Shown: positions 1 to 64,000 of the stretch, one piece after another | How the letters are laid out: every line of letters starts with the position of its first letter | Position numbering within the stretch: position 1 is the stretch's first letter | DNA from: Maribacter algarum (ex Lu et al. 2025) (nom. illeg.) | GTDB taxonomy: Bacteria > Bacteroidota > Bacteroidia > Flavobacteriales > Flavobacteriaceae | Length of the DNA: 64,000 nt | Assembly (NCBI GenBank): GCA_947495915.1 | Contig: CANMAW010000001.1 | Location: forward strand, 310,001-374,000 | Direction: 5' to 3' | Position numbers and translations under genes: made by a program | Notes under the pieces: model-generated | Told to the model about the DNA's origin: nothing | Databases searched by the model: none | What the model saw: the letters and a program-made list of their open reading frames with translations, nothing else

Positions 1-524
1 CGTTCAGGATCAATAGCAACCACTTGTGCTAATAATTCCTCTAATACCACAATACGTTCTTTAAAATCTTGCTCTAACACACTACCCTCTTCAGAACGAA
101 ATTTGTTAATTTCAATAAGTGCTTCTTTTAAGGCGATAACGATTGTTTTATAATCTTCATCACTTACATCTTCACGATCGGTTCTTAAAGCATCTGGCAT
201 TCGAAGTGCCATTTCCATTAAACGCAGATCATCGCCTTCAGCGATTGTTTTCAGCTGAGACATATAATTCTTGATTACCTCTTCATTAATCTGAGATGAA
301 GATTCAGCACCAGTTGATTCAACATACAGTCCGAAATCGACCTTACCCCGAACTAAAGAACTCGCAATACTTTTTCTTAGTTCGAGTTCTTTTTCGCGGT
401 ATGCTGATGGCATACGTGCATTTAAATCTAAATTTTTACTGTTAAGTGATTTAAGCTCAACAGTAATTTTTTTTGTCGGAAGCTGAATAACATGCTTTCC
501 GAAACCGGTCATTGACTGAATCAT
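1..524 (-). CDS. yicC: YicC family protein, partial (C-terminus outside window)
   Basis: I translated this by hand on the minus strand. The protein begins MIQSMTGFGKHVIQLPTKKI, and the MxSMTGFG start is the hallmark of the YicC/YloC family. YicC of E. coli is now regarded as an endoribonuclease that helps degrade some small RNAs. About 174 residues are visible; members are near 290, so the C-terminal domain lies outside the window. Upstream there is an exact Bacteroidota -7 element (544-551) with a TTTG at 574-577, placing transcription start about a dozen bases before the ATG. This supports the start at 524. Identification is firm; the RNase activity is transferred from the family. Confidence 0.88.
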   Translation of the reverse strand, partial: MIQSMTGFGKHVIQLPTKKITVELKSLNSKNLDLNARMPSAYREKELELRKSIASSLVRGKVDFGLYVESTGAESSSQINEEVIKNYMSQLKTIAEGDDLRLMEMALRMPDALRTDREDVSDEDYKTIVIALKEALIEINKFRSEEGSVLEQDFKERIVVLEELLAQVVAIDPE

Positions 525-543
525 AAATATGCTTTGATTTCGG

Positions 544-577
544 CAAAGGTACTGGTTTTCTTATAGAAAGAACCAAA
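544..577 (-). promoter_or_regulatory. Promoter of the yicC-like gene (-33 TTTG, -7 TACCTTTG)
   Basis: On the minus strand TTTG (577-574) is followed, after 22 bases, by TACCTTTG (551-544), an exact match to the Bacteroidota -7 consensus TAnnTTTG. The ATG follows at 524. The 22-base spacer is slightly longer than usual and contains an imperfect inverted repeat around TTTCT/AGAAA. Confidence 0.6.
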
Positions 578-614
578 TTTGCCTTGCTGACTAATTGCAT
601 CAAAAATCTGGAAT

Positions 615-670
615 AAAAGAGCTATTAAAATAGTTTATAAGACGCTATCATGAATGATTAAAGCTCTTTT
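615..670 (-). terminator. Possible terminator of the DUF1080 gene
   Basis: The 9-base arms AAAAGAGCT (615-623) and AGCTCTTTT (662-670) are perfect inverted repeats spanning the stop codon of the minus-strand gene ending at 658. The loop is long (38 bases) and the T-tract is part of the stem, so this is only a weak candidate. Confidence 0.35.
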
Positions 671-1398
671 ATCTTAATATTTCTAAATGACACGCCGTCA
701 CCATGATCTTGAACACCAATTTTACCTGTTGTATATTTTGCAAAATGTTCCCAATCTGCAAATTTTGATTTCGAAACCATATTACTCCATTCTGGGTCAT
801 TAACCGGAAAGTTTACAATCTCTGTATCATTAAGAACAATGACCCCCATATTTGTTTTATGATTAATTGTTATTTCACATAAATTCCACTCACCAACCGG
901 CTTAGTAACATCTTCAGAAGGAGAAACCATATCATACAATGCCCCTGCTTGATGACTTGTACCGTTTTTTCCATCAGGGTGTTTATCATTATCTAATACT
1001 TGAATTTCCGGCCCTGTTTCATAGGGCTGACCTAGATTATCAAGCTCTTTAACCGCCCAAAATATTCCACTATTTCCAGCTTCAGAAATTTTCCATTCTA
1101 AAGAAAGTACAAAGTCAGTATATTCTTCATTACTAACTATATTATAACTTTCTCCATTGCGCTCTTTTGGCGGATAGAAAACCATAGCTCCATCTTCAAT
1201 CTTCCAATGCTCTGAAACACCTTCTTTTCCATATTCATGCCACCCATCAAACGAAGAACCATCAAATAAAACAGTCCACTCATTTTTTGGCACCTCCATT
1301 TCCACCGGTGTAGTCAATTTTTCTTCTATTTCCTTTGTCTTTTCTTTACATCCAAAAAATGTAAGTGCTAATAATGTAGTAAAAAAAATACCTTTCAT
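658..1398 (-). CDS. DUF1080 (3-keto-disaccharide hydrolase family) lipoprotein
   Basis: The protein is about 246 residues and begins MKGIFFTTLLALTFFGC, a lipoprotein signal with lipobox Cys17. A longer reading from 1428 would put ten polar residues before the signal, so I chose the ATG at 1398. The mature part carries the DUF1080 pattern: WTVLFDGSSFDGWHEYG near the start, then NSGIFWAV, GPEIQVLDND, EWN and GKIGVQDHG. The fold is a concanavalin-like beta-sandwich. Characterised members hydrolyse 3-keto-glycosides after C3 oxidation of the sugar. The gene lies 42 bases downstream of a TIM-barrel isomerase gene, probably in one operon, within a locus of sugar oxidoreductases. Family is sure; substrate is unknown. 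Confidence 0.88.
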   Translation of the reverse strand: MKGIFFTTLLALTFFGCKEKTKEIEEKLTTPVEMEVPKNEWTVLFDGSSFDGWHEYGKEGVSEHWKIEDGAMVFYPPKERNGESYNIVSNEEYTDFVLSLEWKISEAGNSGIFWAVKELDNLGQPYETGPEIQVLDNDKHPDGKNGTSHQAGALYDMVSPSEDVTKPVGEWNLCEITINHKTNMGVIVLNDTEIVNFPVNDPEWSNMVSKSKFADWEHFAKYTTGKIGVQDHGDGVSFRNIKIKEL

Positions 1399-1440
1399 AA
1401 GTTCTATTTTAAATCCTAATATTTTCAATCAATTTTTCTT

Positions 1441-2493
1441 TTAGGTTCCTAATATTTTTCGAAGCATTTCTTTATCAACTGCTGCACCAGCAAAGTCATC
1501 AAAAGTTTTTTCGGTTGCTTCGATAATATGGTCTTGAATAAAAATTGCTCCTTCACGAGCACCTTGTTCTGGGCTTTTAATACAACATTCCCACTCCATT
1601 ACAGCCCAAACATCACAGCCATATTGGGTGAGCTTCGAAAAGATTGTTTTAAAATCGATCTGCCCATCGCCAAGTGATCGGTATCTACCTGCTCGATCTC
1701 CCCAGTCATTATAACCGCCAAATGCCCCTTTTTTTCCTGTAGGATTAAATTCAGAATCTTTAACATGAAATGATTTGATAAACTCATGGTAATGGTCAAT
1801 GTACTCGATATAGTCAAGCTGCTGTAAAACAAAATGACTTGGGTCGTAAAGAATATTTACACGTTTGTGATTTCCTGTAGCTTCTAAAAATCGTTCAAAT
1901 GTATCACCATCGTGAAGGTCCTCACCTGGGTGAATTTCATAACATACATCAACACCTTCCTCATCAAAATGATTTAAAATTGGCAACCATCTTTTCGCCA
2001 ATTCTTCAAAGCCCATTTCAACTAAACCGGCAGGTCTTTGTGGCCATGGATGCCAGGTATGCCATAACAATGCTCCTGAAAAAGTCGCATGTGCTTTTAT
2101 ACCAAGTCGACGACTAGCGGTAGCTGCCTTTTTCACAACATCAACAGCCCATTCTGTACGTGCCTTTGGATTGTTTTTTACACTGTCGGGCGCAAAATTA
2201 TCAAACATCAAATCATAAGCCGGGTGAACTGCAACCAATTGCCCTTGTAAATGAGTTGACAATTCGGTAATCTCTAAACCATATGAATTGACTTTTCCTT
2301 TCAATTCATCACAATAAGTTTGACTTTCTGCAGCTTTGTCTAAATCGATTAAAAAACTCTCCCATGTTGGAATTTGAATTCCCTTGTATCCCAAATCTGC
2401 TGCCCACTTACACATTCCATCTAAAGTGTTGAAAGGGGCTTTACTATCTACAAATTGTGCTAAAAATACTGCTGGTCCTTTGATTGTCTTCAT
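1441..2493 (-). CDS. Sugar phosphate isomerase/epimerase family protein (TIM barrel)
   Basis: A 350-residue AP-endonuclease-2-type TIM barrel without a signal peptide, so probably cytoplasmic. Likely metal ligands are in place: Glu186 in CYEIHPGE, Asp217 and His220 in YDPSH, His243 in SFHVKD and Glu300 in VMEWECC. Such proteins isomerise or epimerise sugars and keto-sugars using a divalent metal. It is the first gene of the unit that continues into the DUF1080 lipoprotein, and it is divergent (138 bases) from a GMC oxidoreductase gene. This context suggests that it acts on the keto-sugar released by the locus, but no substrate can be read from the sequence. Confidence 0.85.
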   Translation of the reverse strand: MKTIKGPAVFLAQFVDSKAPFNTLDGMCKWAADLGYKGIQIPTWESFLIDLDKAAESQTYCDELKGKVNSYGLEITELSTHLQGQLVAVHPAYDLMFDNFAPDSVKNNPKARTEWAVDVVKKAATASRRLGIKAHATFSGALLWHTWHPWPQRPAGLVEMGFEELAKRWLPILNHFDEEGVDVCYEIHPGEDLHDGDTFERFLEATGNHKRVNILYDPSHFVLQQLDYIEYIDHYHEFIKSFHVKDSEFNPTGKKGAFGGYNDWGDRAGRYRSLGDGQIDFKTIFSKLTQYGCDVWAVMEWECCIKSPEQGAREGAIFIQDHIIEATEKTFDDFAGAAVDKEMLRKILGT

Positions 2494-2631
2494 TTTATAT
2501 TTACTAGAAGTTATTGAATTTAAATATTAGAGAATTTAACCTATATTTAGAATGGAATTTCTCCCTTTTTTTCTTAAAAAGTTAAGATATAAATATAAGG
2601 AATACCTATAGAAAACCATAATAAATCTAGG

Positions 2632-4335
2632 ATGAATAAAGAAGAACAATATGACGCAATTGTTGTTGGCACAGGAATAAGCGGAGGCTGGGCTGCTAAA
2701 GAACTATGCGAAAACGGACTTAAAACTCTGGTGTTAGAGCGGGGTCGAATGGTTAAACATATTGAAGACTATCCTACTATACATGACGACCCATGGGACT
2801 ATCCTTTAAAAGGCGAACTTTCTAAAGAAGACAAAAAGAAATATCACGTTCAAAGTAGAGTTGGCTGGGCGCCTAAAGAAGACGTAAAGCACTTTTTTGT
2901 GAATGACCTTGAACATCCTTATGTAGAAACAAAACGTTTCGATTGGATACGGGGTTACCAGGTCGGTGGCAGATCTTTAACATGGGGCAAGCAGAGTTAT
3001 AGGTGGAGTGATATTGATTTTTCTGCAAATAAAAAAGAAGGGGTTAGTATTGACTGGCCGGTGCGCTACAAAGATATTTCTACGTGGTATGATAAAGTAG
3101 AGGAATTTATTGGTGTTAGTGGTGAAAATTTAGGTCTTGAAGTGCTACCTGATGGCAAATTTCAACCAGCTATGGATTTAAATTGCGTAGAGGAAGATTT
3201 CAAAAAAACGACTGCTGACAAATTTGATGATGGCCGTCTTATTACTATTGGTCGCGCCGCTCATATTACCGATCCAAATGCCAACTTTGAAGGTCGTGGT
3301 GTTTGTCAAAATCGAAATCGATGCTGGCGTGGATGCCCTTTTGGTGGTTATTTTAGCAGTAACTCATCAACACTACCTGCGGCCGATCGAACCGGAAATA
3401 TGACCCTACGACCCAACTCTATAGTACATGAAGTGATTTATGACGATAAAACTAAAAAAGCTACTGGTGTTCGAGTAATTGATGCTGAAACGCATGAAAA
3501 ACTTGAATATAAAGCAAAGGTGATTTTTTTATGTGCTTCAGCGATGGCATCAGTAGGTATATTAATGCAATCGAAATCAAAACGCTTTCCGAATGGATTA
3601 GGCAATGATTCTGATGCCCTCGGAAGAGGAATTATGGACCATCACTATAAACTTGGGGCTACAGCCAAAGTAGATGGTTATTTAGATAAATACTATCGAG
3701 GTAGAAGACCAAACGGTTTTTATATTCCACGTTTTGTTAATCTTGATGACAAAACAAAGAGAAAAGGATATCTACGAGGATTTGGATATCAAGGCTCTGC
3801 GAGTAGAAACGATTGGTCGAGTAGCATTGCGGAGTTGAGTTACGGTAAAGATTTAAAAGAAGAACTCTTAAAACCAGGAAGCTGGCAAATTGGAGTAACT
3901 GGTTTCGGAGAATTTCTTCCTTATGACGATAATCGAGTAACTTTAAGTGAGACTAAAAAAGATCAATGGGGGCTACCGCAATTAGTTTTTGACGTGGAGT
4001 TTAAAGAAAATGAGTACAACATGCGAGAAGACATTAAAAAAGAGATTGTTTCAATGTTCAAAGCTGCTGGCTTTAAAGATGTACAATCATATGAAGAATC
4101 TTCTGGCCCAGGGTTAGGTATTCATGAAATGGGCGGAGCTCGAATGGGGCACAATGCAAAAACTTCAATTGTAAATAAATTCAACCAAATTCATACCGTA
4201 CCTAATGTTTATGTTACTGATGGGGCTTTTATGACCTCATCTAGTTGTGTGAATCCATCATTAACTTATATGGCTTTTACCGCTAGAGCGGCTAATCATG
4301 CCGCTGAACAATTTAAAAACGGTAAGTTTTCTTAA
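2632..4335 (+). CDS. GMC family FAD-dependent oxidoreductase (paralogue 1, no adjacent small subunit)
   Basis: A 567-residue flavoprotein. The N-terminal dinucleotide-binding motif is VVGTGISGGWAAKEL, followed by the ribose-binding glutamate in VLERGR. The catalytic His498 lies in GIHEMGGARMG and Asn541 in CVNPSLTYMAF, as in GMC dehydrogenases. A cysteine motif C225-x5-C231-x3-C235-P precedes the substrate-side region. There is no signal peptide. It is strikingly similar along its whole length to the GMC protein at 9037, which is followed by a Tat-exported small subunit; this copy has none. Likely role: oxidation of a sugar or glycoside hydroxyl, plausibly at C3, passing electrons to a respiratory acceptor. 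An ASCH-domain gene follows. Confidence 0.9.
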   Translation: MNKEEQYDAIVVGTGISGGWAAKELCENGLKTLVLERGRMVKHIEDYPTIHDDPWDYPLKGELSKEDKKKYHVQSRVGWAPKEDVKHFFVNDLEHPYVETKRFDWIRGYQVGGRSLTWGKQSYRWSDIDFSANKKEGVSIDWPVRYKDISTWYDKVEEFIGVSGENLGLEVLPDGKFQPAMDLNCVEEDFKKTTADKFDDGRLITIGRAAHITDPNANFEGRGVCQNRNRCWRGCPFGGYFSSNSSTLPAADRTGNMTLRPNSIVHEVIYDDKTKKATGVRVIDAETHEKLEYKAKVIFLCASAMASVGILMQSKSKRFPNGLGNDSDALGRGIMDHHYKLGATAKVDGYLDKYYRGRRPNGFYIPRFVNLDDKTKRKGYLRGFGYQGSASRNDWSSSIAELSYGKDLKEELLKPGSWQIGVTGFGEFLPYDDNRVTLSETKKDQWGLPQLVFDVEFKENEYNMREDIKKEIVSMFKAAGFKDVQSYEESSGPGLGIHEMGGARMGHNAKTSIVNKFNQIHTVPNVYVTDGAFMTSSSCVNPSLTYMAFTARAANHAAEQFKNGKFS

Positions 4336-4380
4336 AAAACAAACCGACAATATTAACTAACCACCATACGTTTACATTTC

Positions 4381-4848
4381 ATGGACAACCATTCTGCCAA
4401 TAACATGTGGGGAGATTATTTAAAAAATCACCTCGAAGACGTCTTTCATGATGCCCCAAAAACCATCCACTTTTGTGATAATGAAAAAGATGCAAATGAA
4501 TGTTCGAAATTGGTACTTTCTGGAATTAAAAAGGCGACCACAGATTCGCTACTAGGTATACAGCATAGAAACGAACGCTTACCTAAAATTGGAGATTTTA
4601 TAGTTGTTACAGATTGGGAAGGAGAAGCCCAATGTATTATAGAAATAACCAAAGTTACCCTAAAACCATTCTTCAGTATTAATGAAGCATACGCTCAAAA
4701 AGAAGGTGAGGGAGATAAATCTTTAGATTACTGGAAGAAAACACATTGGGATTATTACAAACGCGAACTTGAGGTCTTTGACAGAGAACCACGCGAAAGC
4801 ATGATAGTGGTGTGTCAAGAATTTGAAGTAGTTTTTAAAAGAAAATAA
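4381..4848 (+). CDS. ASCH domain-containing protein
   Basis: A 155-residue soluble protein with the ASCH layout: an N-terminal helical part with WGDYL, then GIKKATTDSLLG, LPKIGDFIVVTDWEGEAQCII and a C-terminal DYWKKTHWDYYKREL helix. ASCH domains share the PUA-like fold and are thought to bind RNA or nucleotides; some related proteins are N4-acetylcytidine amidohydrolases or RNases. It sits 45 bases downstream of the GMC gene on the same strand and ends in a strong hairpin terminator, so it is probably co-transcribed, though it has no evident connection to sugar oxidation. Family call is good; function is unknown. Confidence 0.8.
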   Translation: MDNHSANNMWGDYLKNHLEDVFHDAPKTIHFCDNEKDANECSKLVLSGIKKATTDSLLGIQHRNERLPKIGDFIVVTDWEGEAQCIIEITKVTLKPFFSINEAYAQKEGEGDKSLDYWKKTHWDYYKRELEVFDREPRESMIVVCQEFEVVFKRK

Positions 4849-4849
4849 T

Positions 4850-4894
4850 CATTAAAAAAGCCTAGTAAATTTAATTTACTAGGCTTTTTTAATG
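4850..4894. terminator. Bidirectional rho-independent terminator
   Basis: A nearly perfect hairpin, AAAAAAGCCTAGTAAAT paired with ATTTACTAGGCTTTTTT, lies between two convergent genes. A-tract and T-tract flank the stem, so it can stop transcription from both the ASCH gene and the Gfo/Idh/MocA gene. Confidence 0.9.
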
Positions 4895-4911
4895 ATAAGA
4901 AACTTGTTAAA

Positions 4912-6051
4912 CTATTTAAGAAGTTTGACCCAAGTGTTCTTGTTTTTATTTGATTCTACAGTTGCCTCAATAAAATTCATTCCACGTACGCCATCTTCCA
5001 TTGTCGGAAACTCGCCTTCATCGTATTTTTTACCGCGTATGGCTTTTGCTACACCTAAATAAATATTAGCCATAGAATCGAAAATACCCTCTGGGTGCCC
5101 TGCTGGCAACTTAGTTCCATCTAAAGACAATTTAGAATTATAGGCATGGCCTGGCTTATATATCTGTGTGGGTTCAGTATCGCTTAATTTGTATAAGAAG
5201 TTCGGGTTTTCTTGCTCCCAACGAAAAGCTCCTTTAGAACCATATATCGCAATTGCTAATCCGTTTTCTTCACCCGTTGCAACTTGGCTACTTCGAATTA
5301 CACCCTTTACATGATCATCCATACGTATAAGTACAGTGCCATCAACATCCATTTTATTATCCTTATACAAATAATTAAAATCACTTAACAAAGATTTCAC
5401 TTTCAAGCCTGTGGTATATTCTACCATATTGAATGCATGAACACCAATATCACCCATACAAGAGCTAATACCAGCTTTTTTAGGGTCTAACCTCCAAACG
5501 GTAGAACGTTTCTTTTTGTCATGAATAATTTCATTTATCCAGCCTTGGTAATATCTTGCATCTACTTTATGAATTTTACCTATTTCACCAGCCTTTATCA
5601 TTTCACGCATTTGACGCACCATTGGGTAACCCGTATACGTATGTGTTAATGCAAAAACAGCACCCGATTTAGCATGTGCTTTTTGTAAAATTTTTGCCTC
5701 AGCTAAGGTCGTAGTCATTGGTTTTTCGCAAATAACATGAAAGCCATTATCTAATAGCTTTTTTGCCATCGGAAAGTGTAAAAAATTTGGTGTTAAAATA
5801 GAACACACTTGTATTCTTTCACTTTCAGGAAGTTTTAACTCCTCTTCAACCAGCGTATCAAAATCGGTGTATATTCTGTTTAATGGAACATCAATCTCTC
5901 GAGCAAATGCTTTATTTGCTTTAAAATCTGGATTGAAACAACCTCCAACTATTTCATAATTATCATTTATATGAGAAGCAACTCGGTGTAACACTCCGAT
6001 AAGAGAATCTCCACCTCCACCTAAAACTCCTAATCTTATTTTTTTTGGCAT
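4912..6051 (-). CDS. Gfo/Idh/MocA family NAD(P)-dependent oxidoreductase
   Basis: A 379-residue protein with an N-terminal Rossmann domain (GVLGGGGDSLIG), the signature Glu109-Lys110-Pro111 in HVICEKPMTTT, and the second catalytic motif Asp201/His205 in GDIGVHAFN. There is no signal peptide, so it acts in the cytoplasm. Members oxidise or reduce sugars and cyclitols, including 3-keto-sugar reductases. It is the last gene of a minus-strand group 8809 to 4912 (Tat TIM-barrel protein, DinB, MFS permease, this enzyme). In this context a 3-keto-sugar reductase or dehydrogenase acting after uptake is a reasonable inference. Confidence 0.87.
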   Translation of the reverse strand: MPKKIRLGVLGGGGDSLIGVLHRVASHINDNYEIVGGCFNPDFKANKAFAREIDVPLNRIYTDFDTLVEEELKLPESERIQVCSILTPNFLHFPMAKKLLDNGFHVICEKPMTTTLAEAKILQKAHAKSGAVFALTHTYTGYPMVRQMREMIKAGEIGKIHKVDARYYQGWINEIIHDKKKRSTVWRLDPKKAGISSCMGDIGVHAFNMVEYTTGLKVKSLLSDFNYLYKDNKMDVDGTVLIRMDDHVKGVIRSSQVATGEENGLAIAIYGSKGAFRWEQENPNFLYKLSDTEPTQIYKPGHAYNSKLSLDGTKLPAGHPEGIFDSMANIYLGVAKAIRGKKYDEGEFPTMEDGVRGMNFIEATVESNKNKNTWVKLLK

Positions 6052-6105
6052 GAATGATCGTATTTGTTTTATTAATTATTTGAGAGGTATGAATATATAA
6101 AATCT

Positions 6106-7338
6106 CTAAGAGTTATATGTGATTTTTTCATTTTTGAACAAAATGATAAATAAAAGTAAAACCCCGAATGAAAAGCCAGCCGGATATAACCAAATAGATT
6201 TCCAGTTATGAACACCATTTTGCAGCATAAAAGTATCTGTTAAATAACCGGCTACCCAAAAACCAACCAACATACCTATGCCATAAGTCGCTAAGGTAAT
6301 TAAACCTTGCGCAGCGCTTTTGTATTCTGAACCTGCTTTACTATTGGTGTAAATTTGACCTGAAACAAAGAAAAAATCATAACATATACCATGTAATGCA
6401 ATACCAGTTAGTAATAAAAAAGTAAGTTCGCCAGTATTTCCAAAAGCGAACATGGTGTAACGAACACCCCAAGCCAACATCGCAATGAGTATTGTTTTTT
6501 TAAAACCAAACCTTTTAAAGAAGTAAGGCAATAAAACAAGGAATAAAATTTCTGACCCTTGGCCTAAAATTCCCATTTTGGCGGTAGTATTTTCCATACC
6601 TATTTCTATTAAAAAAGGATTGGTGTTTTGATAATAAAAAGCAAGTGGAATGCAAATAAGAATAGAAGACAAAAAGAAAATTAGAAAATTTCTATCTTTT
6701 AATAGCTTAAGCGCATCAAGACCTAAGATGTTACCAATAGAAACTTTTTGATCTTTTGATATTCTCGGCGGTGTTTTTGGCAAAGTAAAGCTCAAAAGAC
6801 CTAAAACTGCGGAAGCGATGGCGGTCATTAGAAAAGTATTCCTTAACAATCCCGTAGAAACTCCTGTCTCTGAATCCCAATGAAAAACGTAGCTTATAAG
6901 CACGCCAGCTATAATCCATCCTAGGGTACCAAATACCCGCACAAAAGAAAATTCTTTAGCGGGGTCTTTCATTTGGTTAAAAGCAATTGAATTTACCAAT
7001 GCAAGCGTTGGCATGTATAAAATCATATACACTAAAACATAAGGATAAAAGGTATTAAAGTCTGATGTTTGAAACATCATGTACATTAACAATGCTCCAC
7101 TTAAATGTAAAACACCTAATATCTTTTCGGCATTGAAAAAACGATCTGCAATTAAACCAATGACAAATGGCGCAACAATGGCTCCCCAACTCTGGGTGGA
7201 AAAAGCCATACCTATCTGACCAGCATCAGCCCGTATAGTATTGCCTAAAAAAGTTCCTAAAGTTACAAACCAACCGCCCCAGATAAAAAATTCTAAAAAC
7301 ATCATAACTGAGAGTTGAATACGCACTTTAGAATTCAT
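6106..7338 (-). CDS. MFS transporter, nucleoside:H+ symporter-like
   Basis: A 410-residue integral membrane protein with about twelve hydrophobic segments. The start resembles the NupG/XapB-type nucleoside:H+ symporter family (MMFLEFFIWGGWFVTLG), and the conserved FSFVRVFGTLGWI follows in the first half. Many Bacteroidota relatives lie in sugar-catabolic loci, so a sugar or keto-sugar substrate is more likely here than a nucleoside. It is 54 bases upstream of the Gfo/Idh/MocA gene and 9 bases downstream of the DinB gene, so an operon is likely. Transporter class is confident; substrate is an inference from context. Confidence 0.85.
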   Translation of the reverse strand: MNSKVRIQLSVMMFLEFFIWGGWFVTLGTFLGNTIRADAGQIGMAFSTQSWGAIVAPFVIGLIADRFFNAEKILGVLHLSGALLMYMMFQTSDFNTFYPYVLVYMILYMPTLALVNSIAFNQMKDPAKEFSFVRVFGTLGWIIAGVLISYVFHWDSETGVSTGLLRNTFLMTAIASAVLGLLSFTLPKTPPRISKDQKVSIGNILGLDALKLLKDRNFLIFFLSSILICIPLAFYYQNTNPFLIEIGMENTTAKMGILGQGSEILFLVLLPYFFKRFGFKKTILIAMLAWGVRYTMFAFGNTGELTFLLLTGIALHGICYDFFFVSGQIYTNSKAGSEYKSAAQGLITLATYGIGMLVGFWVAGYLTDTFMLQNGVHNWKSIWLYPAGFSFGVLLLFIILFKNEKITYNS

Positions 7339-7347
7339 GATTGTCGT

Positions 7348-7791
7348 TTATCTCTTATATAAAACAAAATCAAAAGGAATAGGCTCAATGTCATTATTTC
7401 TGAAATCGGTTGACATTTGACCACGATGATGGGTCGAGTGATTAATTATATGAAATAAAATATCTTGAACCGTATTCGAAAATAACCGTCCTTCTTCGTT
7501 CTCATAATCAACACGTCTATCAAAATCAGTAGTATTTGTCGTTATTTCAAACGAATTTCTTTGATTTTCATAGTGAATATCAGCCCAATCACTAATTTGA
7601 TGTATTTGAAATAAATCGTATTCTGCCTTTTTATTCATCAACTTTGCGTTCCATCTATGATGTGTATTCAATATATGACTAAACAGCCAAATACTTTTTT
7701 CAGGCACCTGACTCATTTGTTCACAATGTTCAATTAGCTGCTTATTGCAGTAAAAATTGTAATCGAATAATTGATTAAGAAATACTTTCAC
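7348..7791 (-). CDS. DinB family protein
   Basis: A 147-residue four-helix protein of the DinB/YfiT-like superfamily. The metal-binding histidines expected of the family are visible: an N-terminal one in FSHILNTHHRW and the C-terminal pair in INHSTHHRGQ. Family members are metal-dependent and some are thiol-S-transferases (bacillithiol, mycothiol), but most are uncharacterised. It lies between a Tat-exported TIM-barrel gene (25 bases) and an MFS permease gene (9 bases), an unexpected position inside a sugar operon. Confidence 0.82.
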   Translation of the reverse strand: MKVFLNQLFDYNFYCNKQLIEHCEQMSQVPEKSIWLFSHILNTHHRWNAKLMNKKAEYDLFQIHQISDWADIHYENQRNSFEITTNTTDFDRRVDYENEEGRLFSNTVQDILFHIINHSTHHRGQMSTDFRNNDIEPIPFDFVLYKR

Positions 7792-7816
7792 CTAGTTTAA
7801 AATTTAATCGTCGAAG

Positions 7817-8809
7817 TTAACCTAATTCTTTAGCAACTTTTAATAGTAAATTGCGTGTAGCCTTAATACCCTCGACTTCATTTAGTTCTTTACCCTCATA
7901 TTCAACACCAATAAAACCAGTATAACCAGCCTCTTTAACCATTTTTAGCATTTTAAAATAATCAATACCTAAATCATTACCATTTGCGTCAAATTCATTT
8001 GATTTGGCACTTACTGCTTTCGCGTAAGGCATTAATTCAGCTACCCCTTTGTACTTGTCATATGCTTCTTTACAACTCCAATCTTCATTTCTTGTAATAC
8101 AGAAATTTCCAAAATCGGGTAAAGTTCCACAATTATCAAGGTTAACAGCTTTCATCACTTCTGCATGCAATGCCCCATTCGAAGACAACCCTCCATGATT
8201 TTCAACAAGAATATTGATATTTTTGGTTTTAGCATAAGTGGAAAGTTTGGTTAAACCGTCAACCGCACTTTTCTTCCATTCTTCTGGCACCATACTACCA
8301 TTTAAATTTACTCGAATAGCGTGGCAACCCATTGCAGCAGCAGCATCTACCCACTTCTTATGTTTTTCAACAGTTTCATCTCTTTCTGCTTCGTCATTGA
8401 CGGCTAAATTTCCTTGACCATCAATCATAATTAGCACATTTTCCATTCCGTGTTTTTTGGCTTCTGCATTTGATTTAGAAACAAAAGCTGCCATTGCTTC
8501 TTCTGAATAATCGGCATCAGCTAACTCAGGGTTGTACAATTGACTTACATATTCTAATCCTGTAAATCCCCATTCTTTTGCTTTTTCTGCAAAACTGTAA
8601 GGGTCTACCCCCTCTTCTTTAATCATTCTATGAATACTCCACTGTGCTAATGAAAGTTTAAAAAACGGCTCAATTGGTTGATCATTATCAGTGATTACCT
8701 CTTTTTCGGAAGTTTCCTTTTTAGCACCTTCCTTACAAGCATGAAGACCAAATAAGCTAAAAGCCAAACTGGCTTGCGAACCATTTCTAATAAAATTTCT
8801 TCTTTTCAT
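7817..8809 (-). CDS. Tat-exported lipoprotein of the sugar phosphate isomerase/epimerase family
   Basis: A 330-residue TIM-barrel protein. Its N-terminus, MKRRNFIRNGSQASLAFSLF followed by GLHAC, combines a twin-arginine motif with a lipobox (Cys25), so the product should be a folded periplasmic lipoprotein. Barrel motifs include FTGLEYVSQLY, IRVNLNGSM, ILVENHGG and GFIGVEYEG. The DPSH-type motif of the cytoplasmic relative is replaced by LPDFGNF. It is the first gene of the minus-strand group ending at 4912 and is divergent (227 bases) from the second GMC operon. Periplasmic location suggests action on the oxidised sugar before uptake. Confidence 0.85.
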   Translation of the reverse strand: MKRRNFIRNGSQASLAFSLFGLHACKEGAKKETSEKEVITDNDQPIEPFFKLSLAQWSIHRMIKEEGVDPYSFAEKAKEWGFTGLEYVSQLYNPELADADYSEEAMAAFVSKSNAEAKKHGMENVLIMIDGQGNLAVNDEAERDETVEKHKKWVDAAAAMGCHAIRVNLNGSMVPEEWKKSAVDGLTKLSTYAKTKNINILVENHGGLSSNGALHAEVMKAVNLDNCGTLPDFGNFCITRNEDWSCKEAYDKYKGVAELMPYAKAVSAKSNEFDANGNDLGIDYFKMLKMVKEAGYTGFIGVEYEGKELNEVEGIKATRNLLLKVAKELG

Positions 8810-9036
8810 TTTAGTTGAAGTTATAGTGATTATGTTGAATTTTAATTTCTTATCGGCTTTACTAACTGCTAAAAATCAATGTGTTAACCAAAATAGCCAA
8901 TTATTCAAAAAAATAAAGACTAAGAATTTGACAATAAATAGTATGAAACTAGCTTATATATGCAATAAGAATAGGTAATAAAAGTAGAAAATTAATTTAT
9001 AATTTAATAAATTTAAAGATTAAACAATTAGTTATA

Positions 9037-10755
9037 ATGAGTAAATTCTATTACAATGAAGAACAAGAGTCGTATGATGCGATTGTTGTAGGTACAGGAA
9101 TCAGCGGTGGCTGGGCTGCAAAAGAATTATGTGAAAATGGTCTTAAAACCTTAGTCCTAGAACGTGGACGAATGGTAAAACACCGCGATGATTATAAAAC
9201 CGCCAATTTAGACCCGTGGGATTTACCTAATGGAGGTGCTCCAACCCAAGAGATGATTGCTAAGCAAGAAAAACAAAACCGAACAGGATATACTACTAAT
9301 GCCGCAAGTAATATGTGGTTTGTTGACGACTTAGAGCATCCTTATAATGAAATTAAGCGTTTTGATTGGATGCGGGGTTATCACGTTGGTGGCCGTTCAT
9401 TACAATGGGGGCGCCATAGTTATAGATGGAGTGATATAGATTTCAAAGCTAATTTAAATGATGGGCACGGTGTTGACTGGCCAGTTCGTTACAAAGATAT
9501 TGCCCCTTGGTATGATAAGGTGGAGTCATACATTGGTGTAACTGGTGAAATGCTAGGGTTACCGCAATTACCTGATGGCAAGTTTGAGCCTATGATGGAG
9601 TTAAATTGTGTAGAACAACATGTAAAAGAAAAAGTAGCTGAAAATTTTGATGGCCGAGTGGTAACAGCCGGTCGAGTAGCTCATATTAATAGTGACAAAC
9701 AATTTGATGGTGATGGTAGGTCACGTTGTCAATTTAGAAATAGATGTATTCGAGGTTGTCCTTTTGGAGCATATTTCAGTAGCTTATCATCTACACTGCC
9801 AGCTGCAGAAGCCACTGGCAATATGACACTTCGCCCAGATTCTATTGTACATGAAGTAATTTATGATCCAAATACGAAAAAGGCAACAGGGGTAAAAGTT
9901 ATTGATAGAGTAACTAAAGAAGAGTTTGAATTTAAAGCCAAAGTTATTTTTCTTTGTGCTTCTGCCGTTGCTTCGACCTCTATTTTGATGCAGTCGAAAT
10001 CTGATCGTTTTCCAAATGGTATGGGCAATGATTCTGATCAATTAGGGCGTAATATAATGGATCATCATTTAGGTGTAGGTGCGGCCGGAAAATTTGATGG
10101 TTTTTCGGATAAGTATTATAGCGGTAGAAAGCCAAATGGAATTTACTTGCCAAGATTTAGAAACTTAGGCGGTGAATCGAATAGAACCGATTACACCCGT
10201 GGCTTTGGCTATCAGGGCGGTGCAGGAAGAGGCAATTGGGAAGAATCTATTGCAGAATTATCTCATGGAGCTGATCTTAAAGAAGCCATTCTAAAGCCAG
10301 GTGGCTGGACCTTTGGAATGGGAGGCTTCGGTGAAGTATTACCATATCAAGACAATCGCTTTACCCTAGATTATGATAAATTAGATCAATGGGGTTTACC
10401 AACAGTAACCTTTGATGCTGAGTTTAAAGAAAATGAATTAAACATGCGTAAAGACATGATGAATTCTGCGGTTGATATGTTGACTAAAGCTGGTCTGCGC
10501 GATGTAGAACCTTTTGATAGAGAAACAGCTCTAGGTTTAGGAATTCATGAAATGGGAACTGCACGCATGGGTAGAAACAGAAAAACCTCAGTTGTAGACG
10601 GCAACAACGCTTTGCACGATGTACCTAACGTTTATGTTACTGATGGTTCATTTATGACCTCAGCCAGTTGCGTTAACCCTTCGTTAACTTATATGGCATT
10701 TACAGCCAGAGCAGCTAACCATGCCGCTCAAGAACTTAAAAAAGGAAATATATAA
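9037..10755 (+). CDS. GMC family FAD-dependent oxidoreductase (paralogue 2, large subunit)
   Basis: A 572-residue flavoprotein with FAD motif VVGTGISGGWAAKEL, catalytic His504 in GIHEMGTARMG and Asn547 in CVNPSLTYMAF. Cysteines 231, 237 and 241 form the motif C-x5-C-x3-C-P. Known membrane-bound sugar dehydrogenases of this type pair a GMC subunit lacking its own signal with a small Tat-exported subunit, sometimes with a cytochrome c. Here the stop codon overlaps by one base the start of exactly such a small-subunit gene. The large subunit is therefore probably carried to the periplasm by hitch-hiking. Likely reaction: glycoside or sugar oxidation, with C3 favoured by the neighbours. Confidence 0.92.
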   Translation: MSKFYYNEEQESYDAIVVGTGISGGWAAKELCENGLKTLVLERGRMVKHRDDYKTANLDPWDLPNGGAPTQEMIAKQEKQNRTGYTTNAASNMWFVDDLEHPYNEIKRFDWMRGYHVGGRSLQWGRHSYRWSDIDFKANLNDGHGVDWPVRYKDIAPWYDKVESYIGVTGEMLGLPQLPDGKFEPMMELNCVEQHVKEKVAENFDGRVVTAGRVAHINSDKQFDGDGRSRCQFRNRCIRGCPFGAYFSSLSSTLPAAEATGNMTLRPDSIVHEVIYDPNTKKATGVKVIDRVTKEEFEFKAKVIFLCASAVASTSILMQSKSDRFPNGMGNDSDQLGRNIMDHHLGVGAAGKFDGFSDKYYSGRKPNGIYLPRFRNLGGESNRTDYTRGFGYQGGAGRGNWEESIAELSHGADLKEAILKPGGWTFGMGGFGEVLPYQDNRFTLDYDKLDQWGLPTVTFDAEFKENELNMRKDMMNSAVDMLTKAGLRDVEPFDRETALGLGIHEMGTARMGRNRKTSVVDGNNALHDVPNVYVTDGSFMTSASCVNPSLTYMAFTARAANHAAQELKKGNI

Positions 10756-11417
10756 TGGATAGAAGAAAAGCACTCAAGAATATGGGACTTGCAATGGGTT
10801 ATACTGTTGCAGCTCCCACTTTAATAAGCATCATGCAAAGCTGTAAGCAGGAAGCAGTGATGAATTGGACTCCCGACTTTTTTACAAAAGACGAAGGTTC
10901 TGTATTAACTGAGCTAGTGGATATTATTCTACCCAAAACAGATTCGCCGTCTGCTTCTGAAGTACAAGTGAACTTATTTATAGATCGGTTCATGAATGAA
11001 GTTGCTGATAAACAACAACAAGACTTTGTTAAAATATCAATGGGTCGCTTTTTAGAAAAGGCTACCAAAGATGCTAATAAAGAAAGTGTGGCCGACTTAA
11101 CTTCCGAAGAACTTGAAAAAACTTTGGCTGTAGCATTAAAGAAAGCTAGCGATGAAGATGAAAAACTTAGTATGCAAGCAATTAAAACTTATAATGAGGC
11201 TATAGCTGAGGGTAAAGAAGCAATTCTTGATGAAACCATTGCCAGAAACTCTTTTGCAAACCAATTGAGAGGTATGACTATTATGGCGTATAAAACCTCA
11301 GAATATGTTGGTGAAAATGTTTTAGCTTACCTACCAGTTCCTGGCGCTTATATTGCTTGTGATGATATTGACACTTTGACGGAAGCAACCGCAAAAGGAA
11401 AAGCATGGTCACTTTAG
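10755..11417 (+). CDS. Gluconate 2-dehydrogenase subunit 3 family protein, Tat-exported lipoprotein
   Basis: A 220-residue protein. The N-terminus MDRRKALKNMGLAMGYTVAA has a twin-arginine motif, and Cys30 in SIMQSC could be a lipidation site. The mature part matches the small subunit of sugar dehydrogenases (FTKDEGSVLTELVDIILPKT, then LRGMTIMAYKTSEYVGENV). In the family this subunit carries or stabilises the GMC flavoprotein during Tat export. The ATG overlaps the upstream GMC stop codon (TAATG), so translation is coupled. It is the only such subunit in the window, yet there are two GMC genes. Confidence 0.9.
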   Translation: MDRRKALKNMGLAMGYTVAAPTLISIMQSCKQEAVMNWTPDFFTKDEGSVLTELVDIILPKTDSPSASEVQVNLFIDRFMNEVADKQQQDFVKISMGRFLEKATKDANKESVADLTSEELEKTLAVALKKASDEDEKLSMQAIKTYNEAIAEGKEAILDETIARNSFANQLRGMTIMAYKTSEYVGENVLAYLPVPGAYIACDDIDTLTEATAKGKAWSL

Positions 11418-11427
11418 ACTAAAATAA

Positions 11428-12345
11428 ATGAAACGAAGGAGCTTCATACAAAAAACAGCCCTAACCAGTGGAATGCTTTCACTGAGTGGGGCTTTTTTAA
11501 ATGCCACAAACAGTCAAGAAACCATGAAACATCAATTCAAATTGAAATATGCACCACACTTGGGCATGTTCGAACATTTAGCTGGCAAAGACCCCATTGA
11601 TCAACTCAAATTCATGGCTGATATGGGATTCAAGGCTTTTGAAGATAATGGTATGCGAACTCGACCTATCGAATTACAAAAAAAGATGGCCGATATAATG
11701 CAACAACGAAACATAGAAATGGGTGTTTTTGTTGCTCACGAAATTTATTGGAAAGAACCTAATTTAGCCTCAGGTGACCTTGATAAACGTAAAGAGTTTC
11801 TAAGCTATATAGAAAAAGCCGTAGAGGTTGCTAAAAGAGTTAATGCTAAATGGATGACTGTTGTACCGGGCCATGTAGATTTAAGACAGTCAATGGGCTA
11901 TCAGACAGCACATGTTGTTGAATCTTTAAAACAAGCTTCCGCTATACTTGAACCACACAACTTAACCATGGTTTTAGAACCACTAAATTTCTATAATCAT
12001 CCAGGGTTGTTTTTAACCGGTTCACCACAAGCATATGAAATTTGCAAAGCTGTTGATTCACCTTCGTGTAAGATACTGTTTGATATTTATCATCAACAAA
12101 TTCAAGAGGGCAATTTAATACCCAATATGGAAGCAGCTTGGGATGAAATTGCTTACATTCAAATTGGAGATAATCCTGGTCGCAAAGAACCAACAACAGG
12201 TGAAATCAACTACAAAAATGTTTTTAAGTTTATTTACAAAAAAGGATTCAATGGAATTCTTGGAATGGAACATGGCAATTCAAGACCTAACAAAGAAGGT
12301 GAATTGGCAGTTATAGATGCATACAAATCAGTAGATAATTTTTGA
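11428..12345 (+). CDS. Tat-exported TIM-barrel protein, hydroxypyruvate isomerase-like
   Basis: A 305-residue protein that begins MKRRSFIQKTALTSGMLSLS and has a twin-arginine signal without a clear lipobox, so it is probably soluble in the periplasm. The barrel has likely metal ligands Glu184 (VLEPLN), Asp219 and His222 (FDIYH), Gln245 (IQIGD) and Glu281 (MEHG), the pattern of hydroxypyruvate isomerase-like proteins. It lies 10 bases after the small-subunit gene and is the third gene of that operon. A role in isomerising or cleaving the oxidised sugar in the periplasm is inferred from context only. Confidence 0.85.
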   Translation: MKRRSFIQKTALTSGMLSLSGAFLNATNSQETMKHQFKLKYAPHLGMFEHLAGKDPIDQLKFMADMGFKAFEDNGMRTRPIELQKKMADIMQQRNIEMGVFVAHEIYWKEPNLASGDLDKRKEFLSYIEKAVEVAKRVNAKWMTVVPGHVDLRQSMGYQTAHVVESLKQASAILEPHNLTMVLEPLNFYNHPGLFLTGSPQAYEICKAVDSPSCKILFDIYHQQIQEGNLIPNMEAAWDEIAYIQIGDNPGRKEPTTGEINYKNVFKFIYKKGFNGILGMEHGNSRPNKEGELAVIDAYKSVDNF

Positions 12346-12607
12346 TTTGAAGGCTCTTTTCTCATAAGCATCTTACTTTTCACCTTATAATTCTGCATTG
12401 TAATCGACTCCAAGATTTGAATATTCAATCTTTAGCATTCATTTTTAGTGTGTTTTTTCTTACAATAAAGCTCGACAAACTACAATAAAATGGGTCGTTC
12501 ATCGGAGATAAATAAAAATAAAAGCACTTTATCGAATTTATAAACAGTTTTCGATATACTACGCAATAGCAGTATAAGATTATCTTTAAGTAGCCCGTTC
12601 TTGTTAT

Positions 12608-12790
12608 ATGAACGTTACCCCTTATTTTTACGCAATCGTTGCCTACTTCGTTTTAATGCTCCTTGCTAAGCTTGCATATTCAACGTTGGTTGGCCCAAAG
12701 AAAATTCAGAAATTGGAGAAGCCAGTTAAACCTATTTGGAACATCAACCTTCTTCAGTTTAGACAAAGTTTAATGAGTATTTGGTTTTAA
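12608..12790 (+). CDS. Small predicted membrane protein, 60 aa
   Basis: The ORF encodes MNVTPYFYAIVAYFVLMLLA followed by a basic segment (KKIQKLEKPVKP) and a mostly polar tail. One transmembrane helix near residues 7-27 is evident. The stop codon lies inside the left arm of a perfect 15-bp terminator stem (12776-12811), which suggests that the transcript is a discrete unit ending here. I do not recognise the family. It could be a genuine small protein, a truncated gene, or chance coding within a small RNA. Confidence 0.4.
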   Translation: MNVTPYFYAIVAYFVLMLLAKLAYSTLVGPKKIQKLEKPVKPIWNINLLQFRQSLMSIWF

Positions 12791-12816
12791 ACTTATTTAA
12801 AACCAAATACTTTTTT
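12776..12816 (+). terminator. Strong rho-independent terminator
   Basis: A perfect 15-bp stem, AGTATTTGGTTTTAA (12776-12790) and TTAAAACCAAATACT (12797-12811), with a 6-base loop, runs into six T residues. It ends a plus-strand transcript covering the 60-codon ORF. Confidence 0.88.
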
Positions 12817-12946
12817 AATGCTTTTTCCCATAAATTGAGCTAATAAACTGGTCAATTATACATTTTAACGATATTTTAAGTGAATATTTGTAATTTTCGT
12901 AATCTTTTTACGTTAAATTACCGTATATAGTTTAAAGTATCGGGCA

Positions 12947-13030
12947 ATGGAAAAATATCTAATCATTTTACTTATTTATGTTATCGCTTATGGGTTCGCT
13001 GTAGTTATGCGACCTTACGTTGAAAAATAA
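12947..13030 (+). CDS. Possible 27-aa hydrophobic peptide
   Basis: ATG at 12947 opens a 27-codon frame that reads MEKYLIILLIYVIAYGFAVV plus MRPYVEK, a single hydrophobic helix with charged ends, as in small membrane proteins. It lies 76 bases before a strong hairpin that could end its transcript. No family is recognised and no clear promoter element was found, so the evidence is composition and position only. Confidence 0.3.
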   Translation: MEKYLIILLIYVIAYGFAVVMRPYVEK

Positions 13031-13105
13031 GTGAAAAACACATGTTTAATCTACATGTTGCGAAAATAGGATGTATTATTTTGTCCTAGTTTAAAATTAT
13101 AAGCA

Positions 13106-13148
13106 TAAAAAAATCCAACACCATTATAATAATGGTGTTGGATTTTTT
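13106..13148. terminator. Bidirectional terminator downstream of nrdA
   Basis: A perfect hairpin of about 16 bp, with arms AATCCAACACCATTAT and ATAATGGTGTTGGATT, is flanked by A and T tracts, 22 bases past the nrdA stop on the minus strand. It can also end plus-strand transcripts from the small ORFs. Confidence 0.9.
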
Positions 13149-13169
13149 GTTAAAGAATAATTTTAAATA

Positions 13170-15659
13170 CTACGAGCCACACATTAAACAATCGTCATCT
13201 GCCTGACCCTCTTTTGCTCGTGCAATCATTTCCTTCATCTCTTGGGGAGACATGGGCTGAATATCAGACTCAACTTGTGCTACAATTGGCGACGTTTGAA
13301 CATCCATAGCCTGAGCTTCTTCTGCTGAAACCGGAGTTGCCGCTGCAACCTCAGCTTCAGCAGCTACACTTGTAGGCTTTTCCTTTTTCTTAGTATTATC
13401 TAAAGTAAATTTGATAGCATCAACAGCAGCCTTTGTTCTTAAATAATACATTCCTGTTTTTAGGCCACTTTTCCATGCATAAAAATGCATTGAAGTAAGT
13501 TTTGAATAGTTTGCATTTTCCATGAACAAGTTTAAAGACTGACTTTGATCAATAAAATACCCTCTATGTCTCGACATATCAATAATGTCTTTCATACTAA
13601 GCTCCCAAACGGTTTTATATAATTCTCTAATGTTAGCAGGAATTGTTTCAATATGTTGAATAGATCCATTAGCACGCATCAATTCTTGTTTCATATTTTC
13701 ATTCCAAAGACCTAAATCTACTAAATCTTCTAATAGATGCTTATTCACCACAATAAATTCGCCGGAAAGCACTCGACGTGTATAGATATTTGAAGTATAG
13801 GGTTCGAAACATTCGTTATTACCAAGAATTTGAGAAGTAGAAGCTGTCGGCATCGGAGCTACTAAAAGTGAGTTTCTTACTCCATTTTTAAGTACTTCTT
13901 TACGAAGTTTAGCCCAATCCCAACGACCAGAAAGTTCTTCATCTTTTATTCCCCATAAATTGAACTGAAAATCACCTTTTGAAATTGGTGACCCTTCATA
14001 TGTTGAATACGCTCCTTCTATTTTTGCAGCTTCCATAGAAGCAGTCACTGCAGCAAAATATAAGGTTTCAAAAATCTCTTGGTTCAATTTTTTGGCCTCA
14101 TCACTTGTAAATGGTAATCGAAGCATGATAAAAGCATCTGCTAAACCTTGTACTCCTAAACCTACCGGACGATGACGCATGTTAGAGTTTTCCGCCTCCT
14201 TTACTGGGTAATAATTACGATCTATTACCTTGTTTAAATTCTTAGTTACCCTTTTTGTAACCTTAAATAACTCTTTATGATCAAAAGCCCCATTTTTAAC
14301 AAACATTGGTAATGCTATAGAAGCCAAGTTACATACAGCTATCTCATCAGGAGAAGTATACTCCATGATTTCTGTACATAAGTTTGAAGAACGAATAGTT
14401 CCTAAATTCTTTTGATTACTTTTTCGGTTGGCTGCATCTTTATACAGCATATACGGGGTACCTGTTTCTATTTGAGATTCTAAAATTTTCTCCCAAAGCT
14501 CTCTTGCCTTTACAGTTTTTCTTCCTTTTCCGGCTTCCTCGTAACCTAAGTATAACTTTTCAAATTCCTCACTATGCGATGTAAATAGACCTGGACATTC
14601 ATTCGGACACATTAAGGTCCAATCTTCGTTTGCCTCTACTCTTTTCATGAATAAATCTGAAATCCACATTGCGTAAAACAAATCACGTGCGCGCATTTCT
14701 TCTTTACCATGGTTCTTTTTCAAATCTAAAAATTCAAAAATATCAGCGTGCCAAGGCTCCATATAAATCGCAAAACTACCCTTACGTTTTCCACCTCCTT
14801 GATCTACATATCGTGCTGTATCATTAAAGACTTGAAGCATTGGAACTATACCATTTGAAGTACCATTGGTACCTGCGATATATGAACCAGTAGCTCTAAC
14901 ATTATGAATTGAAAGCCCTATACCACCCGCTGATTGTGATATTTTAGCCGTTTGCTTTAAGGTGTCATATATACCATCAATACTATCATCTTTCATTGCT
15001 AGTAAAAAGCACGAAGACATTTGTGGTTTTGGAGTACCAGAATTAAACAAGGTAGGTGTTGCATGCGTAAAATATTTTTTAGACATCAACTCATAAGTTT
15101 CAATCGCAGCATCTAAATCATTTAAATGAATACCTATTGAAACTCGCATCAACATATGTTGAGGACGCTCAGCTATATTTCCATTAATTTTTAATAAGTA
15201 CGAACGCTCTAATGTTTTAAAACCGAAATAGTCGTAGCCAAAATCACGGTTATAAATAATTGTAGAATCTAGTTTTTCTGAATTATCTCGAATAACTTTA
15301 ATTACTTCATCAGAAATTAACGGTGCCTTTTTACCTGTACGTGGATTTACGTACAAGTACAAATCTTCCATGGTATCAGAAAAAGATTTTTTGGTATTCT
15401 TATGTAAGTTAGAAACTGAAATACGTGCCGCTAATTTCGCGTAATCAGGGTGAGTAGTAGTCATTGTCGCCGCAATTTCTGCTGCCAAATTATCTAACTC
15501 TGATGTTGTCACACCATCATAAAGACCTTCAATGACACGCATTGCAACCTTTAGGGGATCTACTAGACCGTTTAGGCCATAACATAATTTTCGAACACGA
15601 GCTGTGATCTTATCGAACATGATCAACTCTTTTCTACCGTCTCTTTTTACTACATACAT
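13170..15659 (-). CDS. nrdA: Ribonucleoside-diphosphate reductase class Ia, alpha subunit
   Basis: An 829-residue catalytic subunit that reduces ribonucleoside diphosphates to deoxy forms. The N-terminal ATP-cone ([20 protein letters not shown]) is the allosteric activity site. Active-site features include Cys in MSSCFLLAM, the N-x-C-x-E core [25 protein letters not shown], and the radical-transfer Tyr-Tyr pair in [10 protein letters not shown] low-complexity Ala/Glu/Val linker leads to the C-terminal redox pair CLMC. The sequence is much closer to eukaryotic RRM1 than to E. coli NrdA, as known for the NrdAe clade common in Bacteroidota. It follows nrdB after 168 bases and ends in a strong terminator. 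Confidence 0.97.
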
Positions 15660-15827
15660 GTGGCTACTATAATTTTATAATGGTTAATATTGTGGGTCGT
15701 CAAAACCTTCTAGATTTTGCCGAAATAATTCAACAGAAGTACAGTCAATCAACTAAAACTTTTGCTTTATAAATTGTTATTTTGAATATCTGATCAACTT
15801 GACCAGCAATCACAGAATTGCTTTCTT

Positions 15828-16805
15828 TTAGAAATCAGCGTCGAAACTAATTTTTTGATCTTCATCATTATTCATTACACCTGCTTTTTGGTATTCAGCC
15901 ACTCTTTTTTCAAAGAAATTGGTTTTTCCTTGCAGGGAAATCATATCCATAAAATCAAAAGGATTTGTTGCATTATAAACTTTTTCACACTCAAGTTCAA
16001 CTAAAAGTCTATCGGTCACAAACTCTAAATACTGAGTCATTAATTTTGAATTCATACCTATCAAACTAGCAGGTAAAGATTCTGTAATAAATTCGCGTTC
16101 AATATTTAATGCATCTGTTAATATCTGAGTAATACGCTCTTTTGGCACTTTATTAATCAAATGTTTGTTATGTAAATGAACTGCATAATCACAGTGCATA
16201 CCTTCATCTCTAGATATCAACTCATTCGAAAAAGTTAAGCCGGGCATTAATCCTCTTTTCTTCAACCAAAAAATAGAACAAAACGCTCCTGAAAAGAAAA
16301 TACCTTCTACCGCAGCAAAAGCAATTAAACGCTCAGCAAAACTCGGAGATTCAATCCAGGCTAAAGCCCAATCAGCCTTTTTCTTAATTGCAGGGAAATT
16401 TTCAATCGCTTTGAATAAAATATTCTTCTCTTTTTCATCTTTAACATAAGTATCAATTAAAAGAGAATACGTTTCTGAATGAATATTTTCCATCATGATT
16501 TGAAATCCGTAGAAAAACTTAGCCTCAGCATATTGTACTTCACTAACAAAATTCTCAGCAAGATTTTCATTAACTATACCATCAGAGGCAGCAAAAAATG
16601 CCAAAATATGTTTGATAAAATAACGCTCATCATCATTCAACTTATTCTTCCAATCATTTAGGTCTTCACTAAGGTCAATTTCTTCAGCAGTCCAAAAACA
16701 AGCTTCACATTTTTTATACCAATCCCATAAATCATCATGTTTGATAGGAAAAATAACAAATCGGTCTTCGTTTTCTTCCAAAATAGGCTCTATAGCTGTG
16801 GACAT
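15828..16805 (-). CDS. nrdB: Ribonucleoside-diphosphate reductase class Ia, beta subunit
   Basis: A 325-residue radical-generating subunit. Metal ligands and the radical tyrosine are visible: Asp75 in FAASDG, then Glu106, His109 and radical Tyr113 in [12 protein letters not shown], and a second Glu/His set in [10 protein letters not shown]. The protein closely follows human RRM2 ([50 protein letters not shown]). It is the first gene of the nrdB-nrdA unit. A near-match -7 element (CATCTTTG, 16873-16866 on the minus strand) lies about 60 bases upstream. No NrdR-type box was recognised. Confidence 0.97.
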
Positions 16806-17329
16806 AGTCTTAAAAAATTTAAAATGTTAGTGTAACGTAGTGAAAATTACCCCGTGCTCGGCTTACAAAGATGGAAAATAATGAGACATCTTGATGGAGT
16901 GATTACAAGAAACCATCACAAAGTTTTTAACATCGAATGTTGAAATCTAGGCTCGTTACTGATATACATTACCCTTAACAAACAATGAGATTTTACACAA
17001 AATTTACATTAAAATTCATTCAAATAAATAAACCAAAAAGTATGTTTTTGAATATACTTTTTGGTTTAAAAAATGAATACCTGAAAACTGATATTATGAA
17101 TCTATTTTTAATGTGAAAATACTTACAGAATATCGGTTATTAAACATGTTTTCTGTCAGCGAGCGTTTTAGACCTAATAAATGAACAATATAACTTCGGC
17201 CATTAATGCTAAACTAAATCTTACTATGTTATACATGAAGTACTATTTTCAATTGACAAATGTAGGTTCTATAATCATCGTACCTTGGTAAATTTCAATA
17301 TTTCAAAAGCCTCATGATCTGATACTTAT
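16806..17329. other. 524-base intergenic region upstream of nrdB
   Basis: No gene is supported. It holds a near-consensus -7 element for nrdB (16866-16873), a TGATGG/CCATCA inverted pair at 16892-16918, and a long inverted repeat at 17030-17067. The rest is AT-rich and without recognisable structure. Confidence 0.5.
17030..17067. repeat. 14-bp inverted repeat, possible terminator
   Basis: AAACCAAAAAGTAT (17030-17043) and ATACTTTTTGGTTT (17054-17067) are perfect complements with a 10-base loop. Neither side has a clean T-tract outside the stem. It may end the minus-strand lipoprotein transcript starting at 17674, whose stop is 260 bases away. Confidence 0.5.
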
Positions 17330-17674
17330 TTAATCGCAGGCATCTTGATCTACCTCTGCTTTAGCTTCTTCAATGGCTTCATCAATTTCAGCCCTACTAG
17401 CTGTAGGCACACAATCATATATATTACCTAAGGCATCTAAATAACTTTTTGCTGCATTTTTAAAACTTGTACAATTTTCTTCTGTTGGGTTTTCTGAGTA
17501 AGCAGACATGGCTTCAGAATATTCTTGCAATTCAGTTGTATAACCTTCTGCCCAATTACCAGAATAACAATCACCAAAAGGGTTTAGCAAATTGTTTTTA
17601 CTGCATCCAAAACACAAAATAATGCAGCTGAAAGTGTAGGTTAAAAAATAGCTTTTCGTTTTAGTTGTTTTCAT
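17330..17674 (-). CDS. Small hypothetical lipoprotein, 114 aa
   Basis: The N-terminus has a signal sequence ending in CFGCSKN, so Cys24 is the probable lipidation site. The mature part is acidic and helical (GYTTELQEYSEAMSAYSENP, ENCTSFKNAAKSYLDAL) with further cysteines at DCYSG, CTSF, DCV and DACD that could form disulfides. I do not recognise a named family, though similar short cysteine-containing helical lipoproteins are common in Flavobacteriaceae. It is isolated, with large spacers on both sides. Confidence 0.7.
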   Translation of the reverse strand: MKTTKTKSYFLTYTFSCIILCFGCSKNNLLNPFGDCYSGNWAEGYTTELQEYSEAMSAYSENPTEENCTSFKNAAKSYLDALGNIYDCVPTASRAEIDEAIEEAKAEVDQDACD

Positions 17675-18501
17675 AATCTTAAGTTCTTTCTGTTTCTTTT
17701 TAATGTCAAATATTTTGATAGGTTAACAGTAGAACTAAAAAAATAAAGCAGCAAAAACTATGAACTGGCATTAAAAAATTTCAAATAGTTTACCAGGTTT
17801 CACAATGCTATAAAATTTTGATTAGCAAGACAAATCACCAACTCAGTTTAAAAATTATTCACTTGACTGAAAACCGTACAAATACATAGCATTCTTAGGG
17901 TTTTTGACGTAGTAAATTTCAATTACATCAATATCTAAAAGGAAGGAATTATGCTCGAAAATAACAATTGATTACTATGAACAGAGGTAATCATCTAATG
18001 CACATAACAAATTTAGAAGATTCAAAAAGTCAAACATTTTTGCTTAACAATTCTAGATTGTTCTATAAATATGATACCGTCAACCGTACGGTCTTTCTGG
18101 TGTATTATAATAATACTTGTCACTTAAAAGTGCTGATTCAGGTAGTTCCCCCGAAACCTATAATCGAGCAAAATCACCATTATCAAACAAGTTGAATAGG
18201 TGCTCTATAGGCAACAATTCACCAGGTGGGCCCTGCTACTAGAACAGTAACACATTCTTATTCAAAATATGCTCCCTAGACCGTACCTTTTCGGATTGAC
18301 AGTTTCATAATATTTTAAAGAACTTATAGTCAGTGTTTTTGTTTAATCTTTGCATTAAACAAAAACTCAAATTACATCATTAATAAGAGAGTAAAAATAC
18401 AATTTTTAAAACGAAATTACTTACGAAACCCTCTATTTCTTACTCTCAGAATGTTATATTATCAACAGATAAACCATTTAAAGTCTTACGTATAAATTTG
18501 G
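17675..18501. other. 827-base gene-poor stretch
   Basis: One 75-codon plus-strand frame (17968-18195) is present but has no promoter, no recognisable domain and an unremarkable composition, so I do not call it a gene. The stretch also contains a 13-bp perfect inverted repeat (18335-18366) and an 8-bp inverted pair (18387-18394 with 18440-18447). It may be decayed coding DNA. Confidence 0.45.
18335..18366. repeat. Perfect 13-bp inverted repeat
   Basis: GTTTTTGTTTAAT and ATTAAACAAAAAC flank the 6-base loop CTTTGC. No T-tract follows on either strand, so it could be an operator or RNA hairpin rather than a classical terminator. Confidence 0.55.
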
Positions 18502-19056
18502 TTACTGCTGTTTTTTAATTGCAACAAAATCACCATTAATATCGAAAAAATTGTTATCGGCATTTTTCAATTTCAATTTTAAGGTGCCTCTCAAACTTGC
18601 TTCATCAATTCCAGAAATTTGAATTTCTCCACTTTTAGCAAAATATGGCAACTCTCCTAAGATCTCAATATCTGCAAAACCAAAAACCCCATCAAAATTA
18701 TCAATAAAGCTGTTTTGACTTTTATTAATATCATAGGTACCTCGTGAAATTTGACCAAAACTATCAGGTTTAGAAATTAAAAATTGCATAGTATGTTTTT
18801 CGCTTTGATCAAGATTATTCAACGACAACTTTAAAATCGAATATCTTTCACCATTAGCCTTAACCTCAGTAATAGTTTCAAAATTCACTATTCCCATCAA
18901 ATTCTGATTTAGAACGCCACTAGTTTGAAATATATATTCGCCTGAAAAAAAATCTTTTCCCGTATTGGAGCCATTAAATTTCGTTCCTGAAATAAAAATT
19001 ATGGGCACGAGAACCCAAAGACTAATTTTGGTAAGTTTTAAAAAGAAACGTGACAT
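18502..19056 (-). CDS. Hypothetical exported protein, 184 aa
   Basis: The first 25 residues contain a hydrophobic segment (ISLWVLVPIIFISG) consistent with a signal peptide or anchor. The remainder is polar and beta-rich: FSGEYIFQTSGVLNQ, YSILKLSLNNLDQ, MQFLISKPDSFGQISRGTYD, ASLRGTLKLKLKN. The pattern resembles a small beta-sandwich or barrel of a secreted protein, but I do not recognise a family. The bases before the ATG are rich in A and C (ACCAAACCGAACC), a leader type also seen at 51180 and 56460. It stands alone. Confidence 0.6.
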   Translation of the reverse strand: MSRFFLKLTKISLWVLVPIIFISGTKFNGSNTGKDFFSGEYIFQTSGVLNQNLMGIVNFETITEVKANGERYSILKLSLNNLDQSEKHTMQFLISKPDSFGQISRGTYDINKSQNSFIDNFDGVFGFADIEILGELPYFAKSGEIQISGIDEASLRGTLKLKLKNADNNFFDINGDFVAIKKQQ

Positions 19057-19140
19057 TTTTGGTTCGGTTTGGTTTAATATTAATTTTCAATACGTTAAGT
19101 AAAAACGTACTCAATTAAGGCTATTCACGTTGGCTCACTC

Positions 19141-19266
19141 TTACTTTGCTACAGAATCAACTGAAACGATTAAGTTTTCATTTATAATTTCATCTGAATC
19201 TTCCATCAGCCCCCCTAAGAATAGCATTAAAACAAAAACTATAAGCATTATAAAGCACTTTTTCAT
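19141..19266 (-). CDS. Possible 41-aa membrane peptide
   Basis: A minus-strand frame from ATG at 19266 encodes MKKCFIMLIVFVLMLFLGGL and then an acidic 21-residue tail. The lysine-rich start and single hydrophobic helix are typical of a real small membrane protein or a short exported peptide. It is followed by the exported protein at 19056 on the same strand with an 84-base gap. No family is recognised. Confidence 0.4.
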   Translation of the reverse strand: MKKCFIMLIVFVLMLFLGGLMEDSDEIINENLIVSVDSVAK

Positions 19267-19621
19267 AGTGTGATAGTTTTATACTTCTTTATTCTTTTTT
19301 AAAAATACTCGCGGGACTTAGTACTCCATTTAAAAAGTAAAGCCAAAATAGTACACATCGTAACTATTTATAAGGCATTATGTACAAATGGTACTATATC
19401 GTGTATAAATTGCAGAGCGAAATTTCAAACAAAAGATATTTTGCTTTTACTAAACCTTAATTATTTGAGGTGAAAATATTGTAGATGTTTCAACTTTTCT
19501 TTTATTAATTTTTAACCAACTGTACTGTAAATCTTTCCATTGATACATCTTTTTTTGAAAAGGCCCTAGATAACCCTATTTTTATTTAACTTTCTCTACA
19601 ATCAAAGAGAAACTAAAAAAA
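19267..19621. other. 355-base leader of the LytTR regulator gene
   Basis: Contains a 7-bp inverted repeat, ATAGTAC (19348-19354) and GTACTAT (19391-19397), each followed within a few bases by ATCGT, so the two halves also look like imperfect direct repeats about 40 bases apart. Right before the start is a TTTCTCT/AGAGAAA hairpin (19591-19612). These could be regulatory sites for the downstream pair. Confidence 0.4.
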
Positions 19622-20356
19622 ATGATTGAAGCGGTTATAGTTGATGATGAAATTAAGGCCTTACAAAGCCTATCGTGGGAACTTACAAATTTCAGTGATG
19701 AAATTACCGTTTCAGCATCTTTTACAGACCCTAATGATGCGCTTCGACATTTAGAAATTAATACTCCCGATTGTCTTTTTTTAGATATTGAAATGCCAAC
19801 TATGGATGGTTTTCAATTTATTCAAAAATTAAAAAATAAAGATTTTCCTGTGGTTATTACAACAGCTTACAATCAATACGCTATAAAGGCCTTAAAGAAT
19901 GAAGCCATTGATTATTTGCTAAAACCTATTGACACAGATGATTTAAGAGACACTCTTACTAAAATAAAAAAATACAATGCCAAACATTTTACGGCTGATC
20001 GTCTTGAAAAATTATTGCTGAATTTTAATTCAAATGCTGTTGATAAAAAAATCACATTCAACACAGATGGAAAATTAGTGTTTTTAGAAAGCAATGAGAT
20101 AATTTACGCAGAGTCAGATGGTAATTATAGTACTATTTATTTAGTAGATGGGCAAAAAATACTACTGACCAAAAAACTCAAAGAAGTTAATGAAATATTG
20201 CCTTCTAGTTCATTTTTTAGAATTCACAACTCCTATATAATCAACTTATCTAAAATTAAAGAATATTTAAAAACTGATGGCTATGTTATTTTAAAACCTA
20301 ACCATAAAATACCAGTATCTAGACAGAAAAAATCCGATTTTCTAGATATGTTATAA
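19622..20356 (+). CDS. LytTR-type response regulator
   Basis: A 244-residue two-component regulator. The receiver domain (1-120) has acidic residues VDDE at 8-10, phospho-acceptor Asp55 in CLFLDIEMPTMDGF and the conserved lysine in IDYLLKPID. The LytTR DNA-binding domain (about 140-244) has IIYAESDGNYSTIYL and FFRIHNSYIINLSKIKEY. Such regulators bind paired direct repeats ahead of target promoters. The cognate histidine kinase gene begins 20 bases downstream, so both are one operon. Targets cannot be read from the sequence; the repeats upstream of its own gene would fit autoregulation. Confidence 0.93.
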   Translation: MIEAVIVDDEIKALQSLSWELTNFSDEITVSASFTDPNDALRHLEINTPDCLFLDIEMPTMDGFQFIQKLKNKDFPVVITTAYNQYAIKALKNEAIDYLLKPIDTDDLRDTLTKIKKYNAKHFTADRLEKLLLNFNSNAVDKKITFNTDGKLVFLESNEIIYAESDGNYSTIYLVDGQKILLTKKLKEVNEILPSSSFFRIHNSYIINLSKIKEYLKTDGYVILKPNHKIPVSRQKKSDFLDML

Positions 20357-20376
20357 ATTCCCCCAACTAATTTCGA

Positions 20377-22344
20377 ATGAAAAATTATAAAACCACCCTT
20401 AATCAGCGTGTAAATATGTCTTTGAGGCATCTTCTGTTTGCGGCTTTTTTGGTTTTTAATTTTCAAGGCTTTTCGCAATCTCCAACAGCAACTGTAAAGC
20501 AAACCATTGATAGTTTGGTTTCTCATAGCCCTCAAGGTTATACTGACATTCATTCTGTTTTAAGAAAGCATCGAAACGATACTATCGTAATGCGATATGT
20601 TGCGAAAACAGCCTTAGAAAATAATTATATAGATGGTCAACTTTACGCCCTTAATGAATTGGGTAGAAAATACCGTAATACAAATCAATATAAAAAAGCA
20701 ATAATATTACACGAGCAAGCGCTTGAAATTGCCACCGAAACCGACAACTTAGAATTTAGAGTTTCGAGTTTAAACAACCTTGGTGTAGTTTACAGAAGAA
20801 CATCTTCTATTCGTGCAGCTATGGATTATAATCAAAAGGCTTTAGAGCTAGCTGAAGCTGTAGAAAACCCATCCATTAGTTTAAAAAGAAGCATCAATAT
20901 CTCGCATAATTGTATCGGCAACCTATATCAAGAATTACGACAGTACGATAAGGCTATTGTACAATTTGAAAAATCTTTATTACTCGAAGCTGAGTTAAAT
21001 AATTTATTAGGTCAAGCTATAAATTATCAAAATGTTGGCGAATGTAAAGAAGAGCTCAATAATCTTGATGAAGCATTAAAAGATTATCAAACTTCTTTAG
21101 AACTTAACAACACTATTAACAACGACACCGGTCGCGTTATTTGTTACAATAGTATTGCTCAAATTTACGTTAAGAAAAACCAACCAACCAAAGCCTTAAC
21201 TTATTTAAATATCGCATTAGAAAAGGCTAAAAAATTAGATGATGATTTTCTCATCGCTCCAGTTTATATCAACTTTGGTTGGGCAAAACTGCTTTTAAAA
21301 GACTATGCCAATGCAGAAAAGAACATGTTAACCGGTCTTCGTTTATCTGAAGCCTCCAACTTACCATATTCTACTACCCAAGCTTCTCGTTTGTTATCAA
21401 AATTATACAAAGAGCAACGCGATTTTGAAAAAGCTTTGCAATACAATGTAAAAGCAGAAACACTTGAAGAAGAGATTTTAAACGTAAACACCATTCGTTA
21501 TGTAAATGACATCATATATCGATATGATTCACAAAAGCAGTCTACCAAGATAGAGGTTTTGGCCAAAGAAAATGAGAATGTAACCCTTGCCTTAAGAAAA
21601 AATAGAACTATTCTATTAATAGCTGGCTTAGCTCTAGCTCTTTTGGCTGGTATCTTCTACATTCTTTATCGTCAATATCAATTAAAGAATGAGAAAAAAG
21701 TTCTAACACTAGAACAGAATATGCTACGTAGTCAAATGAACCCTCACTTTTTATTCAATTCATTAAACTCGATAAAACTCTATATCATTAATAATGAGCA
21801 AAAAAATGCAGTGCATTACCTCAACAAATTTTCGAAATTAGTACGTAAAATTTTAGAAGCTTCATCACTTAGAGAAATTCCTTTGTCTGAAGAGCTAGAA
21901 ACCGCAGAACTATACATGAACATTGAAAATATTCGGTTTTCAAATGAAATTAATTTTCAGATTAATATTGAAGATGGTATTGACCCTCATATTGTTAAAA
22001 TACCATCATTAATTTTGCAACCTTTTTTAGAAAATGCCCTTTGGCACGGACTTTCATCAAAAAACGGAGAGAAAAAAATTCAAGTGGATATTTGCACTTC
22101 ACATGAGCCTGGTTTTATTGATATAATCATTACCGACAACGGTATTGGTCGAGCAGCATCAGAGCGAATTAAGCTAGGCAAGGTCTTAAAACGTAATTCT
22201 GTAGGTATAGACATCACTAAAGACCGACTTCTAAACTTTTCACGAGATTTTCAAAATTCTTTTAATTTAGAAATAATCGATTTGTTTAAAGGTGATGGAG
22301 GTGCAAACGGCACAAAAATCTTACTACACATTCCTACTATTTAG
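20377..22344 (+). CDS. TPR-containing LytS-type sensor histidine kinase
   Basis: A 655-residue protein. It has a signal-like N-terminus; an alternative ATG at 20416 gives MSLRHLLFAAFLVF, a tighter signal. A periplasmic array of tetratricopeptide repeats covers roughly 90-390 (for example YKKAIILHEQALEIA, YDKAIVQFEKSLLLEAELN). One transmembrane helix lies near 412-433, followed by a coiled linker and the His_kinase domain with phospho-acceptor His457 in MNPHFLFNSLNSIK. The C-terminal ATPase domain has LENALWHGLS and ITDNGIGR. It probably senses an extracytoplasmic cue through the TPRs and phosphorylates the adjacent regulator. Its 3' end overlaps the convergent DUF3109 gene by 8 bases. Confidence 0.92.
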   Translation: MKNYKTTLNQRVNMSLRHLLFAAFLVFNFQGFSQSPTATVKQTIDSLVSHSPQGYTDIHSVLRKHRNDTIVMRYVAKTALENNYIDGQLYALNELGRKYRNTNQYKKAIILHEQALEIATETDNLEFRVSSLNNLGVVYRRTSSIRAAMDYNQKALELAEAVENPSISLKRSINISHNCIGNLYQELRQYDKAIVQFEKSLLLEAELNNLLGQAINYQNVGECKEELNNLDEALKDYQTSLELNNTINNDTGRVICYNSIAQIYVKKNQPTKALTYLNIALEKAKKLDDDFLIAPVYINFGWAKLLLKDYANAEKNMLTGLRLSEASNLPYSTTQASRLLSKLYKEQRDFEKALQYNVKAETLEEEILNVNTIRYVNDIIYRYDSQKQSTKIEVLAKENENVTLALRKNRTILLIAGLALALLAGIFYILYRQYQLKNEKKVLTLEQNMLRSQMNPHFLFNSLNSIKLYIINNEQKNAVHYLNKFSKLVRKILEASSLREIPLSEELETAELYMNIENIRFSNEINFQINIEDGIDPHIVKIPSLILQPFLENALWHGLSSKNGEKKIQVDICTSHEPGFIDIIITDNGIGRAASERIKLGKVLKRNSVGIDITKDRLLNFSRDFQNSFNLEIIDLFKGDGGANGTKILLHIPTI

Positions 22345-22906
22345 TATGGTCTTTGGCTATGGTTTCTAATTCATCGTACCAACTTTGACCGAATTTTCGA
22401 ACCAACGCTTCTTTCACAAACTTATAAATCGGCATCTTTAACTCATCTCCTAATGCACAGGCTGGGTCACAAATTTCCCATTTGTGATAATTAACAGCAG
22501 TTAGCTCTGTGTATTCTTTTACCCTAACAGGATACAGGTGGCAAGAAACTGGTTTTTTCCAAGATGTTATTCCTTGATTATAGCCTTCTTCTAAACCACA
22601 CTTGGCCGTATTCGATTCTGAATAAATTACATAGGCACATTCACTGCCATCAATTAATGGTGTTTCCCATTCATCATCGGCTCCCTTTACAAAAGCACCT
22701 TGATTTTCAATAGCGGCAATTCCCTCTGGTCGCAAAAATGGTTTTACATCTGCATATATATCTACTAAAATTTCCGTTTCCTGATCTTCTAATGGTGCGC
22801 CCGCATCACCGTCAACACAACATTGCCCTTTACAGGCATTAAGATTACAGACGAAATCTTTCTCAATAAGTTCTTCAGAAACGATAGTTTTACCAAGCTG
22901 AAACAT
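22337..22906 (-). CDS. DUF3109 family protein
   Basis: A 189-residue cytoplasmic protein matching DUF3109, a family widespread in Bacteroidota. The N-terminal cysteine cluster CNLNACKGQCCVDGDAGAPL and later cysteines (SECAYV, CGLEEGY, PVSCHLYPVRV, WEICDPACALG) are its hallmark and suggest a metal or Fe-S site, as in the related YkgJ-type zinc/iron-chelating proteins. An exact -7 element (TATCTTTG, 22932-22925) lies just ahead of the ATG. Function is unknown. The gene converges on the histidine kinase gene with an 8-base overlap. Confidence 0.85.
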   Translation of the reverse strand: MFQLGKTIVSEELIEKDFVCNLNACKGQCCVDGDAGAPLEDQETEILVDIYADVKPFLRPEGIAAIENQGAFVKGADDEWETPLIDGSECAYVIYSESNTAKCGLEEGYNQGITSWKKPVSCHLYPVRVKEYTELTAVNYHKWEICDPACALGDELKMPIYKFVKEALVRKFGQSWYDELETIAKDHTK

Positions 22907-22924
22907 ACTGTAGTTTTAGGTTTT

Positions 22925-22932
22925 CAAAGATA
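22925..22932 (-). promoter_or_regulatory. -7 promoter element of the DUF3109 gene
   Basis: Minus-strand TATCTTTG matches TAnnTTTG exactly, 18 bases ahead of the ATG at 22906. No convincing -33 TTTG is seen. Confidence 0.55.
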
Positions 22933-22993
22933 GTACTTAAGCCTATGGAATACTATTAATTCTTATCAGTAGGATTAAAACATTGAATAGTCT

Positions 22994-23001
22994 TAAATTT
23001 G
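22994..23001 (+). promoter_or_regulatory. -7 promoter element of the MarC-family gene
   Basis: TAAATTTG matches TAnnTTTG exactly and lies 17 bases before the ATG at 23019. Since it lies inside a longer reading from a TTG at 22983, it argues for the ATG start. Confidence 0.55.
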
Positions 23002-23018
23002 CCGGTAATATAAATACA

Positions 23019-23603
23019 ATGACTTTGAATCTCAATTTTGATTTACGACAAATCGCCACTTCAGGTATGATTCTATTTGCCGTAATTGATATTATTGGTA
23101 GTATTCCAATAATTATTGGCTTACGAAACAAGGTGGGTCATATTCAGTCGGAAAAGGCTTCTATTGTTGCAGCAATTATGATGGTTGCCTTTCTTTTTGT
23201 TGGAGAAGAGATTCTTAATTTAATAGGAATTGACGTCAACTCTTTTGCGGTGGCAGGTTCTTTTATTATTTTCTTTTTAGCGATTGAAATGATACTAGGT
23301 ATTCAATTATACAAAGATGAAGCTCCAGAAACAGCGTCAATCGTACCGTTGGCATTTCCTATGATTGCAGGTGCAGGTACTATGACATCATTACTTTCGT
23401 TACGTGCAGAGTATCATGTTGAAAACATCATTGTTGCTATAATCATTAATATAGTCTTTGTATATCTTGTACTAAAATCGTCACGAAAAATTGAAAAAGT
23501 TCTAGGTACCACCGGAATTAGTATTATACAAAAAGTATTTGGTGTTATTTTACTTGCTATTGCGGTCAAACTATTTGCTGCAAATATTAATCAACTTTTT
23601 TAA
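23019..23603 (+). CDS. MarC family integral membrane protein
   Basis: A 194-residue protein with about six hydrophobic segments and the MarC/UPF0056 signature: FAVIDIIGSIPIIIGL in the first helix, FAVAGSFIIFFLAIEMILG in the middle and VPLAFPMIAGAGTMTSL later. The family was named for a multiple-antibiotic resistance locus, but its transport role is unproven. I chose the ATG at 23019 because the -7 element sits just upstream; a TTG at 22983 would be upstream of the transcription start. A 68-residue membrane protein gene follows after 9 bases. Confidence 0.88.
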   Translation: MTLNLNFDLRQIATSGMILFAVIDIIGSIPIIIGLRNKVGHIQSEKASIVAAIMMVAFLFVGEEILNLIGIDVNSFAVAGSFIIFFLAIEMILGIQLYKDEAPETASIVPLAFPMIAGAGTMTSLLSLRAEYHVENIIVAIIINIVFVYLVLKSSRKIEKVLGTTGISIIQKVFGVILLAIAVKLFAANINQLF

Positions 23604-23612
23604 ATAGATAAA

Positions 23613-23819
23613 ATGAAAAATCCTCTTTATATTATTTTGATTGTTCTTGCCTTAGCATTAATAACCTATAATGTGACGCTGGTCAATTTTGAAAATCCGT
23701 TTGAAGGAGATAGTATTATTGCAATTATCGGAATAGCTGCGTCACTATGTGCTGTAGTATTATTATTGATCTTTTTAACCTCTAAAAAGATTCAAGATAA
23801 ATACAATAATAACGACTAG
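23613..23819 (+). CDS. Small two-helix membrane protein, 68 aa
   Basis: The sequence has two hydrophobic helices (IILIVLALALITYNVTLV and IIAIIGIAASLCAVVLLLIF) joined by an acidic turn (NFENPFEGDS) and a basic, polar tail. The gene starts 9 bases after the MarC-family gene and is probably co-transcribed. Small two-helix proteins of this kind are frequent in Flavobacteriaceae; I do not assign a function. Confidence 0.72.
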   Translation: MKNPLYIILIVLALALITYNVTLVNFENPFEGDSIIAIIGIAASLCAVVLLLIFLTSKKIQDKYNNND

Positions 23820-23856
23820 TCAGTTTCTACTATTTGCATGACCTTCTTTGGCTTCC

Positions 23857-25440
23857 CTAAGATTGATCTAAATTAAGCACCTCTTGAAGCATGGTGTCAG
23901 CTTTGCTTTTTATTTTAGCATGAACATTTGCACCATATAATTGCTCTGCCAAAGCAGCTTTAATATACAATTTTACGCTTTCTTCGAAATCATAAAATCG
24001 AAGTGACAAATTACTCCGAATAGCATAATCAATAAATCGCTCAAATAATATATCATCTACTCTAAAATTAGCGATAAATTCTTCTTCTGTATAATCTGAA
24101 TAGCGTTGACGATCTTCATCAAGGTGTTCAAATGCGAAATACGAAATAAAGCCAACACTCTCCATGCTTTCAACTGCTTCTTCTTCATTGGTACCGATAG
24201 GCACAAAGACATCAGGCACGATACCTCCTCCACCATATACAACCTTTCCTAAAGGCGTTGTAAACTTTAGTGAATCTACCACCTTAATACTGTCCATAGA
24301 AATTAATTCACCGCTATGGTAGCGATCTGTAAAGCGTTGGTAATAGTCTTTATTTCCGTTTTTATACGTCTTTTGAATACTTCTACCAGTTGGGGTGTAA
24401 TATCTAGAAACCGTAAGGCGAACGGCAGACCCATCACCAAGTTCCATTTCACGTTGAACCAAACCTTTGCCAAAAGATCGTCGTCCGACGATTGTACCTA
24501 TATCGTTATCTTGTAAAGCTCCAGCAATAATTTCGCTAGCGGAGGCAGATCTTTCATTGATTAAAACATATACCGCTTTATCTTCAAAACTACCTTTATC
24601 TGTAGCGTATATATTTTTAATATTTCCTTTTTTATTTTTAGTAAAAAGTATCAATTTTCCATCTTTCAGAAACTCATCAGCCATCTGTTCAGCAATACCT
24701 AAATATCCACCTGGGTTATCTCTTAAATCTAATGTCAATTTTTTGGCCCCTTGTTTTTGCAACCTGGTTAGGGCTTGTTTAAATTCTTTAAACGTAGACT
24801 CAGCAAATCGATTTACCTTAATATAGCCCATATCACTGGTAAGCATATAATAAGACTCTACGCTTTTAATGGGTACAATTCCTCGTTTGATATTCACCTT
24901 AAAAGTCCGATCCTCATCCTTTCGATATACCGTCAATGCAACAGAAGTGCCCTTTTTACCTTTAAGTTTTTCAACAATCACATCACTAGGAATTGATTTC
25001 CCAAATAACGTATCGTTATCAGCCATTAAAATACGATCACCCGGCTTAATACCTTTTGCAGCACTTGGCCCTCCTTCAACAGTGCGTATCACTGATATGG
25101 TGTCTTTATATGGATAAAAGTTAATGCCAATACCAACAAAGTCACCTTTCATGTTTTCGGCTACCTCACTCATATCTTGCTTCGGAATATAAACAGAATG
25201 AGGATCTAACTTTTCGAGAATATTATTTACAGTGACATCAACAATACTATCGGTATCAATTTCATCAACGTACTCATAATCGATATAATCAATCAATCGA
25301 TTAAGTTTATCTTTTTTTGAATTGGTGGTAAACAACCTTTCAGGAGAATCATTGAAATTTAATTTGCCCCCTAAGAAAAAACCTAGCGCCAAAGCTGCTG
25401 CTAACACTGTTGGCCATAAGTAGTTTTTTTTCTTTTGCAT
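23857..25440 (-). CDS. S41 family C-terminal processing peptidase
   Basis: A 527-residue protease with an N-terminal membrane anchor or signal (about 8-24). A PDZ domain spans about 90-175 (GIGINFYPYKDTISVIRTVE, GIKPGDRILMAD). The peptidase core has LRDNPGGYL and the catalytic Ser300 and Lys325 in SASASEIIAGALQD and RSFGKGLVQ, the Ser-Lys dyad of CtpA/Prc. It cleaves C-terminal tails of periplasmic or envelope proteins. A C-terminal helical extension of about 120 residues follows. The start lies 15 bases after the stop of the dCMP deaminase gene, so the two are probably co-transcribed. Confidence 0.93.
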   Translation of the reverse strand: MQKKKNYLWPTVLAAALALGFFLGGKLNFNDSPERLFTTNSKKDKLNRLIDYIDYEYVDEIDTDSIVDVTVNNILEKLDPHSVYIPKQDMSEVAENMKGDFVGIGINFYPYKDTISVIRTVEGGPSAAKGIKPGDRILMADNDTLFGKSIPSDVIVEKLKGKKGTSVALTVYRKDEDRTFKVNIKRGIVPIKSVESYYMLTSDMGYIKVNRFAESTFKEFKQALTRLQKQGAKKLTLDLRDNPGGYLGIAEQMADEFLKDGKLILFTKNKKGNIKNIYATDKGSFEDKAVYVLINERSASASEIIAGALQDNDIGTIVGRRSFGKGLVQREMELGDGSAVRLTVSRYYTPTGRSIQKTYKNGNKDYYQRFTDRYHSGELISMDSIKVVDSLKFTTPLGKVVYGGGGIVPDVFVPIGTNEEEAVESMESVGFISYFAFEHLDEDRQRYSDYTEEEFIANFRVDDILFERFIDYAIRSNLSLRFYDFEESVKLYIKAALAEQLYGANVHAKIKSKADTMLQEVLNLDQS

Positions 25441-25455
25441 TTTAAAGGCGACTTA

Positions 25456-25890
25456 TTATGAGGTTTCGATTTCGGGTAAATGACATAATTCAACTCCAGC
25501 TTTAGCTAAAAACGTTAAGCCAGAGTCGTCTTTATAGCCTACATGATACACAACGCGTTTTATACCCGCTTGGTGTATTAGCTTGCTACATTCTCGACAC
25601 GGAGACAAGGTGATATAGAGAGTTGCCCCCTGACAAGACTGGGTTGAAGCTGCTACCTTAAGGATAGCGTTGGCCTCTGCATGCAAAACATACCATTTGG
25701 TATAACCTTCATCATCTTCGCAAAAATTTTCAAATCCTGTAGGGGTGCCATTATACCCGTCAGAGATGATCATTCTATCTTTAACAATAATTGCACCAAC
25801 TTGCTTACGCTCACAATACGAGAGTTTCCCCCATTCTTGCGCCATTCTTAAATACGCTCTATCGTATTTGGCCTGTTTCGACTTCTTCAT
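25456..25890 (-). CDS. Deoxycytidylate (dCMP) deaminase
   Basis: A 144-residue zinc enzyme of the cytidine/deoxycytidylate deaminase fold that converts dCMP to dUMP for thymidylate synthesis. The catalytic motif is His70-Ala-Glu72 in VLHAEANAIL with zinc cysteines 98 and 101 in LSPCRECSKL. The N-terminal RAYLRMAQEWGKLSYCERKQ is typical of dCMP deaminase and ComEB. Upstream, TATCTTAG (25921-25914) is a one-mismatch -7 element. The S41 protease gene follows closely. Confidence 0.9.
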   Translation of the reverse strand: MKKSKQAKYDRAYLRMAQEWGKLSYCERKQVGAIIVKDRMIISDGYNGTPTGFENFCEDDEGYTKWYVLHAEANAILKVAASTQSCQGATLYITLSPCRECSKLIHQAGIKRVVYHVGYKDDSGLTFLAKAGVELCHLPEIETS

Positions 25891-25971
25891 ATATCCTTCT
25901 GGAAATAAATAAACTAAGATACCTGCTTTGTTAACGCCTTACAACACTATAAGGTAATTTTTAACAATCCA

Positions 25972-26559
25972 CTAATCTGGATAGGTCTCCATCAACATGG
26001 GTATGGTAATTATTAAGATTAGAATAGACCCCATAACTATAACTAAAGAAGATTTAATTTTTAGTAGTGTAGTAAGCAAATAGGTTAGCCCTAAAACCGT
26101 TAATACAATAATAACCTGCGACACTTCAATACCCGTTGCAAAGCCCAATAATGGCATAATCTTTTCTTCCTGCTCTGCCATTAACATGTTGAAATAATTG
26201 CTAAAACCAAAACCATGAACCAAACCAAAAAAAGCAGTTGCAATAATATGCAGCAAAATGCTTTTATGTTGGGGCTCTGATTTCACATAAATTAAATTAA
26301 ACACTGCAGTTGCAAAAATGGTTACAGGAATTAAAAACTCAATTAAACTAACATCAATTATGGCAATTTTATATACGGATAAAAAAAGCGAAATACAGTG
26401 CGTTATTGTGAAAACCGTTGCCAATAAAACCACCTTTTTCCATTTATCAAATCCGAATGGTAAGGCCAATGCAGCCAAAAACAAAATATGATCATAGGCT
26501 GAAAAATCAAGAACATGATTTAACCCTAATTCTATATAAAAAATAAAATCTTGCATCAA
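25972..26559 (-). CDS. HupE/UreJ family membrane protein
   Basis: A 195-residue protein with about six hydrophobic segments. Family markers are GLNHVLDFSAYDHILFLAAL near the N-terminus, a histidine-bearing helix TVFTITHCISLFLSV, and FFGLVHGFGFSNYF. HupE and UreJ proteins are nickel- or cobalt-related permeases in hydrogenase and urease clusters, but the Bacteroidota relatives occur without such clusters, as here, so the substrate is uncertain. It is 31 bases downstream of the TerB-DnaJ gene on the same strand, probably one unit. Confidence 0.85.
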   Translation of the reverse strand: MMQDFIFYIELGLNHVLDFSAYDHILFLAALALPFGFDKWKKVVLLATVFTITHCISLFLSVYKIAIIDVSLIEFLIPVTIFATAVFNLIYVKSEPQHKSILLHIIATAFFGLVHGFGFSNYFNMLMAEQEEKIMPLLGFATGIEVSQVIIVLTVLGLTYLLTTLLKIKSSLVIVMGSILILIITIPMLMETYPD

Positions 26560-26590
26560 TTAATTCAACTTTTAAACAACTTGGTTATGT

Positions 26591-27334
26591 TCAAATTCCT
26601 CTTTCTTTTTGAATTGTTTCGTAGGCTTTCTGCACTTCTTTAAACTTTTCTTCAGCACCTTTTTTTATAGCTTCATTTTCAGTATTCACACGATCTGGAT
26701 GATACTTTTTAGCCATGTTTCTATAAGCCTTCTTAATTTGATCATCAGTAGCTGTTCGTTCTATTTCTAAAATTTTGTAAGCGGTATCAGCTGATTTTAC
26801 AAACATGGCCTTAATACTTTCAAAATCACGAAATGCAACTTTAAGGTATCTTGATATTTCTTCTATCTTATTAACTTCTGAAGTACTTACAGATCCGTCT
26901 GCTTGCGCAATTCCGAACAGAAAGTGAAGTAGCTGAAGACGTACTTCATATCGCGTTCGTTGATTTAGAAAAACACAAATTCGTTGTGCAGAAATTTCTC
27001 GTTTCTTATTGACCTCATTGAAAGTTCTAAAAATGGCATTAGATCTTTCTTTACCATAGGTCTGCACAAAATACTGCCGTACATAATCCATCTCTGACTG
27101 ACTTACCTTACCGTCTGCTTTAATTACAATTGAGCAGAGCGAAAGTAGGTTTAATTCAAAATCAGCTGGAGATACTTTTTGACGTGTCATATCACTGAAA
27201 ACGGTTCGTGGTCCTCGAGAACCTCCACCAGAATCAGCCATATTATCAATAAAACTTCCAATCAAAAAACCAAATATTGCACCGGGGTATCGAAATAAAT
27301 AAAAACCCCCAATTGCGGCAATCCATTTAAACAT
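26591..27334 (-). CDS. TerB-like and DnaJ domain protein (DjlA-like)
   Basis: A 247-residue protein with a glycine-rich hydrophobic N-terminus ([20 protein letters not shown]) probably in the membrane. A TerB-like helical domain follows (about 50-165), with paired acidic motifs [14 protein letters not shown] and [14 protein letters not shown]. The C-terminal J-domain (about 180-247) has the HPD motif in KKYHPDRVN. The order matches DjlA, a membrane-bound DnaJ-type cochaperone that stimulates DnaK, although DjlA is usually somewhat longer. An exact -7 element is just upstream. Confidence 0.88.
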
Positions 27335-27350
27335 GGTATTTTCTTTTTGC

Positions 27351-27358
27351 CAAAGATA
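27351..27358 (-). promoter_or_regulatory. -7 promoter element of the DjlA-like gene
   Basis: Minus-strand TATCTTTG is an exact TAnnTTTG match, 16 bases ahead of the ATG at 27334. Confidence 0.55.
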
Positions 27359-27458
27359 TTAAAAGGTATTCTAGTATTTAGAAACTAAATGTCTTAAAGA
27401 TTTTGGCACTTCTAATAATGAAAAGTTAAGGTCTATCAAAGAAATACGACAAAACCCG

Positions 27459-27466
27459 TATCTTTG
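27459..27466 (+). promoter_or_regulatory. -7 promoter element of the bacilliredoxin gene
   Basis: TATCTTTG matches TAnnTTTG exactly, 26 bases before the ATG at 27493. No -33 TTTG is seen at the expected distance. Confidence 0.55.
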
Positions 27467-27492
27467 ATTTTTGAATTAAAAACATATAACAT

Positions 27493-27903
27493 ATGTATCC
27501 TGCAGAATTAGTAAAACCAATGAGAGATGACTTAGCAAACGCTGGGTTTGAAGAATTATATACCGCGGAAGCCGTGGAAAAGGCAATTAACCAAGATGGC
27601 ACTACCTTAGTCGTAGTAAATTCTGTTTGTGGCTGTGCTGCTGCGAACGCAAGGCCTGCGGCTAAAATGAGCTTACAAAATGATAAAAAACCTGATAACA
27701 CGGTAACTGTTTTTGCTGGTGTTGATACAGAGGCTGTTGATGCGGCTAGAAATTTGATGATTCCTTTTCCCCCTTCATCGCCAAGTATGGCTTTGTTTAA
27801 AAACGGAGAATTAGTTCATATGATTGAGCGTCATCATATTGAAGGTAGACCTGCTGAATTAATTGCAGAAAACCTAACAGAAGCATACAACGAGTTTTGC
27901 TAG
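27493..27903 (+). CDS. Bacilliredoxin (BrxA/BrxB family)
   Basis: A 136-residue thioredoxin-fold protein. The redox motif Cys46-Gly-Cys48 in VNSVCGCAAANARP is the CGC signature of YphP/YqiW proteins, which remove bacillithiol from oxidised cysteines in Firmicutes. The C-terminal LVHMIERHHIEGRPAELIAE is also conserved. Bacteroidota members are common and many species make bacillithiol, so the name is appropriate, but the activity in this organism is an inference. The gene ends in a hairpin terminator that also contains the promoter of the next gene. Confidence 0.92.
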   Translation: MYPAELVKPMRDDLANAGFEELYTAEAVEKAINQDGTTLVVVNSVCGCAAANARPAAKMSLQNDKKPDNTVTVFAGVDTEAVDAARNLMIPFPPSSPSMALFKNGELVHMIERHHIEGRPAELIAENLTEAYNEFC

Positions 27904-27934
27904 TATCAAACCTAACAATCTCACAAAACTAAAT

Positions 27935-27970
27935 GAAAAACCGTTTCTATCTGAAGCGGTTTTTTATTTT
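27935..27970 (+). terminator. Rho-independent terminator of the bacilliredoxin gene
   Basis: AAAAACCGTTTC pairs imperfectly with GAAGCGGTTTTT (one mismatch) around a short loop, running into T residues. Its T-tract contains the -7 element of the downstream plsC gene. Confidence 0.8.
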
Positions 27971-27972
27971 TG
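27965..27972 (+). promoter_or_regulatory. -7 promoter element of plsC, four bases before the ATG
   Basis: TATTTTTG matches TAnnTTTG exactly. Only four bases separate it from the ATG at 27977, so transcription would start at or just after the start codon, giving an almost leaderless mRNA. Confidence 0.5.
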
Positions 27973-27976
27973 TACC

Positions 27977-28714
27977 ATGCAAAAGCTTATAGCCTACCCC
28001 TTAACGGTTTTATATTTCTTTTTCTTCGGATTGACCCTACTGATATTTCATCCTATTCAATGGATATGTTTTAATGTTTTTGGCTATAACGCACATCGCA
28101 TTAGCGTTGCTCTTTTAAATTTATCTTTAATGCGCTGTACGCATGTGTTAGGCACTACCTATTCTTTTAATAACCCGCATGACATTCCTACAGATCGACC
28201 TACGATTATAGTGCCTAATCATCAAAGTATGCATGATATTCCACCCATCATCTGGCATCTACGAAAACAACATCCAAAATTTGTTAGTAAGAAAGAATTA
28301 GGAACTGGTATACCGAGTGTATCGTATAATTTACGCCATGGCGGTTCTGTTTTAATTGATCGAAAAGATAGCAAGCAGGCATTAGTAGAAATATCAAAAC
28401 TTGGAAAGTATATTGAAAAACATCATCGAGGAGCAGTGATTTTTCCTGAAGGTACCCGTAGTCGAACAGGCCACCCAAAACCATTTAAGGCTACCGGCTT
28501 AAAACTTCTAATGAAAAACGCTCCATCTGCCTTGATTATACCAATTAGTATAAACAACTCGTGGCGCATGTTGAAATATGGCAAATTTCCCAATGGTATT
28601 GGCAATCACCTTACATTTGACGTGCATGAACCCATACCTATTTCTGGCGATCTAGATCAGTTAATTGCAAAAACAGAAGCCGCTGTCACAGCGGGTATAA
28701 CTTCATTCAAATGA
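27977..28714 (+). CDS. plsC: 1-acyl-sn-glycerol-3-phosphate acyltransferase
   Basis: A 245-residue membrane-associated acyltransferase that makes phosphatidic acid from lysophosphatidic acid. An N-terminal hydrophobic hairpin is followed by the HX4D catalytic motif, His82 to Asp87 in NHQSMHD, and the substrate motif FPEGTRSR. The family is sure; the exact acceptor may vary, since flavobacteria also use similar enzymes for other lipids. It overlaps the start of the HD hydrolase gene by 4 bases (ATGA), so the two are translationally coupled. Confidence 0.9.
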   Translation: MQKLIAYPLTVLYFFFFGLTLLIFHPIQWICFNVFGYNAHRISVALLNLSLMRCTHVLGTTYSFNNPHDIPTDRPTIIVPNHQSMHDIPPIIWHLRKQHPKFVSKKELGTGIPSVSYNLRHGGSVLIDRKDSKQALVEISKLGKYIEKHHRGAVIFPEGTRSRTGHPKPFKATGLKLLMKNAPSALIIPISINNSWRMLKYGKFPNGIGNHLTFDVHEPIPISGDLDQLIAKTEAAVTAGITSFK

Positions 28715-29370
28715 CCGATACAATACTTATAGAAGACACCATTAATTTTGTAAAAAAAACTTTAGAAGGAGCAGAAGGTGGCCATGATTGGTTTCATATT
28801 CAAAGGGTTTTTAATAATTCGCTATTAATTGCGGCAGAAGAAAAGGTGCAATTACTTGTAGTAAGTTTAGGCGCATTATTACATGATATTGCTGATGCTA
28901 AATTTTACGACGGAGATGAAACAGTAGGTCCGAAAATGGCAACTGAATTTTTAAAATCAAAAAAAGTAGATCAAAACATAATTGATCATGTTGTTCAAAT
29001 TATTAATAATATCTCGTTCAAATCAAGTTTAGATTCGAAAACTAAATCATTCAATTCTCTAGAACTTCAAGTCGTTCAAGATGCCGATCGCCTCGATGCT
29101 ATTGGCGCCATAGGTATAGCTCGTGCATTTAATTATGGAGGCTTTAAAAACCGAGAACTTCACAATCCTGAAATACCGCCTAAACTTAACATGACTAAAG
29201 AAGAATACAAAAAATCGAATGCACCTACCATCAATCACTTTTATGAGAAGCTTCTTCTTTTAAAAGACAAAATGAACACCATAACGGGTCAACAACTAGC
29301 CAAAAAAAGGCATCAGTATATGCTTGACTTTCTGAGTGAATTTGACAAAGAATGGAATGGCTTTCAATAA
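28711..29370 (+). CDS. HD domain phosphohydrolase
   Basis: A 219-residue cytoplasmic protein. HD metal-binding residues appear as HDWFHIQRV near residue 24, LGALLHDIADAKF near 64 and VVQDADRLDAIGAIGIARAF near 129. This pattern is that of the YedJ-like HD family, putative metal-dependent phosphohydrolases. Substrate is unknown. The start overlaps the plsC stop, so it is in the plsC operon. Confidence 0.88.
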   Translation: MTDTILIEDTINFVKKTLEGAEGGHDWFHIQRVFNNSLLIAAEEKVQLLVVSLGALLHDIADAKFYDGDETVGPKMATEFLKSKKVDQNIIDHVVQIINNISFKSSLDSKTKSFNSLELQVVQDADRLDAIGAIGIARAFNYGGFKNRELHNPEIPPKLNMTKEEYKKSNAPTINHFYEKLLLLKDKMNTITGQQLAKKRHQYMLDFLSEFDKEWNGFQ

Positions 29371-29393
29371 TTATTTTGATGTTCATTTTCGCT

Positions 29394-29426
29394 AACCTTC
29401 CGTAAAAACTTTAAGGTTTATTTTTT
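29394..29426 (+). terminator. Weak terminator after the HD hydrolase gene
   Basis: AACCTT (29394-29399) and AAGGTT (29413-29418) form a 6-bp stem followed by a T-rich run. The stem is short, so this is tentative. Confidence 0.4.
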
Positions 29427-29466
29427 CATTTTTTGTGTATCTTCCTGTCAGTTAAACCAATTTAAG

Positions 29467-30891
29467 ATGCAAAGAAGAAAATTTATCAAAAAATCGGCAG
29501 CTGCTTCAACAGCTTTTGCGATCGTACCAAGTTTTGTGATGGGTAAAAATCATGTGCCTCCAAGCGACACCTTATATGTCGGTGCTTTTGGGGTTGGCGG
29601 CAGAGGATCTGGGGTAATTCAAGGTCTCGATGCTACTAAAAAAGTAAAATTTGTTACCCTTTGTGATGTTGATGATCGAAGGGCTGCTGATACCTATAAA
29701 AAATACCCAAAAGCGAAACGGTATAAAGATTTTCGAAAAGTGTATGATAAACACCTAAGCGAAATTGATGCTATTATGGTGGCTACACCTGATCATATGC
29801 ATGCATCTATTGCATTACCATTTATGCGAGCAAAGAAACATGCGTATGTGGAAAAACCTTTAACACATAATATTAATGAAGCTCGTGTAATGACTACAGT
29901 GGCTAAAGAAAATGGCATTGTAACTCAAATGGGAAACCAAGGTGCTTCAAGTGCAGGAAGCCGCGAAGCTAAAGAATGGATTAATTCTGGCATCATTGGT
30001 AAAGTTTACAAGGTTGACTGTTGGACCAATAGACCTGTATGGCCACAAGGTGTACCGTCACCTACAGAAAAACAGCCTGTACCACAGGGGTTAGATTGGG
30101 ATTTGTGGCTGGGAGCTGCAAAAATGCGGGATTATAATGATGCTTATTTACCATTCAAATGGAGAGGCTTTTGGGATTTTGGGACCGGTGCATTAGGTGA
30201 TATGGGATGTCATATTATGGAAACTCCGTTTGGAGTTCTAGATTTAGACTATCCAACCGAGGCTGAAGCGAGTTGTACTACAAATTGGGTTGGTGACTTT
30301 GTAGAAGCTGATTACAGTTCTTCATGCCCAGCTTCTTCTATTGTACGTTTAAAGTTCAATACAGAACAACATGGTGATATTGAACTAAACTGGTATGATG
30401 GAGGATTACTGCCTGATTTGCCAGATGAATTGAAAGATGGTGAAAATATTGGCGATGGAGGCGGAGGCACTGTGTTTTATGGAACGAAAGGAATATTAGT
30501 TACCGATACTTACTCACGAAACGCGCGCTTACTACCAAGTACTAACATGGATCTATTCAATGCTCCGAAGCCTTATCTTAAAAGAATTGATGGTGATATG
30601 GGTGGGCACCAAAATAACTTTGTTGAAGGTTGTTTAAACGGAACGGAAACTTCCTCAGATTTTAAACGTTCGGGCCCCTTAACAGAAGCCGTTCTTATGG
30701 GAAATTTAGCTATCAAAGCTTTTCAATACAAAAAATTCAAACCTGGCAAAAAAGCTGGTGATTGGGATCCGTTTGAATATCCTGGTCGTCGAAAAATTTT
30801 ATGGGATGGTGCCAATATGAAAGTCACTAACTGGGAAATGGCAAATGCGTGGGTTAAAGGAACCTACCGAAAAGGTTGGGAACTGTCTTAA
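29467..30891 (+). CDS. Tat-exported Gfo/Idh/MocA family oxidoreductase
   Basis: A 474-residue protein that begins MQRRKFIKKSAAASTAFAIV, a twin-arginine signal, so it folds with its nicotinamide cofactor before export. The Rossmann motif is GAFGVGGRGSGV, the signature Glu129-Lys130-Pro131 is in AYVEKPLTH, and the GALGDMGCHIMETPFG motif supplies catalytic Asp/His. Such exported members are abundant in Bacteroidota and Planctomycetes glycan loci, and some (family GH109) are NAD-dependent glycosidases. Here it stands alone between terminators, 17 kb from the sugar-oxidation locus, so its substrate is open. Confidence 0.88.
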   Translation: MQRRKFIKKSAAASTAFAIVPSFVMGKNHVPPSDTLYVGAFGVGGRGSGVIQGLDATKKVKFVTLCDVDDRRAADTYKKYPKAKRYKDFRKVYDKHLSEIDAIMVATPDHMHASIALPFMRAKKHAYVEKPLTHNINEARVMTTVAKENGIVTQMGNQGASSAGSREAKEWINSGIIGKVYKVDCWTNRPVWPQGVPSPTEKQPVPQGLDWDLWLGAAKMRDYNDAYLPFKWRGFWDFGTGALGDMGCHIMETPFGVLDLDYPTEAEASCTTNWVGDFVEADYSSSCPASSIVRLKFNTEQHGDIELNWYDGGLLPDLPDELKDGENIGDGGGGTVFYGTKGILVTDTYSRNARLLPSTNMDLFNAPKPYLKRIDGDMGGHQNNFVEGCLNGTETSSDFKRSGPLTEAVLMGNLAIKAFQYKKFKPGKKAGDWDPFEYPGRRKILWDGANMKVTNWEMANAWVKGTYRKGWELS

Positions 30892-30911
30892 TCTATTTTG
30901 AAATGGTTTAA

Positions 30912-30947
30912 ATAAAAAAGTCTCGCTTGAAGCGAGACTTTTTTATT
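30912..30947. terminator. Bidirectional rho-independent terminator
   Basis: AAAAAAGTCTCGCTT and AAGCGAGACTTTTTT form a perfect hairpin between convergent genes, with A and T tracts on the two sides. Confidence 0.92.
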
Positions 30948-30964
30948 TACGAAAAATAGCTAAT

Positions 30965-32371
30965 TTATTTATTCTCTGGTAACTCACGAGTTAACCATCC
31001 TCTTCTACTGGCAGTTGCTATAGCATAAGGGGTAATCCAAAACAAACCAAATGTAAATAATATACTGTATGAATATGCCCAAAAAGATTCTTTAAGCTTA
31101 TATCTTTTTGCATAAAACAATACCGGAAATGTCGTTAATACTAAAATACTTGCCAATGTTGAACTCACAAATAATAGTGGGTGAGTTAGTACAAAAAACA
31201 ACATGAATAATAAAAATGGGTAGCTCATTATAATTTTAGATGACTGACTTAAAAACAATAAGCGTGCACCTACTTTAGAACCTTCTCTGAAGTTTGTAAA
31301 TACGTACTTAGACATCTGAATATTTTCACGAACGTTACTTCTACCCCAACGAATAAACATTTTGTATAAGCCTTTATATTTCTCAGGTACATTCGTGTAG
31401 GCATATGCATTTCTCTGAAACAAAACATGGTATCCTTGTTTAAGAATCATGTTCGTCATAGCTCTATCTTCACCAATATCTGAAGGTTGCCCCATGAAGG
31501 TTTGATTAATCCAGTCTTCTAAACAGTTGAATACTGCTGTTCTGCGGTATGCCGCCAAAGCTCCAGGAGTACAAAGCACAGTATTTAAACTACTTTCAGC
31601 AGAACGTACAAACTCAAAACTCATAACAAAACTCACATCTAACATTTTTGGAAGTATCGCCTTTTCATTATTCAATACACGAATATTACCTGCGACTGCA
31701 CCACAGTTTTCATTTACTACAAAAGGGCTAACTAAATTTCTTAAAGTGTCTTTGTCAACGATTGAATCACTATCAACCGTTACAAAAATCTCACCCGTTC
31801 CTTCATTGAAACCTCTATACAACCCATGACGTTTGCCCATGTTTTTAGGTTGCTGAAAAATGGTAACACGATCACCTAAAACTTTTTTAGCTTCCTTCAT
31901 CCAATGCCAAGTATCATCTTTACTTCCGTCATCGATAGATAGCAATTGTAATTTATCCGTAGGAAAATCACTATCTGCTAAACTCATTAAAGTATCATAT
32001 ACTTGTTTTCCCTCATTATAAGCTGGTACAATTACAGTACAAGTTGGTAACTCTTCATCTGAAACTGATTCAATTGCCTTATATCTGAAATATTTATAAA
32101 CGGTGAACAGAAAAAAACCAGCTTTGAAAATGAATAAGCCTATGGCAATATTTAGAAATATAGCTCCTATAGTAGTTGTAGAACGAGCTACATTAAATTC
32201 AGTTAAATCACTTCGTAAAATAAAAGCTAAATAAACAGACCCTAACATTAACACAAAGGTGCTACCCATAACAAATAAGCCCCATGCATTTGCTGTTTCA
32301 AAAAAATTTCGAAGTTTACTTATAAAACCCATCTTTACAGGCTTTTTAATTTCGGTGGTTTGATTTTTCAT
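30965..32371 (-). CDS. Family 2 glycosyltransferase, processive-type membrane synthase
   Basis: A 468-residue membrane enzyme. Two N-terminal helices precede a cytoplasmic GT-A domain with SIDDGSKDDTW (nucleotide-sugar binding), TVDSDSIVDKD (DxD), IGEDRAMTNMIL (catalytic aspartate region) and IRWGRSNVRENIQ, which stands at the QxxRW position but lacks the Gln. Three or four C-terminal helices follow. The layout resembles hyaluronan, chitin and poly-GlcNAc synthases such as NodC and HasA. The polymer cannot be named from sequence. There are no capsule genes nearby, and it is transcribed separately from the radical SAM gene. Confidence 0.85.
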   Translation of the reverse strand: MKNQTTEIKKPVKMGFISKLRNFFETANAWGLFVMGSTFVLMLGSVYLAFILRSDLTEFNVARSTTTIGAIFLNIAIGLFIFKAGFFLFTVYKYFRYKAIESVSDEELPTCTVIVPAYNEGKQVYDTLMSLADSDFPTDKLQLLSIDDGSKDDTWHWMKEAKKVLGDRVTIFQQPKNMGKRHGLYRGFNEGTGEIFVTVDSDSIVDKDTLRNLVSPFVVNENCGAVAGNIRVLNNEKAILPKMLDVSFVMSFEFVRSAESSLNTVLCTPGALAAYRRTAVFNCLEDWINQTFMGQPSDIGEDRAMTNMILKQGYHVLFQRNAYAYTNVPEKYKGLYKMFIRWGRSNVRENIQMSKYVFTNFREGSKVGARLLFLSQSSKIIMSYPFLLFMLFFVLTHPLLFVSSTLASILVLTTFPVLFYAKRYKLKESFWAYSYSILFTFGLFWITPYAIATASRRGWLTRELPENK

Positions 32372-32539
32372 TATCTGTTTTTCTAATTAGTGTTTCCACC
32401 TTCTTATACGGACCACTTAGTCTGTTTGGATTTAATTTTTAAGAAGTTTTATGATATACATTGAAACAATAACATTTCCTTATGATTCTAGAAATTAACC
32501 GCAATAGACATTATTGAATTCGCAATTATTTTTAAGGAA

Positions 32540-33631
32540 TTAAAACAAGCGATATTGACCATCTTTATATGATTCATGCATTTCTGTGTTTAGTTTGGGC
32601 ATTGCTTTGTCTTTGAAATATTTACGCTTAGCCAATCGAAATAAATCATGTAATTGAATTGCAATGTTGCCCTCACCTTTACTACGAATGCCAAAGCGAC
32701 TATCATTTAGGGTGCCTCCATGGCACGCTTCAATTTGATGCAATACTTTGTCTGCCCTATCTGGTAAATTCTTACGAATCCAATCAGTAAAAATTTGTCC
32801 GATGGCACCATTTAAACGTACAACCGTGAAGGCAAATGATAACGCGCCAGCATCAGAAACTGCCTTGGCTAAATTCAAAATTTCATGACTGTTAATTCCT
32901 GGAATTATTGGAGCCAACATGGCATTTACAGGTATACCTGCCTGCGATAAAATCTGAATTGTTTGTAAGCGCTTTTTAATTGTGGCAGTTCTAGGTTCTA
33001 GAATACTTCGCGTTTTTTCTGAAAGAGAAGTAATTGAAATATTAACGCCTAATAATTGATGCTCGTTTAGTGCTTTTAAAAGTTCTAAATCGCGTAAAAT
33101 CAGGGCATTTTTAGTAATAATACCCACTGGGTGTCGATATTTCAAAAACACTTCTAAACAGGCTCTAGTTATTTCAAATTGTTTTTCTGCAGGTTGATAA
33201 CAATCTGTATTACCTGATAGTACTATTGTTGCTGCTTTCCAACGCTTGCTTTTTAAGCGTTGTTCTATTAATCGCGGGGCATTTTCTTTAATTAAAATGT
33301 TTCGCTCAAAATCTAACCCAGGGCCATAGCCCCAATATTCATGTGTATTTCGTGCATAACAATAAACACAACCGTGTTCGCAACCTTGATACGGATTCAT
33401 CGAATATTGCATACCCACATCAGGGCTCGTCACTTTATTCACAATAGTTTTTGGAAAAATGGGAATGTATTTAGTTTTATTTAGATCAGCTTCCTCCTCT
33501 GAAATTCGACAATATTCCAAAAAATCGTCTCTGATTTCATGCTTAAATTCAATAAAACGGTTGTTTACTTTTTGTTGTGCACCTCTACCTTTCAATCTTT
33601 GCTCTTTTTTACAAACTTGGATTAAATCCAA
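32540..33631 (-). CDS. PA0069-type radical SAM protein
   Basis: A 363-residue radical SAM enzyme with cluster cysteines 84, 88 and 91 in GCEHGCVYCYARN. LKGRGAQ near the N-terminus and WGYGPGLDFERNILIK match the PA0069/SplB-related family, whose reactions are unknown. No ATG is in place; the start appears to be a TTG at 33631, and a second TTG at 33595, closer to the usual family start, is possible. The TTG lies within a GGATTAAATCC repeat that has a second copy upstream. It is downstream of the MocR gene on the same strand (40 bases). Confidence 0.87.
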   Translation of the reverse strand: MDLIQVCKKEQRLKGRGAQQKVNNRFIEFKHEIRDDFLEYCRISEEEADLNKTKYIPIFPKTIVNKVTSPDVGMQYSMNPYQGCEHGCVYCYARNTHEYWGYGPGLDFERNILIKENAPRLIEQRLKSKRWKAATIVLSGNTDCYQPAEKQFEITRACLEVFLKYRHPVGIITKNALILRDLELLKALNEHQLLGVNISITSLSEKTRSILEPRTATIKKRLQTIQILSQAGIPVNAMLAPIIPGINSHEILNLAKAVSDAGALSFAFTVVRLNGAIGQIFTDWIRKNLPDRADKVLHQIEACHGGTLNDSRFGIRSKGEGNIAIQLHDLFRLAKRKYFKDKAMPKLNTEMHESYKDGQYRLF

Positions 33632-33650
33632 AATTATGGATTAAATCCTA
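33617..33650. repeat. Two copies of GGATTAAATCC at the start of the radical SAM gene
   Basis: Near-palindromic 11-mers at 33619-33629 and 33638-33648 are 19 bases apart centre to centre. The first lies on the TTG start codon. They could be a regulator-binding site or a short duplication. Confidence 0.5.
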
Positions 33651-33671
33651 AAAACAAGTAAAAATATCCTC

Positions 33672-35105
33672 TTAATTATAGGTTTTAACTAGGTGACCTA
33701 GTTTTTGTAATGCTGAATCAATGTCATCATTCCAAAGCAAACCATAACTGAGGCGCATACAATTATTATACTGATTTTGTAATGTAAAGAGTCTGCCCGG
33801 CGAAAATTTAATTTGAAAATTCTCAGCCGTTTTTAATAAAAGCCTTGTATCGATATGAGAAGGCAGTTCAATCCAAAATAGAAAGCCACCTTGGGGTTTA
33901 CTTACTCTTGTATTTTCTGGAAAATAATTAACGATTGCCGACATATATTTCAAACTGTTAGCATGCAAAGTTTGTCGCATTTTTCTAAGATGATGATCGT
34001 ATCTACCTTTCTCTAAAAAAATGGCCATGGCCTCTTCTGTAATTGTTGTAGTGGTTGCTGATAAATACAATTTTAGTCGTAAGACCTCTTTTTGAAACTT
34101 ACCTGCGGCAACCCAACCTATGCGATATCCACTAGCCAATGTTTTAGAAAACGAATTGCACAAGATCACTAATCCGCTATTATCATATGTTTTACACGTG
34201 GTTGGCCTTTGTTTTCCATAGTATATATCACCATAGATATCGTCTTCAATTAAGGGAATTTCATGCTCTTGAATCACCCGTACCAGCTCTTGTTTATTCG
34301 CATCTGGCATTGTATTTCCCAATGGGTTACTAAAATTAGAAACGATTGCAATAGCTTTAATTTCTTGGTTTTGAAGTGCAATTTTTAAAGCATCAATATC
34401 TAAACCCGTCACCGAATCTGTAGGAAGCTCATGAACCCTTAAACCCAACGTATTGGCTAATTGTAAAAGGCCGAAATATACCGGACTTTCGACCGCTATC
34501 GTATCACCTGGCTTGGTAACAGCCATTAACGATAAAGATAAAGCGCTGGTACAACCCGAGGTAATTACTAATTCATCTTCTTTTAAATTGCCACCCCACA
34601 GTACAGATCTTCTAGCGATTTGTCGTCTTAAACTCGTTCGTCCTAAAATACCACCCTGAGCAGTTCCACCTTTAGGCAAACTGATTATAGCTTCATGCAT
34701 TACCTTATTTAATTTCGCAATTGGCAGCAACTCAGATGAAGGTACACCGCGCGAAAAATTAATACCCGTATCATGATCTAACTTATGAAAGAAATCAACA
34801 ATTAAATCAGAAGAACTTACTAAAACAGAAGATTTATCAGGACTACTTTTAACAGGATTTTCAAGAGTTTTATTTCCACAAAAAACCACATAATAGCCAG
34901 ATCTGGGTCGAGACTCAATCAAGCTCTTTGCCTCTAAAAAATAGTAAGCCTGAAGAATCGTACTAATACTTACCCCATATTCTTGCTGCAAAACTCGTAA
35001 TGAGGGTAGCTTATCTCCTACTTGTAGTACTCCTTCTAATATTTGATTTTCTAACTTTTCAGCTATTTCCACATAAAGAAAACCGGTTGTAGTAACTTCT
35101 TTCAT
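33672..35105 (-). CDS. MocR-type PLP-binding transcriptional regulator
   Basis: A 477-residue fusion of a GntR winged-helix DNA-binding domain (about 5-75; QILEGVLQVGDKLPSLRVLQ) and a fold-type-I aminotransferase domain (about 110-470). The PLP lysine is in CNSFSKTLASGYRIGW and an NFSNPLGNTMP motif precedes it. MocR regulators such as GabR and PdxR use PLP or an amine as effector and bind direct repeats next to their target. This gene is divergent from a PLP-dependent decarboxylase gene, with two 16-bp direct repeats in the 112-bp gap, so that gene is the obvious target. Confidence 0.92.
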   Translation of the reverse strand: MKEVTTTGFLYVEIAEKLENQILEGVLQVGDKLPSLRVLQQEYGVSISTILQAYYFLEAKSLIESRPRSGYYVVFCGNKTLENPVKSSPDKSSVLVSSSDLIVDFFHKLDHDTGINFSRGVPSSELLPIAKLNKVMHEAIISLPKGGTAQGGILGRTSLRRQIARRSVLWGGNLKEDELVITSGCTSALSLSLMAVTKPGDTIAVESPVYFGLLQLANTLGLRVHELPTDSVTGLDIDALKIALQNQEIKAIAIVSNFSNPLGNTMPDANKQELVRVIQEHEIPLIEDDIYGDIYYGKQRPTTCKTYDNSGLVILCNSFSKTLASGYRIGWVAAGKFQKEVLRLKLYLSATTTTITEEAMAIFLEKGRYDHHLRKMRQTLHANSLKYMSAIVNYFPENTRVSKPQGGFLFWIELPSHIDTRLLLKTAENFQIKFSPGRLFTLQNQYNNCMRLSYGLLWNDDIDSALQKLGHLVKTYN

Positions 35106-35116
35106 AGTGCATATTT

Positions 35117-35162
35117 TGAATCTGTATTGGTTAAATTTATGAAAACTGAATCTGTTTTGGTT
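35117..35162. promoter_or_regulatory. Paired 16-bp direct repeats, probable MocR operator
   Basis: TGAATCTGTATTGGTT (35117-35132) and TGAATCTGTTTTGGTT (35147-35162) differ at one position and start 30 bases apart, about three helical turns. They are centred in the divergent promoter region, the arrangement used by MocR/GabR dimers. Confidence 0.75.
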
Positions 35163-35217
35163 TATAATTTTACCGCAATTTTGAGTATCAATTTGAATTT
35201 ATTTTAAAGTACTACGC

Positions 35218-36618
35218 ATGAAAAATACTAATGAGATACAAAACCGCATGTTTGCAGATCTTGAAAACCCAGCTATTTTCGAAAAGGCTCAACAGTACGG
35301 GCGAAAATATTTAGATGAAATCTTTGATAGAAATGTATACCCTACTGAAGATGCATTACAAGACTTAAACAACTTTGACGAACCCTTGCCGACATCATCT
35401 TCTGATGCCATTAATGTTCTAAATCTTTTACAGAGGTTTGGTTCACCAGCTACCGTAGCTACAATAGGGTCAAGATATTTTGGGTTCGTTTCAGGATCTG
35501 CAGTACCAGCAGGCCTTGCTGCAAAAACACTTGCAACCTATTGGGATCAGGCCCCCGCGATGCATGTACTTTCTCCAATAGGATCAAAACTAGAAACTGT
35601 AGTAGAAAAATGGTTGAAAAATTTATTCAATTTACCCGATCGAACAGTAGCAGGTTTCGTTAGTGGAACTTCTACGGCCAATTTCTGCGGTATAGCTGCA
35701 GGACGGTACCGCTTATTACAGCGCTTAGGTTGGAATATAAATGATCAAGGAATGTTTAACGCCCCTAAACTGCGTATCGTAACGGGTAAACATGCACATT
35801 CAACAGTTTTAAAGGCCATCAGTTTATTAGGTTTTGGCAAATCAAATATCGAGTGGGTTGCTGTAGATGATCAAGGTAGAATTGACCCAACACAATTACC
35901 TTCTTTAGACGAAAGAACAATTCTAATTCTACAAGCGGGTAATGTAAACAGTGGGTCTTTTGATGATTTCAATCGCATATGTAAAATTGCCAAAGATGCA
36001 AAGGCTTGGGTACACATTGATGGTGCATTTGGTTTATGGGCGGCTGCGGTTTCAAAATTGAAACATTTAACGAATGGAATGGAGTTTGCCAATTCTTGGG
36101 CGGTTGACGGACATAAAACCCTTAACACTCCATATGACTGTGGTGTCATCTTATGTGAAGACCAAGAAGCTATAAAATCTGCCTTGCATATGAGTGGCAG
36201 TTATATTGTGACTAGTGAACAACGAGATGGCATGTTTTATACTCCTGAAATGTCACGTAGAGCTCGTATTATTGATTTGTGGGCCACTATGAAATACTTA
36301 GGTAAAACTGGTATTGATGAAATGATTTTAGGCATGCACCAAAGGGCAGTACAATTTGCAACAGAAATTAAAAAAATAACTGGATTTAAAGTTTTAAACC
36401 ACGTTGTGTTCAACCAAGTTATTATTTGTTGTGAAAATGATGTCTTAACTGAAAAAGTAATGCGTAAAATTCAAGAAATGAGAGAATGCTGGGCCGGTGG
36501 ATCTGTATGGCAAGATCATAAAGTCATTCGAATTAGTGTTTGCTCATGGGCAACAACCCCTAAAGATATTAGTCGCTCAGTACAGTCATTCGAAAAAGCT
36601 TTGGTTGAATGTCAATAA
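35218..36618 (+). CDS. PLP-dependent amino-acid decarboxylase family protein
   Basis: A 466-residue fold-type-I PLP enzyme of the group II decarboxylase family. Motifs include FVSGTSTANFCGIAAGRY, the cofactor aspartate Asp268 in HIDGAFGLW, and the PLP lysine Lys300 in AVDGHKTLNTPYDCG. Relatives decarboxylate glutamate, aspartate, tyrosine, tryptophan or related amino acids, and the Bacteroidota members are often given only a general name. The substrate cannot be fixed. The gene is divergent from the MocR regulator, which probably activates it, and is followed after 42 bases by csaA. Confidence 0.88.
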   Translation: MKNTNEIQNRMFADLENPAIFEKAQQYGRKYLDEIFDRNVYPTEDALQDLNNFDEPLPTSSSDAINVLNLLQRFGSPATVATIGSRYFGFVSGSAVPAGLAAKTLATYWDQAPAMHVLSPIGSKLETVVEKWLKNLFNLPDRTVAGFVSGTSTANFCGIAAGRYRLLQRLGWNINDQGMFNAPKLRIVTGKHAHSTVLKAISLLGFGKSNIEWVAVDDQGRIDPTQLPSLDERTILILQAGNVNSGSFDDFNRICKIAKDAKAWVHIDGAFGLWAAAVSKLKHLTNGMEFANSWAVDGHKTLNTPYDCGVILCEDQEAIKSALHMSGSYIVTSEQRDGMFYTPEMSRRARIIDLWATMKYLGKTGIDEMILGMHQRAVQFATEIKKITGFKVLNHVVFNQVIICCENDVLTEKVMRKIQEMRECWAGGSVWQDHKVIRISVCSWATTPKDISRSVQSFEKALVECQ

Positions 36619-36660
36619 TATAGTGCCTAATAAAATTAACAAACTACAAATAACTTATCG

Positions 36661-37011
36661 ATGAAAAACGAAAATAATGACACCTTAACCTGGTCTGAAT
36701 TTACTAAAGTAGAAATGCGTATCGGTACAATTATTTCTGCAGAAGTATTTAAAGAAGCTAGAAATCCCGCCTATAAACTCATTGTTGACTTTGGTGAATT
36801 TGGAAAAAGGAAAACCTCAGCACAAATTACTATGTTGTATATGCCAAATGATCTGTTAGGAAAGCAAGTGATTGGCGTACTCAATTTTCCGCCCAAACAA
36901 ATTGCAAATCTAATGAGCGAGTGTCTCATTTTAGGCGGTTTGGGCAAAGAAAAGGAAGTAATTCTAATTCAACCAGAACGTGCGGTGAAAAACGGACTTA
37001 GAATTGGTTAA
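36661..37011 (+). CDS. csaA: CsaA-type tRNA-binding protein / export chaperone
   Basis: A 116-residue single OB-fold EMAP-II-like domain. CsaA features are FTKVEMRIGTIISAE, NPAYKLIVDFG, GKRKTSAQIT and the dimer region VIGVLNFPPKQIANLMSECL. B. subtilis CsaA binds tRNA and assists protein export. The length fits. It starts 42 bases after the PLP decarboxylase gene and may be read through with it, and a lipoprotein gene starts 18 bases downstream. Confidence 0.9.
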   Translation: MKNENNDTLTWSEFTKVEMRIGTIISAEVFKEARNPAYKLIVDFGEFGKRKTSAQITMLYMPNDLLGKQVIGVLNFPPKQIANLMSECLILGGLGKEKEVILIQPERAVKNGLRIG

Positions 37012-37029
37012 TTAATACGATTTAAAGCC

Positions 37030-37494
37030 ATGCATCTAAAAACAAAATTTTTAATATTTCTACTTGCAATCTGCTTTATATTAAATTCTTGCCGAGAAAA
37101 AGACTCAACCGAATTTCAAGGACCATTTCATTCTAGTATTTTGGTAACAACTACTAATGCTGACGAGGATGTTATGACCTTAGAGGTTGCGTACACGGTA
37201 GCGTTTACCAATATTGAAAATCAAAATTGTTTGTTGGCATCAAATCAAGAACTAAATGCCATGGTTATTGAACCAACAATTAGAAGTGTGATTCGTTCTG
37301 TTATCGCAACATTAGAAGGCACCTCATTGAGTAAGCTTGAAAGTACTACAATGCGAACCAAAATGAATGCTCAATTCAATACTATGAATTTGTGGGTGAA
37401 TGACCAAAATTTGAATGCTTGTCCGTTTCAGGTAGTTTCTTTCTATATCTCTAAAGCGACTAAACCTATTAAATCGACCCTCATGCCATTTTGA
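37030..37494 (+). CDS. Hypothetical lipoprotein, 154 aa
   Basis: Signal sequence with lipobox ending at Cys21 (FILNSCREK). The mature part is mixed: FHSSILVTTTNADEDVMTLE, then a helical region with IRSVIRSVIATLEGTSLSKL and a final LNACPFQVVSF. The arrangement of a membrane-distal helix and two short beta segments is seen in small secreted proteins, but I do not recognise a family. The gene follows csaA by 18 bases and ends 12 bases from a convergent gene. Confidence 0.65.
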   Translation: MHLKTKFLIFLLAICFILNSCREKDSTEFQGPFHSSILVTTTNADEDVMTLEVAYTVAFTNIENQNCLLASNQELNAMVIEPTIRSVIRSVIATLEGTSLSKLESTTMRTKMNAQFNTMNLWVNDQNLNACPFQVVSFYISKATKPIKSTLMPF

Positions 37495-37506
37495 AAGTAA
37501 TTTGTA

Positions 37507-39084
37507 CTATTTGGTTGGACTTACCGATGAGGCCCCTCCAACGACTACACTAATCAGTTGTTTTTTCGTGCCTCGCTTAGCATAAAACATAAGCTCATTA
37601 TCTGCCGCTCTAATAAAAGGTTTAGAAACCATTATAGGTAATCTGACTTCTTTATCATCAATCAATTTCTGATGTGAAATCGATCCTGAAGCATCAATTT
37701 TGATAACAAACAAATTTGGATTTCTACTATACCCTTGTTTGAAAATAATACGCTCATTGGTTAGCTTTTGAGGGTTTTCACCAGAATTTATAAAAAAATA
37801 CATGTCTTCTTTATGGCCAAATGCAGAATAAGATGCATACGCTTCATCACCTTGAGTCACCTCAGCCTTATTTATGTTTCGTGCCCATTCCATATCTCCG
37901 TTTTTATTGATTTTGGCACAAACAATATCATTGTAATGATACCTGTTAACCTTTCTTGAGCTGTTGCCATCAAAATCTTCTCCTTCGGTTACAAAATATT
38001 CTTCAGCACTAAAAACAATCGCGTTCGAAGCGGTTACATGTATATCTTTAAAAATTAGGTTTTTAATTTCAGTATCCACCTCGCGACCAAATTTATCTAG
38101 CATGAACTGACTCGAAAACGCATTATACTTTTTACTCGCTACCGATAAGGTGCGAGGGTTTAATGTATAATGAACCAAACCATTGTATCTATTATCTTTT
38201 CTATCGGCATAAAAGCCCACTACGATTAATTCATTATCTAATAAAAGTGGTTTTAAAGATTCAGGAAATTTACCTGGTTCAGCAAATTCTTGAATATGAT
38301 GATCTTGGTTGGTAACGCGCACCAATTCATATTGAAAACGCCTTTCTTTAACATCAAACCTACGTTTCTTAAAGAAAGCTTTCCCCATAAAATAGACCGT
38401 TTTTAAATCTTTTGAGATTTCAATATTTTCAAATGCATAATTCTTTTCTTGTGCTTGCTCGGTAAAATCATATTCCAATTGTTGCTTTAAATCAGTACTA
38501 AAAGCGTACATCGTGTATTTTTCATCTTTTCCGCTACGGTGTTGTACCGTAATTGCAAAAGCTGTTTTTTCTTGATTAAAATGTACCGCAGTAGAAAAAC
38601 CATTACCAAATTTTCGATTGTATTTATTGACTGCTAAAGGATTTAATACTTCTTTTGAAGGTATGGTAAGTAATTTTCTTTCGGTAAAATTGAATTCTCC
38701 TAATGGCGTTTGATGTACTACATACTGATATGCAAACTCAAGGTCATTGTATTTTAATTCTAACAAATACAATTGACCATTTCTTATAAATCCATCAACC
38801 ATATACTGCCCCGCATACTTATTATTATAGTCTTCTATAAGGTTCATGTCTGCATCGTACAGTTCGATGAAATGCCCCTTCGGACGCAATGGCATACCCC
38901 CGTAGTATCTTCGAACAATTACAGTATTTCCATTATCTGAGCCATTGATACTTAGAACTGTAGAATATTTATACCTATCGGAATAATTTTCTCCTAAATT
39001 GTATTGTACAGAAATTTCTTGTGCGTTTACAAAGAAAAATGATCCAAAAACTAGAAGCAAAAACATGCTTTTTCTTAAACTCAT
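37507..39084 (-). CDS. Hypothetical exported protein, 525 aa
   Basis: N-terminal signal peptide (MFLLLVFGSFFFVNAQ, cleavage after NAQ). The remaining 500 residues form repeated beta-rich segments such as NGQLYLLELKYNDLEFAYQY, TAFAITVQHRSGKDEKYTMY, KDLKTVYFMGKAFFKKRRFD and NELIVVGFYADRKDNRYNG, suggesting a beta-propeller. No catalytic motif or sorting domain is visible and no named family is recognised. It starts 21 bases after the enoyl-CoA hydratase gene, so the two may be co-transcribed. Confidence 0.7.
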   Translation of the reverse strand: MSLRKSMFLLLVFGSFFFVNAQEISVQYNLGENYSDRYKYSTVLSINGSDNGNTVIVRRYYGGMPLRPKGHFIELYDADMNLIEDYNNKYAGQYMVDGFIRNGQLYLLELKYNDLEFAYQYVVHQTPLGEFNFTERKLLTIPSKEVLNPLAVNKYNRKFGNGFSTAVHFNQEKTAFAITVQHRSGKDEKYTMYAFSTDLKQQLEYDFTEQAQEKNYAFENIEISKDLKTVYFMGKAFFKKRRFDVKERRFQYELVRVTNQDHHIQEFAEPGKFPESLKPLLLDNELIVVGFYADRKDNRYNGLVHYTLNPRTLSVASKKYNAFSSQFMLDKFGREVDTEIKNLIFKDIHVTASNAIVFSAEEYFVTEGEDFDGNSSRKVNRYHYNDIVCAKINKNGDMEWARNINKAEVTQGDEAYASYSAFGHKEDMYFFINSGENPQKLTNERIIFKQGYSRNPNLFVIKIDASGSISHQKLIDDKEVRLPIMVSKPFIRAADNELMFYAKRGTKKQLISVVVGGASSVSPTK

Positions 39085-39105
39085 AAGCCGGTATTTGAGA
39101 TATAC

Positions 39106-39888
39106 TTATTCCCCTGGGAAGTCGGCCTTTCGCTTTTCTAAAAAGGCAGAAGTACCTTCTTTAAAATCAGCGGTTCCGAAACATTCACCAAAGGCTTTAA
39201 TTTCAGAAGCATATCCATTACTATCATGTTTAAAACCAGCATTTACCGCTTTTATTGCATGACTAATAGCTACGGGGGAGTTATTCGATATTTTACCTGC
39301 AATTTTTTTACATAAGTCTAGCAATTCATTTTGAGCAACAACATGATTTACTAAACCATAGTTTAATGCTTGATCAGCGTTTATCATACTGGCAGTCATA
39401 ATCATCTCCATTGCCCTTCCTTTGCCAATTAATTGCGGTAATCTTTGGGTGCCGCCATAACCAGGTATAACCCCAAGAGACACTTCCGGAAGTCCCATTC
39501 TTGCATTATCACTTGCTACCCTAAAGTGGCAAGACATGGCTAGCTCTAAACCACCTCCTAAGGCAAAACCATTCACTGCAGCTATCACAGGAGTTTCTAA
39601 ATCTTCTACCAAGTCAAACAAAATCTTTTGGCCTTTCGCTGCCAATTTTCCACCTTGTTTCACTGAAAAATCAGCAAATTCAGAAATATCAGCACCAGCG
39701 ACAAAAGCCTTTTCTCCACTGCCCGTTAAAATGATTACTTTAATATCATGATCATCCTCTAAATCAGAAAAAGCTTTACTTAATTCTTTAATGGTATCAC
39801 GGTTTAGTGCATTTAATTTACTAGGTCGATTAATAGTTACCGTTGCAATGGCTCCTTCCTCATCGATAATGATATTGTCATACTTCAT
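39106..39888 (-). CDS. Enoyl-CoA hydratase/isomerase family protein
   Basis: A 260-residue crotonase-fold enzyme of fatty-acid or acyl-CoA metabolism. The oxyanion-hole region is KAFVAGADISEFADF; the catalytic segments are FALGGGLELAMSCHFRVAS and LPEVSLGVIPGYGGTQRLPQ, with both expected acidic residues. The C-terminal KEGTSAFLEKRKADFPGE is typical. It most probably hydrates 2-enoyl-CoA (crotonyl-CoA-like). The transcription start is not obvious from the upstream sequence. Confidence 0.93.
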   Translation of the reverse strand: MKYDNIIIDEEGAIATVTINRPSKLNALNRDTIKELSKAFSDLEDDHDIKVIILTGSGEKAFVAGADISEFADFSVKQGGKLAAKGQKILFDLVEDLETPVIAAVNGFALGGGLELAMSCHFRVASDNARMGLPEVSLGVIPGYGGTQRLPQLIGKGRAMEMIMTASMINADQALNYGLVNHVVAQNELLDLCKKIAGKISNNSPVAISHAIKAVNAGFKHDSNGYASEIKAFGECFGTADFKEGTSAFLEKRKADFPGE

Positions 39889-40019
39889 AATTTATTTTTT
39901 AAGTTTTAATAGTATTAACCTTCACTAGTCTAGACCCTATTAGTGTTTACCCGAAAAGTAAAGTTATTATTTTTGAATTCAGTGTTGAAATAAAAAGTGC
40001 TGTTTTAAGGTGATTTGAC

Positions 40020-41471
40020 CTAGCTTTCCTTGGGAAAACGCACGGTGAAAACAGTACCCTTTTTAGGTTGAGAACTAAAACTAATACTGCCTTTGTAAGT
40101 TTCAACTATATTTTTAACCATACCCAATCCAAGACCCATTCCGCTTGACTTCGTTGTAAATTTAGGTTCAAAAATTTTATCCTTAAATTCTTCTTGAATT
40201 CCTACTCCGTTGTCAGCTACAGTAATCTTCACATAGTCTGTTTCTGAACTAACAGTTACTATTATTCTTGGGTCATCAACATCTGGAACCGCTTGAATGG
40301 CATTCTTAACTAAGTTAGTTACTACACGAATCAATTGAGTTCGATCAAGCTTGGCTATAATTTCTTCATTTTCAGATGTAAAATGAATATAGTCTTCTGT
40401 AAATATATCTAAGGCTAGTTTAACTATTTTAACGACATCAAGCGTTTCATTTTGTTGTGCCGGCATTTCTGCAAAATTAGAAAAAGCAGAAGCTATATTG
40501 CTCATCGTATCAATTTGCTGAATCAAAGTATCAGAGTATTCGGCCACTTTATTTTCAATATCAGGGTCATTAGCATCAAATTTTCGTTCAAAACTCTGCA
40601 CGCTTAAACGCATTGGGGTCAACGGGTTTTTGATTTCATGTGCTACTTGCTTTGCCATTTCGCGCCATGCCTGTTCTCGTTCACTACGAGCCAATTTAAC
40701 AGCACTATGTTCTAATTCATCAATCATTGCATTATAAGAATCAACAAGTTTTCCTATTTCTGAACTAGGTTCTTCAATAAAAATCTTTTCATTGCTTTTG
40801 GTCAAATCGGTTTTATGCATCATATCTGATACGGTTTGCAATGACCTTGTAATATATTTAGAAATGAAATAAGCTAAGCCTATAGCTAGAAAAAGAAGCA
40901 GCACACAAACGGTACCTAATCGCAATAAAAACTCTCGTAATTCATCATCGTAAAACGAGTTGTCTTCGTAATATGGTAAATTTAAAATACCAATTGGTTT
41001 AAACCTTTGATCATTAATATACGTGTATGAAGCTTGATATTGATCTCCCGCGGCAGAATTACGTTGCACATACCTTTTCTCAATACTAGATTCTAGGTTG
41101 TTGAGAATTTCGGCGTCTAAACAATTAGACTGTGTTTGCATTTCAAATTTTGGTCTTGAACTTTTTATCAATTGCCCATCAAGATCGTAAATATTAAAAG
41201 GCGCTGATAAAACATCAGATATTTGGTAAATATCATCTTTGAAAATTAATCCTAAATACTCGGTTGTTCGCGGATAGGTAGTTTGCTTCAAAGTAAAGTT
41301 TACACTCTGTTTTACTTGGTCTTCTTTCTTGCCTAAGCGAACCTCATGATAATCTATAGTTTGTTCACGAAACTGGTAAAACGTCACCACTGCAATTAAC
41401 ACTGAAGAAATCATGACCAATAGAATCATGGTCACAAAAATGCGTGTACGTAGTGATAATTTTCTGAACAA
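40020..41471 (-). CDS. Membrane sensor histidine kinase with HAMP domain
   Basis: A protein of about 480 residues with two transmembrane segments, a periplasmic region of roughly 150 residues between them (YINDQRFKPIGILNLP), a HAMP linker and a HisKA domain. The phospho-acceptor histidine is in MAKQVAHEIKNPLTPMRLS (residue 278 from this start). The ATPase domain has RVVTNLVKNAIQAV, VADNGVGI and SGMGLGLGMVKNIVE. No ATG precedes the first helix. A TTG at 41501 would lie inside an exact -7 element (41497-41490), so the TTG at 41471 is chosen. No response regulator gene is adjacent, so it is an orphan kinase resembling NtrY-type sensors. Confidence 0.85.
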   Translation of the reverse strand: MFRKLSLRTRIFVTMILLVMISSVLIAVVTFYQFREQTIDYHEVRLGKKEDQVKQSVNFTLKQTTYPRTTEYLGLIFKDDIYQISDVLSAPFNIYDLDGQLIKSSRPKFEMQTQSNCLDAEILNNLESSIEKRYVQRNSAAGDQYQASYTYINDQRFKPIGILNLPYYEDNSFYDDELREFLLRLGTVCVLLLFLAIGLAYFISKYITRSLQTVSDMMHKTDLTKSNEKIFIEEPSSEIGKLVDSYNAMIDELEHSAVKLARSEREQAWREMAKQVAHEIKNPLTPMRLSVQSFERKFDANDPDIENKVAEYSDTLIQQIDTMSNIASAFSNFAEMPAQQNETLDVVKIVKLALDIFTEDYIHFTSENEEIIAKLDRTQLIRVVTNLVKNAIQAVPDVDDPRIIVTVSSETDYVKITVADNGVGIQEEFKDKIFEPKFTTKSSGMGLGLGMVKNIVETYKGSISFSSQPKKGTVFTVRFPKES

Positions 41472-41489
41472 TTTATTGCTGTTTGAACT

Positions 41490-41497
41490 CAAAGGTA
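41490..41497 (-). promoter_or_regulatory. -7 promoter element of the orphan histidine kinase gene
   Basis: Minus-strand TACCTTTG matches TAnnTTTG exactly. It overlaps the most upstream possible TTG start codon of the kinase and thereby argues for a downstream start. Confidence 0.5.
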
Positions 41498-41593
41498 GCA
41501 AATATCACACCAAAATTAAGTGTTCGTTTTATAGTTACCTAGCAAGTCATTTTCTAGCCAAGAAATCTTTCGCACCTACAGATTTCTTTTAGA

Positions 41594-42142
41594 TTAAGTC
41601 TCTGAATTTTTTCCTCGAATACGTTTATATAATCGAATACCTAACATTAATAGTATTCCAAGAACAAAAATTCCGACAACACCAAAAACCCAGTTAATGG
41701 CACTCTTTAAAATGACTAAAAAGATAACTGCGAACAATATGATTGTTGCACCTTCATTCCAAATACGCATATAATTTGAAGTATACTTCACTTGATCGCG
41801 TTGTAGTTGATTATAAATAACATGATTTCGGATGTGATACAGCCATAATAAAACCACAAAAGCTAGTTTTACATGCATCCATGATTGATTTAGTAAACCT
41901 GGATTTAACACTAACAATATCACCGCAAAAAGTGTGCATAATATAGCAGAAGGCCATGTTATGATTGTCCATAATCGCTTCGACATTAATTGAAGTTGCG
42001 AGGTTAGTATTTCCTTATCAGGTGATTGTTTATGAAATGCTTCGATGTGATAAATGAATAATCGTGGCATATAAAACAAGCCTGCAAACCAAGTCACCAC
42101 AAAAATGAGGTGGAGCGATTTTATGTAGTTGTAATACTCCAT
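41594..42142 (-). CDS. hemJ: Protoporphyrinogen oxidase HemJ family protein
   Basis: A 182-residue protein with about four or five hydrophobic helices. The N-terminal SLHLIFVVTWFAGLFYMPRL and IYHIEAF match HemJ (UPF0093), which oxidises protoporphyrinogen IX to protoporphyrin IX in heme biosynthesis; conserved His11 is present. The family is usually 140-190 residues. An exact -7 element (TAAATTTG, 42163-42156) lies only 13 bases from the ATG. Confidence 0.87.
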   Translation of the reverse strand: MEYYNYIKSLHLIFVVTWFAGLFYMPRLFIYHIEAFHKQSPDKEILTSQLQLMSKRLWTIITWPSAILCTLFAVILLVLNPGLLNQSWMHVKLAFVVLLWLYHIRNHVIYNQLQRDQVKYTSNYMRIWNEGATIILFAVIFLVILKSAINWVFGVVGIFVLGILLMLGIRLYKRIRGKNSET

Positions 42143-42155
42143 AGTTCAGTATGAA

Positions 42156-42163
42156 CAAATTTA
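42156..42163 (-). promoter_or_regulatory. -7 promoter element of hemJ
   Basis: Minus-strand TAAATTTG matches TAnnTTTG exactly, 13 bases ahead of the ATG at 42142, leaving a very short leader. Confidence 0.55.
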
Positions 42164-42199
42164 GTGCATTCTATGACAAAAAAAACCAACCCGATACAA

Positions 42200-45100
42200 C
42201 TACAATCGTATTGCACCAACACCTGCGTTCCATAGATTCTTATTGAAGTTCGGAATATCGGTATTTATAAGCATATTCGCTTTTTGTTTTAATGTTTCCC
42301 ACTGGGCATCAAGTTCGCGTTTGCGATCTTTTGATGGTTGATTTACTCGAGGAATGGTGCTATTTGTAGCATCAATCAAAAACAAGTATTCGGCAGTAAA
42401 TTTATTTGGGAAATTTTCCACGTCATCATAAGCTTTCGATTTTCGTTGAATCATATCTTTATCCCAAGCATCTAAGTCATTTAAAAGTTTTTCTCCATCG
42501 GCTTTCAATGCTTCGTCAGTTACATCTTTTAAAATGCTTTTAACTTGCTGCCGCACCTTATTTAAAGCATTTACTTTTTCATGCATTTGTGTTAACCGTT
42601 CTTCCATATCTGACATGAAATTATGGTATTCTAAATACTGTTCATCAGTAGTTACATAGGTTGGCATGGCTACAATTTTACCTTTGGTAGTTACGGTGTT
42701 ACCATTTGTTTCAATTTGAATAGTGTAGGTGCCCGGTGGTACTACATGCCCACTAAATCTAGATTCTATATAAGCCCCAGAAATTCCTGGTAAAATTGGT
42801 GTTTTCATATCCCAAACAAAGCGATTCAAGCCTTCTTTCTTCGATAGTATCGGTGCAGGTCTCGGTCCACCACCGTTATGAGGTATATAGTTTTCATCTT
42901 TTTCTGAAGAAAAACTACGAATCAGTTTTCCTGAAGCATCTAAAATTTTCATGGTGAGCATCATAGAATCTTTCATCTTTGGCAATTCATAATAGAGTAC
43001 CATTCCATTAGCCGGATTCACTCCTGCTAAAGTATTTGTGCCATCAAAAGCATCGGTCTTTCCGCTCATAGGACTATACCAGGAGCCATTCATGGCATCT
43101 TTTGGTTGGTATAGTTTCATTTGATAATTGCGACCATCATGTGAATTGGTAGTTTTTCCCATTTCAAATTGTGATAGCAAGGTTAAATCATCTAATATCC
43201 AAAAAGCCCTTCCTGAAGTGGCAACGATTAAATCGCCTTGATGTATTTTAATATCTGTAATTGGTGTTTTAGGAAGGTTTAATTGAAAAGGTTTCCAAGT
43301 TTTACCCCCGTTCCAAGAAAGATATAGGCCTTTTTCTGTTCCAGCATAGAGTAAATTTTTACGAACAGGATCTTCGCGAACCACTCTTGTAAATGCTCCA
43401 TATGGTATTCCTGAAGAAATATTTGACCATGTTACCCCATAATCAGTGCTTTTATATAATGCAGGGGTATGATCATTGAATTTATACTTTGTAGTGGCTA
43501 TATATACGGTAGCCTGATCATGTGGAGAAACTTCAATAGCATTTACCAATGTTTCCCCTAAATTTTTTGGAGTTATATTCTGCCAACTTTCTCCATTATT
43601 TCTAGTGATATGTACATACCCATCATCACTTCCAGTATAAAAAACACCAGCCTGATGCGGTGATTCTAGCACATACGCCAAAGTGCCATAATTCTCAGCT
43701 CCTACCGCCTCGTTTGTGTATGGCCCACCACCATTGCCTTGTTTGGCATCAATATCACGTGTCAAATCAGGAGACATTTCTTCCCAAGTGACACCCATAT
43801 CTTTAGTTCTTAAAAGCAATTGAGCACCGTGATAAAAGGTATTTTCTTCATGCTGCGAACGCAAGGTTGGCGCGTTCCAGTTATATAAATATTTCATATT
43901 TCTAGCCTCTCTACCCAAATATTGAATTGGCGCTGCCATTACTTGAGTGGAAGCTCTTGATTTCATATCTAACACATCAATAGTACCTAAATAACTTCCG
44001 CCCATTACATACCTAGGATTATCTGGGTCAAATGCTAAAAAGGCACTTTCACCTCCTGCAGACGGACTAAAATCAGACATGGTTATGCCACCTCTTCCAA
44101 CCGACATATTGGCTACCATGGCAGAAGAATAGTCTTGTTGACCGGCATAAATATTATACGGAAACTGATTGTCTGTATTAATACGATAAAATTGGCCTGT
44201 AGGCATATTTACTTGAGAAGACCAAGTTTTTCCAAAATCAAAGGTAACCGCTGCGCCGCCGTCGTTAGCAATGACCATATTCAATGAATTCTTCGGATTA
44301 ATCCATAAATCATGAAAATCACCATGAGTACCAGTAATGCGCTCCCAATTTTTACCTCCGTCTAAAGAACGAAGGGCCGGTGCACTCATAACGTAAACAA
44401 TATCTTCATCTTGAGGGTCAGTAAAAACTTCAATATAATACCAGGCACGTTGTACCAAACGGTTATCGCCACTGGCCATACTCCACGTTTTACCTGCATT
44501 GTTTGAAACGAATAAACCTCCTTTATCAGCATTGGTATCACTTTCAATCAAGGCGTAAACCTTATTTGAATTCGCAGGACTCACAGAGATAGCCATTTTT
44601 CCTTTTTCTTTCGGAAGTCCTTCTGTCATTTCAGTCCATGTTTCACCAGCATCAGTTGATTTATATAAACCACTGCCCTCACCACCACTTACAACCATAT
44701 TTGGTTTTCGTTGATGTTCCCACATTGCGGCATACATAATTTCAGGATAATTAGCATCCATAGAAAGTTCTGCTGCCCCAGTCAACTGGTTTACAAAAAG
44801 GGTGTTTCTCCAAGTTTTACCTCCATCAATAGACTTATAAATACCCCGCTCTTTGTTAGGGCCATATAGCTGGCCTTGTGCCGCCACATATACTATATCA
44901 GGATTGGTTGGATGAATTATGATTCTTGAAATATGTTGGGTTGCCTTGAGCCCCATTTGTTTCCACGTTTTACCAGCATCGGTTGATTTATAAACACCAT
45001 CTCCGTACGAGGTCATTACCCCTCGAGGTGCATGTTCACCCATACCAACATAAACTATATTAGTATTATACGTTGACACTGCAACTGCACCAACAGAACC

Positions 45101-45355
45101 CATTTCAAAAAAACCATCCGAAATATTTTTCCATCGTTGCCCAGCGTCTTCGGTCTTCCATAGACCTCCACCTGTGGTACCCATATAATAAGTCATTGGA
45201 TCTCCAACTACACCAGAAGCCGAAACCGATCGCCCACCACGAAACGGACCAATATTTCGAAATTTTAACGGCTTAAAATACTCTTCAGCCGTTTGTGCAA
45301 TACCTATTGTTGAAGTAAGTAGGATTAATAGTACTAATTGGAGTTTATTTTTCAT
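42200..45355 (-). CDS. Exported sortilin/BNR-repeat (VPS10-like) beta-propeller protein 1
   Basis: About 1051 residues from ATG at 45355, which gives the signal peptide [20 protein letters not shown]; a frame from 45400 adds 15 polar residues and is less likely. Repeated Asp-box motifs (SxDxGx[34 protein letters not shown]) fill the first two thirds, as in sortilin-like glycosyl-hydrolase-fold propellers. The C-terminal third has RSPFVW-like helical parts without a T9SS sorting domain. It is the downstream member of a tandem pair with the 1045-residue protein at 45442. Role unknown; family members are often annotated glycosyl hydrolase without evidence. Confidence 0.82.
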
Positions 45356-45441
45356 TTTGGGTGTATTGTTAAATTTAGATTGTTGCACTGTAGACTTCAC
45401 AAATTAGTTAAAAGTAAACGTTTAGATTCATCGACCAACAA

Positions 45442-48400
45442 CTACTCTTCTATAAACAGATAATTTAAATTTAAGGCATTGAATGCTTTGTTGAATTCTT
45501 GTAACTCGGTATCGAGCATGGTATCGAAAGCCTTCAATTGCGTTTCTATCTTACCAGTTAATTCTTGCTGAACCGCAATGTCTTGTTCTGTTGGAGGAAA
45601 ATCATCTAACCCAACTAAACTATTCAAATGAGCCAATTTGTTCGTCAATCGAATGGGGAAGTTTAAAGGGTCTTGATTACTTCTATTTTTAGTTTGATAC
45701 AAGGCCTTTTCGATCTTACCGAACTCCTCTTTCATCTTTTTTGCCTTTTCCACAAGTTCTTTTGTCTCCGCATTGTCTTTGTACTGTTTTGTAAATGCAT
45801 CTAGTTGTGCGTTTACACCACGAATCTTTTCAATAGAACTATGCGCGCGATCTACCGTTGTATTGATTGCCGTAATAAAATCATACTGTTTTTGCATATC
45901 GGCTACCGAAACCTCTGCTCTAGGATCAGGTATTATCTTAAACTCTTGAGTTTGATTCGTTCCGTTTACATTTAAATGCACTTTGTAATCTCCAGGAACC
46001 GCTTTAGGACCGGTAAAAGTTGCCCACCAAAAAATCATTCCTTCTAATTTATCAGCTTCTTTACCTCTAGTATTCCACACATGAGTATTACCTCCTTTTT
46101 TAACCTTCAGCTTCTTTCCTTTTTCTTTTGATGCCGTACTGAAAGATGCCAAGGTATCACCTGCCATTGTAGTATAAGTAAGGGCGATAGAATCTTTTTC
46201 TGAATAATTTTTCAAATAGAAATGAGAAATCACTCCATTAGGATGGTTTGCTCCCTCCGTTTTAGAAGGCTTTGAACTTGCTCGCCCTTTAGTTCGGTAA
46301 CTTTCTTTTGGCTGATACAATATGGCTGCGTTATTTTTCTTTGCTGCATCTAATTGATGTAAAACGGTGAGGTCGTCTAAAATCCATAAACTTCTACCTT
46401 GGGTAGCTACAATCAAATTGTTGTCTTTAATTGCTAAATCGGTAATAGGAACAATCGGAAGATTTAGTTGAAACTGACTCCAATTAGAACCTGAATCAAA
46501 AGAAATATACATACCGGTTTCTGTACCTGCATAGAGCAAGCCCTTTCTTTTTGGGTCTTCGCGAACTACCCTAGTAAAGTGCTCATTATTTATACCGTTC
46601 GTTATTTTATTCCAAGTTTTTCCGTAGTCCGTAGTTTTATAAAGATATGGTCTAAAATCTCCTAGTTTGTAACGGGTTCCTGCAACATAGCACGTACCCT
46701 CGTCAAATGCAGAAGGTTCAATACTGTTGATCATGTTCCATTCTGGCATTCCTACGGGAGTCACATTTTCCCATGTGGCACCACTATCTTTTGAAACATG
46801 AATTAAACCGTCATCACTTCCAACCCATAATAGGCCTTCCTTCATCGGACTCTCATTCGCAGCAAAAATGGTACAATAGTATTCTACACCTGTATTATCT
46901 TGCGTAATAGGGCCACCACTAGAGACTAATTTTGCCGGGTCATTTCGGGTTAAATCATCGGAAAGTAATTCCCAACTTTGCCCTTCATTGGTACTCATAT
47001 GTACATGCTGAGAAAATGTATATAATTTCTTCGGATTATGTCTACTAAACATAATCGGAAAATTCCATTGAAAACGATATTTCATACCTTCCGCCCCATA
47101 TCCCATAGGATTATCAGGCCAAACATTGATGCCTCTAACAGTACCCGTTTTGTGGTTTACTCGAGTTAAAAATCCGCCATAACTTCCACCGTAAACGATG
47201 TCATTATTCAAAGGATCTACGGCTATATGGGCAGATTCACCTCCCGCAGTTTCCTCCCAATCTGCTTCGCTAATACTACCCCCATCACTTCTATGATTTA
47301 CGCGTAAAGTTGAATTATCTTGTTGTGCAACATAAATTCGATATGGGTGCGCATTATCTGTGGTTACTCGATAATACTGTGCTGTTGGTTGATTGTAATA
47401 GGTACTCCATGTTTCACCGCCATCATAAGAAACCTGAGCACCACCATCATCACCAATAATCATGCGTTTTGAATCTTCTGGTGCAATCCATAAATCATGA
47501 TGATCACCGTGTGGTGCATTAAAGGTGTTGAAGGTTTTTCCTCCGTCTGTTGACTTGTGATAACGAACATTTAGAACATACACTATATCTTCATTTTCTG
47601 TATCGGCGTACACTCTGGTATAATACCATGCCCGTTGGCGTAGTTTTCGTTCTTCATTTATACGTGACCAAGTTTCACCAGCATCATCACTTCGGTACAG
47701 TCCGCCCTTATCTTTATTCTCTACAATTGCCCAAACTCGCTCTGAGTTTTTAGGAGAAATTGTGACACCAATAATTCCTAAGGTATCTTTTGGAAAGCCT
47801 TCATTTTTTGAAATCTCTTTCCATGTTTCTCCACTATCAGTACTTTTCCATAAACCCGAACCATCACCACCACTACTTAAACTATAAGGCGTTCTTTTTG
47901 CTCGCCAAGATGAAGCATATAAGACTCTAGGATTATTCGGATCAAAACTTAAATCGACAAATCCTGATTGATCATTTACAAAAAGTTTTTTGCTCCATGT
48001 TTTTCCTCCATCAACACTTTTATAAATACCTCTATCTTGTGTTGGTTTATAAATGTTTCCTAAAACGGCTGCATAAACTACATCTGAATTGGTTGGGTGA
48101 ACGCGAATACGAGGCACATGACGACTATTTTTGAGTCCTGCAGATGTCCATGTTTTACCACCATTTTCAGATTTCCAAACACCATAACCTGAAGAAACAT
48201 TACCACGAAGAGTTTTTTCACCACCTCCAACATAAATTATATTAGGGTCACTTTGGGATACCTCAACGGAACCTATACTACCGCCAAAATAACCATCTGA
48301 AATATTTTCCCAAGTACGGCCACCATCTAATGTTTTCCAAACACCACCGCCTGTGGCACCCATATAAAATAAATTAGGTTCACCTGGCACACCGGTTACC

Positions 48401-48579
48401 GCAGCAGATCGACCACCTCGATGCGGACCAATGGAGCGATATTCCATACTTGAATATAATTCTTCGGCATAGGTTGTTTCTGCCGCTTTTTCTCTTTTAC
48501 GACGTTGTGCTTCTGAATTTAAAGGAAGTAGAAATAGGGCAGCAAAAAACAGCCCTAGAAGGTTGTAGTGATTTTTCAT
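45442..48579 (-). CDS. Exported sortilin/BNR-repeat (VPS10-like) beta-propeller protein 2
   Basis: 1045 residues. Signal peptide ends around SEAQ (LFFAALFLLPLNSEA), followed by a basic RRKREK stretch. Asp-box repeats (SENGGKTW, SVDGGKTW, STDSGETW, TTDYGKTW) and the shared start YRSIGPHRGGRSAAVTGVPG resemble the neighbour ([20 protein letters not shown]), so the pair looks like a tandem duplication that has diverged. A helical C-terminus follows the propeller. No T9SS sorting domain or lipobox is seen, so it probably stays periplasmic or is released. The 86-base gap between the pair is consistent with one operon. Confidence 0.82.
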   Translation of the reverse strand: MKNHYNLLGLFFAALFLLPLNSEAQRRKREKAAETTYAEELYSSMEYRSIGPHRGGRSAAVTGVPGEPNLFYMGATGGGVWKTLDGGRTWENISDGYFGGSIGSVEVSQSDPNIIYVGGGEKTLRGNVSSGYGVWKSENGGKTWTSAGLKNSRHVPRIRVHPTNSDVVYAAVLGNIYKPTQDRGIYKSVDGGKTWSKKLFVNDQSGFVDLSFDPNNPRVLYASSWRAKRTPYSLSSGGDGSGLWKSTDSGETWKEISKNEGFPKDTLGIIGVTISPKNSERVWAIVENKDKGGLYRSDDAGETWSRINEERKLRQRAWYYTRVYADTENEDIVYVLNVRYHKSTDGGKTFNTFNAPHGDHHDLWIAPEDSKRMIIGDDGGAQVSYDGGETWSTYYNQPTAQYYRVTTDNAHPYRIYVAQQDNSTLRVNHRSDGGSISEADWEETAGGESAHIAVDPLNNDIVYGGSYGGFLTRVNHKTGTVRGINVWPDNPMGYGAEGMKYRFQWNFPIMFSRHNPKKLYTFSQHVHMSTNEGQSWELLSDDLTRNDPAKLVSSGGPITQDNTGVEYYCTIFAANESPMKEGLLWVGSDDGLIHVSKDSGATWENVTPVGMPEWNMINSIEPSAFDEGTCYVAGTRYKLGDFRPYLYKTTDYGKTWNKITNGINNEHFTRVVREDPKRKGLLYAGTETGMYISFDSGSNWSQFQLNLPIVPITDLAIKDNNLIVATQGRSLWILDDLTVLHQLDAAKKNNAAILYQPKESYRTKGRASSKPSKTEGANHPNGVISHFYLKNYSEKDSIALTYTTMAGDTLASFSTASKEKGKKLKVKKGGNTHVWNTRGKEADKLEGMIFWWATFTGPKAVPGDYKVHLNVNGTNQTQEFKIIPDPRAEVSVADMQKQYDFITAINTTVDRAHSSIEKIRGVNAQLDAFTKQYKDNAETKELVEKAKKMKEEFGKIEKALYQTKNRSNQDPLNFPIRLTNKLAHLNSLVGLDDFPPTEQDIAVQQELTGKIETQLKAFDTMLDTELQEFNKAFNALNLNYLFIEE

Positions 48580-48732
48580 TTTAGGAGTTTTAATTAGTCG
48601 GTATTAAAAGTAGCAAAAAAAAGCAATAGCTATTAGCAATTATCAGGTTCAATAACTTCTTTCTACAGAAGCACATAAAATCAGCAATAGTTAACTACAG
48701 CGTATAAATTAATTTTTACCTTAGTACTACGT

Positions 48733-49152
48733 ATGAATGTACTTCTCTTAATACATATTTTCACTACCATTTTCATGTGCGGACTCTGTTGGTTTGTGCA
48801 AATTGTTCACTACCCCCTTTTTAAATTAGTGTCACCAAAAGATTTTCCGGAGTATCAAAAAGGAAATTTCGTCACCGGATTTGTTACCGTACCCATAATG
48901 ACTATAGAATTGTTTTCTGGGCTATGGATTTTATATAGCAATTACAGTTCTCTTTTCTTAGCAAACATGATCTTGTTGGTATGTATTTGGGGCAGCACTT
49001 TTCTTTTTCAGGTTCCTACCCATCTTGCTTTAGTCAATGACCCATCAGAGAAACTATTCAATAAACTTATAAGCACCAATTGGATACGAACCTTATGTTG
49101 GTCTGCACGAACATTACTTTTAGGGTATTTACTTCTGAATCTATATGGATGA
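48733..49152 (+). CDS. Integral membrane protein, 139 aa
   Basis: Four hydrophobic segments (LLLIHIFTTIFMCGLCWFVQ, FVTVPIMTIELFSGLWILY, SLFLANMILLVCIWGSTFLF and a C-terminal ARTLLLGYLLLN). The HYPLFKLV and PTHLALVND motifs are seen in a conserved family of unknown function. It is divergent from the sortilin-like pair. I do not assign a role. Confidence 0.72.
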   Translation: MNVLLLIHIFTTIFMCGLCWFVQIVHYPLFKLVSPKDFPEYQKGNFVTGFVTVPIMTIELFSGLWILYSNYSSLFLANMILLVCIWGSTFLFQVPTHLALVNDPSEKLFNKLISTNWIRTLCWSARTLLLGYLLLNLYG

Positions 49153-49200
49153 TGATACAGCTCAAGAAAAAACGTTACTTTTCAACTACATAAAAACACT

Positions 49201-49806
49201 ATGGCGCATTCTATTTTCGGTCCTTCAAAAGATGAAATTTGGCAACAAATTGCAAAAGATATTGGTGGCGAATTTATAGACGGTGGTTTTTGGAACAAAG
49301 ATGACCTACGTTATAAACATAATGAATGGGAGCTGCTTTTAGACACCTTTAAAAGAAGCCATGGCAAGAGTAGTAGTACTTACACGCGATTGCGCGCTCC
49401 GTTTATCAATAAGGATGGCTTAAAATTCAAAATATACCGAGAGGGATTTTTTAGTAAAATCGGCAAGTTTTTCGGAATGCAAGATCTTGAAATTCGCGAT
49501 GCTCGCTTCAATGAAGGCTTTGTAATTCAAGGGAACAATGAGAAGCAAATAAGTCGCCTGCTTGACCATTACCAGCTCAAAGCACTTTTTGAAATGATTC
49601 CAAAATCAAATCTTGAAATCAAAAAAGATGAAGGTTGGTTTGGTAAGAAATACCCAGAAGGCGTAGATGTACTCTATTTTGAATGCTGGGGGATTTTAAA
49701 AAACAAGGAAACCTTAAAATTACTGTTTCAACTATTCGGAATTGTTCTTGACCGACTGGTTCAAATTGATTCCGCCTACGAAAATGATCCTGGCTTGACC
49801 CTTTAA
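49201..49806 (+). CDS. Hypothetical cytoplasmic protein, 201 aa
   Basis: A soluble mixed alpha/beta protein with no signal or membrane segment. Characteristic pieces are DEIWQQIAKDIGGEFIDGG, WELLLDTFKRSHGKSSSTYT, GFVIQGNNEKQISRLLDHY and LKLLFQLFGIVLDRLVQID. Similar proteins occur in Bacteroidota under hypothetical names. No catalytic residues are evident. It begins 48 bases after the four-helix membrane protein gene on the same strand. Confidence 0.7.
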   Translation: MAHSIFGPSKDEIWQQIAKDIGGEFIDGGFWNKDDLRYKHNEWELLLDTFKRSHGKSSSTYTRLRAPFINKDGLKFKIYREGFFSKIGKFFGMQDLEIRDARFNEGFVIQGNNEKQISRLLDHYQLKALFEMIPKSNLEIKKDEGWFGKKYPEGVDVLYFECWGILKNKETLKLLFQLFGIVLDRLVQIDSAYENDPGLTL

Positions 49807-49849
49807 AAAAGCCAAGCTAATGTTAGCTGATATTTTAGGAACGTTCAAC

Positions 49850-50947
49850 TTACAGAAAAAGCAAACACACGGGCCTAGGTAGTTTTTGCTCGCTTTGAAA
49901 ACTTAATGTCCCCAATTCTTGATCTCTTTTAAAAACCGAAATGTTGTTCGAATTTTGATTAGCAACTAAAAGAAACTTACCAGTTGGGTCAATGGTAAAA
50001 TTACGAGGCCAATCACCATGTACCGATTCACGACCCACCAAAGTTAATTGCCCAGTATGCTGATCTCTTTTGAAAATCACGATGGTATTTTCCCCTCGAT
50101 TAGAACCATATACAAACTTTCCATCAGCAGAAATATGTATATCTGCACAGAAACTCTCTCCATCAAAATCTTCCGCTAATGTGGAGACTTTATGGACAAA
50201 TACATAACCGCCCACAGCATTCTTTTCAAATACAGCAATGGTTGAATTCAATTCGTTAATCACATATAAAAACCTTCCGTTTTGAGTGCTGGTAAAATGA
50301 CGTGGCCCAACACCCTTCAGTAACGGAATGGTAGCTTTCGCCTTGGCACTTGCCGATGGTTCGTCTCTGTATTCTAGTAAGGCGTCTAAACCTAAATCTG
50401 CCACATAAATATCATCATTTAACCATTGTATCATATGTGCATGAGCAGTTTTAGTACTATCGATTGTAGTATGATTCATAACGATAGTTGGTTCTGATAA
50501 TTTACCATCGGCTGCGATATCGTAAACATTAGCATTTCCGCCAGAATAATTTGCCACTCCCAATTTGTTTCCTGAAGGTGACAAACTTAAGTGACATGGG
50601 TGGGCACCGCCACTCGATACGGTTTGAATTTCAATTAAGCTATCATTTTCCATGCTAAAAGCCGTAACCGCGCCAGCTCCATTCTGATAATCATTGGTCT
50701 CTTGTACAGCGTATAAAAAATCATTCTCCGCACTTATTGTTAAATACGAGGGATTCTTAATTTTTGCCGCCAACTCAGGTTTTGAAAGCACCCCTTTGTC
50801 AGAATCAAATTGCATCTTATAAATACCATCACTATTGGTATCGGTATAAGTACCAACATAGAGCGTTAAGGCTTCAGAATGTTGATTTTGGTTACAATTA
50901 AAAAATGTCATAGACAGTACTATAAAAGCTGTTATTTTAATCTTCAT
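49850..50947 (-). CDS. Lactonase family beta-propeller lipoprotein (6-phosphogluconolactonase-like)
   Basis: 365 residues with a lipoprotein signal (lipobox Cys18 in MTFFNCNQN). The seven-bladed propeller of the YbhE/lactonase family shows YVGTYTDTNSDGIYKM, AHPCHLSLSPSGNKLGVANY, GVGPRHFTSTQNGRFLYVIN, GESFCADIHISADGKFVYGS and GDWPRNFTIDPTGKFLLVAN. The exported location separates it from the cytoplasmic pentose-phosphate enzyme and suggests a lactone from periplasmic sugar oxidation. It lies far (38 kb) from the GMC locus, so any link is speculative. Confidence 0.85.
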   Translation of the reverse strand: MKIKITAFIVLSMTFFNCNQNQHSEALTLYVGTYTDTNSDGIYKMQFDSDKGVLSKPELAAKIKNPSYLTISAENDFLYAVQETNDYQNGAGAVTAFSMENDSLIEIQTVSSGGAHPCHLSLSPSGNKLGVANYSGGNANVYDIAADGKLSEPTIVMNHTTIDSTKTAHAHMIQWLNDDIYVADLGLDALLEYRDEPSASAKAKATIPLLKGVGPRHFTSTQNGRFLYVINELNSTIAVFEKNAVGGYVFVHKVSTLAEDFDGESFCADIHISADGKFVYGSNRGENTIVIFKRDQHTGQLTLVGRESVHGDWPRNFTIDPTGKFLLVANQNSNNISVFKRDQELGTLSFQSEQKLPRPVCLLFL

Positions 50948-51179
50948 TGCCCTTATGATTAATTTTAAAATCTAAAAATAGCGCAAATAAAACTTTTGCG
51001 ACTTAAATGTGTATTAGGGTATCAGTTTCTAAGCCTTACGTTTTCTTATTTGCTTCTGATAAGTAGGCTATTCTATTTCTCTCAAGATTTTTATATCTTC
51101 AGAAATTACCTGATATCGGGTATTTTGAGATTGCATTTTTATGCGAACTTTGAGAACCAAACCAAAAATCAACACCATT

Positions 51180-51914
51180 ATGAAAAATTTAAAAAACATA
51201 GTCCCTGTATGTTTTATGTTAAGTCTAGTTTTTATTCCATTACAACTTGCGGCTCAAGACAAGCAAATGGGTGATGCAGATGACGCGAAATTGATTGTTA
51301 AAAAAGTTGGAGGTTTTGAAGAATACAGCTCTACTTTAGATTTAAATGACAATCGGAAACAACTGCTCATGGCTGGCCAAAATTATCAAACCAATTACGG
51401 TATTTATGTTTCTATTGAAACGAATAAATCATCTTTAGGTTCAAACTATAAGACTTTTAAAAATATTGAATTTGAGATTGTTAATTACAAACCGACATAT
51501 TTTATTGGAATTGATTCCATAGTTGTAGCATCAAATAGAGCGAAAAACGGACTAACATTTAAAGTATATACACGTGCATTAAGTGACATAACCTCATACA
51601 AGATTGAAAATAAATCACTTAAAAACATTCATTTTGAAAATGGAAGTTTTTTACATTCTGAGCGGTATTTGAATCCGATGTTTCCTGAAAGAGATAGTGA
51701 TGGCCAGATTTCCTTTGATTCAAAAGGCCGAATTAATTGTCTGCCAGATAATGGTAAAGCCTTCGACTTTGAATTTTTCTATAAAGACGGTCGCCATGTG
51801 GTTCGTAAAGAAGATTATGATCAAGAGGATAAGCCTCAAACCTATATGAATGAAATAGCTTCTACCTTACCAGGTCGGCGATGTAAAGAAAGTTATAACA
51901 AAGTACTATTTTAA
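51180..51914 (+). CDS. Hypothetical exported protein upstream of a two-component system
   Basis: About 244 residues from ATG at 51180; a start 39 bases upstream would place an extra basic peptide before the signal. The signal is MKNLKNIVPVCFMLSLVFIP to LQLAAQ. The mature protein is a soluble, beta-rich domain (FEIVNYKPTYFIGIDSIVVA, KTFKNIEFE, GLTFKVYTRALSDITSYKIE) with an alternating polar pattern. No recognised family. Its stop overlaps the ATG of the histidine kinase gene by one base (TAATG), so all three proteins are one operon; it could be an accessory or ligand-binding protein for the kinase. Confidence 0.72.
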   Translation: MKNLKNIVPVCFMLSLVFIPLQLAAQDKQMGDADDAKLIVKKVGGFEEYSSTLDLNDNRKQLLMAGQNYQTNYGIYVSIETNKSSLGSNYKTFKNIEFEIVNYKPTYFIGIDSIVVASNRAKNGLTFKVYTRALSDITSYKIENKSLKNIHFENGSFLHSERYLNPMFPERDSDGQISFDSKGRINCLPDNGKAFDFEFFYKDGRHVVRKEDYDQEDKPQTYMNEIASTLPGRRCKESYNKVLF

Positions 51915-53764
51915 TGAGTAAATCTTTTGCCCTTATTTTTATTTGCTTTTTCACCTTTTCAAACATCAATGCGTTTGAACTAGAAGACTTTTTTAATTTA
52001 ATTAAAAATCAAAACTTTGTAGAAGCTGGCACCTATGTTTCTAGTTTAGAAAATGGAGAGCAAAAAAACTTGTACAATGTCTTAGTCAACCTTCATATCA
52101 GCGAAACCAGTACATCATTACCTACCGAAATTTTAGATTCCGACCCAGAAGAAATAAAATTTTTAAAATTTTTAATTATAGGTCACCAGTTTAAATATGC
52201 CGAAAGACAAGATAATTTAAAAGCATTTATAAATTTCTCAGAAGCCTTAAAACTTGGCGAGCGAGAGAAAAATCCTGTTTTAATAAAAGCTGCTTTAATT
52301 GCTATTTTAGAATTGTTTAGAGCTGAAATTTTTATCGGTAGTAAGCAATATAAACCTTACCTAGAACGGTTTGTTGAGTTAGAATCAGACAGAACTGATA
52401 GCATACTAAGCATCATTTATAACCTAGTTTTTTTTACAAAAGGAGACGATGAATTGGATAGTGTAGATAGTCAATACTATAATTATTACGAAAAGTTAGA
52501 TTCTATTTTCAAAAAGGTTCCAAAGTCTCATGATTTTTATTCAAAATATTATTTCGAAAAAGGTATTTTTTATAAAATTGAAGGTGATTACGAAAAATCG
52601 GAGGACTTTTTTATAAAGGCCGATAGCACCGCTGCTACAAAGCCATATATGAAAAAGATAAGAGCTGGAATTGCATGGCAGTTGGCGTCGATAAACTGGG
52701 AAAGCAATCAACTAGAGAAAGCAAAAAGTTACTTAAAAATTTCCAAAAACAACTCTGAAAATTTAAGGGATGAATTTTACAATGACCGTCTTAGTTCATT
52801 AATCTTTTATAATGAAAACACTTTCGACTCTGCATATCATTACCTGCGTAAATCGGTTGATACTGAATATTTATTAGGGTATAAAAACAACACCTTAGAA
52901 TCTTCAATATTATCGGTTCAAAATCAAACCGATAAACTAAAACTCGACAAACTTGAACTCGATGCTGAAAATAGAAAAACTAGAAACTGGGTTGCCGGTT
53001 TAGTGGCCCTTTTACTGTTAGGTACTACTATTGCATTTTTAATTAATAGTAATACTAGACGAAAACAATTATTGGCTGAACAACAGCAGAAACTTCAAGA
53101 ACAAAAAGTTGCAACGCTTTTAAAAGAACAAGAATTATCTACTATCGATGCAATGATCGAGGGTCAAGAAAAAGAACGACAGCGCATCGCCAATGACTTG
53201 CATGATGACTTAGGTGGTTTAATGGCTACGGTAAAACTTCATTTTAATTCTTTGAATTCAAAAGTTAAAGATGATACTGACGATTTGTATATTAAAACCA
53301 ATAATTTAATTGATGAAGCCTACCAAAAGATTCGTGCCATTGCACATGCTAAAAACTCTGGTGTAATTGCCAAACAAGGGTTGTTGAAAGCAGTAGAGCA
53401 AATGGGAGAAAAAGTATCAATTGCTAATAGTATTTCTATTGAAGTTAAAGACTTTGGCCTAGATAATCGGTTAGAAAATAGTTTAGAGCTCACCTTGTTT
53501 CGAATTATACAAGAGTTAATTGCCAATATCATAAAACATGCAGAAGCTTCGAAAGTAAATATACATTTAACAAATCACGGCGACACTTTAAATATTCTCG
53601 TGGAGGATAATGGCATTGGTTTCAAACCAACCAAAATAGTTACATCATCAACAGGCATAGGATTAAAAAGCATAGACCAACGTGTGGCTCACTTGAATGG
53701 TTCTTTTGATATAGAATCTGAACCGGGGCAAGGCACTACCATAATAATTGATATACCCTTATGA
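51914..53764 (+). CDS. NarL-type sensor histidine kinase
   Basis: 616 residues. Signal peptide at the N-terminus, then a roughly 340-residue extracytoplasmic, helix-rich region (TPR-like repeats, for example YLKISKNNSENLRDEFYNDR), one transmembrane helix (WVAGLVALLLLGTTIAFLIN), a coiled coil and HisKA_3 with His430 in IANDLHDDLGGLMATVKLH. The ATPase domain has RIIQELIANIIKHAEA, EDNGIGF and STGIGLKSID. It phosphorylates the LuxR-type regulator that starts 4 bases before its stop. Signal is unknown; the upstream exported protein may be involved. Confidence 0.92.
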   Translation: MSKSFALIFICFFTFSNINAFELEDFFNLIKNQNFVEAGTYVSSLENGEQKNLYNVLVNLHISETSTSLPTEILDSDPEEIKFLKFLIIGHQFKYAERQDNLKAFINFSEALKLGEREKNPVLIKAALIAILELFRAEIFIGSKQYKPYLERFVELESDRTDSILSIIYNLVFFTKGDDELDSVDSQYYNYYEKLDSIFKKVPKSHDFYSKYYFEKGIFYKIEGDYEKSEDFFIKADSTAATKPYMKKIRAGIAWQLASINWESNQLEKAKSYLKISKNNSENLRDEFYNDRLSSLIFYNENTFDSAYHYLRKSVDTEYLLGYKNNTLESSILSVQNQTDKLKLDKLELDAENRKTRNWVAGLVALLLLGTTIAFLINSNTRRKQLLAEQQQKLQEQKVATLLKEQELSTIDAMIEGQEKERQRIANDLHDDLGGLMATVKLHFNSLNSKVKDDTDDLYIKTNNLIDEAYQKIRAIAHAKNSGVIAKQGLLKAVEQMGEKVSIANSISIEVKDFGLDNRLENSLELTLFRIIQELIANIIKHAEASKVNIHLTNHGDTLNILVEDNGIGFKPTKIVTSSTGIGLKSIDQRVAHLNGSFDIESEPGQGTTIIIDIPL

Positions 53765-54384
53765 TACGATTAGCGATAGCAGAAGATCATCAATCATTAA
53801 TTGATGGTTTAGAATTACTTTTAAAATACGAAGATGGTATTGAAATTGTTGGCACTGCCAACAATGGAGAAGAGCTTCTAAAAATTGTAAAACATAAAGA
53901 ACCCAACGTAATTATTACTGACATTCGTATGCCGAAAATGGATGGTATTCAAGCAATGGGTCTTATTAAAAAAGAATATCCACATATTCGTGTTTTAGCC
54001 TTTACCATGTTTGATCAAGACGATGCAGTTTCACAGATGATCGAAGCAGGTGCATCAGGCTATATTTTAAAAAACACTTCTTTAAATGAGGTTTTAAAAG
54101 CGATCTTAACAGTAGCCGATGGCGACACTTATTTTGATGGAAACATCAACAGTAATATACTTCAGAAAGATGCTTCACAAAAATCAAAAGGACTATTGAC
54201 TAAAAGACAAAAAGAAATCTTAACTCTAGTTGCTCAGGGTAAAACCTCAAGAGAAATTGGAGAAGAATTATTTATAGGAATTCACACGGTTGATACGCAT
54301 CGTAAGAATATGATTCGCATTTTAGGACTTAAGGGAAAAGGAGAATTACTGCGCTATGCTTTAGAAAAGAAATATGAATTTTGA
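53761..54384 (+). CDS. LuxR-type (NarL family) response regulator
   Basis: 207 residues. Receiver domain 1-120 with phospho-acceptor Asp54 in IITDIRMPKMDG and the conserved lysine in GYILKNTS. The C-terminal helix-turn-helix (about 140-207) is LTKRQKEILTLVAQGKTSRE followed by IGEELFIGIHTVDTHRKNM. The ATG overlaps the kinase stop (ATGA). The last 24 bases overlap a convergent small-membrane-protein gene. Confidence 0.93.
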   Translation: MIRLAIAEDHQSLIDGLELLLKYEDGIEIVGTANNGEELLKIVKHKEPNVIITDIRMPKMDGIQAMGLIKKEYPHIRVLAFTMFDQDDAVSQMIEAGASGYILKNTSLNEVLKAILTVADGDTYFDGNINSNILQKDASQKSKGLLTKRQKEILTLVAQGKTSREIGEELFIGIHTVDTHRKNMIRILGLKGKGELLRYALEKKYEF

Positions 54385-54612
54385 TTGGAGGATGTTCTGT
54401 TCCAATGCTAAAAAAGCTCCTATTTTTAGCCTTTTTTTATAGTGACACATAGCGAATGACGGAATGAAGATAAAAGACAATCCTACAATTCCAAGCGTTA
54501 ATAAGAGACCACTCGTAATTGGGTCAAATTGCCATTGCATTAAAATAAAAAGCATTCCTATTAAAATCATTATGGCACAAACAGCACCAGATACATAAAC
54601 TAATTTTCTCAT
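54361..54612 (-). CDS. Small two-helix membrane protein, 83 aa
   Basis: Two hydrophobic helices (VYVSGAVCAIMILIGMLFIL and TSGLLLTLGIVGLSFIFIPS), then a basic segment (HYKKRLKIG). It ends inside the 3' end of the response-regulator gene with a 24-base antisense overlap. The clear helices and lone-standing position favour a real gene, but no family was recognised. Confidence 0.55.
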   Translation of the reverse strand: MRKLVYVSGAVCAIMILIGMLFILMQWQFDPITSGLLLTLGIVGLSFIFIPSFAMCHYKKRLKIGAFLALEQNILQSKFIFLF

Positions 54613-54728
54613 AATATTGGTTTAGTTATTAATAAGTTAAATATAGCCATTTGCGAAACCTCTAAAAATCACTATTATCAGTTATATTAAAGATTACCAA
54701 TTACTGGGTATTGTTTCGATTCAGAGGA

Positions 54729-54768
54729 TTTGACAAATTTGACAAAGACAACAATTTTTTATATTTTG
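54729..54768 (+). promoter_or_regulatory. Possible promoter of the metallopeptidase gene
   Basis: Two TTTG motifs (54729-54732 and 54738-54741, in a tandem ATTTGACAA repeat) precede TATATTTTG (54760-54768), a relaxed -7 element with one extra base. The gap from the second TTTG is 18 bases and the ATG follows at 54797. Confidence 0.4.
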
Positions 54769-54796
54769 AAAGTGAACTAATTCAATCACCACCAGA

Positions 54797-56197
54797 ATGC
54801 ACCGTTTTAAATTTCTATTTTTCATTGCTATCATTGGCTTAACACCGGTATTCTTATCTGGACAGGGGTTTCAAAATATCGTTATTGAAGCAGTTGATGA
54901 TCTTTGTTTTGGTCGGCAAAGTGAAGGTACCGACGCTGAAGCGGAACTTATTATGGACCAAATGATGGCGCAAATGCAGTTGAAGCGACCTTTTAAAATT
55001 CGTAAATGCCCATCCATTGGAAATGCTTACGCCACAATTCAACCAGACGAAAACAACAAGCAACAAGCTTACATACTATATGATCCGATTTGGCTGAAAG
55101 AAATGGCCAATGCTTCAAAAACTGATTGGGCCTCTATCGGAGTCTTAGCCCATGAAGTTGGGCATATTTTATCATATCATGCTTTAGATAAAAAGGGAAG
55201 TAACCCGAGATGGGAAATTGATGCAGACCGATTTGCGGGAAGTAGGCTAGCCATGATGGGTAGTACGTTAGAAGAAGCACAAAGTATGTTTAAGAATTAT
55301 ACCCAATTAGAAGACAGTAGAACGCATCCTGGTAGAGACAAGCGTCTTGAAGCGGTAAAAACCGGATGGATGAGTGTAAACAATCCTGTTAAAAGAGTTA
55401 TTCTTAATGAAAATACGGCAGAGAGAGATGTGAGTCCTGAACTTATTGTCAATCGATACTTTGAGTCTTTAGGCGGATTTAAAGCTTTAAGTCAAATTAA
55501 ACAAATCAACTTCAAAGAAACCTTTTCAGAAACCAAGGGCGAAGATCTTAATCAAACCCCTATTAAATATACCTACGACTATGAGCAAACAGTCAATAAA
55601 TTATCAATTATAGATAGGGCATCTGAAACGGAATATTTGATAAAAAATGATACTCTTTTTTATAAATATACCGATCAAGATAGTTGGAAAATTGGTGCTC
55701 CTAGATTAGGTACTAGTTTTGACCAAGACCCATATATGTTTAAAAATCAAATTCAACCCAGTACAAAAAACTTTTTTGATGACTTTTTGTTGGTTTCTAA
55801 TCCGGAGGTGACCTATTATAAAGGTAGGCGTCGAATTGCTGACGAAGAGTGCTTTTTATTAGAAATGCCCGAAGAAAAGATAGAAATCGGAAACCTTAAT
55901 AAAAAAGGAAAGCGCATTGTTTTAACCAAGCAATATTACTTCAGCACCTATACGGGAAGATTGTATGGTATTATTGAACGCGAACAAATCTTAAATTTTA
56001 AAAAAGGGAAAATTAAAAACCCGAAAACCATCGAAACTAAAAAGATCATATCAGATTACGAAATGATTGATGATCTATATTTTCCTAAAGAAATTACAAT
56101 TACCGAAACTGATTTAATTAATGATGTTGCTCAAGGCGAAAAACGATATCAACAGCGATCTATCTCTGAGTTCATTTTAGAGACAGAAGTAAAATAA
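54797..56197 (+). CDS. Secreted M48-like metallopeptidase with extra C-terminal domain
   Basis: 466 residues. Signal peptide MHRFKFLFFIAIIGLTPVFL. The zinc motif His119-Glu120-x-x-His123 is in GVLAHEVGHILSYH, and the third ligand region is WEIDADRFAGSRLAMMG (Glu140 likely), as in gluzincin M48-like proteins. After about residue 210 a separate domain of roughly 250 residues begins with VNRYFESLGGFKALSQIKQI and contains alternating beta strands with KYTYDYEQTVNKLSI and KEITITETDL. It resembles the LolA-like lipid-binding fold seen in lipoprotein-sorting proteins. This combination is uncommon. No neighbours in the same unit are obvious. Confidence 0.82.
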   Translation: MHRFKFLFFIAIIGLTPVFLSGQGFQNIVIEAVDDLCFGRQSEGTDAEAELIMDQMMAQMQLKRPFKIRKCPSIGNAYATIQPDENNKQQAYILYDPIWLKEMANASKTDWASIGVLAHEVGHILSYHALDKKGSNPRWEIDADRFAGSRLAMMGSTLEEAQSMFKNYTQLEDSRTHPGRDKRLEAVKTGWMSVNNPVKRVILNENTAERDVSPELIVNRYFESLGGFKALSQIKQINFKETFSETKGEDLNQTPIKYTYDYEQTVNKLSIIDRASETEYLIKNDTLFYKYTDQDSWKIGAPRLGTSFDQDPYMFKNQIQPSTKNFFDDFLLVSNPEVTYYKGRRRIADEECFLLEMPEEKIEIGNLNKKGKRIVLTKQYYFSTYTGRLYGIIEREQILNFKKGKIKNPKTIETKKIISDYEMIDDLYFPKEITITETDLINDVAQGEKRYQQRSISEFILETEVK

Positions 56198-56314
56198 ACA
56201 CTATTCTAAAGACATTTCTTACTTTTTAGACTCAAGACCCTTTACTTCCTTAAACTCTGATAATCAGTCACTCGCAACAAAATACCCAGTAGTAGGTATG
56301 TTGTGGTATTCAAT

Positions 56315-56333
56315 TTCAAAATATATTTGAAAT
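56315..56333. promoter_or_regulatory. 19-bp palindrome containing an exact -7 element
   Basis: TTTCAAA and TTTGAAA flank ATATA. Inside it, TATATTTG (56323-56330) exactly matches TAnnTTTG on the plus strand, so a protein binding the palindrome would cover the promoter of the DUF5723 operon. Confidence 0.6.
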
Positions 56334-56413
56334 AATCGTTGAAGTCATTATTAATTCGACGTAAGCAACATAACAAACCTTTAAACATAGCTATTGTTTC
56401 ATTACATTTAACA

Positions 56414-56428
56414 GCCTGTTTTACAGGC
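56414..56428 (+). other. 5'-leader hairpin of the DUF5723 operon
   Basis: GCCTG (56414-56418) and CAGGC (56424-56428) with a 5-base loop form a short stable hairpin 31 bases before the ATG. The remaining leader is unstructured and rich in ACCAAACC repeats. Confidence 0.45.
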
Positions 56429-56459
56429 ACAACCAAACCTAGTCAACCAAACCAAACAA

Positions 56460-57869
56460 ATGAATACCAAATTCCTCAAAGTTCTCTTTGTACTTTTTGT
56501 ATTTCCGATGATGTTATTATCTCAAACCAGTCACGGTTTTGCTTTTGATAACTACAGTGGAATTTATGGCGTTACTGCGAACCCTGCGAACAGCGTAGAC
56601 TCGAAGTATAACATTCATGTTAATGTACTTTCATATAATCAATTAGGCACTTCTGATTTCGGTAGCCTCACTAATTTTCAATTAGAGGCATCACCTAACG
56701 GATTTAACGGGCTAGATTTTTCAAATAATAATGAAGATGGAATGACTGATGGCTATGCCTTTGGCCATTATGATATCATGTTACCGTCTGTAATCTGGAA
56801 TTTTCATGAGAATTTTGCCGTCGGTTTGGTTTCACGATACCGGTCAATATTTGATTATAATAATGTTCGTGGTGATCTTTTACAAGTACTCTCTGAAGAC
56901 CCCGAGCAAACCGATGACTTCACTTTCGATAATCAAAACTTAAATAACACGGCACATTCCTTTACTGAAGTCGGGCTCAACCTTTCAGCAGTGGTGGTAA
57001 ATAGTAACTACCATTTTGTAAAATTTGGAGGTACTATTAAATACTATTCCGGCGAACGGGCCATTGAGGTCAGAGAAGCCCTAAGTGGCTCCTTAAACAA
57101 CAATGACTTAGTCATCAATCAAAATACTACAAATCCTTTAATTCATTTGAATACTACAGGAAATAACACCTCTGAAAGTAGTCAAGAATCATTTCTTTCT
57201 TCTGCTTTTAATTTCTCCAATGCCGGATCAGGAATTGGCGGAGATGTAGGTATCGTTTATGAATACCGGCCAAGAGAAACCAATCGCGTTAATGTTAGAA
57301 GTAATAGTAGTGCGGTGAACAAATACAAAATTAAAATAAGTGCTTCGGTCTTAGATGTGGGTACCATCACTTACAAAGAAGCCTTGAAAGATTCGATTAT
57401 TGTTAATAGTGCTGCAACGGTCGTTCCTAGTAATACTATAAATCAAAATAATAATTTGATTGCTAATTTGATAGGGAATGACAACACCACTAATATACCA
57501 CGCCAGGGAGACGTAAAGTTTGCGCTTCCTCGCTCATTACACTTAAATTTTGATTACATCATTCTAAATGACAACAATTATTACATCAATTTGAATTATA
57601 TAAAAAGCCTCAATACGGCTACAGATTTATATGCCAATACTCAAATGGATATTGTAACGCTCACTCCCCGATACGAGACACGAAAATTTAGCATTTATTT
57701 ACCCGTGAGCTTAGCATCAAATACTGGCAAAATTACCGCCGGTTTAGGAGCAAGATATGGGCCGGTTACCATTGGTGCAGCAGCACTTAGCAGTATGTTC
57801 ACTAATAACAAAGTAAGCCATTTGTATTTCGGCTTGAGTATACCATTAATGAAAGACTTATATCGCTAG
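56460..57869 (+). CDS. DUF5723 family outer-membrane protein
   Basis: 469 residues. Signal peptide (LKVLFVLFVFPMMLLS, cleavage near SQT), then a beta-barrel-like sequence with paired amphipathic strands (NIHVNVLSYNQLGTSDFG, NYHFVKFGGTIKYYSGERAI, HLNFDYIILNDNNYYINLNY, GKITAGLGARYGPVTIGAAA). The family is restricted to Bacteroidota and related groups and its role is not settled. Its downstream neighbours, 22 bases away, begin with a 1625-residue T9SS-sorted adhesin, suggesting that it is the outer-membrane partner or anchor of that protein. A palindromic promoter region precedes it. Confidence 0.8.
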   Translation: MNTKFLKVLFVLFVFPMMLLSQTSHGFAFDNYSGIYGVTANPANSVDSKYNIHVNVLSYNQLGTSDFGSLTNFQLEASPNGFNGLDFSNNNEDGMTDGYAFGHYDIMLPSVIWNFHENFAVGLVSRYRSIFDYNNVRGDLLQVLSEDPEQTDDFTFDNQNLNNTAHSFTEVGLNLSAVVVNSNYHFVKFGGTIKYYSGERAIEVREALSGSLNNNDLVINQNTTNPLIHLNTTGNNTSESSQESFLSSAFNFSNAGSGIGGDVGIVYEYRPRETNRVNVRSNSSAVNKYKIKISASVLDVGTITYKEALKDSIIVNSAATVVPSNTINQNNNLIANLIGNDNTTNIPRQGDVKFALPRSLHLNFDYIILNDNNYYINLNYIKSLNTATDLYANTQMDIVTLTPRYETRKFSIYLPVSLASNTGKITAGLGARYGPVTIGAAALSSMFTNNKVSHLYFGLSIPLMKDLYR

Positions 57870-57891
57870 TAGCAATACTTGTATAAATGAT

Positions 57892-60800
57892 ATGAAAATG
57901 AAAAGAAAATTATTTTTAAGCTTTTTTCTTCTAGTTGTAGGCTTTGTTCAAGCCCAATTTACAGCTATACCCGATGGAAATTTTGAACAAGCTTTGATTG
58001 ACGCGGGCATTGACACCAATATGACTCGTGATGGTCAAGTATTAACTTCAGCCATTGAAAGTGTTACTTTCTTAAATTTAACAGGAGACCCAAATTTCAA
58101 TGTCAATCAAAACGAAATCGGACTAAATATTCAAAATTTAGAGGGAATCAAAGGTTTCGTCAACCTAGAAACACTTTGGGCGCAAGGCAATGAATTGACA
58201 AGTCTTGATTTGGAAGGAATGTCAACATTAACTGATGTTAGAGCATTTTTTAATAATCTTACCAGCATTAACGTCAGCGGTCTTACCAACCTTCAAATTA
58301 TTGGACTTAATGAGAATAACATAGCCGGTATAAACTTAGATTCAAACACATCATTAACGCAATTAGACATTACCGGCAATGCATTAAAAGGTTTAGACAT
58401 TCGTAATAATTCGAACTTAACCAATATGACGATTAACGGAAACCCTGGATTATCATGTGTTTTGGTTACTGATGTTAACGCAGCAAATGCAAATGGAAGC
58501 TTTGTAAAAGATGCTACTACTAGTTATAGTGAGACCTGTCCTGGATTATATACTGCTATTCCTGATGCTATTTTTGAACAGTATTTAATTGATCAAAATA
58601 TTGATTCTGAATGGGGCACTCCAAATGGAAAAGTACTGACTGCCGATATTGTAAATGTAAGTACACTAGAGTTAGCTAATCTTGGCATTTCGAGTTTGGC
58701 AGGTATTGAAGGGTTCACTTCGCTTGAAAGATTAGTAGCTACCAACAACAATATTAGCGCCATCGACATTTCTAACAATCTACTTTTAGAGCATGTTGGC
58801 TTACAAGAAAACCAACTGTCAAATTTAAATGTAGCTCAGAATACAGAATTAATTTATTTAGATGTTGCCCGAAACATTGGAATGACTACAATCAATATTT
58901 CGCAAAACGCAAAACTAGCAGTCTTCTTTGGTTTTCTAAGCAGTTTTCAAACACTAGACGTTACTCAAAATACCGCTCTAATTGATTTGGGCATGTCAGA
59001 CAACCAATTATCAGAAATTGATTTATCTCAAAACAATTTATTAGAAACGATATTTTTAGACAATAACAATTTAACCGCACTTGATGTTTCTAATTTGCCT
59101 GTAAATCAAGTTAGAAAACTTTATACCTGTAATAACAATATAACATGCATATCAGTATCTGATGTTGCGGCAGCTGAAACAAAAACTTCAAGCACTTGCC
59201 CTGAAAGACCAACCCAACCTGATGGTTGGCATAAAGAAAATACTACGAGCTACAATTTAGATTGTACTGCCCAAGAGAAAATAGTAGCTATTACTGTAGC
59301 ATCAAATCAAACGCTAGATGGCGCCAATAATTATGTAGTCACTAGCGCGAATGAACCTATTCAAATTGCATTCAATCTAGAAGATGAAAACGGTGTAGAA
59401 TTAACGACGACAGATTTAGCGAGCTACAACATCATCGTGAATACCTTAGAGGCTACCAATCAAAACCCTGCTCAAGGCGGTAACATTAACACACCAGGCA
59501 TTGATTTTGAACTTATTACGAATGAAGAAATTCAAGTAAATACTGTAAATAACGGTTCTGACGGCAATAGAACCGTCAATATGAACGGCGATAGCTTATT
59601 TGAAGCAGATGAGTTCTTCTTTGTGGAAGTAAGCACAACAGATCCCAATATTACGTTGAAAAATGCGGTAAGTGGGGTGGTACGTATTCCAGTGAAAATT
59701 ATAGATAATGAAGTTACCAATGTTTCTCTTGAAGTCATTAATAATGGTATAGAAGGAAGTCAAAATGTAAGTTTAAGATTAAATTCTAGTTTGGTTAACA
59801 ATACAGGAGCTGACATGCCTTTCACCATAAATTTACAAGATGGTAGCGCCTCAGAGGGCTCAGACTTTGAACTAAACAATACCACAGTATTGTTACCAGA
59901 TGGACAATCTTCAGTTGATGTAGCTATTACCGTACTGACTGATCAAGATGCTACAGAAGGCACCGAAGATTTTTCAGCCACTGTAACCTATTCTGGAACG
60001 ATTGAAGCCAATAGAATCAACATCACAACAGCAACGGTAACGCCCACAATTGCTGATGCTGTAGGTGGAGGTACTTTTGATGTTGCGGTAACGCTAGGTG
60101 GCGACGTTGTAAACATAGGTAGCGAAGAAAATCCTGAATATCAAATTAACGAGGGTGGTACTCTCCTTTTTAATTTAGAAGCATCAAACGGAGCCACCCT
60201 TGGTCAACAATATTTTATGCGATATTTTGATAATCAAGATGATCTTTCAACAGATTTTGAACGAAATTTCGAATATGTCGAAGAAGAACTTCAAATTATA
60301 GGCTTTACTCCAGATGAAATAAAAAACCCTGACAACACATACGCCATTAGTATTCTTACGGATGAGGCAGTCGACGAAACAGAAAAGGTTATTGAATTAA
60401 CTTTCTATAGCGAGTCAATAGACTATACTCTCAATAATATGGAAAATAATAACCCCTTAAAATTTAGAATTAAAATTATTGATATTGATAATACATCTAG
60501 TTCTAGCATATTTGCTGCATTCGATAATTCAGGTGGAACAGAAGGGGGTACTGACACCTTTACGGTTACCTTAACCGAAGGCGGCGAAGAATGGTTAAAC
60601 CCCTCCAATACTGATATTATTTTTCCTGTTGTCTTCTCGAACACTAGATTGAACGGGTCTGACATAGATCTTGCAGAAAGCGGTGACTATAACCCGGTAA
60701 GCGGAAATATTACAATTTCGCCAAATTCATCTACAGGTACTCTTGAAATAGATTTAATTCAAGATTCAGATCAAGATCATGAGTATTATGTTGCTACACT

Positions 60801-62769
60801 ACAAAACCCCATTAGTTCGACACCAATATCTATATCAACTAGAGCAATTGAAGCTAAAATTATTGATCAAAATAGTCCGTTTATAATCAATGCCGATGTT
60901 TTAGGAATTAGTGTAGACTTTAGCGAAGGTGCTTGTTGTCCAAAGTACTTTGTAGAAGAAGGAGACTTAATCGAAATCGAATTAGAGGCGGAAAAAGGTG
61001 TAGACTTTAATACCCCCTTCTTTTTACAAGTTACTTATGGAGGAAGTGCAACAGAAAATATCGATTATAAAAATAGAGATACTCGAGCAGGCACTTCAGA
61101 AGCTCCAGATAATACCTTTGAATTTAGTGTCAAACCTAAAACTCCAGATAATACCATAGAAATTCAAATTTTACCAGACAATTTGAATGAAAATGAAAAT
61201 TTTAGTTTTCAAATTGTTTCAGCCGAATCAAGTAAATATATATTTTCTGAATTTTGGACTATGAGTATCGTAGATGCCGTACCTATAAAAATAGAGAGTA
61301 CAGTTAGCAACGCTTCTGAATCTCCTGCATCAAGCGGAGAGCTTACAGTAAGTCTATCTTCTGGACAACCTATAGATCGATCACTTAGTATTAGGTATGA
61401 ATTAGACCTAAATAGTACTGCTTCAATTGAAGATTTTGAACCTTTACAAGGCTCAATAGAAATACCTCAAGGGCAAACAGAAGCCACCATAAGTATAACC
61501 CCTATCGATGATGATATCGTAGAAAATACGGAGTCTGTTATAATTAAGTTAATTGACGATACAGGTTACGCTATTGAAGATCCGGGGGTTGCCAGTGTTA
61601 ACATTCAAAGTGAAGATATAGCACCAGTTACAGCCACTGTTATAGCTATCGACGATCAAGCTTCAGAATCAAATATTAATAACACAGGTGAATTTCAAAT
61701 TTCATTGGACAAAATTCATCCAAACAATGAGGACACAGTCATTGACTTTCAATTTTTAACCAATTTGGTTAATGATGCTCAGAGTAATGAATATCGCCTA
61801 CTTGATAACGATATGCAACCTTTAACCAATATGAATAATATCATTATTGAGGCTGGTAAATCAACCACAAGCATTTTTGTTCAAGCGCTTGATGATGATC
61901 TAGCAGAAAACGATGAAAATGTACGCCTACGTTTAGTACCGGGTATAGGTTACAATATTGGCTCTCAAAATGCTGCTACTGTTGAAATTGTAAGTTCTAC
62001 ATTTGATGAAAATAGTTTCGATGTAAAATCAGTTCGTGTTACAGCACAAAGTGCAATATGTGCTTCTAAAGATGAAGGGGGTATCTTAGTTGAAAACAGT
62101 TCAGGATTTAGATTCAACGTTTCGGTCGAAAAAGAAGATGATGAAAATGTTAAAAGAGATCAAAACCTTGATGGTAATAGTAACATCGTGTTCGAAAATT
62201 TAGTTATTGGAACCTATATAGTTATATTAGAAAACCTAACTAACCCCGAATTAAACACACCAAGTTTTAAAGTTCAAATTCAAAAACAAGAAGCTATTTC
62301 CGCAGAAGTCAATAGTGTTGATTTAAATTCAAAAACAGGAAACATTACGGTCTCGGGGAGTACAAAATACACAGTGACTGCGAACTTTAAAACCTATGAT
62401 TTCAATTTTGAAACCATCGCATCTCAAACACTTTCAATTCCTCTTGAAAACGGACTGAACAGTATTTCTATTGAAGGTGCAGCAACTTGTCAAGGTAAAA
62501 TATCAGAACAGATAATGATTGATGCATCTTATGTTTATCCTAATCCTACACAAGATATCATAACAATACTAGGTTTCAATAGTGGAGATCAGGTGTACGT
62601 TAAAATTTTCGATCCCACGGGAGGTATCGTTCTTGAAGAACAAAAAGTAATGCTAGAAAATCAATTGAAAATTAGTCTCTTGAACCTTCAAACTGGTTTA
62701 TACCTTGGTCAAATAAAAACAGACAATGGTAGGCAAGTTACTTTTAAAATAATAAAAGAAAACAAGTAA
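57892..62769 (+). CDS. Giant T9SS-secreted LRR/Calx-beta adhesin-like protein
   Basis: 1625 residues. Signal peptide ends near VQAQ. Two leucine-rich-repeat modules (about 24-200 and 220-440) each begin with the same head, FTAIPDGNFEQALID and YTAIPDAIFEQYLID, followed by N-x-L repeats (GLNENNIAGINLDSN, LSDNQLSEIDLSQN-like). From about 470 to 1380 several Calx-beta-type modules have the EGTEDFSATVTYSG, TEGGTDTFTVTLTEGG and LAENDENVRLRL pattern, Ca-binding cell-surface repeats. The C-terminus (1546-1625, YVYPNPTQDI to VTFKIIKENK) is a type A T9SS sorting domain. It should be attached to the cell surface. It is the second gene of an operon. Confidence 0.88.
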   Translation: MKMKRKLFLSFFLLVVGFVQAQFTAIPDGNFEQALIDAGIDTNMTRDGQVLTSAIESVTFLNLTGDPNFNVNQNEIGLNIQNLEGIKGFVNLETLWAQGNELTSLDLEGMSTLTDVRAFFNNLTSINVSGLTNLQIIGLNENNIAGINLDSNTSLTQLDITGNALKGLDIRNNSNLTNMTINGNPGLSCVLVTDVNAANANGSFVKDATTSYSETCPGLYTAIPDAIFEQYLIDQNIDSEWGTPNGKVLTADIVNVSTLELANLGISSLAGIEGFTSLERLVATNNNISAIDISNNLLLEHVGLQENQLSNLNVAQNTELIYLDVARNIGMTTINISQNAKLAVFFGFLSSFQTLDVTQNTALIDLGMSDNQLSEIDLSQNNLLETIFLDNNNLTALDVSNLPVNQVRKLYTCNNNITCISVSDVAAAETKTSSTCPERPTQPDGWHKENTTSYNLDCTAQEKIVAITVASNQTLDGANNYVVTSANEPIQIAFNLEDENGVELTTTDLASYNIIVNTLEATNQNPAQGGNINTPGIDFELITNEEIQVNTVNNGSDGNRTVNMNGDSLFEADEFFFVEVSTTDPNITLKNAVSGVVRIPVKIIDNEVTNVSLEVINNGIEGSQNVSLRLNSSLVNNTGADMPFTINLQDGSASEGSDFELNNTTVLLPDGQSSVDVAITVLTDQDATEGTEDFSATVTYSGTIEANRINITTATVTPTIADAVGGGTFDVAVTLGGDVVNIGSEENPEYQINEGGTLLFNLEASNGATLGQQYFMRYFDNQDDLSTDFERNFEYVEEELQIIGFTPDEIKNPDNTYAISILTDEAVDETEKVIELTFYSESIDYTLNNMENNNPLKFRIKIIDIDNTSSSSIFAAFDNSGGTEGGTDTFTVTLTEGGEEWLNPSNTDIIFPVVFSNTRLNGSDIDLAESGDYNPVSGNITISPNSSTGTLEIDLIQDSDQDHEYYVATLQNPISSTPISISTRAIEAKIIDQNSPFIINADVLGISVDFSEGACCPKYFVEEGDLIEIELEAEKGVDFNTPFFLQVTYGGSATENIDYKNRDTRAGTSEAPDNTFEFSVKPKTPDNTIEIQILPDNLNENENFSFQIVSAESSKYIFSEFWTMSIVDAVPIKIESTVSNASESPASSGELTVSLSSGQPIDRSLSIRYELDLNSTASIEDFEPLQGSIEIPQGQTEATISITPIDDDIVENTESVIIKLIDDTGYAIEDPGVASVNIQSEDIAPVTATVIAIDDQASESNINNTGEFQISLDKIHPNNEDTVIDFQFLTNLVNDAQSNEYRLLDNDMQPLTNMNNIIIEAGKSTTSIFVQALDDDLAENDENVRLRLVPGIGYNIGSQNAATVEIVSSTFDENSFDVKSVRVTAQSAICASKDEGGILVENSSGFRFNVSVEKEDDENVKRDQNLDGNSNIVFENLVIGTYIVILENLTNPELNTPSFKVQIQKQEAISAEVNSVDLNSKTGNITVSGSTKYTVTANFKTYDFNFETIASQTLSIPLENGLNSISIEGAATCQGKISEQIMIDASYVYPNPTQDIITILGFNSGDQVYVKIFDPTGGIVLEEQKVMLENQLKISLLNLQTGLYLGQIKTDNGRQVTFKIIKENK

Positions 62770-62772
62770 ATT

Positions 62773-63444
62773 ATGAAACCAATTACCTTACTAATATGTT
62801 TTTTGTCTCTACTCATTTCGAGTTGTGATGGTGACTTTATAGAGGCGGAAATGGCTATTAATTTAGTGTACCCTTTAGCCAATGAAACTTGTGAAGATGC
62901 AAATTTAACCGAGAATAGTGTAGAAGTACCGTTTAGATGGACTGCCCAAGGAGATTTCGATAGCTTTTCTCTAATTATCGACGGAGAAACACGTAATGCT
63001 GAAATTATATTTGACGAGGATAAACAACAATACGAGGCTAAGGTTCCATTGGCTTATAGAAATAGTTATTCTTGGAAAATCTTAGGAAAAAGCACTTTAG
63101 ATTTTAATAGTGAGGATCGAACTTTTTCGACACCTGCCACGTTTGAGAATAATAATTATGCACCTTACCCAGTTTTGATTGAGGCACCAATTATTTCACC
63201 TGGTCAAGTTATTTTAAATTGGACAGCTGAAGATCCTGATGGGGCGGCAGCTACTGATGATCTACGTTTTGAAGTTTATCTTGATGAATCTAACCCACCT
63301 ACTACGCTTAGAAATACTGACAATTCACGGCTAACATCTATCACAGTACAAAATTTAGAAAGAAAAACGTATTACGTTTTAATTATCGCCATTGATTCCG
63401 AAGGAAACTCTTCTTCAAATACGATTAGTTTTGAAGGAGAATAA
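62773..63444 (+). CDS. FN3-like lipoprotein, 223 aa
   Basis: Lipoprotein signal with Cys18 in LISSCDGDF. Two beta-sandwich segments are visible: residues about 30-120 (EVPFRWTAQGDFDSFSLIID, YEAKVPLAYRNSYSWKILG) and a fibronectin-III-like module at 130-223 (ISPGQVILNWTAEDPDGAAA, YEVYLDES-type strands, LERKTYYVLIIAIDSEGNSS). It starts 3 bases after the adhesin gene stop and 4 bases before the next gene, so co-transcription and a shared function at the cell surface are very likely. FN3 lipoproteins are typical of surface complexes; no specific function is known. Confidence 0.82.
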   Translation: MKPITLLICFLSLLISSCDGDFIEAEMAINLVYPLANETCEDANLTENSVEVPFRWTAQGDFDSFSLIIDGETRNAEIIFDEDKQQYEAKVPLAYRNSYSWKILGKSTLDFNSEDRTFSTPATFENNNYAPYPVLIEAPIISPGQVILNWTAEDPDGAAATDDLRFEVYLDESNPPTTLRNTDNSRLTSITVQNLERKTYYVLIIAIDSEGNSSSNTISFEGE

Positions 63445-63448
63445 TTTC

Positions 63449-64000
63449 ATGCTTTTGAAGTTTTCTAGTTTTCTTATGCTGTTTTTTGGGGTCATTATTT
63501 GTAATTGTCAAGAAACAAAGAATGACCTAAGACAAGTAATGAGTTCGAAACAAATACTCCCTCTAAAATTCTCCTATTCTAACAAGCAGATGCGAAACCA
63601 GAGCAGTACGGAAAACTATATCAAATCTTACTTGTCATTTAAACAAAATGACATTTGGGATAGCATTCCTATTGAAATGAAAGCGCGTGGGAATTTCAGA
63701 AGAACTAACTGTTATTTTCCTCCTATAAAACTCAAAATAAAGGCCTCCAAAGCTGAAGGCACTTTATTTGAAGGCTACAAAAAAATGAAGGTTGTAATGC
63801 CTTGTCTGCTTCAGAATCGGTCAAACGATGATGTTTTAAAAGAATATTTGGCCTATCAACTTTATGAACTTATTTCTCCCGCTCATTTTAAAACCAGGTT
63901 GATTGCTCTTGAGTTTACCGACGACCCTAACAAAAAGATGGCTGATGACCCGCTCGCTGCTATTTTCATGGAAGTCACTCAAAGAAAATTTTATGCTGCA
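63449..64000 (+). CDS. Partial lipoprotein with CotH-like features
   Basis: I translated this by hand: 184 residues without a stop, running off the window end. The N-terminus MLLKFSSFLMLFFGVIICNC is a lipoprotein signal (Cys18 or Cys20). The stretch ARGNFRRTNCYFPPIKLKI and KEYLAYQLYELISPAHFKTR recalls CotH-family proteins, in which RGN follows an IKxRG segment and a conserved arginine and acidic residues follow; CotH proteins are atypical protein kinases of spore coats. Here the match is partial. It begins 4 bases after the FN3-like lipoprotein gene, so it belongs to the adhesin operon. The kinase core would lie beyond the window. Confidence 0.62.
   Translation, partial: MLLKFSSFLMLFFGVIICNCQETKNDLRQVMSSKQILPLKFSYSNKQMRNQSSTENYIKSYLSFKQNDIWDSIPIEMKARGNFRRTNCYFPPIKLKIKASKAEGTLFEGYKKMKVVMPCLLQNRSNDDVLKEYLAYQLYELISPAHFKTRLIALEFTDDPNKKMADDPLAAIFMEVTQRKFYAA

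Follow-up and report, generated by a model that had tools for sequence, protein, structure and literature searches.

Gene content and conservation of the locus

Do the genes at 658-12345 of the window (the whole 64,000-nucleotide stretch analyzed) form a route for the oxidation of glycosides at C3, and, if so, which protein cleaves the oxidized glycoside? A preliminary description had proposed that glycosides are oxidized in the periplasm, cleaved, imported and then reduced. All of the genes it named were present at the coordinates of Table 1 in an open reading frame check, and Pfam agreed for the genes scanned (11428-12345 lay outside the Pfam scan). The core reading holds: judged from sequence, the genes are genuine and would make up a 3-keto-glycoside cluster covering oxidation, cleavage, import, hydration and reduction. 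Two additional genes within the cluster, encoding the ASCH-domain and DinB-family proteins, had been overlooked; the latter shows a weak resemblance to mycothiol-S-transferase (PF04978, E 2.2e-4, under the cut-off).

Table 1. Features of the locus, with positions in the window
Feature	Positions	Strand	Evidence
DUF1080 (PF06439) lipoprotein, probable periplasmic 3-keto-glycoside hydrolase/lyase	658..1428	-	Pfam E 2.6e-49
Cytoplasmic TIM barrel (PF01261, TIMcyt), probable 2-hydroxy-3-keto-glucal hydratase	1441..2493	-	PDB 8ro4 match
GMC1, catalytic subunit of putative glycoside 3-dehydrogenase	2632..4335	+	Pfam GMC domains; motifs
ASCH-domain protein	4381..4848	+	Pfam E 3.2e-25
Gfo/Idh/MocA oxidoreductase, probable 3-keto-sugar reductase	4912..6051	-	Pfam
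Permease, nucleoside:H+ symporter family (PF03825), probable keto-sugar or keto-glycal importer	6106..7338	-	E 3.8e-111
DinB-family protein	7348..7791	-	PF05163 E 2.4e-13
TIMtatA, exported TIM-barrel lipoprotein (PF01261), candidate periplasmic 3-keto-glycoside-cleaving enzyme	7817..8809	-	Pfam, Cys25, fold search
GMC2, catalytic subunit of putative glycoside 3-dehydrogenase, FAD and probable [3Fe-4S]	9037..10755	+	Pfam; cysteine alignment
Tat-exported small subunit (PF13618), probable lipoprotein (by eye)	10755..11417	+	Pfam E 6.7e-27; RR motif and Cys
TIMtatB, Tat-exported TIM barrel, hydroxypyruvate-isomerase/tagatose-3-epimerase-like	11428..12345	+	NCBIfam, PDB, fold search

The genes remain together in related genomes. 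The gene order of the block is maintained among near relatives, and 80 named loci, almost all of them under the label Flavobacteriaceae, contain most of the set, which rules out a chance gathering of genes. The Gfo model was matched in all 64 of the long named loci, where the TIMtatA, ASCH and DinB genes were kept in 62, 61 and 56, respectively, and the DUF1080 model of the window type scored best in 77 of the 80. Most of the set is also found in Hymenobacter, Xanthomonas, Halomonas, Palleronia and Paracoccus, the Halomonas cluster being recognized by models only. GMC, small subunit, hydratase, Gfo, importer and DUF1080 occur together in Hymenobacter, Xanthomonas, Palleronia and Paracoccus; in Pseudoalteromonas the GMC protein of the set is a distant one (30-32% to GMC1 and GMC2), and Ketogulonicigenium has the set with DUF1080 absent in the stretch seen. 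The permease stands at 56% to that of the Hymenobacter cluster, and the Gfo protein at 39% to the one adjoining the hydratase in Rhizobium beringeri. As previously described, no SusC/SusD pair lies within 658-12345 according to the ORFs and Pfam. Farther out, at the distal end of the 17-kb upstream stretch, the SusC model matched two frames, with no SusD.

Probable hydratase and putative dehydrogenase

The product of 1441-2493, previously described as an isomerase-type protein, matched PDB entry 8ro4, named 2-hydroxy-3-keto-glucal hydratase, over its full length (residues 1-349, E 3.2e-166), and from this sequence match it is very probably a hydratase and not an isomerase. We take 8ro4 to be the Agrobacterium enzyme. 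An assignment as isomerase or inosose dehydratase was rejected in view of this match and because the IolE model reached 57.6 bits where its cut-off is 290. The pathway would thus contain an elimination/hydration branch, and the hydratase is 80-98% identical in the 18 relative loci, out of 20, in which the gene is present. Since 24 of the 49 hydratase loci in the sample were without a GMC protein of the window type, the hydratase alone is no proof of the role of the dehydrogenase.

GMC2 is adjoined by the PF13618 small subunit with its Tat signal, and three of its cysteines line up with those of fructose dehydrogenase that presumably ligate the [3Fe-4S] cluster of that enzyme. GMC1, which stands at 66% to GMC2, carries C-x5-C-x3-C, HEMG and VNPSLT motifs and thereby the conserved His/Asn and cysteines of a GMC catalytic subunit; it has neither a signal peptide of its own (by eye) nor an adjoining small subunit. 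The nearest solved homologues of GMC2 in the PDB were fructose and glucose dehydrogenases, and not enzymes acting on alcohols or choline only, while the NCBIfam models that scored on the GMC protein (cholesterol oxidase, pyranose oxidase and choline dehydrogenase among them) remained far under their cut-offs. Because these nearest enzymes oxidize fructose or glucose, C3 specificity rests on the neighboring genes, and GMC2 with its small subunit is best described as a putative glycoside 3-dehydrogenase.

Absence of cytochrome and eliminase genes

The absence of cytochrome c from the locus, asserted in the preliminary description, was borne out. Among frames of at least 50 aa in 1-13300, just two contained CxxCH, one antisense inside 1441-2493 and the other out of frame within the permease gene. 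Six Cytochrome_CBB3 matches over the cut-off were found in the genome, none of them in the locus, and the cytochrome model was matched in none of the 80 named loci. The FDH and LacABC clusters encode a c-type cytochrome subunit, LacA being a GMC protein and LacB the cytochrome. Having no cytochrome gene, the locus is therefore classed as resembling LacABC in its mode of action and not as a LacABC system. An AtOGE-like gene was likewise found in 0 of the 80 named loci; the genome holds three such genes outside the locus, one of which (C4:139662) adjoins its own, different GMC/small-subunit pair.

Two builds were apparent among the 25 loci with hydratase and GMC in the Bacteroidota sample. Twenty carried a cytochrome c gene, 16 of these together with an AtOGE-like eliminase, whereas the other five had neither gene but did have TIMtatA, which was thus present in five of the nine GMC loci without an AtOGE-like eliminase. 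A single clade held all 39 GMC proteins sampled from the TIMtatA build. On plasmids, loci with hydratase and GMC carried a cytochrome gene in two of eight cases (Hymenobacter and Xanthomonas only). That a missing cytochrome marks the TIMtatA build was therefore true in the Bacteroidota sample, but was weakened by the six plasmid-borne clusters also without one; the feature is a weak marker and may not define the wider group. What stands out here is that the usual eliminase gene is missing from the cluster and an exported TIMtatA is present instead; the pathway itself is already known.

Genes outside the locus could provide the missing eliminase and cytochrome, in which case the builds differ in gene position and not in biochemistry. 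The three distant AtOGE-like genes and the six Cytochrome_CBB3 matches are consistent with such a supply, and the six plasmid-borne clusters make it more likely, at the expense of a second pathway form with TIMtatA as eliminase. For the eliminase, the uniform absence of the gene from the 80 named loci and the pairing of the C4:139662 copy with a different dehydrogenase argue against it. Weighing these observations, we place this explanation just short of an even chance.

Candidates for periplasmic cleavage

The DUF1080 lipoprotein likely starts at the ATG that gives 246 aa, not at the TTG. Its PDB relatives are named 3-keto-disaccharide hydrolase domain-containing protein and putative glycosyl hydrolases, and E130, Q132, D135 and H231 (numbering starts at the residue that follows the ATG) are conserved core residues, without change in 7/7 aligned DUF1080 proteins.

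Both exported TIM barrels had been described as Tat-exported and as unusual. The first point stood for TIMtatB, where RR was present in 31/31 relatives examined with starts picked to favor it. TIMtatA is called a lipoprotein because of Cys25, invariant in 37/37 aligned relatives; RR occurred near the start in 36 of 68 relatives, even though start selection favored it, which indicates that the family is not always Tat-exported. Signal-like N-termini (by eye, no predictor) were seen in 3/3 non-hydratase TIM proteins in Hymenobacter, in 2/2 each in Xanthomonas, Palleronia and Paracoccus, and in 1/2 in Ketogulonicigenium. It follows that export of TIM barrels is common in clusters of this kind and does not by itself set the locus apart as an undescribed branch.

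The part of that proposal that survives concerns the family of TIMtatA. At E <= 0.01, the TIMtatA profile gave 13 matches in the PDB, and the AtOGE structure 8bvk was not among them; the OGE-like profile matched 8bvk at 1.2e-101. By profile comparison, TIMtatA thus falls outside the known AtOGE eliminase family. The nearest solved structure in a fold search was 4ovx, followed by DgpB-C (E 5e-14), UlaE (1e-12) and psicose 3-epimerase (6e-12). This search singles out no function, as the last two follow close behind DgpB-C. Compared with the metal site (Glu/Asp/His/Glu) and catalytic His of C-glycoside deglycosidases, residues E203, H205, D232 and E303 are invariant in 37/37 sequences, and S267 stands at the place of the expected strand-7 histidine (by eye, without superposition). 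TIMtatA, from a family without a stated function, may be an unrecognized 3-keto-glycoside-cleaving enzyme. For TIMtatB, the nearest NCBIfam model was hydroxypyruvate isomerase (129 bits, under the cut-off of 353); in PDB and fold searches it resembled hydroxypyruvate isomerase and tagatose 3-epimerase, and the likeness to E. coli YcjR, a 3-keto-D-glucoside 4-epimerase, was weaker.

These likenesses of TIMtatB, together with the apparent loss of the strand-7 metal-site histidine from TIMtatA, would fit DUF1080 as the sole periplasmic cleaver, with both TIM barrels acting as epimerases or isomerases on keto-sugars; a Caulobacter DUF1080 protein is also proposed as the cleaving enzyme in the accessible text of PMC9007349. 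Opposed to this are the strong conservation in near relatives of a hydratase for the elimination product and the distribution of AtOGE-like TIM eliminases, in 16 of the 25 GMC loci, and of TIMtatA, in five of the remaining nine. Apparent hydrolysis can also equal elimination plus hydration, as indicated by a 2026 paper on a 3-keto-O-glycoside lyase of B. thetaiotaomicron, a variant of which kept elimination and was deficient in hydration; DUF1080 membership is unstated in the accessible part (PMC13273386). A sole role for DUF1080 is a serious possibility, with the balance tilted somewhat against it.

It is improbable that the GMC protein and its small subunit form a common periplasmic dehydrogenase for aldoses or polyols that feeds electrons into respiration, next to a separate sugar or inositol catabolism. 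In favor of this alternative, the closest solved relatives are fructose and glucose dehydrogenases, and other loci of the sample combine hydratase, Gfo and permease but have no GMC. Against it, GMC, small subunit, DUF1080 and hydratase are found together in several lineages, and the protein of 1441-2493 is matched by an entry carrying the name 2-hydroxy-3-keto-glucal hydratase, where the inosose dehydratase model falls far under its cut-off.

Proposed pathway and its implications

The explanation we hold with good confidence is a 3-keto-glycoside catabolic cluster working like the Caulobacter LacABC/DUF1080 route and the Agrobacterium dehydrogenase-OGE-HYD-Gfo operon. The pathway of oxidation, cleavage, import and reduction put forward earlier is well supported by the hydratase, DUF1080, the GMC/small-subunit pair and the conserved clustering. 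GMC2 would reach the periplasm by way of the Tat signal on its small subunit and there oxidize a glycoside at C3 of one of its sugar residues; GMC1 would be a second catalytic subunit, probably borrowing the small subunit of GMC2. Periplasmic cleavage of the 3-keto-glycoside would fall to the DUF1080 lipoprotein, perhaps with help from further DUF1080 proteins encoded in the genome, and TIMtatA may take part as well. The permease would admit 3-keto-sugar or 2-hydroxy-3-keto-glucal, the latter would be converted to 3-keto-sugar by the cytoplasmic hydratase, and Gfo would reduce the 3-keto-sugar to the hexose. The sequence itself shows the protein families, the signal features (by eye), the conservation and the identity of the hydratase; beyond these, we infer the C3 position, the substrate, the steps of TIMtatA and TIMtatB, the transported compound and the electron acceptor.

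Marine Flavobacteriaceae degrade algal polymers. It is conceivable, if unlikely, that they hold a second form of the pathway, in which TIMtatA, as a membrane-anchored eliminase family, replaced the AtOGE type, electrons pass without a dedicated cytochrome, and sister GMC/small-subunit proteins encoded within polysaccharide loci rich in sulfatases extend C3 oxidation to sulfated algal glycans. Should sulfatase-linked sister GMC enzymes oxidize C3, a non-hydrolytic route for sulfated oligosaccharides would be suggested; a literature search joining DUF1080/GMC oxidoreductases, 3-keto chemistry, sulfatases and polysaccharide utilization returned nothing. Cleavage of glycosides by oxidation and elimination is a general alternative to glycoside hydrolases that was only recently recognized, and a conserved build that has one uncharacterized exported enzyme family at the point where an AtOGE-like eliminase is found in other lineages directs attention to the role of TIMtatA and to the re-oxidation of the dehydrogenase.

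Comparison with known systems

The levoglucosan pathway LgdA-LgdB1-LgdB2-LgdC shares with the window the sequence of oxidation, elimination, hydration and reduction as well as PF01261 and Gfo enzymes; it differs in its NADH-dependent redox steps (LgdA and LgdC, Gfo-type) and ABC import, and GMC and DUF1080 are not mentioned in the accessible text (PMC10066097).

The LacABC system with its DUF1080 3'-ketolactose hydrolase (Caulobacter; also Pedobacter and Indibacter; PMC9007349) has in common with the window a GMC flavoprotein with small subunit, an exported DUF1080 protein nearby and periplasmic cleavage. According to the accessible text of that paper, lacABC and a DUF1080 gene close by play an important part when Caulobacter uses lactose. 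In Pedobacter, a putative lactose dehydrogenase matters on lactose, salicin and other glycosides; 0 of 10 Pedobacter DUF1080 genes had a lactose phenotype, for which the authors invoke redundancy (PMC9007349). This null phenotype counts against our best explanation. The Caulobacter control genome gave matches to PF05199, PF13618, PF06439 and PF13442. Unlike LacABC, the locus is without a cytochrome c gene and has two GMC subunits, one of them without a small subunit; beside its LacABC-like parts stand TIM barrels, hydratase, Gfo and permease.

The C-glycoside deglycosidases (DgpB/C, PuCGE), fold matches 2 to 7 after 4ovx, are TIM barrels like TIMtatA, whose invariant E-x-H (E203, H205) resembles their strand-5 ligand and catalytic histidine. 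TIMtatA differs from them in its low identity (17-19%), in having no recognized partner subunit, in the apparent replacement of the strand-7 histidine and in being an exported lipoprotein.

In the Agrobacterium operon, Gfo and a GlycDH homologue are encoded together with a pair of TIM barrels, of which the first acts as 3-keto-glycoside eliminase and the other as the hydratase, the latter on evidence that the authors call preliminary (accessible text of PMC10628242). A flavin dehydrogenase, two TIM barrels and Gfo are common to this GlycDH-AtOGE-AtHYD-Gfo arrangement and the window, in which the hydratase is of the 8ro4 kind. Unlike that operon as described there, the locus has no gene of the AtOGE family, to which TIMtatA does not belong, and adds DUF1080 (PMC10628242).

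Gene content and enzyme assignments

The open reading frames and domains listed in the preliminary description were recovered as stated by translation and by Pfam and NCBIfam searches, and its remark that no cytochrome c is seen also held, with no CxxCH gene within the locus. The block additionally contains an ASCH gene and a DinB gene, and two genes beyond TIMtatB were read as putative ribonucleotide reductase subunits.

Genes of the locus, in order, and other features of the same genome (G000; C1 and C4 are its contigs)
Feature	Position	Strand	Unit
DUF1080 lipoprotein	658-1428	-	1
Hydratase	1441-2493	-	1
GMC1	2632-4335	+	2
ASCH	4381-4848	+	2
Gfo	4912-6051	-	3
Permease	6106-7338	-	3
DinB	7348-7791	-	3
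TIMtatA, exported TIM-barrel lipoprotein	7817-8809	-	3
GMC2	9037-10755	+	4
Small subunit	10755-11417	+	4
TIMtatB, Tat-exported TIM barrel	11428-12345	+	4
SusC-model frames (two), upstream stretch	L067:1325-6452 (C1)
Other GMC gene	C4:185158-186867 (L068)
Other GMC gene	C4:296311-298014 (L070)
Other GMC gene	C4:141211-142920 (L069)
GMC/small subunit/AtOGE-like trio	C4:139662-142920 (L069)

The best-supported enzyme identification in the cluster is that of the putative hydratase, which matched the 2-hydroxy-3-keto-glucal hydratase 8ro4 over residues 1-349 (phmmer, PDB; E 3.2e-166). The closest solved relatives of GMC2 were the fructose dehydrogenase large subunit and glucose dehydrogenase, and its C-x5-C-x3-C motif aligned with fructose dehydrogenase cysteines that presumably bind [3Fe-4S]. 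GMC1 has the same motifs but no small subunit accompanies it. The DUF1080 lipoprotein matched solved family members, one of them named 3-keto-disaccharide hydrolase domain-containing protein, and the permease belongs to the nucleoside:H+ symporter family, as do those of the Hymenobacter and Xanthomonas clusters. The best match of Gfo was 3v5n, with weak matches to 6a3f/6a3i, identified as levoglucosan dehydrogenase in the available text of PMC10066097.

By its sequence, TIMtatA is a lipoprotein, with Cys25 invariant in 37/37 aligned sequences; it has one match only in the genome, and its AlphaFold model has a mean pLDDT of 89.7. The closest fold was 4ovx, a "xylose isomerase domain protein" of Planctomyces limnophilus (49% identity), followed by the DgpB-C C-glycoside deglycosidases at 17-19% identity, barely above sugar epimerases. 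An invariant E203-x-H205 in TIMtatA is reminiscent of the strand-5 metal ligand and catalytic histidine of these deglycosidases (described in the accessible part of PMC10628242), whereas S267 appears to stand at the place of the expected strand-7 histidine. Our favoured guess is that TIMtatA may be an eliminase. For TIMtatB, NCBIfam, PDB and fold searches placed hydroxypyruvate isomerase and ketose 3-epimerases closest; its relatives at the same locus position form two similarity groups, at 58-63% and 73-82% to the window protein, which may correspond to two substrate types.

Proposed route

GMC2 and the small subunit, along with GMC1, would carry out C3 oxidation in the periplasm, where DUF1080, perhaps together with TIMtatA, would then cleave the oxidised glycoside. 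Import through the permease would come next, followed by cytoplasmic hydration and reduction to the hexose. The cleaving enzymes are exported but no signal sequence is evident in the hydratase, so it is probably the glucal itself that is imported. Six Cytochrome_CBB3 matches over cut-off were found in the genome, none at the locus, and the best match to the Hymenobacter cytochrome lay on another contig, inside an open frame of 1145 residues.

Conservation among named genomes

Scanning named genomes with the hydratase returned at least 583 relatives, of which the best 80, by selection close relatives of the window protein, were analyzed; these included Maribacter, Zobellia, Arenibacter, Allomuricauda and Eudoraea. 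Family models identified the window-type DUF1080 in 77/80, GMC and Gfo each in 76/80, TIMtatA and ASCH each in 72/80, the permease in 69/80, DinB in 64/80, the small subunit in 61/80 and TIMtatB in 43/80, and neither an AtOGE-like gene (AtOGE being the Agrobacterium 3-keto-glycoside eliminase) nor a cytochrome in any of the 80. Because 16 loci are shorter than 20 kb and the flank stops 10 kb from the hydratase, the counts for the most distant genes are too low; in the 64 loci of at least 20 kb from these best 80, TIMtatA was present in 62 and TIMtatB in 38. A second, Hymenobacter-type DUF1080 was assigned in 63/80, the two types being split by models built on only two and five sequences; none adjoins the first in the window's own genome, where the closest match to the Hymenobacter protein (54%) is on another contig.

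ASCH, between GMC1 and Gfo, was kept in 61 of these 64 long loci, and DinB, with weak mycothiol-S-transferase similarity, in 56; speculatively, the DinB-family protein might use thiols to quench reactive keto-glycals. The SusC-model frames lie about 9-14 kb past the DUF1080 gene, with no SusD match accompanying them, and a SusC-model match also occurred in 20 of the 64. The Maribacter litopenaei locus showed split frames (three TIMtatA pieces and two each of Gfo, DinB, small subunit and GMC1), which suggests sequencing errors or decay.

Two builds of the locus

In a sample of 247 genomes from the window's phylum, the hydratase was found in 49 genomes at 51 places, of which 49 were classified, leaving out the window's own and that of G014, already included as L059. 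A GMC of this type was absent from 24 (one, L261, has a distant GMC); 22 of these had no TIMtatA, AtOGE-like gene or cytochrome, one had the latter two and one had TIMtatA. The 25 GMC loci carried AtOGE-like gene and cytochrome (16), cytochrome alone (4) or TIMtatA alone (5), and TIMtatA never accompanied either of the others (0/25; Fisher test, relatedness ignored, p 0.002 against AtOGE-like and 2e-5 against cytochrome). The family to which the window belongs contains both builds, one at five loci from four genera and the other at four loci from a single genus.

The AtOGE-like model is considered valid because its profile matches 8bvk, the AtOGE structure according to the available text of PMC10628242, at 1.2e-101; the TIMtatA profile did not match 8bvk at E <= 0.01. 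The cytochrome model, built on two sequences, found frames of 101-208 residues in 21/49 loci. No separate CxxCH frame of at least 80 residues occurred in the six TIMtatA loci of this sample, and short ones (80-102 residues) occurred in 4/62 long named TIMtatA loci from the best 80 of at least 583.

Eight plasmid-borne loci with hydratase and GMC bear on this division. AtOGE-like genes were found in seven, and the eighth, from Croceicoccus, had no more than a remote match to the TIMtatA model, at 24% identity and lacking an evident signal; the two never occurred together (0/8), which agrees with two builds. Cytochrome was present in only two (Hymenobacter, Xanthomonas), so the TIMtatA build is not alone in lacking it. 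Furthermore, the window's genome has three AtOGE-like genes outside the locus, and elimination could therefore come from elsewhere in it.

The GMC proteins were placed in a quick tree without bootstrap, long branches flagged, of 84 rows (every fourth long named locus, the phylum sample, paralogue loci and plasmid references). One 48-row clade (SH-aLRT 98) took in all 39 TIMtatA-build rows, five sulfatase-linked rows and four others, and none of the AtOGE-like build.

The three other genes in G000 with a GMC C-terminal domain each have a sulfatase within 3 kb; SusC/SusD lie within 5 kb of two, and GH88 and GH3 genes beside one. The background for this linkage is high, as contig C4 holds 21 of the genome's 36 sulfatase matches. 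Comparable linkage was seen in L071, L079, L080 and Catenovulum L089 and not in L072, L075, L076 and L078. The L069 trio, whose GMC shares 34% identity with GMC2 and 48% with its counterpart in a Pseudoalteromonas cluster, may be a second C3-oxidation system.

Relation to known pathways

Searches of the open-access literature listed no paper on the TIMtatA build. The general pathway is not new, since related routes are already published. The accessible text of PMC9007349 reports LacABC (lactose/glucoside 3-dehydrogenase) with DUF1080 in Caulobacter with fitness data, in Pedobacter via a dehydrogenase phenotype, and by gene neighbourhood in Indibacter, Algoriphagus and Halomonas titanicae; the available portions of PMC10628242, PMC10066097 and PMC13273386 cover, respectively, the Agrobacterium operon, the levoglucosan route and an outlined four-step route.
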